Assembly (NCBI GenBank): GCA_949825045.1
Contig: OX463818.1
Location: forward strand, 26,986,906-27,050,905
Direction: 5' to 3'
Length of the DNA stretch: 64,000 nucleotides
Source of the DNA: Argyresthia goedartella
Taxonomy: Eukaryota > Arthropoda > Insecta > Lepidoptera > Argyresthiidae
Shown here: positions 1 through 64,000 of the stretch, in pieces
Position numbering within the stretch: position 1 is the first letter of the stretch
How the letters are laid out: every line of letters starts with the position of its first letter
Made by a program: the position numbers and the translations under genes
Notes under the pieces: model-generated
What the model was told of the DNA's origin: nothing
What the model saw: only the letters and a program-made list of their open reading frames with translations
Database searches by the model: none

Positions 1-68
1 GCTTGGATTGGCAAATAGACTATAAATCGACTTGTAGGCATTAGACAATCGGCCACAACAAGGTAAGT

Positions 69-178
69 AAAGCTGGGCTCACGGTGATTTCAACTGATGA
101 AAATGGACTAATGAAATGTCAGTCCAATTTCAACAGTACATTTTCATTAGTTAGAGTCACCGTGAGTGCCCAGCTTAA
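69..178. repeat. Short foldback (MITE-like) element
   Basis: Two arms facing each other start AAGCTGGGC...TCACGGTGA on the left and end TCACCGTGAGTGCCCAGCTT on the right, differing by a two-base gap, with weaker inverted similarity continuing inward (a GATGAAAATG / CATTTTCATTAG pair). The whole unit is about 110 bp and has no coding capacity. No convincing target-site duplication was seen. It lies just outside the left end of the neighbouring DNA transposon and may be unrelated to it. Confidence 0.5.
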
Positions 179-191
179 AGGTGAAATTCTG

Positions 192-2453
192 TTGCCGACC
201 GCAACTGCAGTCGACGTGTGGCGTGAGCGTGTGAGCGAGACAGCGAGCGTAGTAGGTACTACTCGGTTACCGAAAGAATGAACCTGGCTTCGATGACGTC
301 ACTACGACGCTTGGGTACGGTGTGCAAAAAAAGCGGAATCAAGAATATTAATGAAACTTAAATATAAGTGAAAAGCTCTAGGTATGCTGTGTTAGATTAA
401 AATAAATTTATAACACAATGACTAAAATTACTACATTTTTATTTGAAATAATTAATAAATTATGTACTTAGTTACGAGTCACACTTGGATGACTCGTAAC
501 TATTCGATGTTCTATTCTTCAGTATCATCAATCACTATAACTTAAAGGTACGATGCCCGTCATGAATTCGCTTTCGCTCTCGCTATCGCTTGAATATGTT
601 TCTGAATCTGAGCTGTCTTCTCCTCCTAGTGATATTATGAGTTCCCTTTGATTAAGGTCTTCAAGGTGGTCATCGTCCCAGTATTTGCGCTCGAGCCTTT
701 CCACATGATTAACTTCTTTCTTCCAGTCTGCTGTCGTAATTGAAAGTATTGCGTCTCTCGTCAGTCCCTCAATTTCTTTTTCGGACTGGGAAATGTTTTT
801 GTCTGCCACCCTTTGTTTTACCAAATTCCAAATATATTCAATGGGGTCACAGGGTGGCAGACGTAAAACTTCATGACCGTGCTCTTTCATTAAATTATCA
901 ACTACATATTTTTTTGGTGGCTTTTCTCGTTTTATAATGTCATACAATTCCCGCTTGGTCATTCTTTCATCAAATGGAATATTGTGGGTTTGCAGCCAGC
1001 TTCGCATTTCTTCTTTGAGGGATGAACTTGTGGGGGCCCTTTCGGATTGCGTGGAATGGTAGGGCGCGTTGTCTATTACGACAATAGCATTTGGCGGCAA
1101 GTTTGGTATTAGCTTCTCTTTTAACCACTTCACAAATAGTTTGTGTCCATTTCATGATGGTAATCTCCAGTCGTACTTTTACATTTATATAGTAGTTCAG
1201 CGCCCAGAATAAAACCGTTTTCTCCTCCAGCGTGAAAAAGTATCCAACGCTGGCCTGAAATGAAAGAAGGATACATTAGATATATTTAATAATTATTTCT
1301 CGCAATAAGTACCTAGTTAATAAAATGTAATAAAGTAGGAAAGGTAGTCTACCTGGATTAATATTTTTCTTTACGCCACTGTCGGTACTGTTTTGCCAGC
1401 ACTTGTTGACGGTATAGTGGGAGTGAATCCATGTTTCGTCTAAGTATGTAACTGGTTTCTTATCTACGCCAGAACAACATTCTCTTTCTTTCGACGCAGG
1501 TAGCGAGACCTCCAAGCCGCAATGTCTTTCTTTTGTATGAGGAATTTTCGGGCATTTTTGCACTTCTTGAATGTGTATCCAAGATCATTAAATAGTATTT
1601 TTCTGAGTGTAATTTTTTCGCCTTGGAAATTGAGATCTCTTTTAGCCACTGCAAGATTTTTTTTTAAAGTCGGAATTTCTTTTTTTACCGTATAGACTGC
1701 AGACTATATTTCGTAATGCACAGATATCAAAACTATCAAGTGTCCTTTTTTTTGCAGCACGTTTACATTTTTTACCAGGTGTAGATAAACATTGTACAGT
1801 TGATTGAGTACCGGCACTAGCAGTACTAGTACTTGGACCTGGTGAAGACGGCGGCTGCTGTGACTTTTTAGCTTCACGCTTGATATTCATAAGAGTGGTC
1901 CTTGATATGCCGGTTGCAGCACAAGTACGTTTTATAGCTTGATGAACAGGATAGCTCATCCGTTGGTTTGATTTTTCTTCCTCAAAAAAAATCAAAACCT
2001 TTAGTATTATGTTGCGTCCATCACTGCGGATAGTCTTTCCTCTCATTTTTGCGGAACACAGAACAAATTTCCAACTCAAAAAATCGGTGGGTAGGTAGGT
2101 CCTACCTACTGATAATTGCCCAAAACACCCCAATAACAAAAACTTAATAAAAAACGTGACAACTATAAGAAAACAAACTAAAACAATTCAACAAATAACT
2201 TAACAAGAACATTAACTGAACATTTTATCAGAGACGAAAGTATACGCGTATCGGTGACAAAGATGCGAACCGTACTGACGAAATGGACGAACGCGGGGGG
2301 GTGAGCGGGGAAGCGGGAGAGGGCGTCACATTCCAGCGAGGTACATTCTTTGAGTAACCGTGTAGTACCTACCTATGTCTCGCTCACTCGCTAGGTAACC
2401 ACGCGCGAGTCGCCCGAAACGTCGTCGTCTGCATTCGGCTAATCGGTTGGCAA
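192..2453 (-). mobile_element. Decayed DD-E (IS630/Tc1-type) DNA transposon with long TIRs
   Basis: The ends are imperfect inverted repeats: the left arm (about 192-280) and the reverse complement of the right arm (about 2338-2453) share blocks such as GTGAGCGAGAC, TAGGTACTAC and CGGTTAC(T/C)(C/G)AAAGAAT. One transposase gene reads on the minus strand between them. The outermost TTGCC(A/G)ACCG matches at both ends, but no target-site duplication could be identified, so the exact ends are uncertain. About 120 bp of GC-rich, CGT-rich sequence sits inside each end. Confidence 0.7.
528..2052 (-). pseudogene. DD-E transposase, frameshifted, with a probable spliceosomal intron
   Basis: This is a broken transposase on the minus strand. 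An N-terminal helix-turn-helix-like part begins at MRGKTIRSDGR (about 2046). A central part carries the first catalytic Asp in YLDETWIHSHYT (near 1430). The last exon has the second Asp in VIDNAPYHS and the Glu in DPIEYIWN (near 840), then an acidic Ser/Asp/Glu-rich tail. The arrangement is that of the DDE_3/IS630-like superfamily. A GT-AG intron of about 100 bases (about 1252-1353) joins INPG to a QRWILFHAGGENGF block in frame. At least three frameshifts are visible: in an A-run near 1685, near 1465, and near 1138. It is therefore non-functional here. Confidence 0.75.
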
Positions 2454-3031
2454 GGGAATGCGTTTATGTGAAAGTAAAGTTGGTCAGCATCAATCAAATA
2501 CATTTCTGAAAGTTGGTTACAATTGTCCCCAATATTCCCATAATACAAATTTAATTACAAACAGCTCTCTGTTTCATCCAAATAAAACAAAACTCTGAGT
2601 ACGCTAACCTTGCCTGCCATAGCATTCTGGACATTACAAAAGCTCTAGGAGGCAGCACGTACAAAGCTTTGTGTATGAGGACTATGAGGCAATATTAAGA
2701 GGAAAAGGACGGGAACGTTTATGGTTGAAAATATTGCCGACAATAAAATAGAGTGCGCAAAAACACTTGCCATTGGAGAAATTACCTGTGGCTACATAAA
2801 AGACTTAATACATTTTTATTTGTAATAAAAATACTAGTTTTGACCGCCATAACTCAAATACAAAATGTGTCACTCAAAATACAACATAATTCATACATTA
2901 ATTTAAATATAAAAATTGTGTCAGCTGTAGCCGACGTGACGCTAGTGGTGCGACTTTCAGTTGTCAGCCAGTGCCGACCGAGGCGCTCAAAAGGCTAATC
3001 ACCTCACTTCACAGAACGATTCTTGATCATT
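2454..3031. other. Unassigned spacer
   Basis: AT-rich single-copy-looking sequence between two DNA transposons. No reading frame with recognisable domains, no tandem repeat and no inverted repeat was found. It ends exactly at the target-site duplication of the next element. Confidence 0.4.
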
Positions 3032-4164
3032 GTATGTAAGAGGTATTAACCGTGGTCCCATAGCTATTGACCCACAGTGGGACCACCGGTATTATTTTTC
3101 CCCGTGACCCGATGCTGCTCAATGGGACTACGGGTAATTGAAAAAAAACTGCTTTTTACCCGTGGTCCACCGCTGTTATATTTATAGGTTGTATATATTT
3201 ATAGGTTGGATTATTACAATCTCTTTGCACTTCTTTGTTTATGTCTTGCGTCATTATGTCATTTCAAAGTCACCTTATCAAGATTTTCTGATGATTCTCT
3301 GTTCATTTCATAATAGGTTAATAAAATATATGTTGAAAGATGTGCGAGGGAATTAAAATAATACGGAGGAAAGGAGGAAATGTCATGTTATACAACGGAT
3401 ACCATTTTTATAAACATAAAGACAATAAAACTTCTCCTACATCTATATGGACTTGCAGTAAAAAACGAAAGGACAAATGTAGTGGTTCGGTTACTGTTAA
3501 TGATGTAAGTTAATACGTAGCAGGCAAGATAGTGCTTTGTTGATCTTGTTTGCTACGTTCTATAAAGTAAAATTTCCTACCATCACTCAGACCTACGATT
3601 TTTATTTTGAAAGAGAAGAATCGTCATACTAATATTAGTAATAATATTATAATGAAACAGCGGTCTATGGTGGTGGTCATTTGAAAACCTAGATCTTCTT
3701 TAATTATATATACGTAGTTACAATCTTGCAGAAAATGGATATCATCAAAGAAAATTCACAATCATGCACTCCAAAATTGATGCAAATTAAAATGGCCATT
3801 GCAATGAATGATATACGAGATGTTGCACAAACAACAGATAGACCTATACCAGAAATATATGACGACGCCTTAAATAACTGGCAACAGAAAGGGTACCACT
3901 TAGCCACGCCTTTACCTGAATTCGAACATGCAAAACATAGTTTCTATGACTCACGCAACAGATCTGCCGGCATGAATAAAATTTAAAATTTTTGAAGAAG
4001 TACAGATACCAGTGCAGCACTCGCAATATGTAGTGGCAGATTACTATTACGGCGACACCAAAATTATTGTATTTTGTATGGAAACTGATAGAGCCGTTGT
4101 TAATGATACTAAAGAAATATTTGGTGACGCAACTTTCAAGTGTACTCCGTCTCCCTTTGTTGAG

Positions 4165-4410
4165 TTGTTTATTATAATTGTTAATTGTTAATGTAATATT
4201 TATTTATTTATTATAATTTTGTTGCTGTACAACTAATTTAATTTGATTTTTAATTGATAATTTGAATTTAATTTGACATTTTATAATTTGACATTTTGTT
4301 TTGATTTAGTTTTGTTTATTTTGTAGATATTGTAATAATGGACTATTTATTCATTGTTAATGTAATATTTATTTATTTACTATAATAAAAAAAAAATAAT
4401 AAAAAAAAAA
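4165..4410 (+). repeat. Poly(A)-ended insertion inside the MULE transposase
   Basis: The transposase reading is interrupted between ...PFVELF and IHGEFGS by very AT-rich sequence ending in two long A-runs, which looks like the 3' end of a short retroposed sequence. A roughly 30-bp segment (ATTGTTAATGTAATATTTAT...) occurs at both ends of the insertion. It may be the target duplication or an internal repeat. Confidence 0.5.
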
Positions 4411-4959
4411 TTCACGGTGAATTTGGAAGTACGAATTCTGCAACAAATGCTAAGCCGTTACTATATGCTTTGCTCAGCGACAAAACCAGCGAAACATATG
4501 TGACGCTGTTTAATTTATTGAAGTCGCAATTTCCAGATTGGGAACCTAGAAAATACCACTGCGATTTCGAACTTGCTGCGTTAAACGCCATTCAGGACGT
4601 TTTTCCTTCTATTACTGTTGTTGGTTGCTATTACCATTGGTCTCAAGCTATGTGGCGAAATGGGAAAAAGATATTTGGGCAAAGAAAAACAAAATCAGCT
4701 AAAAGATTAGTAGGTTTGTGTTCGGCGTTACCTCTACTACCCAATGAATATCTTCAAAGTGGCTGGGATCTCATACAATTACAATACGATAGCACAGAAA
4801 ATATAAAAATAAAAAAGTTTTTGCGGTATGTGGGAAATCAATGGCTGTCAAGGGATGTCCAGAATATACTCAGTGTTTTTTGCAAACAGACACCGTACAA
4901 ATAATGTAAGCGAATCATGGCACGCCAAACTTGACAAAAATCTAATTAAAAAAAAACAA

Positions 4960-6136
4960 TGTAGTGTTATGCTACTTACATGCTATTCTTGCTTCCTATC
5001 CCTTAGCTCCAGCTCCACCATCAGTCTTTTTTGTTTGTCCTTCAGGGTACCTTGCTCTGTCATGCTTTCATGTTTTTCAGATTCATGCTGTACAGTCTGA
5101 TGGTATCACCTTTATTTCCATAGGACCCTGTAACGTTTGAAACCATAAGAACATGTTAACAAATCATTTTCGTTCTGCATTTTCATGCTATCAGCATTTC
5201 TAAATCGATAGTGAAGGGGCTTACCTTTGGTGACCTTGTATTTGGCTTTCTCCGAAACTCTGCAATCTCGGGCTTCGTGCGCGCTGGTGCGCTACTTTTT
5301 TTCCTTTCGCTGTTATGTAATTTACTGCATGGTTTTCGTATTGTTTACCGTATTACGAGCCTGAAACGAAACTTTGACATCTGTTGATGCCTTTGTTTAT
5401 CTGGTTGTCATGGCAATGTCCATTCAAACTCGTTAGCGGTCTGATATGTTTGTTTCAATACTTTTACAAAAATACTCTTTCTATCTTGGCCACTCACAAA
5501 AATTACGTTTAATTTAAATAATTTTTAGAACTCTCCAAAAAGGGTATAAAAGCGGAACATTTCTGAAATTCTGGAGTCTCACGTCAGCTTCTGAACTGGA
5601 AGTACCACCTAAGGCCTTATCCCGGGGTCGCACTACCCCGGGATCCTGCAAGCCGTTCCTTCAAAAACGATCCTTCAAACAATCCTTTCTACAACGGGAT
5701 CCAGCGAGCCGTAGCTACAAGTACGCCGCTGCCGTTCCTACAACGACGATTTCTACAACGGGATCCAGCGAGCCGTAGCTACAAGTACGCCGCTACCGTT
5801 TCTACAACGACGATTTCTACAACGGGATCCAGCGAGCCGTAGCTACAAGTACGCCGCTACCGTTCCTACAACGACGATTTCAACAACATCTACAACTACA
5901 AATACACCTGCATCCTGGTCATCGCCCCACCGGTCTATTTCTCTCCGTGTTCTTCGCTTCCTGCTTTCTATCCAGACATCTGTATTTTATAAAACCTGTC
6001 TCATCTCATTCATCCTCATCTTCCTTTCATTTTTTTAAATTACTTCACTGTAAATAACCAATAAACTGTCACTCTAAATTTTAACCTGGTTGTTGTTTTC
6101 TGTTAGGTTCTGTTAGGATCATATCCGCATATGACA
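4960..6136 (+). repeat. 5' LTR of the non-autonomous LTR element
   Basis: Holds a TATA box TATAAAAG at 5545-5552, an AATAAA poly(A) signal at 6060-6065, and three tandem 64-bp units starting GGGATCCAGCGAGCC at about 5696, 5760 and 5824. Confidence 0.85.
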
Positions 6137-6570
6137 TTTTGGCGCCCAACGTAAAAGTTCTTCTCCACTCTTCACCTTTTCTGCGCCTTGTCTCTTTCCC
6201 TTTGATTTGCTTTCTCTTTCACTCTTAAATCTTTATCTATTCATCCTTTTCACATTTTCCAAATTCTAAAACAAAACTTCATCTAGTTTTTCAACTCATC
6301 TGGATTATATTTAGGCCTACATTTAACTTACATTACTTCACTTCACTTCACTTCACTTCACTTCTATAATTTTCTAAACAATTCGAATCCTTGACTCCAC
6401 CTTCAACTGCAAATTACTCTCCATCACTTGACCTTCCTGCTGTTCCGACTGTCATGGAACCTCCTCTTGTATCTCAAACTTCTGTCCTGAAGGTGATACG
6501 AATCTTTATATAAAATTTTTGCATGTAAGTAGCATAAATTTTCTTAACTTCTAACTGTTAATTTGTATAT

Positions 6571-6813
6571 ATGTATATTCTTCATTTCAGACACATCTCG
6601 TTGGCGATGTGGCTGATCTCAGGCTTCGAGCTCTACCGCTCTGTTATATATATGTATATTCTTCATTTCAGACACATCTCGTTGGCGATGTGGCTGATCT
6701 CTGGCTTCGAGCTCTACCGCTCTGTTGTATATATGTATATTCTTCATTTCAGACACATCTCGTTGGCGATGTGGCTGATCTCTGGCTTCGAGCTCTACCG
6801 CTCTGGCCGTTTT
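6571..6813 (+). repeat. Three tandem 81-bp units inside the LTR element
   Basis: Units start at about 6571, 6652 and 6733 and are almost identical. Each contains a pyrimidine tract followed by TTTCAG|ACAC, a good 3' splice-site look-alike, then GGCTTCGAGCTCTACCGCTC. The length is a multiple of three, so a 91-codon open frame with a 27-residue repeat results. I see no sign that it is a real protein. Confidence 0.7.
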
Positions 6814-7129
6814 AATCTTAAGGCAAAGCGACTAAAGCTACCTTAGGATTAATTTGTTTCACTTTACCTCTACTTATTTTTTTTCCACGCAGGAGCGGAT
6901 GACAACTCCTTAAGTAAGCCTGAATGTCCTTTTGAAAACACACTTTTAGAGTGGTAGTCATTGAATGTGAACTTCACCCTTACCTGAATGAAGATGATGA
7001 ATGTAAGTGATGGTATATCTGATTTTGCCTGGTGATGTCTGTTTCTGCAAAGCTGTGTTTTTCTGGTTTATTTTTGTACATATCAAAATTTTTGCTGAGT
7101 CAAAAATTTTTCCAGGGTCGGGGGGAAAA

Positions 7130-8307
7130 TGTAGTGTTATGCTACTTACATGCTATTCTTGCTTCCTATCCCTTAGCTCCAGCTCCACCATCAGTCTTTT
7201 TTGTTTGTCCTTCAGGGTACCTTGCTCTGTCATGCTTTCATGTTTTTCAGATTCATGCTGTACAGTCTGATGGTATCACCTTTATTTACATAGGACCCTG
7301 TAACGTTTGAAACCATAAGAACATGTTAACAAATCATTTTCGATCTGCATTTTCATGCTATCAGCATTCCTAAATCGATAGCGAAGGGGCTTACCTTTGG
7401 TGACCTTGTATTTGGCTTTCTCCGAAACTCTGCAATCTCGGGCTTCGTGCGCGCTGGTGCGCTACTTTTTTTTCCTTTCGCTGTTATGTAATTTACTGCA
7501 TGGTTTTCGTATTGTTTACCGTATTACGAGCCTGAAACGAAACTTTGACATCTGTTGATGCCTTTGTTTATCTGGTTGTCATGGCAATGTCCATTCAAAC
7601 TCGTTAGCGGTCTGATATGTTTGTTTCAATACTTTTACAAAAATACTCTTTCTCTCTTGGCCACTCACAAAAATTACGTTTTATTTAAATAATTTTTAGA
7701 ATTCTCCAAAAAGGGTATAAAAGCGGAACATTTCTGAAATTCTGGAGTCTCACGTCAGCCTCTGAACTGGAAGTACCACCTAAGGCCTTATCCCGGGGTC
7801 GCACTACCCCGGGATCCTGCAAGCCGTTCCTTCAAAAACGATCCTTCAAACAATCCTTTCTACAACGGGATCCAGCGAGCCGTAGCTACAAGTACGCCGC
7901 TGCCGTTCCTACAATGACGATTTCTACAACGGGATCCAGCGAGCCGTAGCTACAAGTACGCCGCTACCGTTCCTACAACGACGATTTCTACAATGGGATC
8001 CAGCGAGCCGTAGCTACAAGTACGCCGCTACCGTTCCTACAACGACGATTTCAACAACATCTACAACTACAAATACACCTGCATCCTGGTCATCGCCCCA
8101 CCGGTCTATTTCTCTCCGTGTTCTTCGCTTCCTGCTTTCTATCCAGACATCTGTATTTTATAAAACCTGTCTCATCTCATTCATCCTCATCTTCCTTTCA
8201 TTTTTTTAAATTACTTCACTGTAAATAACCAATAAACTGTCACTCTAAATTTTATCCTGGTTGTTGTTTTCTGTTAGGTTCTGTTAGGATCGTATCTTCA
8301 CACGACA
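7130..8307 (+). repeat. 3' LTR of the non-autonomous LTR element
   Basis: Near-identical to the left LTR. It has TATAAAAG at 7716-7723, AATAAA at 8231-8236 and the same three 64-bp units. It is followed by the target duplication ACAA and the resumed MULE transposase. Confidence 0.85.
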
Positions 8308-8913
8308 ACAAACATACTAAATTTGTTAAATGAGTTGAAAAAATTAACCACTTTCAAAAACAATACGCGAGTTAAATCGAGATCAAGACTCGCAATAGAT
8401 AATGACGATTTTATAAGAGAAATTCAAATGGAGCTCATTTCGGGCGACCTGACTGTTGGTGTTGCCTTAGAAAGATTACGATAAACTGGCATTATCATTG
8501 TCATATTGTCATTGTTAACTTATTTTAACAAATGGAGACGTGAGTGACGTTTATGAATACGGGGGTTAGTCATTAGGTAATAAATACGAAAAAGATAATT
8601 TAGTTCTTGTTGGTAAGGAACCCAATTTTGTTTTAGTCATGTGTATATGAAATAAATAAAATTATATTTTTATTAATGCAGTTTCAATAAACGGTTTTAT
8701 TCAACTTGCCGTGTTTGCTGTTGTTTTTTTGGGTCAAAGGGGGATGCAAGCCTCAATAAGGGCGCCGTCCCCACCACCAACAGACGTCAGACATATGTGA
8801 TTCGAAGCGTCTTGACGAGATAGTAATTCTATGTCGATGTTTTCCCGCAAATCCAGTTTGAATGTGAATTTTATGTACACGGAGAAAACGAGTTAATTAA
8901 TATTAATTAAATT

Positions 8914-10330
8914 TTGGTTGTTTTTAGCCACGTAACTTGCTTCGTACAGGACCTGCAAAGCTGGTGGTTAAAAACAACTAAGTGAACTTTGTTAAGTCGT
9001 CTTATTTAATAATAATCAAGTAACTTGATTATCAAGTATTAAGATAGCTTGGCAATAATTAACCCCTCAACTAGGTTATTAACGACAATCATACTTGGTC
9101 AATTTCAGCAAACTTACTAGGTTGTTTTTAATCATATTTCGGAAAATTTACTTAGTTGTTACTAATCAATTAACTGGGTTACTACCAGCAAACTTACTTT
9201 GCTGTTATAAACCTATTGAGTTTGTTATTAGCAGCAAACCTACTTTGCTGTTATTAACCCATTTACTTGTTTACAACTAGCAAATATACTTTGTTGGTAC
9301 TAATCAAGTAACTAGGTTACTAATAGCAGACCAGCTTTGCTTTCATTCTGGTTGTTTTTAACCACGTAACTTGCTTCGTATAGGACCTGCAAAGCTGGTG
9401 GTTAAAAACAACTAAGTGAACTTTGTTAAGTCGTCTTATTTAATAATAATCAAGTAACTTGATTATCAAGTATTAAGATAGCTTGGCAATAATTAACCCC
9501 TCAACTAGGTTATTAACGACAATCATACTTGGTCAATTTCAGCAAACTTACTAGGTTGTTTTTAATCATATTTCGGAAAATTTACTTTGTTGTTACTAAT
9601 CAATTAACTGGGTTAATACCAGCAAACTTGCTTTGCTGTTATAAACCTATTGAGTTTGTTATTAGCAGCAAACCTACTTTGCTGTTATTAACCCATTTAC
9701 TTGTTTACAACTAGCAAACATACTTTGTTGGTACTAATCCACTAACTAGGTTACTAATAGCAGACCAGCTTTGCTTTCATTAACCTATTTACTTGGTTAC
9801 TACCAGCTAACCTACTTTGCTGTTACTAAGCAACTCACTCGGTTACTATCAGCAAACCTACTTTGCTGATATTAACCTATTTACTTGTTTAAAACCAGCA
9901 ATCATACTTTGTTGGTATTAATCAAGTAACTAGGTTTCTAATAGCAGACCTGCTTTGCTTACATTAACCCAATTACTTGGTTACTACCAGCTAACCTATT
10001 TTGCTGATTTTAACCCATTTACTCGGTCACAGCCAGCAAACATACTTAGCTGTTATTAAGCAACTCACTCAGTTACTACCAGCAAACCTACTTAGCTATT
10101 ATTAACCCATTTACTGGGTTATTACCAGCAAACCAACTTAGCTGTTTTTAACCCATTTACTCAAGTACACCAAGCAAACCTACTTAGCTATTTTTAACCC
10201 ATTTACTCGGTTATTACCAGCAAACCAACTTAGCAGTTTTTAACCCATTTACTCGGTTATTACCAGCAAACCAACTTAGCTGTTTTTAACCCATTTACTC
10301 GGGTACACCAAGCAAACCGACTTAGCTGTT
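8914..10330. repeat. Tandem array of ~22-bp hairpin modules (left sub-array)
   Basis: Two imperfectly palindromic modules alternate. One is of type CAGCAAA-CCTAC-TTTGCTG and the other of type TAACCCA-TTTACT-TGGTTA. ACTTT or ACTTG recurs every 22-23 bases, so a pair of modules repeats about every 45 bp. The first 434 bp (8912-9345) are themselves duplicated as 9346-9779 with few changes. Confidence 0.8.
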
Positions 10331-13300
10331 TTTAACGCAGCGCAACTTGTTTAAGACTAGTAAAGCAACTCGTCTAATTTTAGCTACTTTCACTTGTTTC
10401 CTTTTGGTCAAGTACTTGATTGATAATTACCAAGCGCTTGGTTTCAATTAAGCGAGCAACTTGTTTAGGAATAGCAAAGAAATTCGTTTAATTTTAGCAC
10501 TGCCGACCTGACGGATTTCAGCTAAGGAGTTGGTTGATAACTACCAAGCATTTCGTTGAAATTCACCGCGCAACTTGTTTAAGATTAGTAAAGTAACTCG
10601 TCTAATTTTAGCTACGTTCACTTGTTCGATTTATGACAAGTACTTGATTGACAATTACCAAGCGCTTGGTTTCAATTAAGCGAGTAATTTGTTTAGGAAT
10701 AGCAAAGAAAGTTGTTTAATTTTAGCACTCCCGTCCTGATTGATTTCAGCTTAGGAGGTGGTTGATAATTACCAAGCATTTCGCTGAAATTAACCGAGCA
10801 ACTTGTTTAAGATTAGTAAAGCAACTCGTCTAATTTTAGCTACGTTCACTTGTGTGATTTTGGACAAGTACTTGATTGATAATTACCAAGCGCTTGGTTT
10901 CAATTAAGCGAGTAACTTATTTAGGAATAACAAAGAACTACCAAGCATTTAGTTGAAATTAACCGCGCAACTTGTTTAAGATTAGTAAAGCAACTCGTCT
11001 AATTTTAGCTACTTTCACTTGTTTAATTTTGGTCAACTATTTGGTTGATAATTACCAAGTGCTTGGTTTAAATTAAGCGAGTAACTTGTTTAAGAAAAGC
11101 CAAGAACGTCGTTTAATTTTCGCACTGCCGACCTGATTGATTTTAGCTAAGGAGTTGGTTGATAACTACCAAGCATTTCGCTGAAATTAACCGAGCAACT
11201 TGTTTAAGATTAGTAAAGCAACTCGTCTAATTTTTGCTACGTTCACTTGTTTGATTTTGGACAATTATTTGATTGATAATTACCAAGCGCTTGGTTTCAA
11301 TTAAGCGAGTAACTTGTTTAGGAATAGCAAAGAAATTCGTTTAATTTTAGCACTGCCGACCTGACGGATTTCAGCTAAGGAGTTGGTTGATAACTACCAA
11401 GCATTTCGTTGAAATTATCCGCGCAACTTGTTTAAGATTAGTAAAGTAACTCGTCTAATTTTAGCTACGTTCACTTGTTCGATTTATGACAAGTACTTGA
11501 TTGACAATTACCAAGCGCTTGGTTTCAATTAAGCTAGTAACTTGTTTAGGAATAGCAAAGAAAGTTGTTTAATTTTAGCACTCCCGTCCTGATTGATTTC
11601 AGCTTAGGAGGTGGTTGATTTCGCTGACCAAGCATTTCGCTGAAATTAACCGAGCAACTTGTTTAAGATTAGTAAAACAACTCGTCTAATTTTAGCTACG
11701 TTCACTTGTGTGATTTTGGACAAGTACTTGATTGATAATTACCAAGCGCTTGGTTTCAATTAAGCGAGTAACTTGTTTAGGAATAGCAAAGAAATTCGTT
11801 TAATTTTAGCACTGCTGACCTGATGGGTTTCAGCTAAGGAGTTGGTTGATAACTACCAAGCATTTAGTTGAAATTAACCGCGCAACTTGTTTAAAAGCAA
11901 CTCGTCTAATTTTAGCTACTTTCACTTGTTTAATTTTGGTCAAGTATTTGGTTAATAATTACCAAGTGCTTGGTTTAAATTAAGCGAGTAACTTGTTTAA
12001 GAATAGCCAAAAAAGTCGTTTAATTTTCGCACTGCCGACCTGATTGATTTTAGCTAAGGAGTTGGTTGATAACTACCAAGTATTTCACTGAAATTAACCG
12101 AGCAACTTGTTTAAGATTAGTAAAGCAACTCGTCTAGTTTTAGCTACGTTCACTTGTTTGATTTTGGACAATTACTTGATTGATAACTACCAAGCTCTTG
12201 GTTTCAATTAAGCGAGTAACTTGTTTAGGAATAGCAAAGAAATTCGTTTAATTTTAGCACTGCCGACCTGACGGATTTCAGCTAAGGAGTTGGTTGATAA
12301 CTACCAAGCATTTCGTTGAAATTAACCGCGGAACTTGTTTAAGATTAGTAAAGTAACTCGTCTAATTTTAGCTACGTTCACTTGTTCGATTTATGACAAG
12401 TACTTGATTGACAATTACCAAGCGCTTGGTTTCAATTAAGCTAGTAACTTGTTTAGGAATAGCAAAGAAAGTTGTTTAATTTTAGCACTCCCGTCCTGAT
12501 TGATTTCAGCTTAGGAGGTGGTTGATAATTACCAAGCATTTCGCTGAAATTAACCGAGCAACTTGTTTAAGATTAGTAAAGCAACTCGTCTAATTTTAGC
12601 TACTTTCACTTGTATAATTTTGGTCAAGTACTTGATTGATAATTACAAAGCGCTTGGTTTCAATTAAGCGAGTAACTTGTTTAGGAATAGCAAAGAAATT
12701 CGTTTAATTTTAGCACTGCCGACTTGACGGATTTCAGCTAAGGAGTTGGTTGATAACTACCAAGCATTTCGTTGAAATTAACAGCGCAACTTGTTTAAGA
12801 TTAGTAAAGTAACTCGTCTAATTTTAGCTACGTTCACTTGTTTGATTTATGACAAGTACTTGATTGACAATTACCAAGCGCTTGGTTTCAATTAAGCGAG
12901 TAACTTGTTTAGGAATAGCAAAGAAAGTCGTTTAATTTTAGCACTGCCGTCCTGATTGATTTCAGCTAAGGAGTTGGTTAATAACTTCCAAGCATTTCGC
13001 TGAAATTAACCGAGCAACTTGTTTAAGATTAGTAAAGCAACTCGTCTAATTTTAGCTACGTTCACTTATTTCATTTTGGTCAAGTATTTGGTTGATAATT
13101 ACCAAGTGCTTGGTTTAAATTAAGCGATTAACTTGTTTAGGAATATACAAGAAAGTCGTTTAATTTTAGCGCTGCTGACCTGATTGATTTTAGCTAAGGA
13201 GTTGGTTGATAACTACCAAGCATTTGGCTGAAATTAACCGAGCAACTTATTTAAGATTAGTAAAGCAACTCGTCTAATTTTTAGCTACGTTCACTTGTTT

Positions 13301-13440
13301 GATTTTGGACAATTACTTGATTGATAATTACCAAGCGCTTGGTTTCAATTAAGCGAGTAACTTGGTTAGGAACAGCAAAGAAATTCGTTTAATTTTAGCA
13401 CTGCCAACATGATTGATTTTAGCTAAGTAGTTGGTTGATT
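10331..13440. repeat. Higher-order tandem array: 14 units of ~227 bp (right sub-array)
   Basis: A landmark CAACTCGTCTAATTTT (variant TAACTCG...) recurs near 10366, 10588, 10817, 10994, 11219, 11444, 11673, 11897, 12125, 12351, 12577, 12806, 13037 and 13263. That is a period of about 227 bp, with one unit shortened to 177. Variant positions show a four-unit higher-order period of about 910 bp; for example the CTGACGG variant lies near 10503, 11361 and 12268. Each 227-bp unit holds about ten ACTTG-phased modules, including the perfect palindrome ACCAAGCGCTTGGT. Confidence 0.8.
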
Positions 13441-13968
13441 ACTACCATGCGTGTTGTTATTTTAACAAGTAAATTGTCAGAAAATAATCAATTTAATTTT
13501 TTGTTATTAACCATGTTTAAAAGGGTTAGTAGCAACCAAGTAATAAGTTTAGAAATTAATAAGCACTTAATTATTTATCTGAAGTATGACGTGTTAAATA
13601 TATGAATTTAATACATCATTATTGTTTATTGTTTGTCGTCGTAGTATCAAATGGTCAGCTCGTCAAGGCTCTTCGAATGACATATTTTTGACGTCTGTTG
13701 GTGGGTGGGGACTTACGCTTGCGTGGTTCTTTATTTAAATTTAATTTCTGATATATAGTACAGTTTGAAACCGGTCTACGGGAAACAAATAGCTGTGGGA
13801 CCAAGGTTAATACCTCTTATCAGAAGAATGACCCGTGGGCCCATAAAAACTGCCAGATTGAAAAGCATAAATTAAAACTAGAGCATTGGGTCTACGGGGA
13901 AAAAATAATACCCGTGGACCCACTGTGGGGCAATAGCTGTGGGACCACGGTTAATACCTCGTATGTAA

Positions 13969-14540
13969 CCTTTTCAAAATTGATTTTTCTCAAGGAGTTT
14001 CGGTATTTTGTTATGTGCAGTAAAGGGGCGTCCATTCATTACGCAAGATGTTCAGATTAGCTCCAAGCCCTCTTTCATTTATATAATCTTGGATATCATA
14101 GTATCTCTTTTTTCGAAAAGTAATTTTTTATGGTTTTTATATTCGACCAATGGCAATTTCAAAATTTCTAGGATATGTATCTTGTAGTAGAGATTGCATT
14201 GAATGCAAGAATTGCTAACTTTTGCAAGTCTACTACGGGGTATCTATGATTATTTCAAGTTAACATTACAGGTATCGCTAATTTTGGAAAATGTTGCAAG
14301 GTTTTTAACGTAATAATTTTCGATATACATATACATATACTATCCGTGTCAAACCGTAACAGTGTGGACTAGCATCATACTAGTCCCTGATTGGTCAGAC
14401 TTATACCTTGTTCAACATAGCTTGATCGATGACAGCTTGTCATTTTGACATAACTAGACCTGTGGATAATGTCGATATAAATGATTGATATTCCAACTAC
14501 TGAATGTTTCAAACAAATCAAACAAAAGGAAGTTGTAACA
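13969..14540. other. Unassigned AT-rich spacer
   Basis: Follows the MULE target duplication. No domain-bearing frame, tandem repeat or inverted repeat was recognised. Confidence 0.35.
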
Positions 14541-14561
14541 CGTTTTTATTCTTGTTAAAAT

Positions 14562-14765
14562 GGTTCACAGCCCAAATCGTCATTATCAAAGTTTGATTCT
14601 GACTCGCTGGAGCAGCCTTGTAGATTTATAAGCAGTTTTGGGTACATTGGTAGAAATGTACATCACGCACCCAATCTTCTTCCAAAATTTTTCTTGTTTT
14701 ATCGACGACTTTTCGCCAATTTTCCGGCGTGACATTGACATGCATTTTTCAGTAACATCAGCAGT
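14562..14765 (-). pseudogene. C-terminal remnant of a transposase (IS630-like?)
   Basis: On the minus strand a short coding-like stretch reads NVTPENWRKVVDKTRK followed by an acidic, Ser/Glu/Asp-rich end (CSSESESNFDNDDLGCEPF) in another frame. A Trp-containing helix then an acidic Ser-rich tail resembles the C-terminus of the DD-E transposase at 528-1133. It is too short and too frameshifted for a firm call. Confidence 0.35.
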
Positions 14766-14774
14766 TTATTTGCC

Positions 14775-15335
14775 GTAAAAGGCGGTGTTGTGTTATGTCT
14801 AGCTGCGTAATGTTTAACAAAGAAATAAAATATAAAACACCACATGATTGTTAGAAAAGATGTGCTATTACTAAGAGAGCCTTGTTTTTGTACATGTTTT
14901 TGCTATCAAAAGTTATCTGAATATTGGGTGTTTTATGTGAGTACAATAAAGAAATTACAAATATGAATCTAATTCAATTTTTATATAGAGCGAACAATAG
15001 ATGTGCGAGCGACAGTACGGATAGATAGGAAGTACGCTCACTAGTTGAGCCACAATGGTGGAGTATGGCGCAGTCTTACTCGAATCCGGGCAAAGGAATG
15101 TGCTCCTCGGTGGGGACATTAATGAGCTACATAAATGGCTACATAACATTAATGGCTACCCTCCATCTCTATTTTATATCAACTATATGCGTTCAATGCC
15201 AGTTGTTTTATATTCATTTACCGGTGTTAATGATTATGATATACAACAGTATTATATTTTTATTATATGTATCATATAAAATTAGTGTACTCATTTTATA
15301 TAAACGGAAACGGATACTAAATTGTTATTTATTTA
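14775..15335. other. Unassigned spacer
   Basis: Contains overlapping short frames on both strands around 15055-15370 without recognisable domains. No repeat structure was seen. Confidence 0.3.
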
Positions 15336-15339
15336 GTGA

Positions 15340-18066
15340 TCATCTGATATTAAAATGTCGACTTTAAAACTATACTATCAGAATACTAGGAGCTGCGTAC
15401 GAAGACCAGTATATTTCGTAGGAATATAATTTTAAATATCTATGACGTAATCAGCTTAACAAAACCTGGTTGCTTGAAAGTATCATGGACGGTGAATTGT
15501 TCGAAGGACGATATCTTGTTTTGCGACGTGATCGCGATTATTTCCGTTTACGTCAGAAATCGGGCGGATGTGTTTTATTGGCTGTTAGGAGTGATTTAGC
15601 GGTGGAGCATAGACCTGAGTGGAATAGTACTGAGGAGGACATATGGGTAACGTTATCAGTTAAATCTAAAAAACTTGCAGAGATACAGAATGCATATATG
15701 CTGTATTTACTAATGTAAAGAGCTTTGAGGTTATTCAGGACTCAACTTGATCATTTTTGTAACAGGTTGAGTGATATAATGTTGTCGAATCCATTAGACA
15801 AATTTATTGTTTTAGGTAATTTTTATTTTGGGAATGACATGGACTGTTACTGATCTGATGACGCAGTGAGTATATCACTGACATTCTTGACACGTTCAAC
15901 ACATGTAATTTAAGTCAATACAATAATGAACGTAATTTTCTTGCGCGTATTAGGACTTAATTCTTTCTAACAGTGATCTAACTATTTGTGCACGTGATGT
16001 ACCTCTATTCCCTGAGGACCTCTATCATAAGGCTGTATCCATATCGGCAGATTTCATTGAAATTCATTCTCTTGAAAATGCCCGTACAATTAAATTCAGG
16101 TATCATCAAGCTAACTGTTCGGCAATTAAGTCTGAACTTGACGGGACTGACTGGTGTAAGCAATTGGGTTATGATTCAATTGAGTTGATGATGTAAAGAT
16201 TTTATGATACATTGTATCAAATCCGTGACCAATATGTGCCGCAGAAATTAGTTAAAACAGACTCATACCCCTTGTGGTATAACTTCTCCCGCATTAAGGT
16301 TATTAAGGAGAAAGCCAAATACCATTCTAAGTACAAACTATATGCAAACTTATGTAACCAGAATTTCTCATTATTAGGTACTAGATTCATTGAACTTGAA
16401 AATATTTGTTTTAAGAAATACATCCAGCGTATTGAGTCATCAATCATCAAAGATCGTAAGTCATTCTGGAGTTATGTTAAAAGTAAAAGCTTTTCCCAAT
16501 GTATTGTGGCACTAATCGAGCTGATAATGGTGATGGCATTAGTGACCTATTTGCAGCATATTTCCACTCCACCTTTGCGGCCAAGAGTTTGACAAATGAT
16601 CCCTATGAATATGAATGAACCCTAAACAAGTACTCCAACTTCTTACATCACTTAAAATTATCTAAAGCTAGAAGGCCGGACGCGATTCCTAGTTTGCTCA
16701 TAGTTGTGCCCCGATCTTAGTGTCACCACTTTGTATACTATTCAGACAGTCCTTGGCCTCAGGAATTTTTCCAAAAATATGTAAATCTGCGTTCATTATA
16801 CCCATATTGAAAAAAGGTAATAAAAACAACGTAGAAAATTATCCTCTCATATCGAAGCAATGCCTTTTTGCCAAGGTTTTTGAAAAACTCCTCCATCGCT
16901 CGGTTAAGAATTTGTTAGTCCCTCATTCAGAGATGCCCTACACGGTTTTCTTCAAAAGCGCTCTACAGTATCTAACTTAATCCTTGCTAATGAAATTATC
17001 ACAAGAAGTATGGGAGATGGTAAACAGGTTGATGTAGATGTTACAGACTATCAAAAGTGCTTTGATCGTGTAGATCACCGTGAGTTGCTTTCAAAGCTTA
17101 ATGCAGCAGGGATCTATGGTGGCTTATATCGTTGGTTTGTATCCTATACCGACAATAGGTCAAGGTGGACCCATGTCCCTTCGGGGGTTCCCCAGGGGCC
17201 CATTATTGTTTGTTCTGTTCATTTTAGAATTCGATATACGTTTTCATCACACCCAGGTTCTATTATTCGCAGACTATATGAAAAAAAAATAAGGAAATAC
17301 ATGGCCCGACGGACTATCGTATCTTAAAAGCTGATCTGAATAGATTTGAAACATATTCTACAATTCATAAACTAGAACTTGTAATGAAAAAAAAATGCAT
17401 CTGTATTTCATTCACTCGAAAGCCTAATACAATTAATTCTGAATACAGATTGCTGGGTCACAATTTGTCAAGGGTAAATGATATTAGGGATCTGGGCTTC
17501 ATTCATGATTCAAAGTTATTATTTAATCAGCACATTGAATACATTGTGGGCAAAGCCTCCAAAGCGCTGGGTTTCATTATGAGAATGTCTGCTGATCTGA
17601 CATCTATTAAGGCTATAAAAATACTATACTGTAGTGTACATTCGTACACAGTCATCTAGAATACGCTAGAGAGGTCTGGAATCCGCATTATCAAGTGTTT
17701 ATTGAACGGTTAGAAAAAATTCAGAAAAAGTTCCTGCGTTTCCTTGATTTCAAAGTAAAACAGTATTCCACTGGCTATGATCACCGTTGTAAAAAGTACC
17801 ATTTCCTGCCACTTGCTGTACCTCAAAACATAAATGACGCTTGCTATATATCCATAATTGCTAATGGAATGGTGGATTGCTCGGAGCTACTGATCATGAT
17901 CAGCTTGCGCACTAACACCATGGCCTTGCGGCACTACCCACTGATTTACATCCCGCGTTCGAGCACGAATTATAGGTGCAATACATTGGTCATTCGTGGC
18001 TGTAGATTGTTTAATCATTATAACCAATCAAGTTAACCTGAAATAAAGATTGTTATTATTATTATA
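15340..18066 (+). mobile_element. Decayed jockey-type non-LTR retrotransposon (LINE)
   Basis: A single degenerate ORF2-like coding track runs from an AP-endonuclease-like N-terminus to a 3' end at about 18066 made of (TTATT)-type repeats. Spacing and order (endonuclease, reverse transcriptase, C-terminal part) are those of jockey-group elements. No ORF1 is visible and the 5' end is not sharply defined. Confidence 0.75.
15345..18036 (+). pseudogene. LINE ORF2 (endonuclease-reverse transcriptase), multiply broken
   Basis: Endonuclease fragments appear first (ISL..TWLLES, DGELFEGRYLVLRRDRDY, a GG.VLLAVRSDLAVE motif, DIWVTL). Reverse-transcriptase fragments follow: IIPILKKGNKNNVENY at 16800, DYQKCFDRVDHRELL near 17050, VPSGVPQGPL at 17180, and a damaged catalytic box reading FADYMKK in place of FADD near 17260. 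A C-terminal part ends RSSTNYRCNTLVIRGC.LFN. Many stops and frameshifts, plus loss of the FADD Asp pair, show it is dead. Confidence 0.75.
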
Positions 18067-18069
18067 GCA

Positions 18070-18780
18070 CTAAACATGACTTCGATTTGTTCACAACCAG
18101 TATAGCACCCATTAAACGATCAATCACAAAAACACATTTAAAATAAATAAGTATTTAGATGAATAGTTTCAGTATTATTAAGAGCAACACTATTGTTTAG
18201 AACGTGCATCTTTGTTGTTTATCCTTCAACTATTAAATATTATATAAAATATTATGTAAACATTATATATTTTTGATTTAGTTTAGATTTGAGTTTTGTT
18301 ATTTTTTCTATTTGTGAGAGTTTGTAATTAACTTTCTACAAAATACATTCTACATTCTAAGCTTTATTTTTAAACACATTTATGTAAGCTTTCCTGAAAT
18401 AAAATAAATAAATAAATGTTAAGTTATCGAATCAATTACCTTCTAAGACTTAACCGTAGAGAGTATATTACTTGACTTGACCTAATAGTTTTTTGTCGTA
18501 AACTGTACTTATCCTGTTTTTATGTGAATCCATTGCATCCTTTTAGAAATCTGGTCATTAAGGAAATCGCAGAACTGCTGCCTTGAATAATTAACATAAT
18601 GAAGTAAAATATCTGTTATATATACGTAAAGCCCGAAATGAAAATGGCATTCCCTCCCTACAGGCCAAGGTTATAATAAGCTTACAAAGCTCACAGAGGC
18701 TTACGTATTACTTCGAAGATGGTCTGGGCAAACAATCAGCCGATTCCAAAGGCGTCAGAACTAAACTAATTTATAAAATC
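18070..18780. other. Unassigned AT-rich sequence
   Basis: Contains an (AATA)n-like tail at about 18392-18416 that could be the 3' end of another degraded retroposon. No gene was seen. Confidence 0.3.
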
Positions 18781-18782
18781 TG

Positions 18783-18835
18783 TCAAGGATGGGCAGGAGT
18801 CGCACACGAAGGATTCCGTACCATCGTATAAGAAA
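18783..18835 (+). repeat. SINE/LINE-tail-like fragment (ACACGAAGGATTCCGTACC motif)
   Basis: Shares the core GGA(C/G)TCGCACACGAAGG.TTCCGTACC with segments at 19445, 41208 and 47481. I recall this core as a very common lepidopteran dispersed repeat. Only the core is preserved here. Confidence 0.45.
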
Positions 18836-18872
18836 ACTTAAAAAACAATGAAACAAAAAAATCTACGATATT

Positions 18873-19300
18873 TTAATCCATTAATTGGAATTTCCGCAAC
18901 GACGAATTCAATTTGTGCCTATTTTGTTTGATGTGGGTTGGGGGCACTACTCCTGCCAACCCAGCTGCTGCAGGAAGCCTAGCAAACTCTTGATGTTGCC
19001 GACGACTTCCTGGAGCGACCTCGGCGACCCGAGGTGTGTTGCTCGGTAGATAGCCACGCCGGAACATTCCAGCAGGACTTGCTGGAATGTTCCAATGTTC
19101 CAATGCTGGACAGCGGCTGTCTCCTCCACCTTCATTCAGGCTCTGCACAGGTCTGTAACACCTAGAGTGTAAGTGTTACTTTAGCAAAGCGTGTCCAGTC
19201 ATCGCTCCAGTTGCCAAGCGGGGTTTTAGCTTCAGAAGCTTACGTGATAATCCAGGCCTGATCATCGGGAGGGCCTGTCTGGCTTACTTGCGGTATCCCT
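18873..19300 (-). other. GC-richer segment, unassigned, with a perfect 14-bp-arm hairpin
   Basis: This island is clearly GC-richer than its surroundings and carries overlapping open minus-strand frames of 62 and 91 codons without recognisable domains. At 19061-19093 it has a perfect hairpin (arms GGAACATTCCAGCA and complement, 5-base loop). It is probably part of an unrecognised repeat. Confidence 0.35.
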
Positions 19301-19444
19301 ATAGATAAAAGAACTGCATTAATTTTGACATTTTTTTTCCATACATTGCAATCTATGCTTGAAGTACTGAAGATTGCGGATCCGAGACGACGATCATGAA
19401 TGATGCGTAACACGAAATTATCGATGATAATTAATTAATAATAA

Positions 19445-19500
19445 AAATGGTCAAGTGCGAGTAGGACGTCGGACCCGTACACGAAGGGTTCAATATCATG
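19445..19500 (+). repeat. SINE/LINE-tail-like fragment
   Basis: Reads GGTCAAGTGCGAGTAGGACG...ACACGAAGGGTTC, the same core as at 47481-47520. Short and degenerate. Confidence 0.45.
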
Positions 19501-19629
19501 TACACGGAAAAAAGCAAAACAACCAGTAGGTATTTTGTACCCTTTCGGAACATGCTATCCGTTTCCCAAAACATCCTTACCCAAAACACGCGTTCCAAAA
19601 TAACAGTTTTTTTAAACGACCGTAGCCAA

Positions 19630-19745
19630 CATATCCGTTTCTCATAGGATCCGTATGCCAAAACAACCGTTGTTCATTGCATCCGTATGCCATAAGATTC
19701 GTTTCTCATGACATCCGCATAGCCAAAAGACCCATTTCTCATGAC
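19630..19745. repeat. Degenerate tandem repeat with ATCCGTTTCTCAT motif
   Basis: Motifs of the form (A/C)ATCCGTTTCTCAT and ATCCGTATGCCA alternate over about 115 bp, giving a loose period near 38 bp. Non-coding. Confidence 0.5.
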
Positions 19746-19759
19746 ACCCTGATTTATTC

Positions 19760-22060
19760 TGAGAAATCCTGATTTATCTTTATTCCCTTTCAAAGACTAA
19801 TAATATTTGTAATATTAATATTTGTGAGTATGTAAGGTAAAAGGGACCACTTTAGGGGAGTCATTGGTATAGTACACTACACATACTTACTAGAAGCTAC
19901 TCGACTATCCATAAACGAAAGAATCAAGTATTTTTAATTCATTTATGCGTAGTGAAAATAGATATTTTCACATCTACATTACACACATTTCAGATGAACA
20001 CGACGTTTGTCAAAGGCATAAAGGCGTGTGCAGATATTTCTGTTCACCGTTTTGTACAGATGTAAAACTCTTTGACTGTATACCCGCTGGCGCGCGTCTT
20101 CTATATAAACCATACCAATAATTTTCGGACGGATACTGCGCCTGATATGCAAATGACTTGTTGACAAAATATACCGCAATGACTATACCGCAATGACTTG
20201 TTGACAAAATTCTAGTTGCACTGGTCATACGCTTGCAGCTAGGATTTATGTCTATTTTTCTATTTCTTTCCAACAAGACTACGTCTATTTCATCTATACA
20301 CCTCCTCGCTCTAGGACTAATGCGGAAGCCAGTTGCGACATATCTTCGTAGCGCTTCGTGGTGAGTGAATTTATTTCGGGGTAGATTTCTTCTCTGATTC
20401 GATTTTATGTATTTTATAATACAAAAAAAACAAGGCTAGTAACGTGTGCTAGTAGTTTAACTACACAGTATTTTGGTGAAACGAGTATTTATTTTTCTTA
20501 AACATGGTAATGTGTTTGAATTTCAGGTTGCAACGAAAATACCATAGCATCGAAATTGGTGCACAGTGTTGAATTCATTCGATATCAGATTACTTATAGA
20601 ATATTGCTCAGATTCACTGCCTGTTACTTTGTTTTATGCTAAAAACATGTTTCTCCTTAAAATAAGTTGTACCTACTTTGGACGGATTTAACAAATAATC
20701 AACGATCCGGCGAAAAGAGAATGGTTAGGGGAATTTTCTTAAGCACACGCAATAAGCCTTTTTGCACATTAGATTGATGATACAGCTGGAGCCAGATTGT
20801 TTTGTTTCTTTACTTTATTTCTAACATGATCACAGCGCAAGATGAATTATTTTAATTTTGTTTTGTAATAAATGTTTTATTCTGTGCCTTAAAATCTGTA
20901 TCCTAATATTTAGAATGTATTTTATTTTTGAAATGAAAACGAAATATACCGTATGTTATTATTGTTTTATTTCTTACTTGTTGTATATATATATATATAT
21001 ATATATATATAACGAAACTTTAACTAACACTTATAACATAAATTGTCCGCGACCTTAAATTATGTAAAAATAAACGTTTTTTTTTTGTTTATAAAGGTTA
21101 GTATAAAATCAAAACTATTGAATGTCTCTACACTCTGAGTAACTATATTATATTTTGTATTACAGGTCTGCGTTTTTTAATCCCACTTGTGCCCCCGGCT
21201 TTATACTATTAAAAGCGTATATTGTCCCTGGGGTGATTACAGTACCAGTAAGGGGCCATTTTTTGGATTAAATTGAAAATGAAATATAAGTCATGCACTT
21301 TTGCTCATAAATTATATTATAATTTGTACCATGCTCTAAATTTTCGAGTTTACCAAAAGACAGATGTTTACAAAACTGTTGAGAAATATACCTTCCAAGA
21401 TCGACAAAAAGTAAAGGAATAAATTAAGTTGTCTTTAGACCTCTGGTTCTGACTGAAATTTCGTTCAAAGATAATAAAACATATGCATTTATTAACCTAC
21501 GCACATTAGATTTAAATATATAAATAAATAAGTTATTGAACACTAGACTAAACTAAACTTAACGTAGTATAAATTCAGATATTCTTAAGATTTTTTTTTT
21601 TGTGTTTTGTACCATTGCAATAAATAAAATTGTCAAACACGATACAGGTTAGATAGACCTAGTGTGTTGTTCACAGACAAATTTATTTTGTAATAAGCTT
21701 TGGTAATTAATAAATTTTTCATTTTCATTTTTATTTTCTATCAGAAATAACACAAAATATGGATATAAATCACCAAATCCCGAAGAAAATAAATTCAAAA
21801 AATATGGCGCAAAAAAGCAGTTGTGCCGTGTTTCTACTGATAGGAATACAAAACCATTTTGGTAACACGAACAGTCATAATTTTGGCGCAATCTTTGCTT
21901 TATAATAAACAAACGTTAGATAGAATCGAAACATCTGCGACAGTGCAAAAGGTCGTAAATAATGTTTTTGTAACCATTGGCGCTGAGCGCCGCCATGACG
22001 GGCCGAGCTACGCAACTTAGGGTCATCGCGCGAAAAAATCGACGCAAGCAAGCGTACATA
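19760..22060. other. Unassigned AT-rich sequence with a (TA)n microsatellite
   Basis: A (TA)14 tract lies at about 20984-21011. Short frames on either strand show no domains or codon bias. No structured repeat was found. Confidence 0.35.
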
Positions 22061-22064
22061 TATC

Positions 22065-22206
22065 TCATTGACAGAGTGATGGTTTATACAAGTTGGTGGT
22101 TAATAAATTGACCGTCTTACAAATGACACCCGTGATTAATACCGTGTGGACCAATAGTGTCTGATTGGAGGTTGTCGACCTATAGGTTAGTCACTCTGTC
22201 ACTGAA
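22065..22206. repeat. Short foldback MITE
   Basis: The left arm CATTGACAGAGTGATGGTTT and the right arm (complement AGTGACAGAGTGACTAACC) face each other across about 95 bp. Matches are imperfect and no clear target duplication was seen. Confidence 0.5.
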
Positions 22207-22567
22207 TAATAACCTTAGTCACTGATCCGCGCCTAGGCATAGCATACCTGAATACCAGCTTCAGAATATCTCATCTAAGAAGGGCACAGCACCAATCCTG
22301 CAACACTTAAAGACCGCTCCAGTCGGCCAAAGGCCTTACAACAGCCTGTTTCTCTTTCATGATCTGCAGCATAGCGATAACCGACGCCAACGATGACGCA
22401 CCGTCCATTGAGCTGTGATTTTTCAGCCTGTCCCTGGCGGTCCTTGACCCTTAAGAGGCAGCCCTTGAGCGGCCGGGTCGGGAATCGGGAACGTATCCAG
22501 CTTAGAGGGGACTTATCACTGCTTGGCTTGACTCCCCGCACCCCGGCCACTCCTTCCCGCCGCACGC

Positions 22568-22785
22568 GCCGCAGCTGCCGAGCCAGTACAGCAACCTCGC
22601 GAGCCAGCCGCAGTTGCCGAGCAAGTAAAGCCAACTCGCGAGCCAGCCGCAGCAGCCGGGCCAGTACAGCCACCTCGCGGGCCAGCCGCAGTTGCCGAGG
22701 ACAGTAAAGCCACCTCGAGAGCCAGTCGCAGTTGCCGAGCCAGTAAAGCCACCTCGTGAGCCAGCCGCAGATGCCGAGCCATCCT
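22568..22785. repeat. GC-rich 39-bp minisatellite
   Basis: About five to six tandem units of 39 bp built on GCCGCAGTTGCCGAGCCAGT. Because 39 is divisible by three, the minus strand stays open for 238 codons as a 13-residue Leu/Arg/Trp-rich repeat. The composition is dictated by the repeat and no domain is visible on either side, so I do not call a gene. Confidence 0.7.
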
Positions 22786-23827
22786 CGGACCGCAGGCGCC
22801 ATCCCCGCGCGACCTCGTGGCGCGCTAGAAGTATATACACGTGTAGCGCTAGGCTGTAACGAGCTGACCGACTTGAATTCTGTAGGCTGCAATAATAGTA
22901 ATAATAGTAATGCAAATAGATAGGTACACCTGACGCCAATTTTGTTGGCGCCTGAATGCCGCCTGGATGGGATCGCGGCGCATGGGCACAAGAGAGATGC
23001 CTACATGGGCGACAGGAGAGAGGTTGACCTCGCTCACACGCTAAGTAACATTGCGATAGCTGTACCTCGCCATACCGACTAAAAAGTACAACCAATAGAT
23101 GACAATATGCATTTTAAACCAAGAAAGGCTCGGGGATGAGGCGTGCGTGATTGGATCCGAATAGAATATTAATACTAATATACAATAAAATACAATAATA
23201 CTGCAAATATTAATATCGGCAAAACTCGGAACAACGATAACACCCGAATGGTGCCGATGTGTCTATGAATTACTGTTTGGGGCGTCGTAGCTTGGCGGGC
23301 TATTCAATGAGAACCACTAGTTAGACGTATACGAAAGTTTATTCATAGCGTTTACGATACACAAACGTGTTCCTATCTAGCCTGCCTGACTGGGACTGGT
23401 TACAATGCGGTGCGGGGGAAATTGCATCGCTGCAGTCTGCCGCGTCAGCACAGTATTGTGTTCCTACAATATTCCCCCCTTTAAAAAAACTTCACAATTC
23501 AAAAATAACACGAAAATATAACTAATACAAAATCATAGTCACCCTATCATTATTCTAATATTAAAACTTCACTGTTCATGACACAGAGACTCACAATATC
23601 GCACGAAATATCTGACGCTGCAATATGTACTGGCGTCGACGTTATGCGTCTTAGGTTACAATCCAAATACCTAGTAACAATACTGGTGGACGTACTCTAA
23701 TATTTGCATGATTACAAAGTCTAACTAAAGTACTCTACTCTATGCTAAGTACACTACTCACGATTTGAGTACACATGATTACAGGATGTTCTAAAATAAA
23801 ATAGAAAAATATAAAACTTCGTTTCGT

Positions 23828-24136
23828 TTAACACATTCCTTCTCTAGGATAGCTATAGGACAAATTGGTATACAAAAATATATGACACATAAAAGGCCAT
23901 GTATAACTTCGTCTTAAGCCTAAGTTGAGTTCTAATGTTATTACACCATACGTTTTTATCTCCGTGCCGTTGGCTGCGTACAATTTATAGGTACTATCAT
24001 TACAGTTCTTATAGTTTACTAGGGAAACGGGGATCACTGATACATTGGCACCGGTATCGATTAAAAAGTCCATACCGTTTCTTGAGTCCGCCACGCAAAG
24101 TCGATGGTTTTCACTAAGGTCGATACACTCACCCAT
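23828..24136 (-). CDS. Retropepsin-type protease fragment fused to element tail
   Basis: An aspartic protease with the active-site stretch FLIDTGANVSVIPVSLV (Asp-Thr-Gly) lies in the -1 frame relative to gag, which stays open back to the GGGAAAC site at 24160-24166. It would therefore be made as a Gag-protease fusion rather than from its own ATG (24136). After LELNLGLRRSYTWPF the retropepsin homology stops abruptly, and about 20 unrelated residues lead to the stop. This is where pol has been deleted. Confidence 0.7.
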   Translation of the reverse strand: MGECIDLSENHRLCVADSRNGMDFLIDTGANVSVIPVSLVNYKNCNDSTYKLYAANGTEIKTYGVITLELNLGLRRSYTWPFMCHIFLYTNLSYSYPREGMC

Positions 24137-24156
24137 CGTCGCGGAATGTACCGAAT

Positions 24157-25122
24157 TTAGTTTCCCTTAGCGGGGGTATGGGGTTTCTTCCAGTTGCACG
24201 GCTCTTCGCAATTCCTGGCTGCTTCACGGAACCGGTAGTGATATTTGCACATCCAGTCTGCGTCTTGAGGCGTGCGTCTTGGGCCTCGTGAACGGGAACG
24301 GGATCGGCTGCGTCCTCCCCATTGCTGATTTCCTATGTACTGCCTACCTCTGATTTCGTTTACTTCTCCCCGCAGCGACTTCAGCTCGAGGGTCAGATTC
24401 CTCATCTGTGTCATGAGCTCCATGTTAGTTGCTGCCGCTGCTGATGCCGAAGTTGAAGGTCTATCTATCTCTGATATTTCTCCGCTCCGTAGATTCTCCA
24501 TAATTTTATCCGCCATAGTAGATAACTCTTCCAGTTCCGCATCTTTGCTGCAACTCGCGAGGATTGCGCGCACCCATCCTGGCAGTCTTGACAACCACAG
24601 GTTCTTCACTGTATCTCCCAACGTACCTGTATTCTTTGCCAGCTCTCGCATCTTCGCAAGCAGTTGCGACGGCCGCTGCTGCCCCAGATCCATCTCTTTT
24701 ACCAGTTTATGAAACTGGGCCTCCGCACTCGCTTGAAATATCTTGATTAACCGGGCCTTCAATACTGAAAATCTTTGTTGCGCCGGCGGGTCGTCTATTA
24801 AATCCGTGATTTGGCTAAGCTCCTCTTTTCCCAGCTTTGCCAACACCAGATCATACTTGACGTTTTCACCTTGATGTTGTGGTCCTACGATCGCCTCAAA
24901 CTGCGCGAACCACATCCGCGGCATGTCGGTCCAAAAAATCGGTATACGAGCCGACAGGCTAATCGCAGCCAACTGCTGGTCCATGTTCTGTCCTGGCTGA
25001 GGTGGTGGTGGTAGTGCTGGGTTGTTTCCGGGCGCCACGGGTAACTGCACGTTTGGATTATATCCCGGCGCGTTTTGGTTGAGTCCCGCCGCGTTGAGTA
25101 GAGGGGCATTTGGATTAGCCAT
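24157..25122 (-). CDS. gag: Gag polyprotein of the short-LTR element
   Basis: 321 residues from the first ATG (25122). The open frame begins upstream at 25170, inside the primer-binding region, but without an ATG. The N-terminus is Asn/Pro/Gln/Gly-rich. A capsid-like helical region follows with PIFWTDMPRMWFAQFEAIV, then DLVLAKLG...ITDLI, LIKIFQASAEAQFHKLV and LSRLPGWVRAIL, as in Gag of insect Ty3/Gypsy elements whose zinc finger is CX3H-like. The C-terminus has an Arg/Ser run and a variant Cys/His motif (CKYHYRFREAARNCEEPC). The frame is intact. Its stop is preceded by GGGAAAC, suggesting a -1 shift into the protease frame. Confidence 0.8.
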   Translation of the reverse strand: MANPNAPLLNAAGLNQNAPGYNPNVQLPVAPGNNPALPPPPQPGQNMDQQLAAISLSARIPIFWTDMPRMWFAQFEAIVGPQHQGENVKYDLVLAKLGKEELSQITDLIDDPPAQQRFSVLKARLIKIFQASAEAQFHKLVKEMDLGQQRPSQLLAKMRELAKNTGTLGDTVKNLWLSRLPGWVRAILASCSKDAELEELSTMADKIMENLRSGEISEIDRPSTSASAAAATNMELMTQMRNLTLELKSLRGEVNEIRGRQYIGNQQWGGRSRSRSRSRGPRRTPQDADWMCKYHYRFREAARNCEEPCNWKKPHTPAKGN

Positions 25123-25504
25123 CCTATTGTCACACTTTATACCAGGCAGGTATTTACACGGGGTCACCACTTTGGGGCGTCGTAGCTTGGCGGGCTATTC
25201 AATGAGAACCACTAGGTAGACGTATACGAAAGTTTATTCATAGCGTTTACGATACACAAACGTGTTCCTATCTAGCCTGCCTGACTGGGACTGGTTACAA
25301 TGCGGTGCGGGGGAAATTGCATCGCTGCAGTCTGCCGCGTCAGCACAGTATTGTGTTCCTACAACTTTATTATTAAATTAAGTGTAGGTATCAAATAAAT
25401 CGCATACTTTATTTATCAATGTCAAATGTCAAATTGCCCGTACAAAAACGAACATTTCCGAGAAAATACGAAAGGAAAGAATTATTCACTACATCTTGTA
25501 CCTA

Positions 25505-25658
25505 TACTGCGATTTTAAATTTGAGGCCAGAAATGTAAACAAACAACTCTCATTTTCCAGTACAAAAAGTATAATATGAATGTCAAATTCAACGGTTTTG
25601 TCCTAGAATATGACAGTTGTTTGTTTACATTGCTGGCCTCAAATTTGAAATAGCAGTA
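25505..25658. repeat. MITE with 50-bp TIRs and TA target
   Basis: TIRs begin TACTGC(G/T)ATTT(T/C)AAATTTG and continue through GAGGCCAG(A/C)AATGTAAAC. The element is flanked by TA on both sides (25503-25504, 25659-25660), as expected for a Tc1/mariner-mobilised MITE. Confidence 0.8.
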
Positions 25659-26045
25659 TACGTAGATCGACTCTTTATCTCTGAAGTCTCTTTAGCTACT
25701 CGTAATAAGACATAATCGCTTTTTTGATTATATAAACACAAGTTTTGACGATCTAAATCTTGTACTTACCTGACAGTGCTTATTTGTAACGATTTTTTCC
25801 ATCTTTGTATAAGTACACTGCAAATCAGTGTTGCTGCTTCAAAAGAAAAAATGTTGTGATTTCAAAAAAACTTGGTAGATTTTTCTTAAAAAAATTATCA
25901 GAGTTACCATTAGAACAACATTGCTGAGATTGTATCTTTTCGCCTGTGTAATTCTATACACCTCGCTTTACGGTACTTAACTTATAAAGTTAAGAATACG
26001 TTTATTACAATGAAGCTTAAGGTACCCATAAAATTAAGATTACTA
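25659..26045. other. Unassigned AT-rich spacer
   Basis: No gene or repeat was recognised. At its right edge the CAAAGTCAAAGTCAAAGTAC motif marks the tail region of the following LINE. Confidence 0.3.
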
Positions 26046-26049
26046 TGGT

Positions 26050-28960
26050 TTGTCGAAGAATATAGATATTTTTGGGCATTCAAAGTCAAAGTCAAAGTAC
26101 TTTTTTACTATAGATATTTAAATATACTTAGCGAACGTCATTTTTTGCCTCTTCTCTACATTGGACCAGTGTGGGAGGATAAGGGCGTGGAAACTACCAC
26201 AGATTGATTTTTAGATCTCTTTTAAAAATTGGTTGTGCTTAACTAATACAAATATGAAAAATTTAATTATTTTGATGAGCAGGAATAAATAATTACTAAA
26301 CTATTAACATCAAGGTCTGTGTTGAGCTAGATTAACCCCATACAGTCCCGTCATTTAATTAATCTTGAACATTGTAATTTCCCTTTTTCGACAAAGTCGC
26401 TTTAACATGCTTTTTAAATTGCTCAAATGGCAATTTCAAAATCTCCAGAGATATCTTATTGTAGTAGAGAATGCACTTACCCTTGAAAGAACTGCTTACC
26501 TTCATTATCAATTGTGTCAAGTGGTGATCTTTAGGGAGGAGGAGAAAGTAACTAAAATATGCTAGCCTAGATGTTGCCAGATCCGTGCTTTGTCTGATGT
26601 TCCTAACGTACCTAGCGTAAGCCGCAGAACTTAATTTACCAGCTAATCTATTTATGTGGGATCCCCACTGCAATTTGCAATGATTATTCCAAGAAACATC
26701 GTATCATTTACTAATTCTAACGTGCTGTTGTCTAACACTAAACTGGTCTCAACTTGCCTGACATTTGGAAGTGAGAATTTGATACACTTGGTTTTACCAG
26801 CGTTCAACAATAAATTATTAACTGAGAACCAATTCAAGGTTAAAGACAATATAACCTTAAAATCATCAAAACCTCCTTTTTGTCTTTCAATTTTGAAGAC
26901 CATTGAAGTATCGTCAGCAAACAACAATATGTCAGTCAATTTCTCCACCATGAAAGGCAGATCGTTAATATATACCAGGAATAAGATAGGGCCTAATATG
27001 GAACCTTGTGGAACGCCAATTTTTACACCCGATCCATCAGATTTAAGGCCGTTAACTTCTGCCTTTTGAATTATATTTCTTAGGTATGATTTTAGTAGAT
27101 CCAACGCTTTATTTTTAACTCCGTAATTATTTAATTTCATTAATAGGGTATTATGATCAACACAATCAAATGTCTTCGACAGATCGCAAAAAACTCCGAT
27201 AGCATCCTGCGCGGCCTCCCATGCAGAATAAATATGAGATGTTAGGGTGTATATGTAATATATATATGTAATACCTATATCCGTAGTCGATTTACCCCTA
27301 GTGAAACCGTATTGTTTGGCGTGGAAGTTGTTTTGTACGGTCGAAGTGTGAGAGCATTTGATTAAGAATAATATTTTCAGGAGAAAAGAACAGATATTGG
27401 TCTGAAATTTGAAGGATCATCCTTATCTCCCGACTTGAACAGAGGTATCAGTTTACTGTGTTTCATGAGGTCTGGGAAAGCCCCATCGTCAACACATTTA
27501 TTGAACACATAACTAGAATTACTGAACCAATGACTTTTACTGATATACCCCACAGGTCTTCAGTATTTTTAAGTTAAGTAATCTAAACGTTTTGACAATG
27601 TCCTGGAGATATATATGATGAAATTTTAAATATACCTTACTGACGCTAGTGTTATTTTTTAATAGTCTCTGCTTCATATGGAGATGAATTTAGACGATCT
27701 GTTGTGAGTAAGGGTACATTGGAGAAGAATGTTTCAAAAGCTCGAGCAACATCAGCGCTGGATTTAACAACATCATCACCTATCTTTAGGCAGAAATTAT
27801 TGTCCCTTGGTATAACTTTGCCAGTTTCACGGTTTATTATTTGCCAAACTGTTTTCATTCTATTATTTTAATTTTGTATTTTTCTATTCATGTGTAATGT
27901 TTTTGCAGTTCTACAAACCAACTTGAAATTTTTGGAATATTTTTTAACATAGTCATGAAATTTTCAATCAAAGTTATAGGTTTTTTATTCATAAAGGTCA
28001 TACAAGATAACTCTACTTTTACGAATTCCAAACGTTGCCCAGTCATTAAATTTAGATTTACCATTGTAGTCACTGACTTTCTTTAATTTAAAAACTTTAT
28101 TGAATTCTGTTTCAATAATGTTGAAGAAGTCTGAAGTCTGTTTTGGATGTTCTTCAAAATCCGGTACTGGCAAATTTATATCTACGTTTTTCGTATATAT
28201 CTCTAGTCTATGGGATGTAATAAGCCTATGAAATTATGAACCAGTCTTATCCTTACTAGCAATTGGGAATGAAACTATTTGACCACTGTGATCGGAAGGT
28301 GAGCAGTTAATTACAATTTTACTTGTGAATGCACAGTCACAAAAAAACGTTATCTAAGCAAGTTTGGCTGGTAAGTGTAAATCTAGTTGGCTCTAAAAAT
28401 ACATGACATAAGTTAAATGATTTGAATAAAGTTATTAATTGTTGTTTCATTGTTGTTCCTACAAGCAAATCTACATTAAGATCGCCACAAATAATTAACT
28501 TTTTCTGTTATTACATAGTTTATTGAGGGCTTCCTCCATAATTTTCTCAAATATTGCCATGGCCTTTAGCATCCCTCGGTGCCCTGTAGACACAAATAAT
28601 AATATGGCTATCTAACTCAACACAGGATACCTCTATTTGTCTTTCAACAGTAAGTGCAAGAATATCTTTCCGTTGTTTCGCCTTAATATTATTTTTCCCT
28701 AAGATTAAATAACCACCTCTATCAGCATCAGCAGTCTTTCTATTGTAACAACTGACAATTTTGTAATAATTTATGTTAAAAGATATGATATTTTCCTTTA
28801 ACCAGTGTTCTGTAACACAAATAACATCGATGTCAGATTTTTTTAGAAATAATGATAATATAAGTTATTTGCCAGGTAGCCCCTGGATGTTTTGAGGGGT
28901 AATATTTAAGTGGGGCTTACACTTTGACATATTTAGTGGCTTTGTATGCTAGAGATTTCA
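26050..28960 (-). mobile_element. Decayed jockey-type LINE, minus strand
   Basis: The coding track on the minus strand runs from an AP-endonuclease start near 28930 to a C-terminus near 26360. It is followed by about 300 bp of 3' UTR-like sequence ending around the (CAAAGT)n motif at 26080-26100. It is 5'-truncated or lacks ORF1. Confidence 0.72.
26359..28935 (-). pseudogene. LINE ORF2 (endonuclease-reverse transcriptase), broken
   Basis: The endonuclease begins LNITPQNIQGLPGK near 28905, with a CVTEHWL-type motif in pieces. The linker region (WQIINRETGK...) lies near 27840. The reverse transcriptase is well preserved at 26652-27140: GVPQGSILGPILFLVYINDL, then LLFADDTSM (catalytic FADD intact) and NLLLNAGKTKCIKF. 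An internal deletion follows, and the C-terminus reads ARYVRNIRQSTDL and KGNYNVQD. There are many stops and frameshifts outside the RT core. Confidence 0.75.
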
Positions 28961-29031
28961 TCTTATGAACTTATAGCGTATATAAAAATTAATTGAGCTT
29001 CAGCTTAATATCTCTTTACATAAAAGAGTAA

Positions 29032-29180
29032 CGGCCGGTTTCCTGGGCGCTGGTTAAGTTAACAAATTGGTTAAACTGATTTGAGCCAATCACGTGCCGC
29101 TAATATTCAACATAGCGGCACGTGACTGTTTAACCAAGTTTAACCAATTAGTGAACTTAATCAGCGCCCAGGAAACTGGC
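29032..29180. repeat. Almost fully palindromic 149-bp MITE
   Basis: Arms of about 68 bp, starting GCC(G/A)GTTTCCTGGGCGCTG, fold back across a few bases. Five-base AGTAA occurs directly on both sides (29027-29031 and 29181-29185) and is a plausible target duplication. Confidence 0.75.
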
Positions 29181-29570
29181 AGTAAGTCGTGACTGATCAG
29201 AAAAGCGACGAAACGGCTGTAGCTAGAAAGATTATATTGATAGAAATATCTTCTTATTGTTACAAAACCGCTCACTAAGGATTTTTAAAAATTTGGACCC
29301 TTTAAGGTCTAAAAATTGTCCTTAAAGTTTGTATGGAGAGTCACGGGGGAGTCAATTGAGTATATGCAGTATTACTAGGAATGAGAGTCAAATTTTACTT
29401 TTGTTGTCATATAAATCCCAGAAGCAATTGGCTAAAGGTTGCATTAATCGGTCGATTCTATTCACACTCCCCCCCCCCCCCCCCCCCCTCAAAAAGCGTG
29501 CCCTCTACTAGAATAGACTAGAATTGTAGTTTTGTCATATATAAATACAAAAATAGGTAATTTGTGATCT
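29181..29570. other. Unassigned spacer with a 20-base C homopolymer
   Basis: A run of 20 C (29469-29488) is flanked by CTC and interrupts otherwise AT-rich sequence. The run length may be unreliable in assembly. Confidence 0.4.
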
Positions 29571-29582
29571 GTGTTAAAAAAC

Positions 29583-29685
29583 GATTCCGGGGTCGGTCAT
29601 TCCTGGGCCGAGCATTCCGTGGCCGTACAAAATAGTGCTCGACCCCGGAATGCCCGGCCCCGGAATTGGCGTCCCGAGTACCATA
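29583..29685. repeat. CCGGGGTCGG / GGAATGCCCGGCC foldback minisatellite, copy 1
   Basis: Short GC-rich units of the form ATTCCGGGGCCGGGC occur head-to-head: left units face right-hand complements (CCCGGAATGCCCGGCCCCGG), followed by AATTGGCGTCCC. Confidence 0.6.
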
Positions 29686-30108
29686 GACAACTCCTACATC
29701 AGAGACTAGGGTGTGTTCATAGTGTCTATATCTCAAAAAATCTATTAATATCATTAAATGTTTTTTTAATTTGCATACGCTTCGGTTTTGCTTCTTCTAA
29801 GTTCTAACCTAACCTATAACCCAATTGAAATTTAGCCACAATAACCTACTCTAGCCAAATTTGATTCAATAAATATAATGCACTTGAACACAGTCTTCAC
29901 AGTGTTATTTTTTTTAACAAATAGCAGGATTGAGTTTGTTTTAAACTAACCAAATATGAATAATTTTTAGGTTATGATATGTGTCAAGTGAATGTTAAAC
30001 TTGCTTACAAAAAAACCTCACTACTATGACCGTGGCCTTAGATTCGTCTACGTTAAATCGAAAATGTTCGACCAATCAGAAGCCAGTATTTTCAGCCAAT
30101 GAGAGACG

Positions 30109-30285
30109 TCCCACAATTCCGGGGCCGGGCATTCCGTGGTCGAACAGGCAGTGCACGGCCTCGGAAAGCCCGGCCCAGTAATGTGCGGCTTGGAATGTCC
30201 GGCCCCGGAATTGGCGTCCCAAATCCCATGATTCCGGGGTCGGGCATTCCGGGGCCGGGCATTACTGGGCAATGCATTCCTGTCC
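30109..30285. repeat. CCGGGGCCGGGCATTCC foldback minisatellite, copy 2
   Basis: Same unit as at 29583-29685, with more copies on both strands and the same GGAATTGGCGTCCC junction. The two copies are about 430 bp apart and diverged. Confidence 0.6.
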
Positions 30286-31320
30286 CCCATTGTTTGATAG
30301 TTCAGCAACCCTTTAGTAACGAATAGTCTAAGAATTAGTATAAACTAAGTAAACATGTTTTGTTGCACGGAACCAATCCGATTTGTTTACTTTATTATGG
30401 TTATACATGAGTAAATCTTAGCTTTTAAACAACCGAACTGAAAATAACAAAAGCAGTTTTGTGCTTCGTAAATAAACCACTTTAATAATTTCAAATTACG
30501 TTTGTTGATGATTAACTGAAGAATGGTAAAAAAGGGTTTAATAACCGAAAAAATAATGTTACTTATTATTATTTTTTCAGTGCAACATGCCTCCAGCAAA
30601 ATGGGCGTTGGGCAGGCAAGGACGAACTGGTGCCAGTTGCAACACTCAAAACAGAAAATAGAGTCCTCAAGCGACCAGTTTCGAAAAAGCGCCACTTCCG
30701 GTCAACATTCCTCAACAACAGACTTCGGATTCAAGCGAAAACCAGAACGTCTACAATAAACGCAAGAGGCGTGGATTACCAATGTCAACACTTCTTTGCC
30801 TCCACACCTAATAATGTACTCTGTGCTCCACACAGTCCTGCTAACAGTCCTCACAGTTGTCGGACACTCGCAACAGACCACTGGCGAACTAATAACAGAA
30901 TACCTAAACATAACATCATTTCAACAAAACAAGGCTACTTGCTGCACTTTGATGAAATTGAGAAAATAAAATATGTTCTGGATAACTGGAAGATAGTGAC
31001 ATATTTGAACATGACATCATATTGGAAAGGCATCGAAAACCATGGAGAAAGTAGATGCGATGAATTCGCCTACAGAACAATGTGCGAAAGTATTATGGCC
31101 GAATTATTTCAAAACATAAACGAAATCAAACAACAACTATCTATTGAAAACAAACAACGGCATGATTCCGAGACGCTCCATCCGAGGATTAAATAATGGA
31201 GTTGGCTATGTCGCTAATACCTTATTTGGTGTACTAGATGAAAGGTTTGCAGAAAAATACAAAAATTACATTGAGATGGTACACTTAAATCAGCATCACC
31301 GTATTTCAGACTAGTGATAT

Positions 31321-32121
31321 TGCTACGCCGGTAGGTTAGGTCAAAAACTTTGAACGTCAATTTCAGTGCTTTAGAGGCGTTTTCAGCAGGCTGAAAAGTC
31401 ATTTCAGGCCGTTTCAGAAGTTACTCTATCACATATCTAAAGATCGAAATTTCACCCAAGTTGCCGTCGTTTTCAGGCGCCTGAAACATGTTTTCAGTCC
31501 GTTTCAGGGCACCCTCTATCAGATGACGCCATAACCTGAAAACCCGTTTTCAGGCGTTTTCAGGACCCCTTATGGGCCTCTGAAGCACAAATCGTTATAT
31601 GGCGAAATATCCGGTAGGAGTGACAGAGATAGCACTACTAGAAAGAGATAACTATACTGGGAACATTCGAGAAGTGTGTGACAGAGATAGCACTACTAGA
31701 AAGAGATAGCTATACTCGGAACATTCGAGAAGGGAGTGACAGAGAGAGTGCACCATTAGAGAGAGACATATATGGTCTCGAATGTTCTCGGCCCGCACGC
31801 TGGTCCTTACTAGAATATTCGCGATATGTGTGGACAATGTGTCCAGAGCGGCTCCGCGGGATATAAAAGGCGCCGACGTCCGGCGCGAGTTAGTTACATT
31901 TTAACTGCGATCGAGTGCTAGTACAAGGATAATCGGAGAGAAAGACTCTTCGTGTGAATAGTGAGTGCATAATTAGTGAAATAGTGTGTGTGTTTTAATT
32001 AGTGGATTTTAAGTACAGTTCGTGTGAATTGTAAGTGCGTAATTTGGGTAATAAAGTGAGTGTTTTATTTAGTGGATTAATTCGTGCTTATCTATCAAAT
32101 ACGAACCCCACGCTCGTAACA
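31321..32121 (+). repeat. 5' LTR of the intact Gypsy element
   Basis: Begins TGCTACGCC and ends CGTAACA. The promoter TATAAAAG is at 31862-31869 and a TTAGTTACATT initiator-like site is about 25 bases downstream. The segment upstream of the promoter contains 2-2.5 tandem units of about 58 bp, each carrying GAACATTCGAGAA. Confidence 0.9.
31661..31820 (+). promoter_or_regulatory. Cluster of heat-shock-element-like sites in the LTR
   Basis: Two perfect three-pentamer sites GAAnnTTCnnGAA lie at 31661-31673 and 31719-31731. Imperfect sites occur at 31780-31787 (GAATGTTC) and 31813-31820 (GAATATTC followed by GCGAT). All lie 40-200 bases upstream of the TATA box at 31862. The same set recurs in the 3' LTR (37288-37300 and 37346-37358). 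The match to the HSF consensus is seen directly; heat response is inferred. Confidence 0.6.
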
Positions 32122-32146
32122 TTTGGTGTCAGAAGTGGGATAGAAA

Positions 32147-33355
32147 ATGCCGTTAATGCCACGAGAAACCGAGCCAAAAGGAGTGACGACGCGAAGCCAA
32201 ACGTCTGGGTCTGGAGACTCGACGCCTGGTACGTCGGAATCACCTGCTCCAGCTGCACAAGGAGTAGACCTCAACGTTATCTTCGTCCTCCTCAAGGAAC
32301 AAGCGAGAGAGCTAAAGGAACAGTCGCGAAAACAGGAGGAACGGGCCAGGAAACAGGAGGAACAGGCCAGGAAACAGGAAGAACAGACTCTAATCCTCCA
32401 GAATGAGCTTAGGGAACAAAAGGATCACCAGGAGGTACAGGCACGAATGCTTCGTGAGGTACATGAGTCCACGACCGAATGGAAGAGAGAGTTGTTCGAG
32501 GTCCAGGAAAAACTGGCCGATATGGATGAAAAACTGGAGAGTCGAGTCCATGATGTCGATAAAAAAATTGAGATCTGTGAGAGCCGTCTCCAAAAACTTG
32601 AGATCAAAGTGGCTAATGGTCCAAGTACCTATGTACCCGACGCATCGGTGTCCGGAGGCGGCAGGTTCAAAGTGCCCCCCTTTGACGGTAGCTCATCGTG
32701 GACTGCCTATAAGCTGCAGTTCGAGTCTGTTTCCCAGGCTAATGGTTGGAGTAAGGAGCAAGCCAGGACAGCACTGACGTTGGCGCTGCGCGACGAGGCT
32801 CTTACCATACTAGAGGCTCTGGGAAACGACCGGACGTACGACCGCCTTCTAGAAGCCTTGGAGGCACGATACGGTGACAGTCACCTGGAGCACGTGTACC
32901 GAGCTCAGTTAAAGGACAGGGCACAAGGACGTAACGAGTCCTTACAACAGTGGGCCCTGGAAATCGAGAAGTTGGTTAGGAAGGCCTATCAACGTACGTC
33001 AGCATCCTTTGTGGACAGTATGCTGGTGCAGGCCTTCATCGATGGGATCCGTGATCTGGAAGTGAGGGCAGCCGTGCGATTGGGACATCATGGCAGCCTA
33101 AAGGATGCAGTAGCCCACGCTCTCGAGGTGGAAGCTGTACGACAGGATTCATCCAGGCCTTTCAGGGTGCGAGAAGTGTCGACTACGAAGCCAGTAGCTT
33201 CCCGCCGCGAATTTGGGCCACGTTGCTACCATTGTGGAGAACGTGATCACCTGCAGTCAGGCTGTCCAAAAAGGACTAGGAGGGACAGAGACCCCGCTCC
33301 AATGGCGAGGAAAATAGGCTCTGTGGAGTCAGAGCCCCAACAGGGAAACGAATAA
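32147..33355 (+). CDS. gag: Gag of the intact Gypsy element
   Basis: 402 residues. After a Ser/Thr/Pro-rich start comes a strongly charged coiled-coil (residues ~45-145) with repeated RKQEEQA heptad-like units. A capsid-like domain follows (FKVPPFDGSSSWTAYKLQFE, RYGDSHLEHVYRAQL, LVQAFIDGIRD), and one CX2CX4HX4C zinc knuckle lies at residues 360-373. The start at 32147 is the first ATG after the primer-binding site. The stop (33353-33355) is preceded by the heptamer G-GGA-AAC in the gag frame, consistent with -1 frameshifting into pol. Confidence 0.93.
   Translation: MPLMPRETEPKGVTTRSQTSGSGDSTPGTSESPAPAAQGVDLNVIFVLLKEQARELKEQSRKQEERARKQEEQARKQEEQTLILQNELREQKDHQEVQARMLREVHESTTEWKRELFEVQEKLADMDEKLESRVHDVDKKIEICESRLQKLEIKVANGPSTYVPDASVSGGGRFKVPPFDGSSSWTAYKLQFESVSQANGWSKEQARTALTLALRDEALTILEALGNDRTYDRLLEALEARYGDSHLEHVYRAQLKDRAQGRNESLQQWALEIEKLVRKAYQRTSASFVDSMLVQAFIDGIRDLEVRAAVRLGHHGSLKDAVAHALEVEAVRQDSSRPFRVREVSTTKPVASRREFGPRCYHCGERDHLQSGCPKRTRRDRDPAPMARKIGSVESEPQQGNE
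33343..33349 (+). promoter_or_regulatory. Candidate -1 ribosomal frameshift site GGGAAAC
   Basis: The heptamer fits X-XXY-YYZ in the gag frame, four bases before the gag stop. The pol frame is open across it, so a -1 slip would give a Gag-Pol fusion. A possible short stem GGGAC/GTCCC (33369-33373 with 33397-33401) lies downstream. Confidence 0.65.
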
Positions 33356-33366
33356 AAGCCAGGACT

Positions 33367-36300
33367 ATGGGACGTGTGCTGGCTGGCGGTCAAAATGTCC
33401 CAATTATGATATCACAGGCAAACGACGGGAATAGTCTGGTTGTCAATGGAGAAATCTGTGGAATACCATGTCTCCTTACCATAGACACTGGAGCTTCTCG
33501 GACTGTGATCAGCTCTCGGCTACTGAGACACCTGACCAGAGATCATCTAGTCCGACCTAGGCATCTCCAGCTGCAAACTGCTACCGGCCAGTACATTTCC
33601 GTCCAAGGAGAACGAGAGTTAGCTGTGAAAATAGGTGAAAAAGAATACTGGCATAAAGTGATCGTTGCTAACATCGTCGACGACTGCATTATTGGATTGG
33701 ATTTTATGAGGAGACATGACTGTAAAATCGACTTAAAGGTTGGAGTTCTAAAGTTTGGAGTTGATGAGATTCCTATACAAGGTGGAGTAAATGGAAATGT
33801 TTACTGTACCAGGAGAACCATTCTTCAACCAAGGTCACAGGTTTTAGTTCCAGTGAAATTGCCGAACTCCACAAGGCCACAATCTCACCGCTGTGTTGTG
33901 GTAGAGAGGTTGGATGCTGATAAACCGTGGATAACAGCCCGTACAATGGTAACCACGGCATCTACAGCATTTGTAAGGATCCTTAACCCAAGCGACACGG
34001 AATGCGTTCTCAATAAAGGAACGCTGGTCGGATCATGCCAAGAAATTTCTTGGATAAGAGGCTGCCGAGAATCTGAGGTAAACGTGAAACCTGGTCATGT
34101 TAAGCCTTCAATGGATGTTGAAAAATTACTAAATGACTCCAGGGAGCACCTTACCGAGGAGGAATTCCTTAAGGCGCGTAGCTTACTGCTACGATATCGC
34201 AACGTCTTTTCTTCGCATGATGATGACATTGGAAGAACTGAAGTGGTTCAGCATGAGATCGACACTGGGGAAACTATGCCTATCCGACAGCGCCCTCGGA
34301 GAGTTCCAGTAGCTCGGGAGAAGGAGGTTGAGGGCATGATCGAGGAAATGCAAAGAAGCGGCGTTATTGAACCTTCAACAAGCCCGTGGTGTTCTCCCGT
34401 AGTTTTGGTTAAGAAGAAGGACGGCACCATGAGATTCTGTATCGACTACCGTCGACTTAATGATGTAACCAAGAAGGACAGTTATCCACTTCCACGAATC
34501 GACGACACTTTAGACACATTGAACGGAATGAAATGGTTTTCAACGTTGGATCTGAAAAGTGGCTATTGGCAAGTCGAAATCAAGGACAAGGATAAGGAGA
34601 AAACGGCCTTCTCTACTGGCAAGGGACTCTGGCAGTTCAATGTTATGCCATTTGGACTGTGTAATGCACCAGCCACATTTGAGAGATTAATGGAACAAAT
34701 ATTAGCTGGACTTCTAGGAGAAACTTGCTTGGTCTATTTGGATGACATCATTATCGTTGGTAGAGACTTCAACGACCACTTGAATAAATTGGAGCAGGTG
34801 CTAGGCAAACTACGAGGGGCAAATCTGAAACTCAGTCCGAAGAAATGCTCGTTTTTCAAACGTAAAGTGAATTACTTGGGACACGTGATTTTGAAGGACG
34901 GCATCCAGACAGATCCTGGGAAGATTAGCGCCGTGAAGGATTGGCCGACGCCAAAAGACAAGACTGCAGTACGTGCCTTTTTGGGGCTTTGTTCATACTA
35001 CAGACGTTTTGTGAAGAACTTCTCGGATATAGCAAAGCCTTTGCATCAATTAACGGAAGAAAAGCGATCATTTGACTGGAACGAACAATGTGAGTCAAGT
35101 TTCAACGAGCTTAAAGGAAGACTTTGTGAAACGCCAATATTGGGGTATCCAAACCCGGATGAGGATTTCATTGTGGATACAGATGCTAGTAATACTGGAA
35201 TTGGAGGTGTCTTGTCGCAAAAGAAAGGAGATAACGAAGTTGTGATTGCATATTTCAGTAAGTCATTGTCAAAACCAGAGAGGAATTACTGTGTAACTCG
35301 GACGGAATTGCTAGCAGTTGTCAAGACGTTACAGCATTTCAGCAAATACCTGCTGGGCAAAAAGTTTCGTATCAGAACTGACCATGCTGCTTTAAAGTGG
35401 TTGCTAGAATTTAAAAACCCCGAGGGACAAGTGGCGAGATGGATTGAACAACTGCAGGAGTATGATTTCATCATCGAACACCGTAGTGGGAAATCACATG
35501 GAAATGCTGACGCCCTATCACGTAGACCTTGTGCGGACAACTGTAAACATTGCTCAAGACAAGAAGGCAAGGAATGTGTTCGAATGATGAGAACTGATAC
35601 GGTTAGCGACGAGTGGAGTGATGAAATCATGCAGCAAGCGCAACAAGAGGACCCTGACGTGAGACCCATTTTTGATTGGATTAATGCTGGCGCACCTAAA
35701 CCAAGATGGTGTGATGTAGCTCCTATGAGTGCGGTAACAAAAAGCTACTGGGCACAATGGGATAGCTTGGTTATGCATAATGGCGGTCTATGTAGAAAAT
35801 GGGAATCAACAAATGGGAAGGATGCTTACCTGCAAGTCGTTGTCCCAAAGAAAAGGGTGAAAGAAGTTTTGAGAAGCTTTCACGATGGAACCTCCGGTGG
35901 ACACCTTGGAGTAAAAAGGACCCTAATGAAAATTCGGCAACGTTTTTATTGGATTCACTGCCGAGAAGATGTTGAAAATTGGTGTAAACGATGCACTAAC
36001 TGTGCATCAGTCAAGGGACCGCATACCCGTAGCCGAGGAACGCTCAAGTTGTACAACGTAGGAGCTCCTTGGGAAAGGGTTGCATTAGATGTCGCAGGAC
36101 CTTTCCCAGCATCGGACTCCGGAAACAAGTACATTCTTGTCGTGATGGATTACTTCACGAAGTGGCCTGAAGTATTTGCCATTCCTAATCAAGAAGCGGT
36201 AACCATAGCTGAAAAGTTAGTGAACGAAGTATTCTGCCGGTTTGGGGTACCACTCGAAATCCACAGTGATCAAGGAAGAAACTTCGAGTCTGCGGTCTTT

Positions 36301-36966
36301 CAGGAGACTTGTCGCATAATGGGAATTCATAAGACGAGGACTACGGCGTATCATCCACAGTCAGATGGAATGGTTGAGAGATTTAACCAGACACTGGAGA
36401 GACATCTAGCCAAGGTCGTTGAGAGCCATCAAAAAGATTGGGATCGGCATATCCCCCTCTTCCTGTTGTCTTATAGGTCCGCAACTCACGAAAGTACTGC
36501 GGTTACTCCATCGTATGCGAATTTTGGAAGAGAACTCCGTCTGCCTGCAGATCTCCTGACTGGACGTCCGCCCGATATACCGAGGACCATCACGGAATAT
36601 GCAAATGATTTGCGGGATCGGATTGATGATGTTCACAGCCTGGTACGTGAACACGGGCTCCACGCTAGCATAAAGATGAAAACCCGATATGACCGGAAGT
36701 CTTATCAAGTGGGTTTTGAGGAAGGTTCGTTGGTGTGGCTACATAACCCTATGCGACGAGTAGGAAAGTCCCCGAAACTATCTCCGAATTGGGAAGGGCC
36801 TTACAAGGTAGTCACCAAAATAAACGACGTCACGTATCGAATCCAGCGGAATCCTCGTAGTCCGAGCAAGATTGTTCATGTTGACCGGCTAGCCAGATAC
36901 CACGGAAATAATGATGCTCGGGACGAGCATGTCTTAGGAGGGGGTAGTGCTACGCCGGTAGGTTAG
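33367..36966 (+). CDS. pol: Pol polyprotein (protease, RT, RNase H, integrase) of the intact Gypsy element
   Basis: 1199 residues from the first in-frame ATG; probably translated as Gag-Pol by -1 shift. Retropepsin has DTG at residues 40-42. Reverse transcriptase includes RFCIDYRRLND, a TLDLKSGYWQV block and the catalytic YLDD at residues 457-460. RNase H begins FIVDTDASNTGIGGVLSQ and ends with DHAALKWL. Integrase has an HHCC zinc finger (FHDGTSGGHLG...CKRCTNC) and a complete D,D-35-E triad at D908, D968 and E1004. A C-terminal GPY-like module (NWEGPYKVV) follows. The reading frame ends 19 bases inside the 3' LTR. No stops, frameshifts or lost catalytic residues were seen. Confidence 0.95.
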   Translation: MGRVLAGGQNVPIMISQANDGNSLVVNGEICGIPCLLTIDTGASRTVISSRLLRHLTRDHLVRPRHLQLQTATGQYISVQGERELAVKIGEKEYWHKVIVANIVDDCIIGLDFMRRHDCKIDLKVGVLKFGVDEIPIQGGVNGNVYCTRRTILQPRSQVLVPVKLPNSTRPQSHRCVVVERLDADKPWITARTMVTTASTAFVRILNPSDTECVLNKGTLVGSCQEISWIRGCRESEVNVKPGHVKPSMDVEKLLNDSREHLTEEEFLKARSLLLRYRNVFSSHDDDIGRTEVVQHEIDTGETMPIRQRPRRVPVAREKEVEGMIEEMQRSGVIEPSTSPWCSPVVLVKKKDGTMRFCIDYRRLNDVTKKDSYPLPRIDDTLDTLNGMKWFSTLDLKSGYWQVEIKDKDKEKTAFSTGKGLWQFNVMPFGLCNAPATFERLMEQILAGLLGETCLVYLDDIIIVGRDFNDHLNKLEQVLGKLRGANLKLSPKKCSFFKRKVNYLGHVILKDGIQTDPGKISAVKDWPTPKDKTAVRAFLGLCSYYRRFVKNFSDIAKPLHQLTEEKRSFDWNEQCESSFNELKGRLCETPILGYPNPDEDFIVDTDASNTGIGGVLSQKKGDNEVVIAYFSKSLSKPERNYCVTRTELLAVVKTLQHFSKYLLGKKFRIRTDHAALKWLLEFKNPEGQVARWIEQLQEYDFIIEHRSGKSHGNADALSRRPCADNCKHCSRQEGKECVRMMRTDTVSDEWSDEIMQQAQQEDPDVRPIFDWINAGAPKPRWCDVAPMSAVTKSYWAQWDSLVMHNGGLCRKWESTNGKDAYLQVVVPKKRVKEVLRSFHDGTSGGHLGVKRTLMKIRQRFYWIHCREDVENWCKRCTNCASVKGPHTRSRGTLKLYNVGAPWERVALDVAGPFPASDSGNKYILVVMDYFTKWPEVFAIPNQEAVTIAEKLVNEVFCRFGVPLEIHSDQGRNFESAVFQETCRIMGIHKTRTTAYHPQSDGMVERFNQTLERHLAKVVESHQKDWDRHIPLFLLSYRSATHESTAVTPSYANFGRELRLPADLLTGRPPDIPRTITEYANDLRDRIDDVHSLVREHGLHASIKMKTRYDRKSYQVGFEEGSLVWLHNPMRRVGKSPKLSPNWEGPYKVVTKINDVTYRIQRNPRSPSKIVHVDRLARYHGNNDARDEHVLGGGSATPVG

Positions 36967-37748
36967 GTCAAAAACTTTGAACGTCAATTTCAGTGCTTTA
37001 GAGGCGTTTTCAGCAGGCTGAAAAGTCATTTCAGGCCGTTTCAGAAGTTACTCTATCACATACCTAAAGATCGAAATTTCACCCAAGTTGCCGTCGTTTT
37101 CAGGCGCCTGAAACATGTTTTCAGTCCGTTTCAGGGCACCCTCTATCAGATGACGCCATAACCTGAAAACCCGTTTTCAGGCGTTTTCAGGACCCCTTAT
37201 GGGCCTCTGAAGCACAAATCGTTATATGGCGAAATATCCGGTAGGAGTGACAGAGATAGCACTACTAGAAAGAGATAGCTATACTGGGAACATTCGAGAA
37301 GTGTGTGACAGAGATAGCACTACTAGAAAGAGATAGCTATACTCGGAACATTCGAGAAGGGAGTGACAGAGAGAGTGCACCATTAGAGAGAGACATATAT
37401 GGTCTCGAATGTTCTCGGCCCGCACGCTGGTCCTTACTAGAATATTCGCGATATGTGTGGACAATGTGTCCAGAGCGGCTCCGCGGGATATAAAAGGCGC
37501 CGACGTCCGGCGCGAGTTAGTTACATTTTAACTGCGATCGAGTGCTAGTACAAGGATAATCGGAGAGAAAGACTCTTCGTGTGAATAGTGAGTGCATAAT
37601 TAGTGAAATAGTGTGTGTGTTTTAATTAGTGGATTTTAAGTACAGTTCGTGTGAATTGTAAGTGCGTAATTTGGGTAATAAAGTGAGTGTTTTATTTAGT
37701 GGATTAATTCGTGCTTATCTATCAAATACGAACCCCACGCTCGTAACA
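36948..37748 (+). repeat. 3' LTR of the intact Gypsy element
   Basis: Virtually identical to the 5' LTR, with TATAAAAG at 37489-37496. Followed directly by the ATAT duplication and resumption of the envelope relic. Confidence 0.9.
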
Positions 37749-38149
37749 ATATCTTACATTCGTTTTTATGTTCACGTTATCAGAAATAATATGCAGTTGA
37801 GTCTCACCAACAGTTCTATTCCTTGATTACAACAGGGGTGCGCCCAACGCCCAACTGCAACTTAGTGTGTGTGGGATGACTGGGTTTACCCCAAATTGAT
37901 GTTAAATCGCTTTTTGTTTGCGCATTCAATTTAATCAAAAATCAGACCTCCATAATTGAATGTCACCATAACATTTTGAAGAGACACGAAAAAGCTATGA
38001 ACAAACTATTTTTACTACTGCAAGAACATCTGAGCTTCACTATCTAAATAAATTTTATACCAGATTAAATGAAGTAGCTAACATGACATATTTTAACATG
38101 ATAACAGTGGCCGCAACAATATTATCAAAATTGAGACATACATATACTG

Positions 38150-38191
38150 GATGGAAGTATCCAGTAACAGCTGTTACTGGATACTTCCATC
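38150..38191. repeat. Perfect 42-bp palindrome without spacer
   Basis: The two 21-base arms meet between 38170 and 38171 (centre CAGTAACAG|CTGTTACTG) and are exact complements. It lies in the envelope relic just after the helical region. TACTGGAT also recurs nearby, allowing an alternative shorter fold. Confidence 0.85.
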
Positions 38192-38432
38192 AACCTGCAC
38201 CATGGCCAAGAAGACACAATAATACTGAGTCAGGACCAACTTTTGCCTCAACACCACATGCATCGACACCGGTATAAAGAAAGAAAGAAAAGAAGGTTTG
38301 TGTGGTCTATAACTAAATTTGTTGGTACAGAACACACAAAATTATTGTGCATATTGAATATTTTCAACATGCACAATAATCATGTTCCTTTTGAAATCTG
38401 TATAATTAACACATCAAGCTCGCTATGTTTCT

Positions 38433-39172
38433 GTTACGGCTAAAGCTAGGTGTGAAACTAAACTTAAGTTTAGCCGGCTAGTGTTAAGATTAATTTCGAG
38501 CCTCGGCTAATGTCCGAAGTAATGTTCATTGCGATAAATGATTGCAACATTAGTCGGCTAAACTGCATTTTAGCCTCGACGCTGTTGAGGTTAAAGATGG
38601 GTGAGAAAATATGGTTGACATTAGCCGACTAAACTTAAGTTTATTTTTCAGTATACCTAGGCTAATGTTGAAAAATTACCGTATTATTCTGTAATTAGTG
38701 ATGATAATGATTCGGTAGCCGTAAACACTGCGGTACCTTAGGTGAAGGATAAAGGGGGTGAGCGAAGCGAAGCCCCCTTTATCCTTCGTGTTAGGTTGAA
38801 CATGTAAGAACCGCAAAAAATACTTATACTCGTCTCGATATAGTTTTTGTTGTTCTTACATGTTCAACCTAACACGAACCTTCACCTAAGCAACCGCAGT
38901 GTTTAGTCCTGATATTAGAAATAGCTATCTCATCTGAATAAAATTACCCCGCCCCGCTCCCCGCAGTCGCACGAATACTTCGTTGTCAACATTAGCTAAC
39001 AAATGTCCAACATTAACCAAAACGCATCAGCTATTGTGCAGTCTAGCCGATTAATGATGACATCGGTTATCACAAAGGAACATGACTTCGGACATTAGGC
39101 GAGGCTCGAAATTAATCTTAAGACTAGCCGGCTAAACTAAAGTTTAGTTTCACACCTAGCTTTAGCCGTAAC
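38433..39172. repeat. 740-bp foldback element with ~105-bp TIRs (hAT-like?) inside the envelope relic
   Basis: TIRs begin GTTACGGCTAAAGCTAGGTG and run about 105 bp with few mismatches. The flanking 8-mers ATGTTTCT and ATGTCTAT match at six of eight positions, weakly suggesting an 8-bp target duplication. Non-coding. A second foldback is nested inside (38722-38908). Confidence 0.75.
38722..38908. repeat. Nested foldback within the 740-bp element
   Basis: Arms starting TAAACACTGCGGT and containing TTAGGTGAAGG and TTCGTGTTAGGTTGAACATG pair across the centre. The left arm alone carries an extra perfect hairpin (15-bp arms 38744-38758 and 38773-38787, 14-base loop). Confidence 0.7.
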
Positions 39173-39436
39173 ATGTCTATGAAGAGAAACAATGCGATAA
39201 TAAATGGGTCACACTACAAGCTCAGAACAGCTGGCTCTATTTTTGCTGTTACGATTGTTTACTACGTGTAATATGTCAGGAACATATAATGGCAAGATCA
39301 GCATATTTAGCTGGAATTGTCACCGCAGGTCAAGGATGCATTATCAAACATGGTGACGCAACATTTAACACGCAGTCTACAGAGTCTACACATCAAAATA
39401 GCATATTTGTAAACCCGGAACAACAGTACCCAATCA

Positions 39437-39931
39437 ATGTGCGTACTTCCAGCAAAAAAAGTCGGGGTTTCGAAATTCTGAATATGCTAATAATTAGTAC
39501 TCTGTGAGAAAAATTAGTGCCCGAAATATGAAATTTGTGCTCCCACGGGATTTAGAGATAAATGCGATAAACACATTCTGCTGGGAGAACGTTCTCCTAG
39601 CATTTTTTTTTAAGCAAGTTGTATGGTAGGTAGCTTATATTGTAATTTTTATTTGTATATTTATATTGTATATTGTGCATAAATGTGCCCGAAGTGGGAA
39701 ATTTGTGCCTCTTATAGGAACAGAGTTATTAATTTTTCTGCTGGGGTAACGTTTGAGGGTTTTCTGTATCTCAGCAACGGCTGAATCTAGGGATATGAGA
39801 TTTTGTAAATTAGTTTTTAGTAATTAGTACACAAATTTCATATTTCGGGCACAATTTTTTCTCATAGAGCACTAACTATTTGGATATTCAGAATTTCGAA
39901 ACCACGACCTTTTTGCTGGAAGTACGCTCAC
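39437..39931. repeat. 495-bp MULE-type MITE with 9-bp TSD inside the envelope relic
   Basis: TIRs of over 100 bp begin (A/G)TG(T/A)GCGTACTTCCAGC. A perfect 9-bp duplication ACCCAATCA (39428-39436, 39932-39940) flanks it, the length typical of Mutator-like elements. Non-coding. Confidence 0.82.
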
Positions 39932-40022
39932 ACCCAATCAGAACTTGGGAGGCATAAATAATTTGACAAATCGAATGACTCACATAGCAACAATGAATGT
40001 GAAACCAGAAACAGACCCAGAC

Positions 40023-40231
40023 ACGACCTTCAAGTTGTAATCATCACCATTGACACCTTCATGAAAATGAAATTAGAAAATGCTAAAAAATAGTCTAGAG
40101 TCCTAAATAGTCCACCAAGAAAGAAAATTAGTCCACTTATAGTTTCTAAGTTATAGCTGTATATTTTTTGGCAGTGTCAAATTTCATTTTCATGAAGGTT
40201 TCAACGGTGAGGATTACAGCTTGAAGGTCGT
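40023..40231. repeat. 209-bp MITE with 8-bp TSD inside the envelope relic
   Basis: TIRs of about 55 bp begin ACGACCTTCAAG. A perfect 8-bp duplication ACCCAGAC (40015-40022, 40232-40239) flanks it, compatible with hAT-type mobilisation. Confidence 0.82.
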
Positions 40232-40538
40232 ACCCAGACTTGGTCAATTTACAGCAAAGAATTGAGGAGATAAAAGAACAGAGTACTGTGTTGTCACCCC
40301 ACGATTTACACCAGTACACCGTGTCATACACATTACACATTAGCTGTGATGATGGTCACAGTTGTCGCCGCAGGCTGCATGTACAGAGGCACACCACTGC
40401 CGTATATCATACAGGAGTAAAAGTACCTACAAGAGAATTTAAGATGAAACCTATGCCAAAGACAAGGGCAACGAGGAAAACAAACAGTTTTCCAAATGTG
40501 GCATTCAATATTTAAGTTACATTGATGATTTATATTCA

Positions 40539-40847
40539 TTTATCTACACACGTATCATAAACTCTCTTTACTGCGTCTAAAAACCGCAAATTAAGACCAG
40601 CATAATGTAAAACTATTTGGTAAAAACTCATCTCATCTGAAAACTTGTACATTAAGACCATAATGTAGAAAAAATTGTCAAATTATGACATTCAAATTAC
40701 GAACGCCGACGCCCGCCCCTAGTTTGTCTGTGAAGTTGGTACTACAGAACAAGCTAAACAACTGCAGAGCAATGATCAATGCCACAATGCCGGGCAAACA
40801 TGCGGTTCCTGAATACATCCAAGAGAGCTTATGATGTGTAGATAAAC
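40539..40847. repeat. MITE with TTTATCTACACAC TIRs, copy 1
   Basis: The ends are inverted repeats (TTTATCTACACACGTATCAT and, at the right, its complement). The body is about 85-90% similar, by eye, to the hAT-interrupted copy at 43762-46440. It starts 24 bases after the envelope relic's stop codon. Confidence 0.7.
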
Positions 40848-42205
40848 TAGTGTATGTAACTGTAAATAATTAGGTATTATGTAGCAGCCACATAAACTAC
40901 TATTACATTTGTTTTACATTTCGTCAGGTTATTTAAATTTTTGTTTTAAATTCTTTGTTTTTGGCAGCATGTACGGGTAGCATACCGCACCACTCATTAC
41001 ATTATAACTTTAGTCTAATAAACTCAACCAACAGTGAAGCGCGTCTTTTTATTAATTTCGCTCCGACCCGTACATATCGTTGTCCGTTTTAGTTTTGATG
41101 CCTTGGAAGGAAGTCAGTCCCAAAACTCTCACCAATGGCCGAGGTGACAACCTTTCCTTTAAACTTATTTTTGTAGTGGTCAACTCGCTCGCACGAACAA
41201 AAAATCTATGAAATACGGGTCGGACTCACCCACGATAGGTTTCGTACCGTCGTACAAGACAACCAACCTAAGGACAAAAATAACCGAAATATTCGCGCCA
41301 GTTTATTTTGGGAGAGATGACCAACGACTCGGGAAGAAGAAGGAAAACAAAACACGAGAATTTCATTATAGATCAATTTATTATAATAAGTAAATTATAT
41401 CCTAAGTCATATGTCTCGATCTATTCATGTACGGAACTTCCGTACAACAGAAAATACATCTTAAAGCCTATTGACTTACTTCTAATACATACACTTTTCA
41501 CTAATCAATTTCTCTTATGTTACCACCAAGTTATACAGCAGGTAAAAGATCTCATAACGTCCTGATTTTAAAGTGTAGAAGTCCTCGTAAGCGGGTCTTA
41601 AAATTCAAATTTATCGTGTTTTTGTTTAGATCCTTGGAATGTGACAAATTGAGTTTCTCAAAACCATGTGTGTGTTTAGAGAATTTAGTGCTTTGCGGGT
41701 GATAGTAATGGAGTTAAATAAATTAAACTTTGGATTTAACGTAACAGTTACGTTGATATCAAAAGCAGCGGTTCATTACTACAAACAAACACAAATTAAT
41801 ACACCATCACGACATCACTTTTTTTGGGGTCACATAGTAGCAAGACTTATGGAAATACGTCAACTAAATGAAGCAACAGAATCTACTATCGTTCATCAGA
41901 ACAGGTGTCCTTCGCATTGTGTAATATATCCATATATAACTCATTACGTCGCCTCATCTACTTTCAGAACAGGCATTTCGCGTGTTCGTGTGGAAGACGC
42001 GGTATGGCGGACTCAGCAGTGAAATGATCGCAGTCACTCACAACACAATAAAAGAGCCGCAACGGGATAAAGCAATCATTTGACTGGTTGGGAATTCCGC
42101 CAATGCGTCTCCCACACCCATACACAATATATAATTCTGCGATCCTACCCCGCCACGGCCGTACTAAAAGCAGGACGAAAGGTGGCAGTTGTAGTCCCCT
42201 ACGCG
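40848..42205. other. Sequence 3' of CPSF6: unassigned, with SINE-like core and possible poly(A) signals
   Basis: This is downstream of the CPSF6 stop on the minus strand and should contain its 3' UTR. TTTATT (AATAAA on minus) occurs near 41045 and 41376, but neither can be chosen from sequence alone. A GGGTCGGACTC...TTTCGTACCGTCGTAC core at 41215-41260 belongs to the same dispersed repeat family as 47481-47935. Confidence 0.4.
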
Positions 42206-45200
42206 CTAGTGCCTCGCGTCGCGGCGATGTTCGCGCTCGCGCTCGCGCTCGGCAGGGTCGCGGCGCTCGCGGTACCTCTGCTCGTCGTAGTAGGCGGCAG
42301 CACGCGGCTTGCTGCTGCTGCTGCTGCTTGCCGGCGCGTCGCCAGCACCGCCCGCCTCCGCCGCGTCCGCTGCCGGGGACTTGTTGCGCGCCCTGAGGGG
42401 GAAGGAACATTACACATCTCTTTCTCTCTCGCCCATGTAGGCATGCTCTTGTTCCCTCCCGCGCGCCGCTACCCCCTCCAGCCCCCTCCAGCCCCCTCCA
42501 GAATGTATACCGGACGAAAGTGTTGTGTACCGTCGTCATCATGATCAGCCTGTCAGGGAACCCACAGCGGGCGAAGTGCGAGTTTTCAATAAAATTGACT
42601 TACGAAACGCCAGTTTTGTATAAAAAAGTCACGTGACCAGCGAGTCGCAAGCTCGTTAGTCACGTGACTTTGCTATACAGAATGGCGTTTTACGGCAACG
42701 TGATAGGAAAGTCAAATTTATTGATAACTCACACTTGCTTACTGGTGCGTATTAGGCCTCCTCACATTAAGCCATTCCACTACTGAGTTGAGCGAGGATC
42801 TATGTCGTCGGAACAACTGGCATGCGGTCTACCGACTAATGTTTGGCCTCCTCTTCATACCAAGATCGCCGAAAAACGTAAAAACACGTCTCTTGATAGT
42901 TGTGTCCACGTCTAACCAGATATTCAGAAGCTAACCCACAGCCGCGCAGCTATGGAGATTATGAATGATGTAATAAAAACCTTATTACATCATTCATAAT
43001 CTCCATAGCTGCGCGTGCGAAAAGGGAAGGCACGTGACAACGCAGCGCCATCGAAGGTGACGCTAACAAAATGAATAAATTTACCTCTCCTCCCGACTGT
43101 GTCCCCTGTTGTAGTGGTCGGCACGCTCGCGGTCCCGGGAGCGTGACCTTTCGCGCTCGCGGTCGCGGTAATCCCGGTAGTAGCTGCTGCTGGGACAAGC
43201 AAACGTAAACGTTTATAATCAGTCACATACACGTTAAGGTCTGTTCACTTAGATAGCGCCCTGGAGCTCCATTTTTGAATCACTCGCCTCGGAAGCGAGC
43301 GCTTTCCAAGCGATACGATTGGTGGAGCTTAGTTACGTCGAGTGATAAGAACCAATCGTTGCGCTTGGCGAGCGCTCGCCACGACGCGAGTGATCAAAAA
43401 TAGAGCTCCTGGCGATCGTGGCTTCCTTTGAGTGAGTGTCGCCATTCTTTAACAAGAGCCGGCAAGTGCCAAGGCGGCACGATGAAAGGCGGCGCTGTCT
43501 AAGTGAACAGACTATACAAACATGTTCTTCAAACTCATGTTCAACACTTGTTTATAGACAAAGTAAAGGATTTGACGTTTGTTTTGAGGTCAAACTGTGT
43601 TTAATATTTCTTGTAGTAACACAGTTACATTTCAAATAAACGTAATTAGTAGTTTATGTGACCGCTACATAATGGAGGGCATCAATACTCGAGAGAGGCG
43701 AGTTTCATAATAATATCACTCGAGAGTTTTAATGCCTAATTATGTACAATTACATACACTAGTTTATCTACACACATATCATAAGCTCTCTTTGATGTGT
43801 TCAGGATAGGGCATGCACCCGGGTATACCCGGTTCCTAACTACCCGGGTATACCCGGGTATACCAAGGTCTCGAAAGACCCGGTTCTGAAGAAGCATACC
43901 CGGTTCCCCCGGTTCTTGAAAAATACTAAAATTACTTAATTCCGCATTCAAATCAACCGCGGCTGAGCCATTAGCGCGTGATTTAAATTCGCATTGTCAC
44001 AAAAGCACGATAAGGCAACATCGCGCCGCCGGTCGCGCGAGATATACCTACTGCATGCACGCACCCGTACACTTCCCATGTCTGCAAACACTATTAGAGA
44101 GATGGTTTGCAGACATTGCGATGAAAAGAAGAAAGAGCAAAAAAAATAATAGAAAAGCTTTTGTCTGAAAAAGTAAAGTTCGCAATTTCATTCGACGAAT
44201 GGACTTCAAACAGAAACCGCAGATATTTAAGTTTAAATACACACTCACCATATCTGAGCGGACCCAACAAATTCAAAAATTTAGGACTCATAAGGGTTTA
44301 CGGATCATTACCAGCAGAAAAATGTATTGAACAGATCAATCAAAAACTCGAATGCTTCGGAATTTCCTTAGAAAGGGACGTTGTTGGAGAAACTACCGAT
44401 GGGTGTAGCATGATGGTAAAAATCGGTAAACAACTGAAATCCTTACACCAAAAATGCATTGCGCATGCAATTCAGCTGGCTATATCAGATGTCTTCTACA
44501 AAAACGCTGTTGCTATGGATGAACATCAAGTAGATGTTGAAGAACATATTGATGAGGATGATATGCCGTTAGCTGAACTAGCCCCGCTGTTACACCGAGA
44601 TGCTAGAAGTAGTGAAACTACTAACGATTATAATATTAGAGAGCATTCAGATTCAGAAGCAAGTGGCGATGATAATGATGACGGTGTTGAATTTGTACAA
44701 GAAACAAGGGGGCAAGTGTCGCATTTCAGGTATTTTGATTTACTAGACAAAGTCCGGAAAGTAGTCAAGATATTTAAAAAATCTCCGACAAAAAATGATG
44801 ATATTTTACAAAAACATGTTAATTCTAACTTCGGAAAAGAATATATTTTGATTCTGGATGCAAAGACAAGGTGGAGTAGCATCGCAGATATGCTACAACG
44901 TTTTCTCAAACTCAAAGTATGCATCACAAAAGCGCTACTTGATATAAATTCTGAGATTACCTTGAGCCAAGACGAATGGACAACTTTAAATGAGCTTCAC
45001 GAGATTTTGGACATAATGAAAACTATCGTTGAAAGTTTGTGTCGCCGGGATGCATCCTTGTTAACAGCTGATGTCGCAATAAAATATGCATTGAAAAAAA
45101 CTGAAAAGGATGAATACAGCTATAAGTAAGGAAATGGAAAATTCTTTAAAGAAAAGGTACTTGCAGCGACGACTTATAGAAGCAGCTACACTTCAATACT

Positions 45201-48200
45201 TAACGAACCCGGACCAATACTTTGCTGATTTTCTAAATGATGATTTGGCGGTATTTCCTTGGCCCTCTTGCGATAAAATGTGCAGGGGTATCGTTAATCT
45301 CGTACAGCCATTGTCAATGATCGAACAATGCGATATATGTGAGCAAGGTGAAGATGAGGTGGGAAATGCCGATGAATTCGATGTCATTCTTGTCCCAGAC
45401 CTGATTATGTCCAAAAAAGATGAGCTTGATATAGAGATGCAAAAAGCTACAGCCTTAAAAAATAAGACGAGACATCAAGACCGCGACGCCTACTTTACAA
45501 CAGTCAAAATAGAAATGGCATTGTTTGAAAACGGTGGAAGTCGTGGTAAAAACCTTTCACTAGCATATAACTATTTAAGAACCATACCACCAACCAGTGT
45601 AAAGCCTGAAAGAATTTTCTCCTCAGCGGGCTACATTTGCAATCGCTTGCGCAGCTCGTTAAGTGACAGGAGCCTAGATGTGATAAGTTACTTACGATCT
45701 CACTACCACGAAAAAAATATTTCCAATAAAGCTATTAATTAAAATAAAAACGAAAATATGGTGATTTGTTACTTTAGGTAATAAAAAAGAAATTATTTGT
45801 TGTGTTTTATCATGTTGCTGTTACTCATATGAATATAAAAAGATAATTTATGCTGTTTATTAAAAAGACTGATTAATGTTTAGTTAAAGCTTTTGTGTTC
45901 CTATAATATTCCTGTTATGTAATGAGAAAAATGACAGTTTGAAACTATAGTGTCCTAATAAATGTTGATTTGATATAATTTGCCAACTTTCTTATTTCAT
46001 ATCTCGTAATAACGTTATACACTTTCAGTTTCTGTGTGATATATTTGATATTACAGTTTTATGAGCCGGAACCGGGTGCACCCGGTGCACCCGGTTCTGA
46101 CGGCTCCCAGAACCGGGTCTTAAAAATCTGGAACCGTGACCGGTTCTGCATGCCCTAGTTCAGGAACCGCATGTTCGACCGGCATTGTGGCATTGATCAT
46201 TGCTCTGCAGTTGTTTAGCTTGTTCTGTAGTACCAACTTTACAGACAAACTAGGGGCGGCACATAGGCGGCGTTCGAAATTTGAAATTTCATAATTTGAC
46301 AAATTTTGGTACATTATGGTCATAATGATCAATATTCATAAGAGAAATGAGTTTTTACCAAGAAGTTTATCATTATGCTGGTCGTAACGTGTGGGTTTTG
46401 GACGCAGTAAAGAGGGTTTATGATACGTGTGTAGATAAACTACTATTATGTCCGCACTTACACATGGCCCTAATATATTAACGTCGGTGGATAGATGCAT
46501 ATAGTCAGTGCACGTCACGACCTACCCTAATGCGAAGCGTATGATCGCAGTCCTAAAGACACACGAAATATGCACGGTACAGTCAGCATCAAATATATGT
46601 GAGCAGGTTAGCTACTCAATAACATATACACATCTTAAAAAATCAGAAATATCTACACAGCCAACGTGTCAAAATTATGTCAACATCCAAGTTAACTCTA
46701 AGGAAGTTGACATAATTTTGACACTTTGGCTGTATAGATATTTATGATTTCTAAGATGTGTAGATCTTTTTGAGTAGCTAACCTGCTCACATATATCTGC
46801 TGCTGACTGTACAAATACAAATTTCACAAAGGTTTCGAATTCGCAACTGTACAATTGTCCCTTTCTTCCCCAGTGTCAGCAACAGACATTGCTTATGTCA
46901 CCAGACTGTTATAGTCTCACGTGAGTCGTGACGCATTCGATCGAGAGAGGTCTTGTTGGACGCGAGGCCCAACGTGCCACCAACGTCATAGATTCATGCG
47001 ACGTGCGTGAGTGAAGCGGTGACAGAGGTAGGTTTTATAACAATTATGGATACTGTGTTCACTGAGTAGTTGGCTCGTACACCGGAAGTAGTTGGGGAAT
47101 AGTTGTGGTAGTTAAAGATGAGCACCAAGTAAAGACGAGTAGTTTATTGTAGTATTCTGTCCTACTGTTAATTGGTGACTAAATAATACTATGTAAAATA
47201 AGGTACAACATAAAACTAAGAAATGCAACTAAGATATGAAAAGTAGGTAATCGACGCGCGCATGGAATATCTACGCGTTGATAGACTTATGTTTTAGATA
47301 GATTTATGTTTTTATTTGTCTGACATGATAATGGTGATGACTGATGGATGATTGATGATGCAAGTACTGAACAGTGATGCACATTTTAATGCTAATGGTT
47401 ATAGAGATTGGAGAAAAAACATTCCAAATTGAATGACTCCAAAATTTGGACTTAGACGACAGAAAATACTTAATCTATTAAATGCGTGTCGGACTCTCAC
47501 ACGAAGGGTTCCTTACCACCGACAAACTATATAAAAAGTACATGCCCGAACTAGGGTTCGAACAATCACCGCTACAGACAGCGGACCCGACGTTAAATCC
47601 AGCACAGCCGAAACGATTATAGATGGCGTGAAATTATTTATCGATTATATTTGATTGACGATGATTTGGTGATTCCCAGGGGCAGGGGATATTAAAACAA
47701 AACTAAGTCTCTTGTATGAGGACCCCCCCTTTAATTTATAAAATCTTGTGTAGTTAATTATATGTTACTATAGCAGCAACAGAAATACACATTCTGTGAA
47801 AATTTCCGACTTTCTACTTATTACGGTTCATCAGTAGAGCACTGTGACGTCAGACAGACTGACAGACAGACGGGCAGCGGAGGCTTAGCAATAGTCCCAT
47901 TTGACTTTTTTCGGGTACGGAATCCTAAAAACTAATCTACTCTGTAATATCGTGAATTTGTGTAGCCGACAGGATTCCTTTAGTATATGTAATGCTATCT
48001 AGAGATGGCCGCAATTATGAAGAATATAATACCTATATACCGTTAGGCTCACACTGAGAGGCTGTCTGCCTTTGACTGACTTGCGGAGCGAATCGGTCGC
48101 AAATACAATGTCGAGTGAGCGGCGAACTGTAGAAAATTACAATTAGCCGCGGAACACTGGCGAACTCTTGTGAAGTGAAACTGTGGAAGTATAGTGTATT

Positions 48201-51200
48201 GTCTAGTCACTGACCGGTCTGACATATAGCGGGAATTCGCGGTAAGAGGCTGCTAGATATTATTCCATTGCTAGGAGTAGTATGTTTGTTTGTGGTGTGG
48301 AGTTGTGAAGTGCTTGCTTTGCTCACCGGTCCCTGTCGTCGCGCTCGCGCTCGCGACTGCGCTCGCGGTAGCGGCTAGCACTGCGCTCGCGACGGCGAGG
48401 CGCGGCACTGCTGCGGTGATGTGCCCGCGCATCCCGCTCGCGCTCGCGACTGCGCGTGCGCTCGCGCCGCGTGCGTTCGCCGCTCGAGTACGACTTGGTC
48501 TCGACGCCGTGCAGCGTGTCTTGGAGCGACGAGATGAGAATCTTGCAGCGGTCGTCGTGCGCCACCTGTTCAAACGCTCCATGCATTATTCGCTGTACAT
48601 CGCTCGCTCGCTGCTCACGGGAGATTTACTCGGTCTCGGTAGTGTATGCGTATTTTACTGAAATATGTGTTCTTTTGTTTTAACATTATTTGCCATTCTC
48701 ACTTTGCACAGACCATACATAAAAGTGGACGCCACCCAATATGTATGCGCTGCTAACCAACCGTGTATTATTTGTATTTGTACCTTGCTCTGCTTAATGA
48801 GCGATATCGCGGTGACGAGCGATACAATGAGCTTAGACCACATGCCGTACCATGCTCTGCTTGAAGAGCGATAAAGCGGTGACGAGCGTCACAATGAGTA
48901 TAGAACACATGACATACCTTCTTGCTCTGCTTGATGAGCGATATGACGGTGACGAGCGTCACAATGAGTATAGAATACATGACGTACCTTGCTCTGCTTG
49001 ATGAGCGATATGACGGTGACGAGCGTCACAATGAATATAGAATACATGACGTACCTTGCTCTGCTTGATGAGCGATATGGCGGTGACGAGCGTCACAATG
49101 AGTATAGAACACATGACATACCTTCTTGCTCTGCTTGATGAGCGATATGACGGTGACGAGCGTCACAATGAGTATAGAATACATGACGTACCTTGCTCTG
49201 CTTGATGAGCGATATGGCGGTGACGAGCGTCACAATGAGTATAGAACACATGACATACCTTCTTGCTCTGCTTGATGACCGATATGACGGTGACGAGCGT
49301 CACAATGAGTATAGGACACATGACATACCTTCTTGCTCTGCTTGATGAGCGATTTTTTTCATAATTTCTTTATTGCACACAAATAATTATATTGACAAGA
49401 TATATATTAAAATTGTGTACAAAGGCGAGCTTATCTCTAACAAGAGATCTCTTCCAGCAAACCATGTCAGGATGAGATAGGTTAATCACAGAGCACGGGT
49501 AGACCGATGTGTACAACATACCTTAAATTAGAACTCAATAAACTACATACATAAAATATACATCCTAAATATAAATAAATATTAAATATATATACATATA
49601 TAAATTATAAATACATAAATACTACCTATATTTCTAAAGAGATAGGAAGTGCTTCTTCACACGACTTTTAAAGATATTGAGAGTAGAGCTATCCCTGATG
49701 GTGCAGGGGAGTGCATTCCACAACCGAATGGCCCGGAGTCTAAACCCGTGCTCGTAAGTTGCGGTGTTATGTTGTGGGGTCGTGAGTATAGAAACTGTGT
49801 GGGTCCTCCGAGGCCTGCTGGAAGAAACAAATTGAAAACGGTCTCGTAGGAAGGTTGGATAGCGTGGATTCCGCAAAATGTTGTAGAGGAGTTGGAGGAT
49901 GTGAGAATCCGATAAAGCGATATGACGGTGACGAGCGTCACAATGAGTATAGAACACATGACATACCTTCTTGCTCTGCTTGATGAGCGATATGACGGTG
50001 ACGAGCGACACAATGAGTATAAAATACATGACGTACCATGCTCTGCTTGAAAAGCGAAGTGGTGGTGACGAGCGTCACAATGAGTATAGAACACATGACA
50101 TACCTTCTTGCTCTGCTTGATGAGCGATATGACGGTGACGATCGTCACAATGAGTATAGAATACATGACGTACCTTGCTCTGCTTGATGAGCGATATGAC
50201 GGTGACGAGCGTCACAATGAGTATAGGATATATGACGTACCTTGCTCTGCTTGATGAGCGATATGACGGTGACGAGCGTCACAATGAGTATAGAATACAT
50301 GACGTACCTTGCTCTGCTTGATGAGCGATATGACGGTGACGAGCGTCACAATGAGTATAGAATACATGACGTACCTTGCTCTGCTTGATGAGCGATATGA
50401 CGGTGACGAGCGTCACAATGAGTATAGAATACATGACGTACCTTGCTCTGCTTGATGAGCGATATGACGGTGACGAGCGTCACAATGAGTATAGAGTACA
50501 TGACGTACCTTGCTCTGCTTGATGAGCGATATGGCGGTGACGAGCGTCTCGATTGCGGACGCGTACTCGCCGGCTGCCGCGTCGCTCACGGCACGCGCGA
50601 TCGCAGACGACGACACCGTCCTGTGCACCAACCACAATGTATCATTCAATATTGTCTAAACGCAACATTGCAAACCCCAGAAACTCAACCTGCCTTGAAG
50701 AGTACGCCTAAAAGGCCATTATTATAAAAACAAAGACGAGTGGTCAATAATAAAGTTGGCCAGATCCAATCGGTTTCAGTTAGCGGTTCAAAATGACGCT
50801 CCTACTAACCTTAACCTAACCTTAACCCTACATCTTGGAAGGAAATGCTAGAAAATAAATGATGGCAACATAAGTGGCATATTAGCGGACTACTACGTGA
50901 CCCAATTAACAAACAAAATATTTAATTTCAAAAAAACACAGAGTACTCTGTAAATGTTGCCAGCATTTATTTTCTAACATTTCCAGCCAAGGGATACCTT
51001 TCTATTACACCAGCCCCCGTAGTCAAGTTGCATTCGATAACTTATCACTCGCTACGACTCAATGGAAATGTATGTGATTTGACATTGCCATGCAAAGTAT
51101 CAGGGGACTAGGGAGGCTGGCTTCAGTTATTGCTCATTTTGAACAAGGGATGAGAAAGCATATAATATATTGTTTGTTTATCTGCGTCACCTGTTCCTTC

Positions 51201-54200
51201 CCATGACCTCCTCGAACTCGGCCTCGCTGATGGGCGGGTGCACCACGTGCGGCACGTGCGGCACGTGCGGCACGTGCGGCGCGAGCGCCACGTGCGGCAC
51301 GTGCGGCTGCGGACAAACAAACAGTTAAACCCGATCCCACATGACGACGCGCGAACTTCTAACACCACGCCAAAAGGGAGGTCTGTCAGTAACTAGAGAA
51401 TACTCCAGAGCGTAGAGATATCCTCGAACTTTATCAATTTCAAATATTAAGAATAAACTGTCTTTATGCTTTCCAAGTTCCCAAAACTTCCGATAAAAAC
51501 TTGTAAACGTTGGTTTGTATGAATTTTATTTGTAGAATTGACCTATTATGCAGGGGGGCTTTTGAGATATTGACAGACATAAATCAAGTAATCAAGGCCG
51601 GCAAGTGATAAATGACAAATCCTACTTACTTCAAATAACAACTAACCACACCTCATTCACAAGCGCCCGCAGCATGCCGAGCGCGGCGCGGGTATTGTCG
51701 TGTGAAAGTGGGGGACAGAGCTATTCGCTATATATATCTCTGTCCCTCACCCTCCCGTCCTACTGGCTACTGGCTACAGGCTACAGCCCACTGAGTGCAG
51801 TACAGTATACCTGATGCGGGTGTTGCTGCGGCGCGTGGTGGGCGGCGGGCGGCAGGTGCGGGTGCATGTGGGCGGGCGGGGCGGCGTGCGGGGGCGCGCG
51901 GGCGAGCTCGCCGCCCACAGGCGGGTAGCTCTGCGGAGAGACCACGCGTTCTTGAGATATGACAGGACGGCTCTTTGATCATCACAGTACTAGAGTGACA
52001 GTGACAGTAAGAAGAGGCAAATACTCTTTGCCTCTTCCATTTAAGAGAAGTTGACGATACAATCTCAACAATGAGTTGTATCTAAATGTAGCCTATTTAA
52101 TAATGTCCCTACCGAGGGGCAGAGGCGTTTACCCGGATACAAACAAGATTAAGCCATGCTCCACCAAGTTGGCTCAGTGCGGGTTGATAAAATAATTATC
52201 TCAATGGTACATGCGTCAGATTCAAACTTGCATTTCTGTGTGAGAAGCAAGCCTGAAACCCGTTAGACCACGGAGCCATTCGGACTTGTATCGCAGTGTA
52301 CAATTTAAATGTAATATTTAAATTCGAGTAAAAAATATGCAATGAGACAGAAATTTAATAAGGCTATCAAGTCCGTCCATTTCCGGGAGTATCCGGTAAG
52401 AATCGTCTAAAAAAAACGGGGGTAGCGTAAATTTCACATGGCTAACATCACATATTCCACTTCAACCCAACCTCATTCCGACTTCATGTCCCAATCGAGC
52501 AATTATTTAAGCAACTGGTTTTGATCTAGGGAAAATTTGGCATAGGACTGGGAAAATGAAATCAAGGTGGCAAAACATATAAGTATTATGTCGAATCACT
52601 ATCATACAATGTAGGCGATAGTTAGTGCTCTGTCCGAAAATAGTTGTTTCTACATAATGATGACATTGTCCCTGAGTTGTTTCGAAACTACTGCTTCGAC
52701 TGCTCTCTACTTGACTTACTCTATTTTTACACGTCCTCAGCTACAGAGACGCGTCGACGCGGCACACGAAAATGTGAAATCATGGAGTGGACTACATATA
52801 AGAGCAGTGATGGTGCTCAGTGCGGTACCTGCGGTGGGACCTGCTGCGGCGGGCGGCCGTAGGGCTGCGGCCGGGCGCCGGGCGGCGGGCCCTGCGCCGG
52901 GGGCGGTGCGCCGTGCGGGTGCCCGTACGGGGGGCCCGGACCTGCGGGGCGGACCGTGTCGTTAACTGGACAAGGATTGGACGACGGTACTGTCGTTGAG
53001 CCACCGAGAAGCGATCGGCACCTCATTAGGCGAAAACTTGGCTATGGAACTGATATGTTATTATCTATCTCTTACTACTGTACTGTGTACTAACTGAAAT
53101 ATAAGCTCTTTCGTGTAAGCCATTCCCTTGTTGCATAATCTACCACCCAACAAGCAGACTGAAAATTTCTAAATAGTACCTACAAGCACTTTTTTCGGCG
53201 GCTGCTGGTTGGCTTGCTTGGCTGGTTGGCTAGGTATAGTCTATGTACCTGGAGGTCCAGGCTGCGGCGCGTGCTGTGCGCCAGGCGGGGTCTGCGCGTG
53301 CGCGGGCGGCTGCTGGTTGAAGAACGCCGGGTTCACATGCGGGGCGGGTGCGCCCGGGCCTGCGCCAATAGAGACGAGGGGTCAGCGGAGATACGGAAAT
53401 CACTATTGGTACTATAACTATTTGGGGTCGGCTAGACGAGATGAAGGACGGTGGACCAAAGCAGTCACAGAGTGGTGGCCAGGGGGAGCGAGCCGAGCGA
53501 CCAGTGGGCAGACGAACTCGGCCGGCTCTATCATCAAGTCGACGGGATCTCGCTCGCTCGATGCGATTGGCGCAGAGCCGTCAGGATTGGCGCTTTAGTG
53601 CTCATGTGGACGGAACATGATGTCTGAATGCTCAAACTGCTGCTTGAGTAAAGTGAAACTCATACCATACTACATGTAATAAGCAGGGTTAGTTGGCCAT
53701 GCAGGAAATCATAGGAAGTAGTCGTGCAAAAATATAGTGTCACAAAGGCAAGTCGGAGTCTCGGTAGTAATTTCGGGAATGCCACCACTTTCCCGCTTCT
53801 CTTTCAATTTACTTTTAATGTAAGACAAATAACAGGAGCTGTCATGTCATCACATCATCATACCAGAGTATAGCTTGTCAAAGTCACTCTTCCTCCCTAT
53901 TAGATAAACTTTCTCATCACCACACCCAAAGCCCCCCGTGTTAGTCGCTCGTAAGTAAAGAAATATGAACAGTCCGTACCTGGGTAGCCGTTCATACCTG
54001 GATGCTGCGGCGGGGGGCCCCGCGGCGGGCCCTGCTGGTGCGGGCCCCCCATCTGGTGGTGCGGCGGCGGCATGCCCTGCCCGGGCGGCTGCGGGGAAGC
54101 GGGGATCTTAATGTTGTTAATATATAGAAGGCCGTAAGTTTGTTACATTGCACTCCATTATGTTTGTTGGTGACTTAATGTATTCGCACTAACACTGCTG

Positions 54201-56865
54201 TTGATGGAGGTAATCCAATATTTACACGATGACAGCGGCGTTCAAACTGTGCCTTTCTCAAACAAACACTGCCTAAATCATTGGTCAAGATGTAAGAGGC
54301 CTAATTATGAAGACATGATAAAACTAGCACATCGTTGGTACGACATCGAGAAATTTTAGATACCTTTGGCTCATTTAAAGAAAATCTCTTTAATAAAATA
54401 TATACCCTATCCAGTATTCACCACCGACGTTTAACCTTAAACCTCTGTGAGATTGTGATCAACCAATATAGGTATGTAATTAAATGTGGCGTGTAAACAT
54501 GAATGATTAGAAAGTGGCGCTAACCGCGTGCGGCGGCGGCATCTGGTGCGGCATCTGGTGTTGCGGCGGGTGGAACTGCTGCGGAGACTGCGGCTGCATG
54601 TGGTGCGGCGGCGGCCCGCGCGGGCCCCACTCCGGGCCCCGCGGCCCGGGTGGTCCCTGCGGCCGCTGCATCTGCGGCGGGCCCTGGAACTGTTGCGGGG
54701 TTGGTTCAATTTCAGAGTTTTCAGAGTTATTTAAACGTGTGTTTCGAGAGAATAAGGGGGTCAGCTTTGATAAGATTACTAGATTGACTTATTGATAGTC
54801 GGTAATAGCAGTTTGCTTTAATTTGGAAAGTATGCTTACATTTTGGATGCCGCACCGCCACTAAGAAATATGAGCCGTGCGGTAATTTTGCTGTACTCAC
54901 TCAACAAGTTTTCAAAGCATCAATTTCAAGTATATAAATAGCTTCCTCTTGCTTTGCTGACTATGATCAACTAACCTGCATGGGTGGCCTATGTCCAGGC
55001 GGGGGCCCCTGATGTCCTGGCGGGGGGCCCTGCTGGTGTTGCATATGGTGCGGCGGGGGGCCCTGCTGGTGCTGCATGTGATGCGGGGGCCCCGGCGGCG
55101 GGCCCCTCATCTGGTGGTGCGGCCCACCGGGGCCCTGCATCATCATACGGCCGGGCGGTCCGTTCGGCCCTGGGCCGTTGGGGCCAAAGAATTCTGTTTG
55201 GAGAAAGTAAAGTTGTAAATTAATGAGCAATGACTTGACAAACCATCAAGGTCCCTTTTTATCGCAGTCGTGCAGTTATGAGAGAAACTTTAAAAGCGCC
55301 AAATTGTAACCTACATATATATTAAATGATGTCCTTACCTCCCGGATGAGGGCCCCCTGGGCCGCCAGGGTGCGGACCCCGCATCCCGCCCGGCCCATTC
55401 GGTCCGGGGGGTGTGGCGCGGGTCTTCGACTGACTCTCAAACTGGTTCAGTGCCTGCAATGATGTGGGGTGTATTGTTACCAATGAAAAGGCGAAATAGA
55501 ACTCTCGTGACCGGCCTGACCAAAGAGCCTGAGCGCAACTTATGTTGAAGGGCGCGTAGATGGGTATAACACTAAGGATTTAAAAAATTGTCGTTGTTTT
55601 TTAAGACTACTCGTGGTTTAAGGCGTAACTGTCATTTCATCACGATTCGTGTGGCCGTACGAGCATTTAAAACCAACGAACAAGAAAACTTAGGGGCAAA
55701 AAGTAATTACAAAAAACTGTAGGAACTGGGCTTCGGTACCAGTCACTAACCGATTGCGGATCCGCCGTCAAACCAATTACACTACCGACGATAACAACAG
55801 CTGCCGCGACAATTTCCTTTATAATATCATCACGTTACTTGTATCGGATTGAAAAACGTATCTTGTATGGGGACCCCCTTTAAAATCTCGTGTTAAGTGC
55901 GCACCGCTAACTTGGTAGCAACGATACCATTGCTAGGTTAAAAAATATTTTACCCAAAAGCTGGGAATAAAACATGTTTTCAGTCATATAATACCTGCCC
56001 CAAATTATCAAGGCATAAAGCTATATATATATCAAAACCAAGTATTTTTAGGGACAAATAATACGGTATTTGACAAGGTACTCCAATAAATCTATTAACG
56101 TCTCTCAAGCTGAACCTATTTCAACAAAACTCATTTTTGTGTTGAAAAGACAGCTATTTTGACTATGACGTCACATCCTAGTATTTCATAGAACGTGTGA
56201 ACCAAATTAGCGATTTGAAAGTTCCTGAAAATTATCTATTTTGACTAGTAGTCAAATACCGTATTGAGCTTGTTGTGTAATTTCTTCAATAATACCTAAA
56301 AGCACCAAAAAGTGACGATTATGGGATGGAGTAGGGACGACTCCATGTCAAAAGTGATTCCCTGTGTCTTGGGTACTAGACAACGATGCACATACTTATA
56401 TAGATAAATATTATACCTAGATAGATAAACAACCATGACTAGGGTACAAACATCCGTTCTCGTCAAACAAATATTTACCCCCACCGGGACTCGAACCCTT
56501 AGCTTCGTAGGCAGGGTCACTGCCGTCTCGGCCATTCGGGTCGTCAAACTTAATACCTTTTGCTCTACGTGTTTTTACAGTTAATTCGAATCTACGTACA
56601 ATATACAAATACAAATCTGCGTATCGTGCTTTCGACTCTCTTATCTCACCTGCTTGGTAGGCAAAGTCACAACTGGATGCTGTCCATGAATCTCCTTCTT
56701 TGGCAAGCGGTCCATGACCATCCTGAGCGACTGATCTGAACCCAGCGAGATGACGCAAAACCCCTTCGACTGGCCATTGGCCCTGTTCTCGAAGAACTTG
56801 ACATCTTGAAAGTCGTTTACGCCAACGTCGTTGACGACGTTAGCGATGTCAGCGTCGGTAGCCCA
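42206..56865 (-). CDS. CPSF6: CPSF6 (cleavage factor Im 68 kDa subunit), 13 exons, 5' end outside the recognised region
   Basis: Nuclear pre-mRNA 3'-end processing factor; with the 25-kDa CFIm subunit it binds UGUA elements and steers poly(A)-site choice (family knowledge). Exons in transcript order: 56650-56865, 55339-55453, 54976-55193, 54525-54689, 53980-54088, 53249-53359, 52829-52941, 51811-51930, 51191-51306, 50509-50620, 48327-48565, 43085-43189, 42206-42392. All junctions are GT-AG, phases agree, and the total is 1926 nt (641 codons plus TAG at 42206-42208). Exon 1 here holds the second half of the RRM ([14 protein letters not shown]). The middle is Pro/Gly/His/Gln-rich, including [42 protein letters not shown] and [17 protein letters not shown] form the conserved block, and an RS/RE tail follows. 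The N-terminal ~100 residues were not found. Confidence 0.93.
42571..42738. repeat. MITE in the last CPSF6 intron
   Basis: Facing arms of about 70 bp (GCGAAGTGCGAGTTTTCAAT... / complement GCAAGTGTGAGTTATCAAT) with AGTCACGTGAC near the centre on both sides. No clear target duplication. Confidence 0.65.
42943..43015. repeat. Perfect 34-bp-arm hairpin with 5-base loop
   Basis: Arms 42943-42976 and 42982-43015 are exact complements, beginning CGCGCAGCTATGGAGATTAT; the loop is AAACC. It lies in the last CPSF6 intron, 70 bases downstream of a 3' splice-distal exon. Confidence 0.85.
43238..43513. repeat. MITE with GGTCTGTTCACTTAGA TIRs
   Basis: Outer arms (GTCTGTTCACTTAGA(T/C)AGCGCC) and inner arms rich in CGAGCGC and CCAATCG both face inward. 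Intronic in CPSF6. Confidence 0.65.
43807..46157 (+). mobile_element. hAT DNA transposon, 2351 bp, in a CPSF6 intron
   Basis: A perfect 8-bp duplication GTTCAGGA (43799-43806, 46158-46165) and TAGGGCATGCA terminal repeats identify a hAT element. Both subterminal regions are packed with ACCCGG motifs: CCCGGGTATACCCGGGT on the left, and CCGGGTGCACCCGGTGCACC on the right. These are probable transposase-binding sites. It reads opposite to CPSF6. Confidence 0.9.
44161..45742 (+). pseudogene. hAT transposase, one frameshift, N-terminus lost
   Basis: Two overlapping frames (44161-45129 and 45110-45742) make one hAT transposase, broken by a -1 shift near 45105-45120. Visible are the first catalytic Asp ([19 protein letters not shown]), the second ([14 protein letters not shown]), [12 protein letters not shown], an acidic loop, [13 protein letters not shown], and the C-terminal dimerisation region with the catalytic Glu ([19 protein letters not shown]). 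The BED zinc-finger end expected upstream is reduced to fragments before a stop near 44150. Otherwise it is well preserved, so inactivation looks fairly recent. Confidence 0.85.
46580..46809. repeat. 230-bp foldback MITE with CAGTCAGCA TIRs and TA target
   Basis: TIRs of about 105 bp begin CAGTCAGCA(T/G)CA(A/G)ATATATG and meet almost at the centre (GTCAACATCC...GGAAGTTGAC). TA flanks both ends (46578-46579, 46810-46811). I recall this as a very abundant lepidopteran family. Confidence 0.82.
46812..47475. other. CPSF6 intron sequence, unassigned
   Basis: No exon-like or repeat structure was recognised in this stretch. Confidence 0.35.
47481..47935 (+). repeat. Lepidopteran dispersed repeat (SINE-like) in CPSF6 intron
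   Basis: Starts with the core GTGTCGGACTCTCACACGAA and ends GACAGACGGGCAGCGGAGG... then TTCGGGTACGGAATCCTAAA. This 5'-to-3' arrangement is what I remember of a widespread lepidopteran SINE-like family. It includes a tRNA-like GGTTCGAAC segment near 47553. Confidence 0.55.
48781..50508 (-). repeat. Tandem array of CPSF6 exon-end + 5' splice-site copies
   Basis: About 17 units of 67 or 70 bp lie directly downstream of the exon at 50509-50620 (minus strand). In each, the first ~42 bases copy the exon's last codons (TLVT(A/V)ISLIKQSK) and the next ~22 copy the start of the intron, with a consensus donor AAG|GTACGT (67-bp units) or AAGAAG|GTATGT (70-bp units). Unit landmarks (GCTCTGCTT on plus) fall near 48786, 48854, 48924, 48991, 49058, 49128, 49195, 49265, 49335, 49973, 50040, 50110, 50177, 50244, 50311, 50378 and 50445. 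The ninth is split by a LINE fragment. Confidence 0.92.
49354..49915 (-). mobile_element. 5'-truncated LINE 3' end inserted in the array
   Basis: On the minus strand it encodes the C-terminus of a LINE ORF2 ([16 protein letters not shown]...[20 protein letters not shown]) with a stop near 49637. A 3' UTR and an AATAAAGAAATTATGAAAAA-type end follow. The 6-bp target duplication AGCGAT lies at 49348-49353 and 49916-49921. Confidence 0.82.
50834..50990. repeat. MITE with CTTGG..GGAAATG TIRs
   Basis: Facing arms of about 38 bp (CTTGGAAGGAAATGCTAGAA / complement CTTGGCTGGAAATGTTAGAA, then AATAAATG(A/C)TGGCAACAT). In a CPSF6 intron. Confidence 0.65.
52105..52285 (+). repeat. SINE-like fragment in CPSF6 intron
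   Basis: CCACCAAGTTGGCTCAGTGC...GGGTTGAT and, further on, CCGTTAGACCACGGAGCCAT resemble a tRNA-related lepidopteran SINE as I remember it. Degenerate; low certainty. Confidence 0.3.
53395..53640 (+). pseudogene. LINE ORF C-terminal fragment in CPSF6 intron
   Basis: [18 protein letters not shown] followed by a TSGQTN and [11 protein letters not shown] stretch resembles the C-terminal end of endonuclease-reverse transcriptases of RTE/R-type lepidopteran LINEs (the GRWT..V.EW.PR motif). Only this end remains. Confidence 0.45.
55690..55965 (+). repeat. Diverged dispersed repeat in CPSF6 intron
   Basis: Contains GTATCTTGTATGGGGACCCC, matching the internal CTCTTGTATGAGGACCCCC of the copy at 47481-47935, and a CGGATCCGCCGTCAAACC segment upstream. 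Boundaries are uncertain. Confidence 0.4.
56296..56580 (-). repeat. tRNA-related SINE in CPSF6 intron
   Basis: On the minus strand a B-box-like GGTTCGAGTCCCGG precedes a body ending in ACCCAAGACACAGGG...ATCCCATAATCGTCAC. An open frame of 83 codons runs through it by chance. The tRNA-derived 5' part followed by this body fits a lepidopteran SINE that I recall. It lies 70 bases downstream of the RRM exon. Confidence 0.5.
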
Positions 56866-59800
56866 CTGTAAACATGCCGAAAGGAAAAATTGGAATCGGA
56901 ATCGGTGCTGCCATTAGAAAGTGATAGTGGTCTGAATGAACGTGAGACGAAATTAATATTTTCATAATGGCCGAGCTGGTTCTTTCAGTTGGCTCGAGGG
57001 ATCAAATCTTGTTTTAACATAATCTGGTTGGTTTATGCACAATTTCGTTTTTAAATATTAGTAGGTATTTTGCTTTTAAAGTAGAATTCTCCCCAGAAGC
57101 GTTGGCATTGGCACACAATGACAGTACCTACCCAATACGGGACTGTCGTGGCTGAGGAAATGTGCGTCATGCTGTGCCTCACACACGTATTGAAGAGATC
57201 TTTTGATTTTGTGCTGCGCATGTCAACCCGATTCTGCTTAAACCAGTGACAATAAAAATATATCGAGTACGCCTGCATCACGTTTATTGAGACACCTATC
57301 ACTTATCAGTCTGTAGAATGTAATGGAGATATACATACGTGTTCATCAACCCTTGAAGCTTCGATAAATGAAACGCACTGATCTCCCATGTATCAAACTA
57401 GGTGTGTGTTTTTTTTGTTACACTTAGCGGCTGTAGGAATATTCAAATAATAATAATTTGATTCTTCCTAAACCGCGCTAAGACTTGAAAGCCCATAAAT
57501 GGCCTCGGCTGAAGACTAATATTATTACGTACCTGTGACGAAGACCCGACATGTGACCTAAATCCGAATCTATAAAACACCATTGCTTTTTTTCCCGCCT
57601 AACATACCAAATCTAACAAAATCGTTCATCCATCATGCGAGACTTTGCACCTAGAAACATGGACTACTAATATTTATTCATTTAATAAAATTATTATAAA
57701 TGTTCTATTCGCAGGTGATCTGACTAAATGAATGCAAGGAGGTCTAACCCCGCAACTATTTTCTTATTATTTCTCTCTCGTCTATTCATAGGATTTAGCC
57801 GGCTGGAGTAAAGGAAAGAGATGTATTGTGACTAGTACTTTATTTTCTTTATCACAGAGTATTTTTATTATATTTATCCAAAGCATCATCGTATCATGTA
57901 ATTATCGGCTATCCATCAAATCGAACAGTTGTATTCGCTGGGAAAAAGTAAAGTTCTGCACAGATTTAGAGAAATGTAAATTGTTATCAATCACACTAAA
58001 ATGATTCAGTGAAACATTCATGAGAAGCGTCATATAAAACATATAAGCAAATTGACCAAAAAATAATCTACTTGGCAATATTTTAAATGCAATCTTAACA
58101 TTTTTCCTCAATAATACGTGGTCTTACTACGTGACGTAGTTTTACATAAGACTACATTGGAACATTTAAAAAGTATAAAATACGTAATTTATAATTTAAA
58201 TGATTACACAGGGAAAATACATGTCCGATCACCACCGTATTAGGTTATCGCCATTCTCTATGAATAGCAGGTACAACTAGTACATTTTTTTCAATTCAAT
58301 ACGCTAAGCGCCTAAAATCTTGTTTTCATAAAAAAACGCGAACATTAAGCACCGAGCAATGTTTAGTACCTAGATATAAAATAAACGTAGTTTTCACAAT
58401 GCATCTGAATATCACAGGACTAGGGTTTTTACAGAAGATTATTAGATAGAAATTCACCTGTGATTAGTAAACATTAGGGGACGGTAGATAGGAATGTACA
58501 AATAATTTCATATCCCTTTTATAGACTGTAACAGTTTTCGTGTCAGAAAAATATCAAACGGTACACCAATTTTGTTTCATCAAATATGGAAAAACAGAAC
58601 TACAGAAAATAACCACATGACATCTTACCTCAAACCCAACCTGATGACGAAGTGAATAAATTAATATTTAAACAACAACCAGAATCTAAAACTCTCTCCA
58701 ACTTCAGCAAAGTTGCACATATTACTTTAGTTTTTGGTTTTTCAATATAAAAATACGTATTTATTATTGGATCGAATAAAATCGATCGAAAAACAGTGAC
58801 CCTTACAACTTGCTTTGACTGTTTATACACCCGATATAATGATGAATATTTAGCCTACAGAAAGGAACGCATGTGTATAGGGTAGGTTAATAACTAAAGC
58901 TACGCATGAAGGCAGACAAAGATAGATACCAATTAAATATAGCAGGCTATTTCTGCAAACACTTTGGATGACAAAACATTTCATGTTAAAAACAAATAAA
59001 TAAATAAAAAAGAGGTCACACATAAAAATATTGGCAGTGACCGCATCACAATTCAGACATTTCAAAACCAGTGTAGTATGTGAATTAAAAATCATTTACG
59101 TTAACACATAGATGAAGTGCCTATAACGATGAGATCGAGTACAGCATAAACCAAAATAAATAAAATATGTATGTACATACAAATTACACTCGCTCATACA
59201 TCACCAAACAACTTACAACAAACGAAAGACTTGTAATTTAGCCAACATGCAATATAAGTTTCCTTACGATATTATGGAATGGAAAGTAAATAAGAGATAT
59301 TTACGCAGCACATAGCTATGGTCTGTACAGCAGCGACAATGTAGCCGTTTTCGACATTATCATAAGAATACCATGCGTGATCAATTTTACTATTATTTTT
59401 GTTCATGTTAGAATAAAGTAATATGTAGTGATAATCTTTACAACTTTTAATACACTAGTCTTAATTTTTTCTAAACCCTGATTTTAGAAACTGACAAGTG
59501 AGTGGGTAAATTGTAATCTGACACAAAATAGATAAATAAGCTACATAATCTAACAACTTGTAACTATTACTAAAATGTGATCTAAACTAACGTCAGCATT
59601 CTCAAACATGTACAAAAACCCTAATGTCCATGTAAATATCTCTTCATTTAATTTAAATGTTACCTTAAAATTTGCATAAAATATTTGTGTCGATAAAATG
59701 TAATCAGTCCGTAAAAAATAAACAAAAATTAATGTTAACAGTTGACCATACACGTGGCAATAATTAGACTCCTGTGTCAGAAGCAAGCACGTGTATGTTA

Positions 59801-59875
59801 TTGAAAGGAGAGGTAATAAAAATTATGTAAGACCTAGGCCAACTTGTAATATGTTCAGCCGCCGAGTTAAAAAGA
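56866..59875. other. AT-rich sequence upstream of the RRM exon (probable CPSF6 intron)
   Basis: The RRM exon begins with an AG acceptor in mid-domain, so at least one coding exon lies further right. I looked on the minus strand for the first RRM half (a YVGNLTW-like end with a donor in phase 0) and did not find it. No other gene is visible. Confidence 0.45.
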
Positions 59876-60110
59876 AGGCACTTTCCTCATGAAGCGACTT
59901 CGCACGCTCCATATCGTATCGGCTGCCGATATAAATTGTTCTGACATCCGAATATGAAGCAATGTGAATGCAATTAAAAATCACAAAATGCATCTATCTA
60001 ACCAAAACATCAAATTGCAGTCGGATCGTTTCATTCGGACTTGAGAGCAATTTATATCGGCAGTCGGATCGATGTCGAGCGTGCGATATAGATTCATGAG
60101 GAAAGTGCCT
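59876..60110. repeat. 235-bp foldback MITE
   Basis: Outer arms AGGCACTTTCCTCATGAA and inner arms CTGCCGATATAAATTG face inward and together make long imperfect TIRs. No target duplication identified. Confidence 0.72.
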
Positions 60111-61238
60111 CAGAGTCTCATAGGGAAAATACTATTTTATTGTTTTTTTGTAAAAATACGTTCATATTAATTTCTGGACTCCATCTTAACTTGGCGTAAC
60201 TAAACTTTGGCTTAAATTGGGTCCATAATCACACAACTAAGCAAATAGAAGCTATTTAGTTGTGCAAATAAATTGTTAACTATACCCAATAATCAGGTTG
60301 ATAAAGTAAAATCATCATCATTTCAGTTTGTGGAAAGGGTTAATGTAATTAAATTAATTACAATATGAACCGAAATAAATGATTTGCTTTAGCAACTCTG
60401 AAAATGTGTGGAATATCAACCAATATTACATACTTACGTTAAAAACCGGTATATTTATGATACTTTTAGAAGGGTCTCCATGACTATTAATAATTTATAT
60501 GGATTTGAAAGAGTTAAAATAAATATATTTTAATTTTCAATCTAACCTGAAGTATAGACCACATCTTAAAGTAAACACAGCAATATTTTTTAAGGACAGT
60601 GAAAAATTATTGTATTCTAAAGAATTTTAAATATCTAGTTCTTAGTTTAGAATAGTTTTCCACTGTATTACCATTATATAATATCGCTAAGGCAATCAGA
60701 TGATTAGGATCAAAAGTGCATAACTTCCATTAATTTCAGGACAATAATTAGGTGGGACAGAAAACAATATAATAATTTAGTTTTGGGTCTCATCCCAACC
60801 AACAAACCATTTTGCTAATATAATGAGAAGAATTTGTGCTAATGAAACAAAAAATAATCCTATTATTAATAGATATATTACAGAAAATGGCATTGCATTC
60901 TTAATTGCACTTTTGTTAATATATGGCAGGGATAGCACTTACTTTTCAAAGATCATTAAACTGTATTCTATTTTAACATAATATTTTTTTAATACTTTCG
61001 AAATGAGAAACAGACTTTAAGGTAATGGTATTAAAACTGTACAATATAAGTTAATATAAGTATATTACAGCAACCCCATATACTCCAACAAGATATATCT
61101 ACCTACATAACAAAATGTATGCATATCTCTGTGTAAATTATTGGAAAAATATACTAGACAATTATTATTTAAACAGCATGTATCTAGTATTATTACAAAG
61201 TCAATTCAATACATATAATTTTGCCACTCTGAAGATAG
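60111..61238. other. Unassigned AT-rich sequence
   Basis: No gene, tandem repeat or clear inverted repeat was recognised. Confidence 0.35.
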
Positions 61239-61246
61239 ACGAAAAC

Positions 61247-63239
61247 TAGGGATGTAACGATTCCGACTCCGATACCGATATAATCGGCAATAATCGGCAT
61301 CGGTGATTATGATACTACGTATATCAAACAGTTCGAAAAGCGCACGACATGAGCGACATGAGCGACGCGAGCGACGATGTAGAGAACCGCGCCTGCGCCT
61401 GCTAGTTAGCGAGATGGCAATGCGGCGCCGGTTCACAGTTTTTGCATTGCATAGCTTTGGCTGAGCGATGTAGTGTTTCACTTCACCGCTGTTCTAATGT
61501 TTCTAATGTCTGCTCATGGACTTGATAAAAAAATTGAGCTGAAGAGTTACTGTCTAGATAGTATTTCCTTTTGAAGGAGAAAAGCATAGCGGTGAAAGCA
61601 TAGCTCAAAACTAACGTCAATTATTTCAAGATTGGAATATTAACAAACAGTTACGAGCTATAATAACAGATAATGCACCCAACTTGGGCCTTGCTGTAAC
61701 ACAAGTAGGAGAGAAACGTATCAGATGTATGGCGCTCTCTTTACAATTAGTGCTGAAGAATGAGACAATACATGACATGATTACAAAGGCGAGATCTATT
61801 ATTGGCCACTTCAGTCATTCAACGTCAGGTCGCAAAATCGTAAGAGAAATGCAAAAATCTCATAACATTCCTTGTCACAAGCTCATCCAGGATGTCAGTA
61901 CTCGCTGGAATCCTACCCTTCAAGCTCTTAGAAGACTTAAAGAGCAGCAAGTTGCAGTTCAAGCTTTGTTACCTCATGTAAAATGTTGAACTGAATTGGC
62001 TACAGAAGAATGGATATTGAAAGAACAAGATGACTCAATCTTGACTTATTTTAAAGAAGCTACAAAGTCTTTCAGTGAAGTCTGCTTGCTTGACGCTTTA
62101 CCTCTGGTCACCAGTTTGAAGATGAAGAATCGGCAGACCGCGGACGACAGTTATAGTCCAGAACATTATACCTTTGTTGAGAATTTGATAGCCGGAATCA
62201 ATAACAGATTTGCGTACGTTCACTCTAAAATCTACAAGTATTCAGGCATAATCATAATGAATTACAAATACAAACAGGGATAATGTAGATTATGTTCCTG
62301 TAGAGTCTCAAGATAATATTGTCTCAGGTGTTTGGAGTGCCTGTGACAGTTTGATTGAAGAGACAGAAGAAGAGGAGCCTTTATCAAACTGTCTGCTCAT
62401 CCTGAACAAGAAGAGGTGGAATCTTGTACAAGAAGTACAAACATCCCATTAAACAAGATCGAAAGGATTATTGGCGCAATGAAAAAAATTCTAGACCATT
62501 TTCATGTTCCTTGCATCCGAACCATCCCAACATATACACAGTGTAAACTCCATGTAACATCACTTGATTTAATGACAAACTACCTAAAGCGTCGACATCA
62601 CTAGGCTTTGGTTGGTTCAGCTTGTTTCCCATACAATGATACACGCTATATAGCATTACAGCCATTCTCAATAGTTGCCAAAATTAGTAAAAACTGCGCA
62701 GCTGGTAGGTTCTTTTGTCACTTTATTATCCTAGCCCATAATAAACTTGATTGTTGGCATTATACATACCTAACTTTCTAAGAAATCCGTTCTTTTGTTT
62801 ACAAATTAGGATTGCTTGAAATTGTTGTCAGTAGAGGTCATGGATTATCTATACGTTATCATTTTCTTAGTTGCTCACAAACTTTCAAACTGTAAAACTA
62901 ACACTAGTCTGAAATAAACTTTTTCTATTTATAATACAGATTTTTCTTCTCTGCATTTAACAACTCTCTATAACGTCAAAATATACACAATCATTTAAGG
63001 GTCCTTCTAAAGAGTTTACACTGTATATGCCATGACCATAGTGACTTTTCTTTGTAGAAAATATTAACAAAAAATGTCCCCTGACTGAGGATAGGTAACT
63101 TTTATGCATAATAAGCACACAATTAATTATTAGTTTGCTTTATCATCTACTAGGCTATCAATATCGGTGTCGTCGATAATTTACTACAAAAATTGGTATC
63201 GGTATTGTATCGGCTAAATTAGGTATCGTTACATCCCTA
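61247..63239 (+). mobile_element. Decayed hAT (Ac/ZBED-like) DNA transposon, 1993 bp
   Basis: TAGGGATGTAACGATNCC terminal repeats and a perfect 8-bp duplication ACGAAAAC (61239-61246, 63240-63247). CCGATA/TATCGG motifs crowd both subterminal regions. The transposase inside is fragmentary. Confidence 0.9.
61630..62450 (+). pseudogene. hAT transposase remnant (ZBED-like)
   Basis: Reads ITDNAPNLGLAV (second catalytic Asp region), RCMALSLQLVLKNE, IIGHFSHSTSGR, KLIQDVSTRWNPTLQAL (first fragment, stop at 61987), then ATEEWILKEQ...FKEATKSFSE...LDALPLVTSL. An acidic EETEEEEP segment follows in shifted frames. The BED finger, the first Asp and the C-terminal catalytic Glu/dimerisation region are missing. 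Confidence 0.78.
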
Positions 63240-63247
63240 ACGAAAAC

Positions 63248-63850
63248 CAATATATATCCCACAAATGCCACTTGAGCCTATTTAACAGTCACTTGTGCTA
63301 GCTTTGGTAGAACCCCTATAATTTACTGAAACATAAGGTAAACAAGCTCTTTGACAAATTGAAGAGCTTTACAAAGATTCTCAATCTTTAGATCTGTCTG
63401 GAGGACTCTCTCAGAACTAATAGCATGCTAACAACCAACCAAGAGATATTTTACCTATCCTAGAGACCATGCCAAGTTTCTTTTGCTATCTTTCTCGCAC
63501 CTATGCAGGTGTGGTGAGATAAAAGTGACAGCTTGCTCTAAGCCAAAGAAACTTGGTGCAAACTGTATGGCTAAGGCTCAAACTCTGAACATGTTGATAG
63601 CATCCTTCCAGTTCTGACTGAGCATTTAAAGCCTATCACTGCTGCTTCAGCCATCACATCAATTGCACAGAGAATCCTTATTTTATTGTTCCTGAGTAAC
63701 ATGAAATTGGTCAGTATGCACTTTTATGATCATCGACTGTCCAGATTTGAAACTAAATTACTATCATATAGTGAGTCAATCTAATTGCCTTTCAAAATGT
63801 TTTATTGTGAAGTTCTGTTACTGATAATGCTAGGAGGAACTTGGTTGGTA
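63248..63850. other. Unassigned sequence with a small inverted repeat
   Basis: CCAAGTTTCTTT at 63473 faces AAAGAAACTTGG ending near 63555, a possible 83-bp foldback. Nothing else was recognised. Confidence 0.35.
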
Positions 63851-63995
63851 GTAAGACCCGCAAAATGCTAATAGGCGTGACCATTCCATACAATTTTGTT
63901 TAAATGCTAAAACATGGCTCTTATTTCTGAACACATAATGTCCATGAGAGTTCACGCGCCTTGATGTAACGCCTATTATCATTTTGCGGGGCTTA
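63851..63995. repeat. Foldback MITE at the window edge
   Basis: Arms GTAAGACCCGCAAAATG(C)TAATAGGCGT and, at 63969-63995, the near-complement GCCTATTATCATTTTGCGGG. It may extend past the window end. Confidence 0.6.
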
Positions 63996-64000
63996 GCGCG

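What the first reader, a model, noticed from the sequence alone, without database searches (positions are those of the whole stretch)
48781..50620. CPSF6 intron built from ~17 tandem copies of an exon end plus its own 5' splice site
The real exon (50509-50620) is followed by repeats that each carry its last ~14 codons and a strong donor (AAG|GTACGT or AAGAAG|GTATGT). The spliceosome therefore faces up to 18 near-identical 5' splice sites in a row in a gene for an RNA-processing factor. Units are 67 or 70 nt, so each skipped donor shifts frame, and one frame meets a stop (TTG-TGA). Donor choice could thus tune CPSF6 levels. Some units keep the exon's GCC codon (near 49058 and 49195) while most have GTC, suggesting ongoing turnover or conversion. 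The array is seen directly; regulation is inference.
Basis: partly seen in the sequence, partly recalled or inferred. Interest (0 to 1): 0.82.

Follow-up and report, generated by a model that had tools for sequence, protein, structure and literature searches.

The report
Minisatellite repeating a CPSF6 splice donor
In a moth or butterfly gene for the RNA-processing factor CPSF6, a piece of DNA spanning the end of an exon and the start of the next intron has been copied about 17 times, so the splicing machinery meets 18 look-alike cut sites of which only the first keeps the protein intact.

Summary
The array is real. On the minus strand, CPSF6 exon 50620-50509 is followed by 17 head-to-tail copies (67 or 70 nt) of its last 40 nt plus 27 nt of intron, giving 18 aligned 5' splice-site positions; 16 are GTACGT or GTATGT. 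Donors are moderate: predicted U1 pairing energy is weaker than at 9 of 10 other donors of this gene, match counts are mid-range. In a hand-built 13-exon model only donor 1 gives full CPSF6. Donor 2 shifts the frame and donors 3-18 reach one shared stop; all 17 put a stop 153-1973 nt before the last exon junction. Best reading: a minisatellite born by tandem duplication across an exon-intron border, tolerated because donor 1 is used often enough, the other donors giving at most unproductive, probably NMD-bound RNA. Regulation is untested. A similar kind is published, the human 6-16/IFI6 minisatellite supplying multiple donors (seen only as citations and one passage). This is a larger, frame-breaking insect member. 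No RNA data or relatives' genomes were reachable.

The parts
50509..50620 (-). CPSF6 exon encoding [37 protein letters not shown]; ends AAG|GTACGT, phase 0 at the donor
   Evidence: conserved motif in homologues
50503..50508 (-). donor 1 (GTACGT), the only donor of 18 that gives full-length CPSF6 in the model
49916..50508 (-). exon-proximal half of the array: 8 whole copies (ending at donors 2-9) plus the 5' part of the split copy
49354..49915 (-). insertion, sense to CPSF6: ORF end (LWNALP...[12 protein letters not shown]), AT-rich 3' part, AATAAA at 49374, short A run; ATCGCT on both sides looks like a 6-nt target duplication
   Evidence: class (3' end of a non-LTR retrotransposon) is a recalled resemblance, no family search was run on it
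48784..49353 (-). exon-distal half of the array: 3' part of the split copy (donor 10) plus 8 whole copies (donors 11-18), mixing AAG|GTACGT and AAGAAG|GTATGT types
48845..48850 (-). donor 17, degraded (ATG|GTACGG), weakest predicted U1 pairing in the array
48778..48783 (-). donor 18, GTACAA, nearest the 3' splice site; weaker pairing energy but 7 matches to U1
48327..48565 (-). next CPSF6 exon (acceptor GAACAG|GTGGCG), encodes [26 protein letters not shown] and the start of the RS-rich tail
43085..43189 (-). penultimate coding CPSF6 exon in the model (RS-rich tail)
42206..42392 (-). last coding CPSF6 exon in the model, ends DARH*

Best explanation
A minisatellite. A segment of the last 40 nt of a CPSF6 exon plus about 27 nt of intron was duplicated in tandem, then expanded and partly homogenised by unequal exchange or slippage to 17 extra copies, and a retrotransposon fragment later landed in one copy. 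Donor 1 is the productive site. Donors 2-18 are by-products, most of them with the same predicted U1 pairing as donor 1. Whenever one is used, or the intron is kept, the transcript gets a premature stop upstream of later exon junctions and is most likely degraded. The array is thus a tolerated splicing load in an important gene, not a switch. Shown: array, gene model, frames, stops, unit relationships. Inferred: duplication route, donor 1 use in vivo, decay.
For: Tandem units with identical copies (3, 4, 5, 13 and 16 identical; 12 and 14 identical, with the extra AAG set aside), mixed 67/70-nt types and TRF periods 67, 137 and 204 in the distal half. Changes from consensus average 0.85 per column in 27 intron columns and 0.55 in 40 exon columns, and fall evenly on codon positions 8/8/6, so the copies do not evolve as coding sequence. 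The real exon keeps Ala where 12 of 17 copies have Val; of 197 homologue records held, 168 have the motif: 167 Ala, 1 Thr, 0 Val (29 without the motif dropped). Only 1 of 18 donors keeps the ORF; 17 of 17 others give a stop 153-1973 nt upstream of the last exon junction. U1 pairing and unit folding show nothing that singles out a switch.
Against: As recalled, work on competing identical donors favours the one nearest the 3' splice site, so donor 1, the farthest, should be at a disadvantage. Nothing computed favours donor 1: 14 of 17 other donors have equal or slightly stronger predicted U1 pairing and 12 of 17 are predicted more accessible, donor 18 most of all (0.23 against 0.013). Of the last copy's 4 differences from the exon, two are synonymous (GCG, ATT), so it may once have been coding. 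A load in so central a gene is itself odd.
Confidence: 0.7

Rival explanations
1. Donor-decoy rheostat: many competing donors divert a set fraction of CPSF6 transcripts into NMD, and the fraction responds to U1 or SR-protein supply or to CPSF6 itself, so the array works like a poison exon.
For: All 17 extra donors produce a stop upstream of later junctions; 16 of 18 donor hexamers are GTACGT or GTATGT, and 15 of 18 have U1 pairing of -6.4 or -6.8 kcal/mol; RNA-processing factors often regulate themselves this way (recalled).
Against: No junction data. Intact donors may reflect only recent expansion and homogenisation (identical copies). No conservation outside this genome could be tested.
Confidence: 0.12
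2. Stepwise intra-array splicing: each copy starts with a donor and carries a CAG|AGCAAG acceptor-like site 6 nt (9 nt in 70-nt copies) before the next donor, so the array can be removed unit by unit; a micro-exon AGCAAG left behind would add Ser-Lys in frame.
For: The CAG scores 4.16-7.41 over the 17 copies (4.85 in 10 of 17, a value reached by 5.6% of background AGs) against 4.35 leave-one-out for the real acceptor at 48565.
Against: The score matrix rests on 11 acceptors, and for one real acceptor 43% of background AGs score at least as high. Scored with the full matrix the real acceptor at 48565 reaches 11.59. The AAG at the unit end scores poorly (70-99% of background at or above it). The same CAG lies inside the real exon (score 4.23), where it is coding.
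Confidence: 0.05
3. The array protects the intron: clustered U1 sites suppress premature polyadenylation at the AATAAA of the sense-oriented insertion, or UGUA motifs in the copies recruit CFIm, CPSF6's own complex.
For: The insertion carries an AATAAA (49374) in the transcribed orientation, with a donor 46 nt downstream and others upstream; 10 UGUA in 1161 nt of array without the insertion.
Against: UGUA density is only 8.6 per kb against 6.1 per kb over the gene. The insertion splits a copy, so the array came first and protection cannot be its origin. The nearest upstream donor is about 590 nt from the AATAAA.
Confidence: 0.04
4. Assembly artefact: the true locus has fewer or no copies.
For: Tandem repeats are prone to misassembly; no reads or second assembly could be examined.
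Against: Copies differ by linked variants in an irregular order and one is split by an insertion with no full copy elsewhere in the window, which a simple stutter would not create. Copy number may still be wrong.
Confidence: 0.05

Closest known systems
Human 6-16 (IFI6/G1P3) minisatellite providing multiple splice donor sites (Turri, Cuin and Porter 1995, NAR 23:1854; paper not held; seen in the reference lists of PMC2572611 and PMC4526556 and in one sentence of PMC4526556)
   Same: Minisatellite whose repeat units serve as splice donors; the sentence seen says two downstream repeat units are used as donors, giving three mRNAs.
   Different: There the unit is short (12 nt, recalled) and alternative use gives different protein isoforms. 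Here the unit is 67-70 nt, carries 40 nt of coding exon, shifts frame, and each of 17 alternatives meets a stop. Human interferon gene versus insect CPSF6; the array here is split by an insertion.
Internal tandem repeats at exon-intron boundaries of human duplicated genes (PMC2812944; passages seen)
   Same: Minisatellite expansion at exon-intron borders altering introns; 27 intron modifications reported.
   Different: Average unit 30 bp repeated 4 times there; here 67-70 bp with 17 extra copies, and no evidence here of a new intron or of repeats kept in mRNA.
[quoted passage not shown] PMC4974935 abstract and introduction read)
   Same: Duplicated segment contains AG|GT; in the potato case it also crosses an intron-exon border.
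   Different: In those cases a new intron arises in the duplicated region; here the repeat lengthens an existing intron at its 5' end and the duplicated exon ends are left as intron.

Membership tests
Minisatellite supplying multiple splice donors (6-16/IFI6 type) | tandem repeat spanning an exon-intron border with a donor-like site in each unit | tested here: met
   18 aligned donor positions, 16 with GTACGT or GTATGT
Minisatellite supplying multiple splice donors (6-16/IFI6 type) | more than one donor used in real transcripts | not testable with these tools
   no RNA reads available; the protein search is a weak negative
Intron gain by tandem duplication (Rogers model) | duplicated segment contains AG|GT | tested here: met
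   14 of 17 copies have AAG|GT and all 17 keep a GT; 2 have ATG|GT in place of AAG|GT (donors 50036, 48850) and one copy is split by the insertion but also ends AAG|GT
Intron gain by tandem duplication (Rogers model) | a new intron absent from relatives | not testable with these tools
   only protein records of relatives were obtained, which show no intron positions
Poison-exon / NMD autoregulation | alternative splice products carry a stop upstream of a later exon junction | tested here: met
   17 of 17 alternative donors in the model
Poison-exon / NMD autoregulation | product level controls the choice | not testable with these tools
   needs perturbation and RNA data
CPSF6 (CFIm68) | sequence homology including the RRM and the RS-rich tail | tested here: met
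   PDB CPSF6 3q2s_C E 1.1e-29 over query 1-152; Papilio machaon record P0001 E 4.3e-48 for query 420-545; tail exons by tblastn

The most novel reading that the evidence does not exclude
The array is a natural titration device for U1 and SR proteins: an 18-donor competition in which one outcome makes CPSF6 and seventeen make NMD substrates, so copy number and factor supply set CPSF6 output, and copy-number changes between individuals act as a tunable knob on global poly(A)-site choice.
Probability: 0.1. Interest if true: 0.8.

Novelty: new member of a known kind. Interest (0 to 1): 0.45.

Why it matters
It is a ready-made natural experiment on how a spliceosome picks one of many near-identical donors at nearly equal spacing, in a gene where only the one farthest from the acceptor works. 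Competing-donor rules come mostly from engineered constructs with few sites (recalled). Junction reads from this one locus would test them at 18 sites, and would show whether a minisatellite can impose or tune a splicing cost on a central RNA-processing factor.

Tried and rejected
UGUA (CFIm site) enrichment in the array: 8.6 per kb against 6.1 per kb for the gene, not pursued. Hairpin-driven expansion: DNA folds of array units are ordinary (z -0.76, -0.96, -1.23; exon end -1.55). Donor masking by RNA structure: array donors (0.001-0.045, donor 18 0.23) overlap the other donors of the gene (0.00008-0.033), and donor 1 is not favoured. Recursive splicing at the unit-end AAG: scores below most AGs. 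In one search the CAG position was taken 3 nt off for copies ending AAGAAG; one search corrects it. The first gene models were wrong at one exon end (fixed) and ended at a false stop, 48325-48323; homology to Papilio showed two further exons. An apparent match to array peptide in P0143, P0152 and P0153 was an unrelated VRHV in a proline-rich stretch. Rfam at gathering threshold and ARAGORN found nothing in the window. The array-peptide protein search is uninformative: it did not even return ordinary CPSF6 proteins.

Literature: searches found 0 papers; some found 1 each and 51 found 2, none about such arrays by title and abstract; one found 11 on CPSF6 with autoregulation words, none opened; one found 97, of which 15 were listed and 1 opened (PMC2812944); PMC11506328 passages had nothing on this. 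A C. elegans paper on intronic minisatellites and alternative splicing (PMC4039745) was seen only in the listing.

Full report
What is there. The finding lies on the minus strand of a CPSF6 gene. A hand-built 13-exon model within the window (56865 to 42206), placed by splice signals and homology, has consistent phases and an open reading frame ending DARH*. Its RRM region matches solved CPSF6 (3q2s_C, E 1.1e-29). The three best hits to its first 110 residues are lepidopteran (Papilio machaon P0001, P. polytes P0065, Operophtera brumata P0008), and P0001 is also the best hit to the end of the query. The species itself was not identified. CPSF6 exons before WATD were not found in the window.

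The array. After exon 50620-50509, a unit running from GTACGTCATG through GACGCTCGTC to AGCAAG repeats. There are 18 donor positions: 10 GTACGT, 6 GTATGT, 1 GTACGG and 1 GTACAA. Of 17 copies, 11 are 67 nt, 5 are 70 nt and one is 638 nt because of an insertion. The extra AAG of the longer copies precedes the donor; all 6 AAGAAG donors are GTATGT followed by CATGTG, while single AAG mostly precedes GTACGTCATGTA. Copies 3, 4, 5, 13 and 16 are identical and 12 equals 14 once the AAG is set aside, while copies 8, 17 and 18 are the most diverged. Copies 2-6, next to the exon, are nearly uniform; the distal end is the most decayed. The exon part of copies differs from the real exon by 0-6 of 40 nt. 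I could not decide whether the ancestral intron began GTACGTCATG or GTACAAATAC (which follows the last copy), because no relative's DNA was reachable; two of the last copy's four differences from the exon are synonymous, which leaves open that it was once coding.

The insertion. 562 bp (49915-49354) in sense orientation: an ORF end that looks like a non-LTR retrotransposon (recalled resemblance; no family search was run on it), an AT-rich 3' part, AATAAA at 49374, an A run, and ATCGCT on both sides. It splits one copy and array units lie on both sides, so the array came first.

What each donor would do. Joining each donor to the acceptor at 48565 and the downstream exons, donor 1 gives the full protein (641 residues counted from WATD). 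Donor 2 gives a shifted frame with a stop 153 nt upstream of the last junction. Donors 3-18, and full intron retention, reach the same stop after residue 496, which for the donors lies 382-1973 nt upstream of the last junction. The RS-rich tail would be lost or replaced in all 17. By the usual junction rule (recalled, and less strict in insects) these are NMD substrates. A protein search with the array-encoded peptide returned nothing, but it is insensitive: ordinary CPSF6 proteins were not returned either.

How good the donors are. The 10 other donors of the gene range from -4.3 to -11.1, and 9 of 10 are stronger than the array donors. By strict match count the picture is milder: the array donors have 7 matches; 4 of 10 others have 8, 2 have 7 and 4 have fewer. 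Among 796 background GTs, 49 are at least as good as -6.4 and 35 as -6.8. These are moderate sites. Donors 50036 (-4.9), 48850 (-4.3) and 48783 (-5.6) are weaker by energy. The last two are nearest the acceptor, which is what one expects if donor 1 must win, but edge decay of tandem arrays also explains it, donors 50036 and 48850 share changes and are not independent, and 48783 still has 7 matches. Predicted accessibility does not favour donor 1: 12 of 17 others are more open, donor 18 most.

Selection. The exon keeps GCC (Ala). Among 197 homologue records held (the best 120 of 447 and the best 120 of 162 from two searches, merged), 168 have the motif: 167 Ala, 1 Thr, 0 Val; 29 without it were dropped. 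Twelve of 17 copies have the Val codon there. Changes in the exon part of copies fall evenly on codon positions (8, 8, 6). The copies are thus not kept as coding sequence, while the exon is.

Best reading and rivals. The simplest account is a border-spanning minisatellite, tolerated because donor 1 is chosen often enough; how donor 1 wins is not explained by anything computed here. A rheostat, stepwise splicing through acceptor-like CAG sites, and protection from premature polyadenylation were considered; the evidence for and against each is listed. The CAG scores like the real acceptor only in leave-one-out scoring with an 11-site matrix; with the full matrix the real acceptor is far ahead.

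Known kind. Human 6-16/IFI6 has a minisatellite that provides multiple splice donors (Turri et al. 1995; not held; known here from citations and one sentence). Tandem repeats at exon-intron borders are known more widely (PMC2812944, passages), as is intron gain by such duplications (PMC4974935, abstract and introduction). I found no report of this CPSF6 array; the searches were made, in an open-licence library only, and not all listed papers were opened. It is therefore filed as a new member of a known kind, unusual in unit size, copy number, frame-breaking design and host gene.

Noticed in passing
43192-43184 (minus strand): The acceptor of the penultimate CPSF6 exon is CAGCAGCAG (three AGs 3 nt apart), a possible tandem acceptor varying a serine run.
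   Followed up: no
51244-51307: 9-bp coding repeat in a CPSF6 exon giving PHVPHVPHV.
   Followed up: no
6566-6805: 81-bp unit repeated 3 times, each with a TTCATTTCAG acceptor-like stretch, lying between two similar stretches about 2.17 kb apart (from 5500 and about 7671), each with a 64-bp x3 array; looks like an LTR-type element.
   Followed up: partly
8911-13447: Long 46-, 114-, 228- and 434-bp satellite-like tandem arrays.
   Followed up: no
33280-36963: Retroelement pol ORF with protease, RT, RNase H and integrase domains; similar 58-bp x2 repeats flank it at 31617-31745 and 37244-37372.
   Followed up: partly
46577-46812: Near-perfect inverted repeat (65- and 49-nt arms, 91-92%), MITE-like, in a CPSF6 intron.
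   Followed up: partly
44125-45742: Plus-strand ORFs of 334 and 215 aa within a CPSF6 intron; the 334-aa one had no Pfam match at E 0.001, the other was not scanned.
   Followed up: partly
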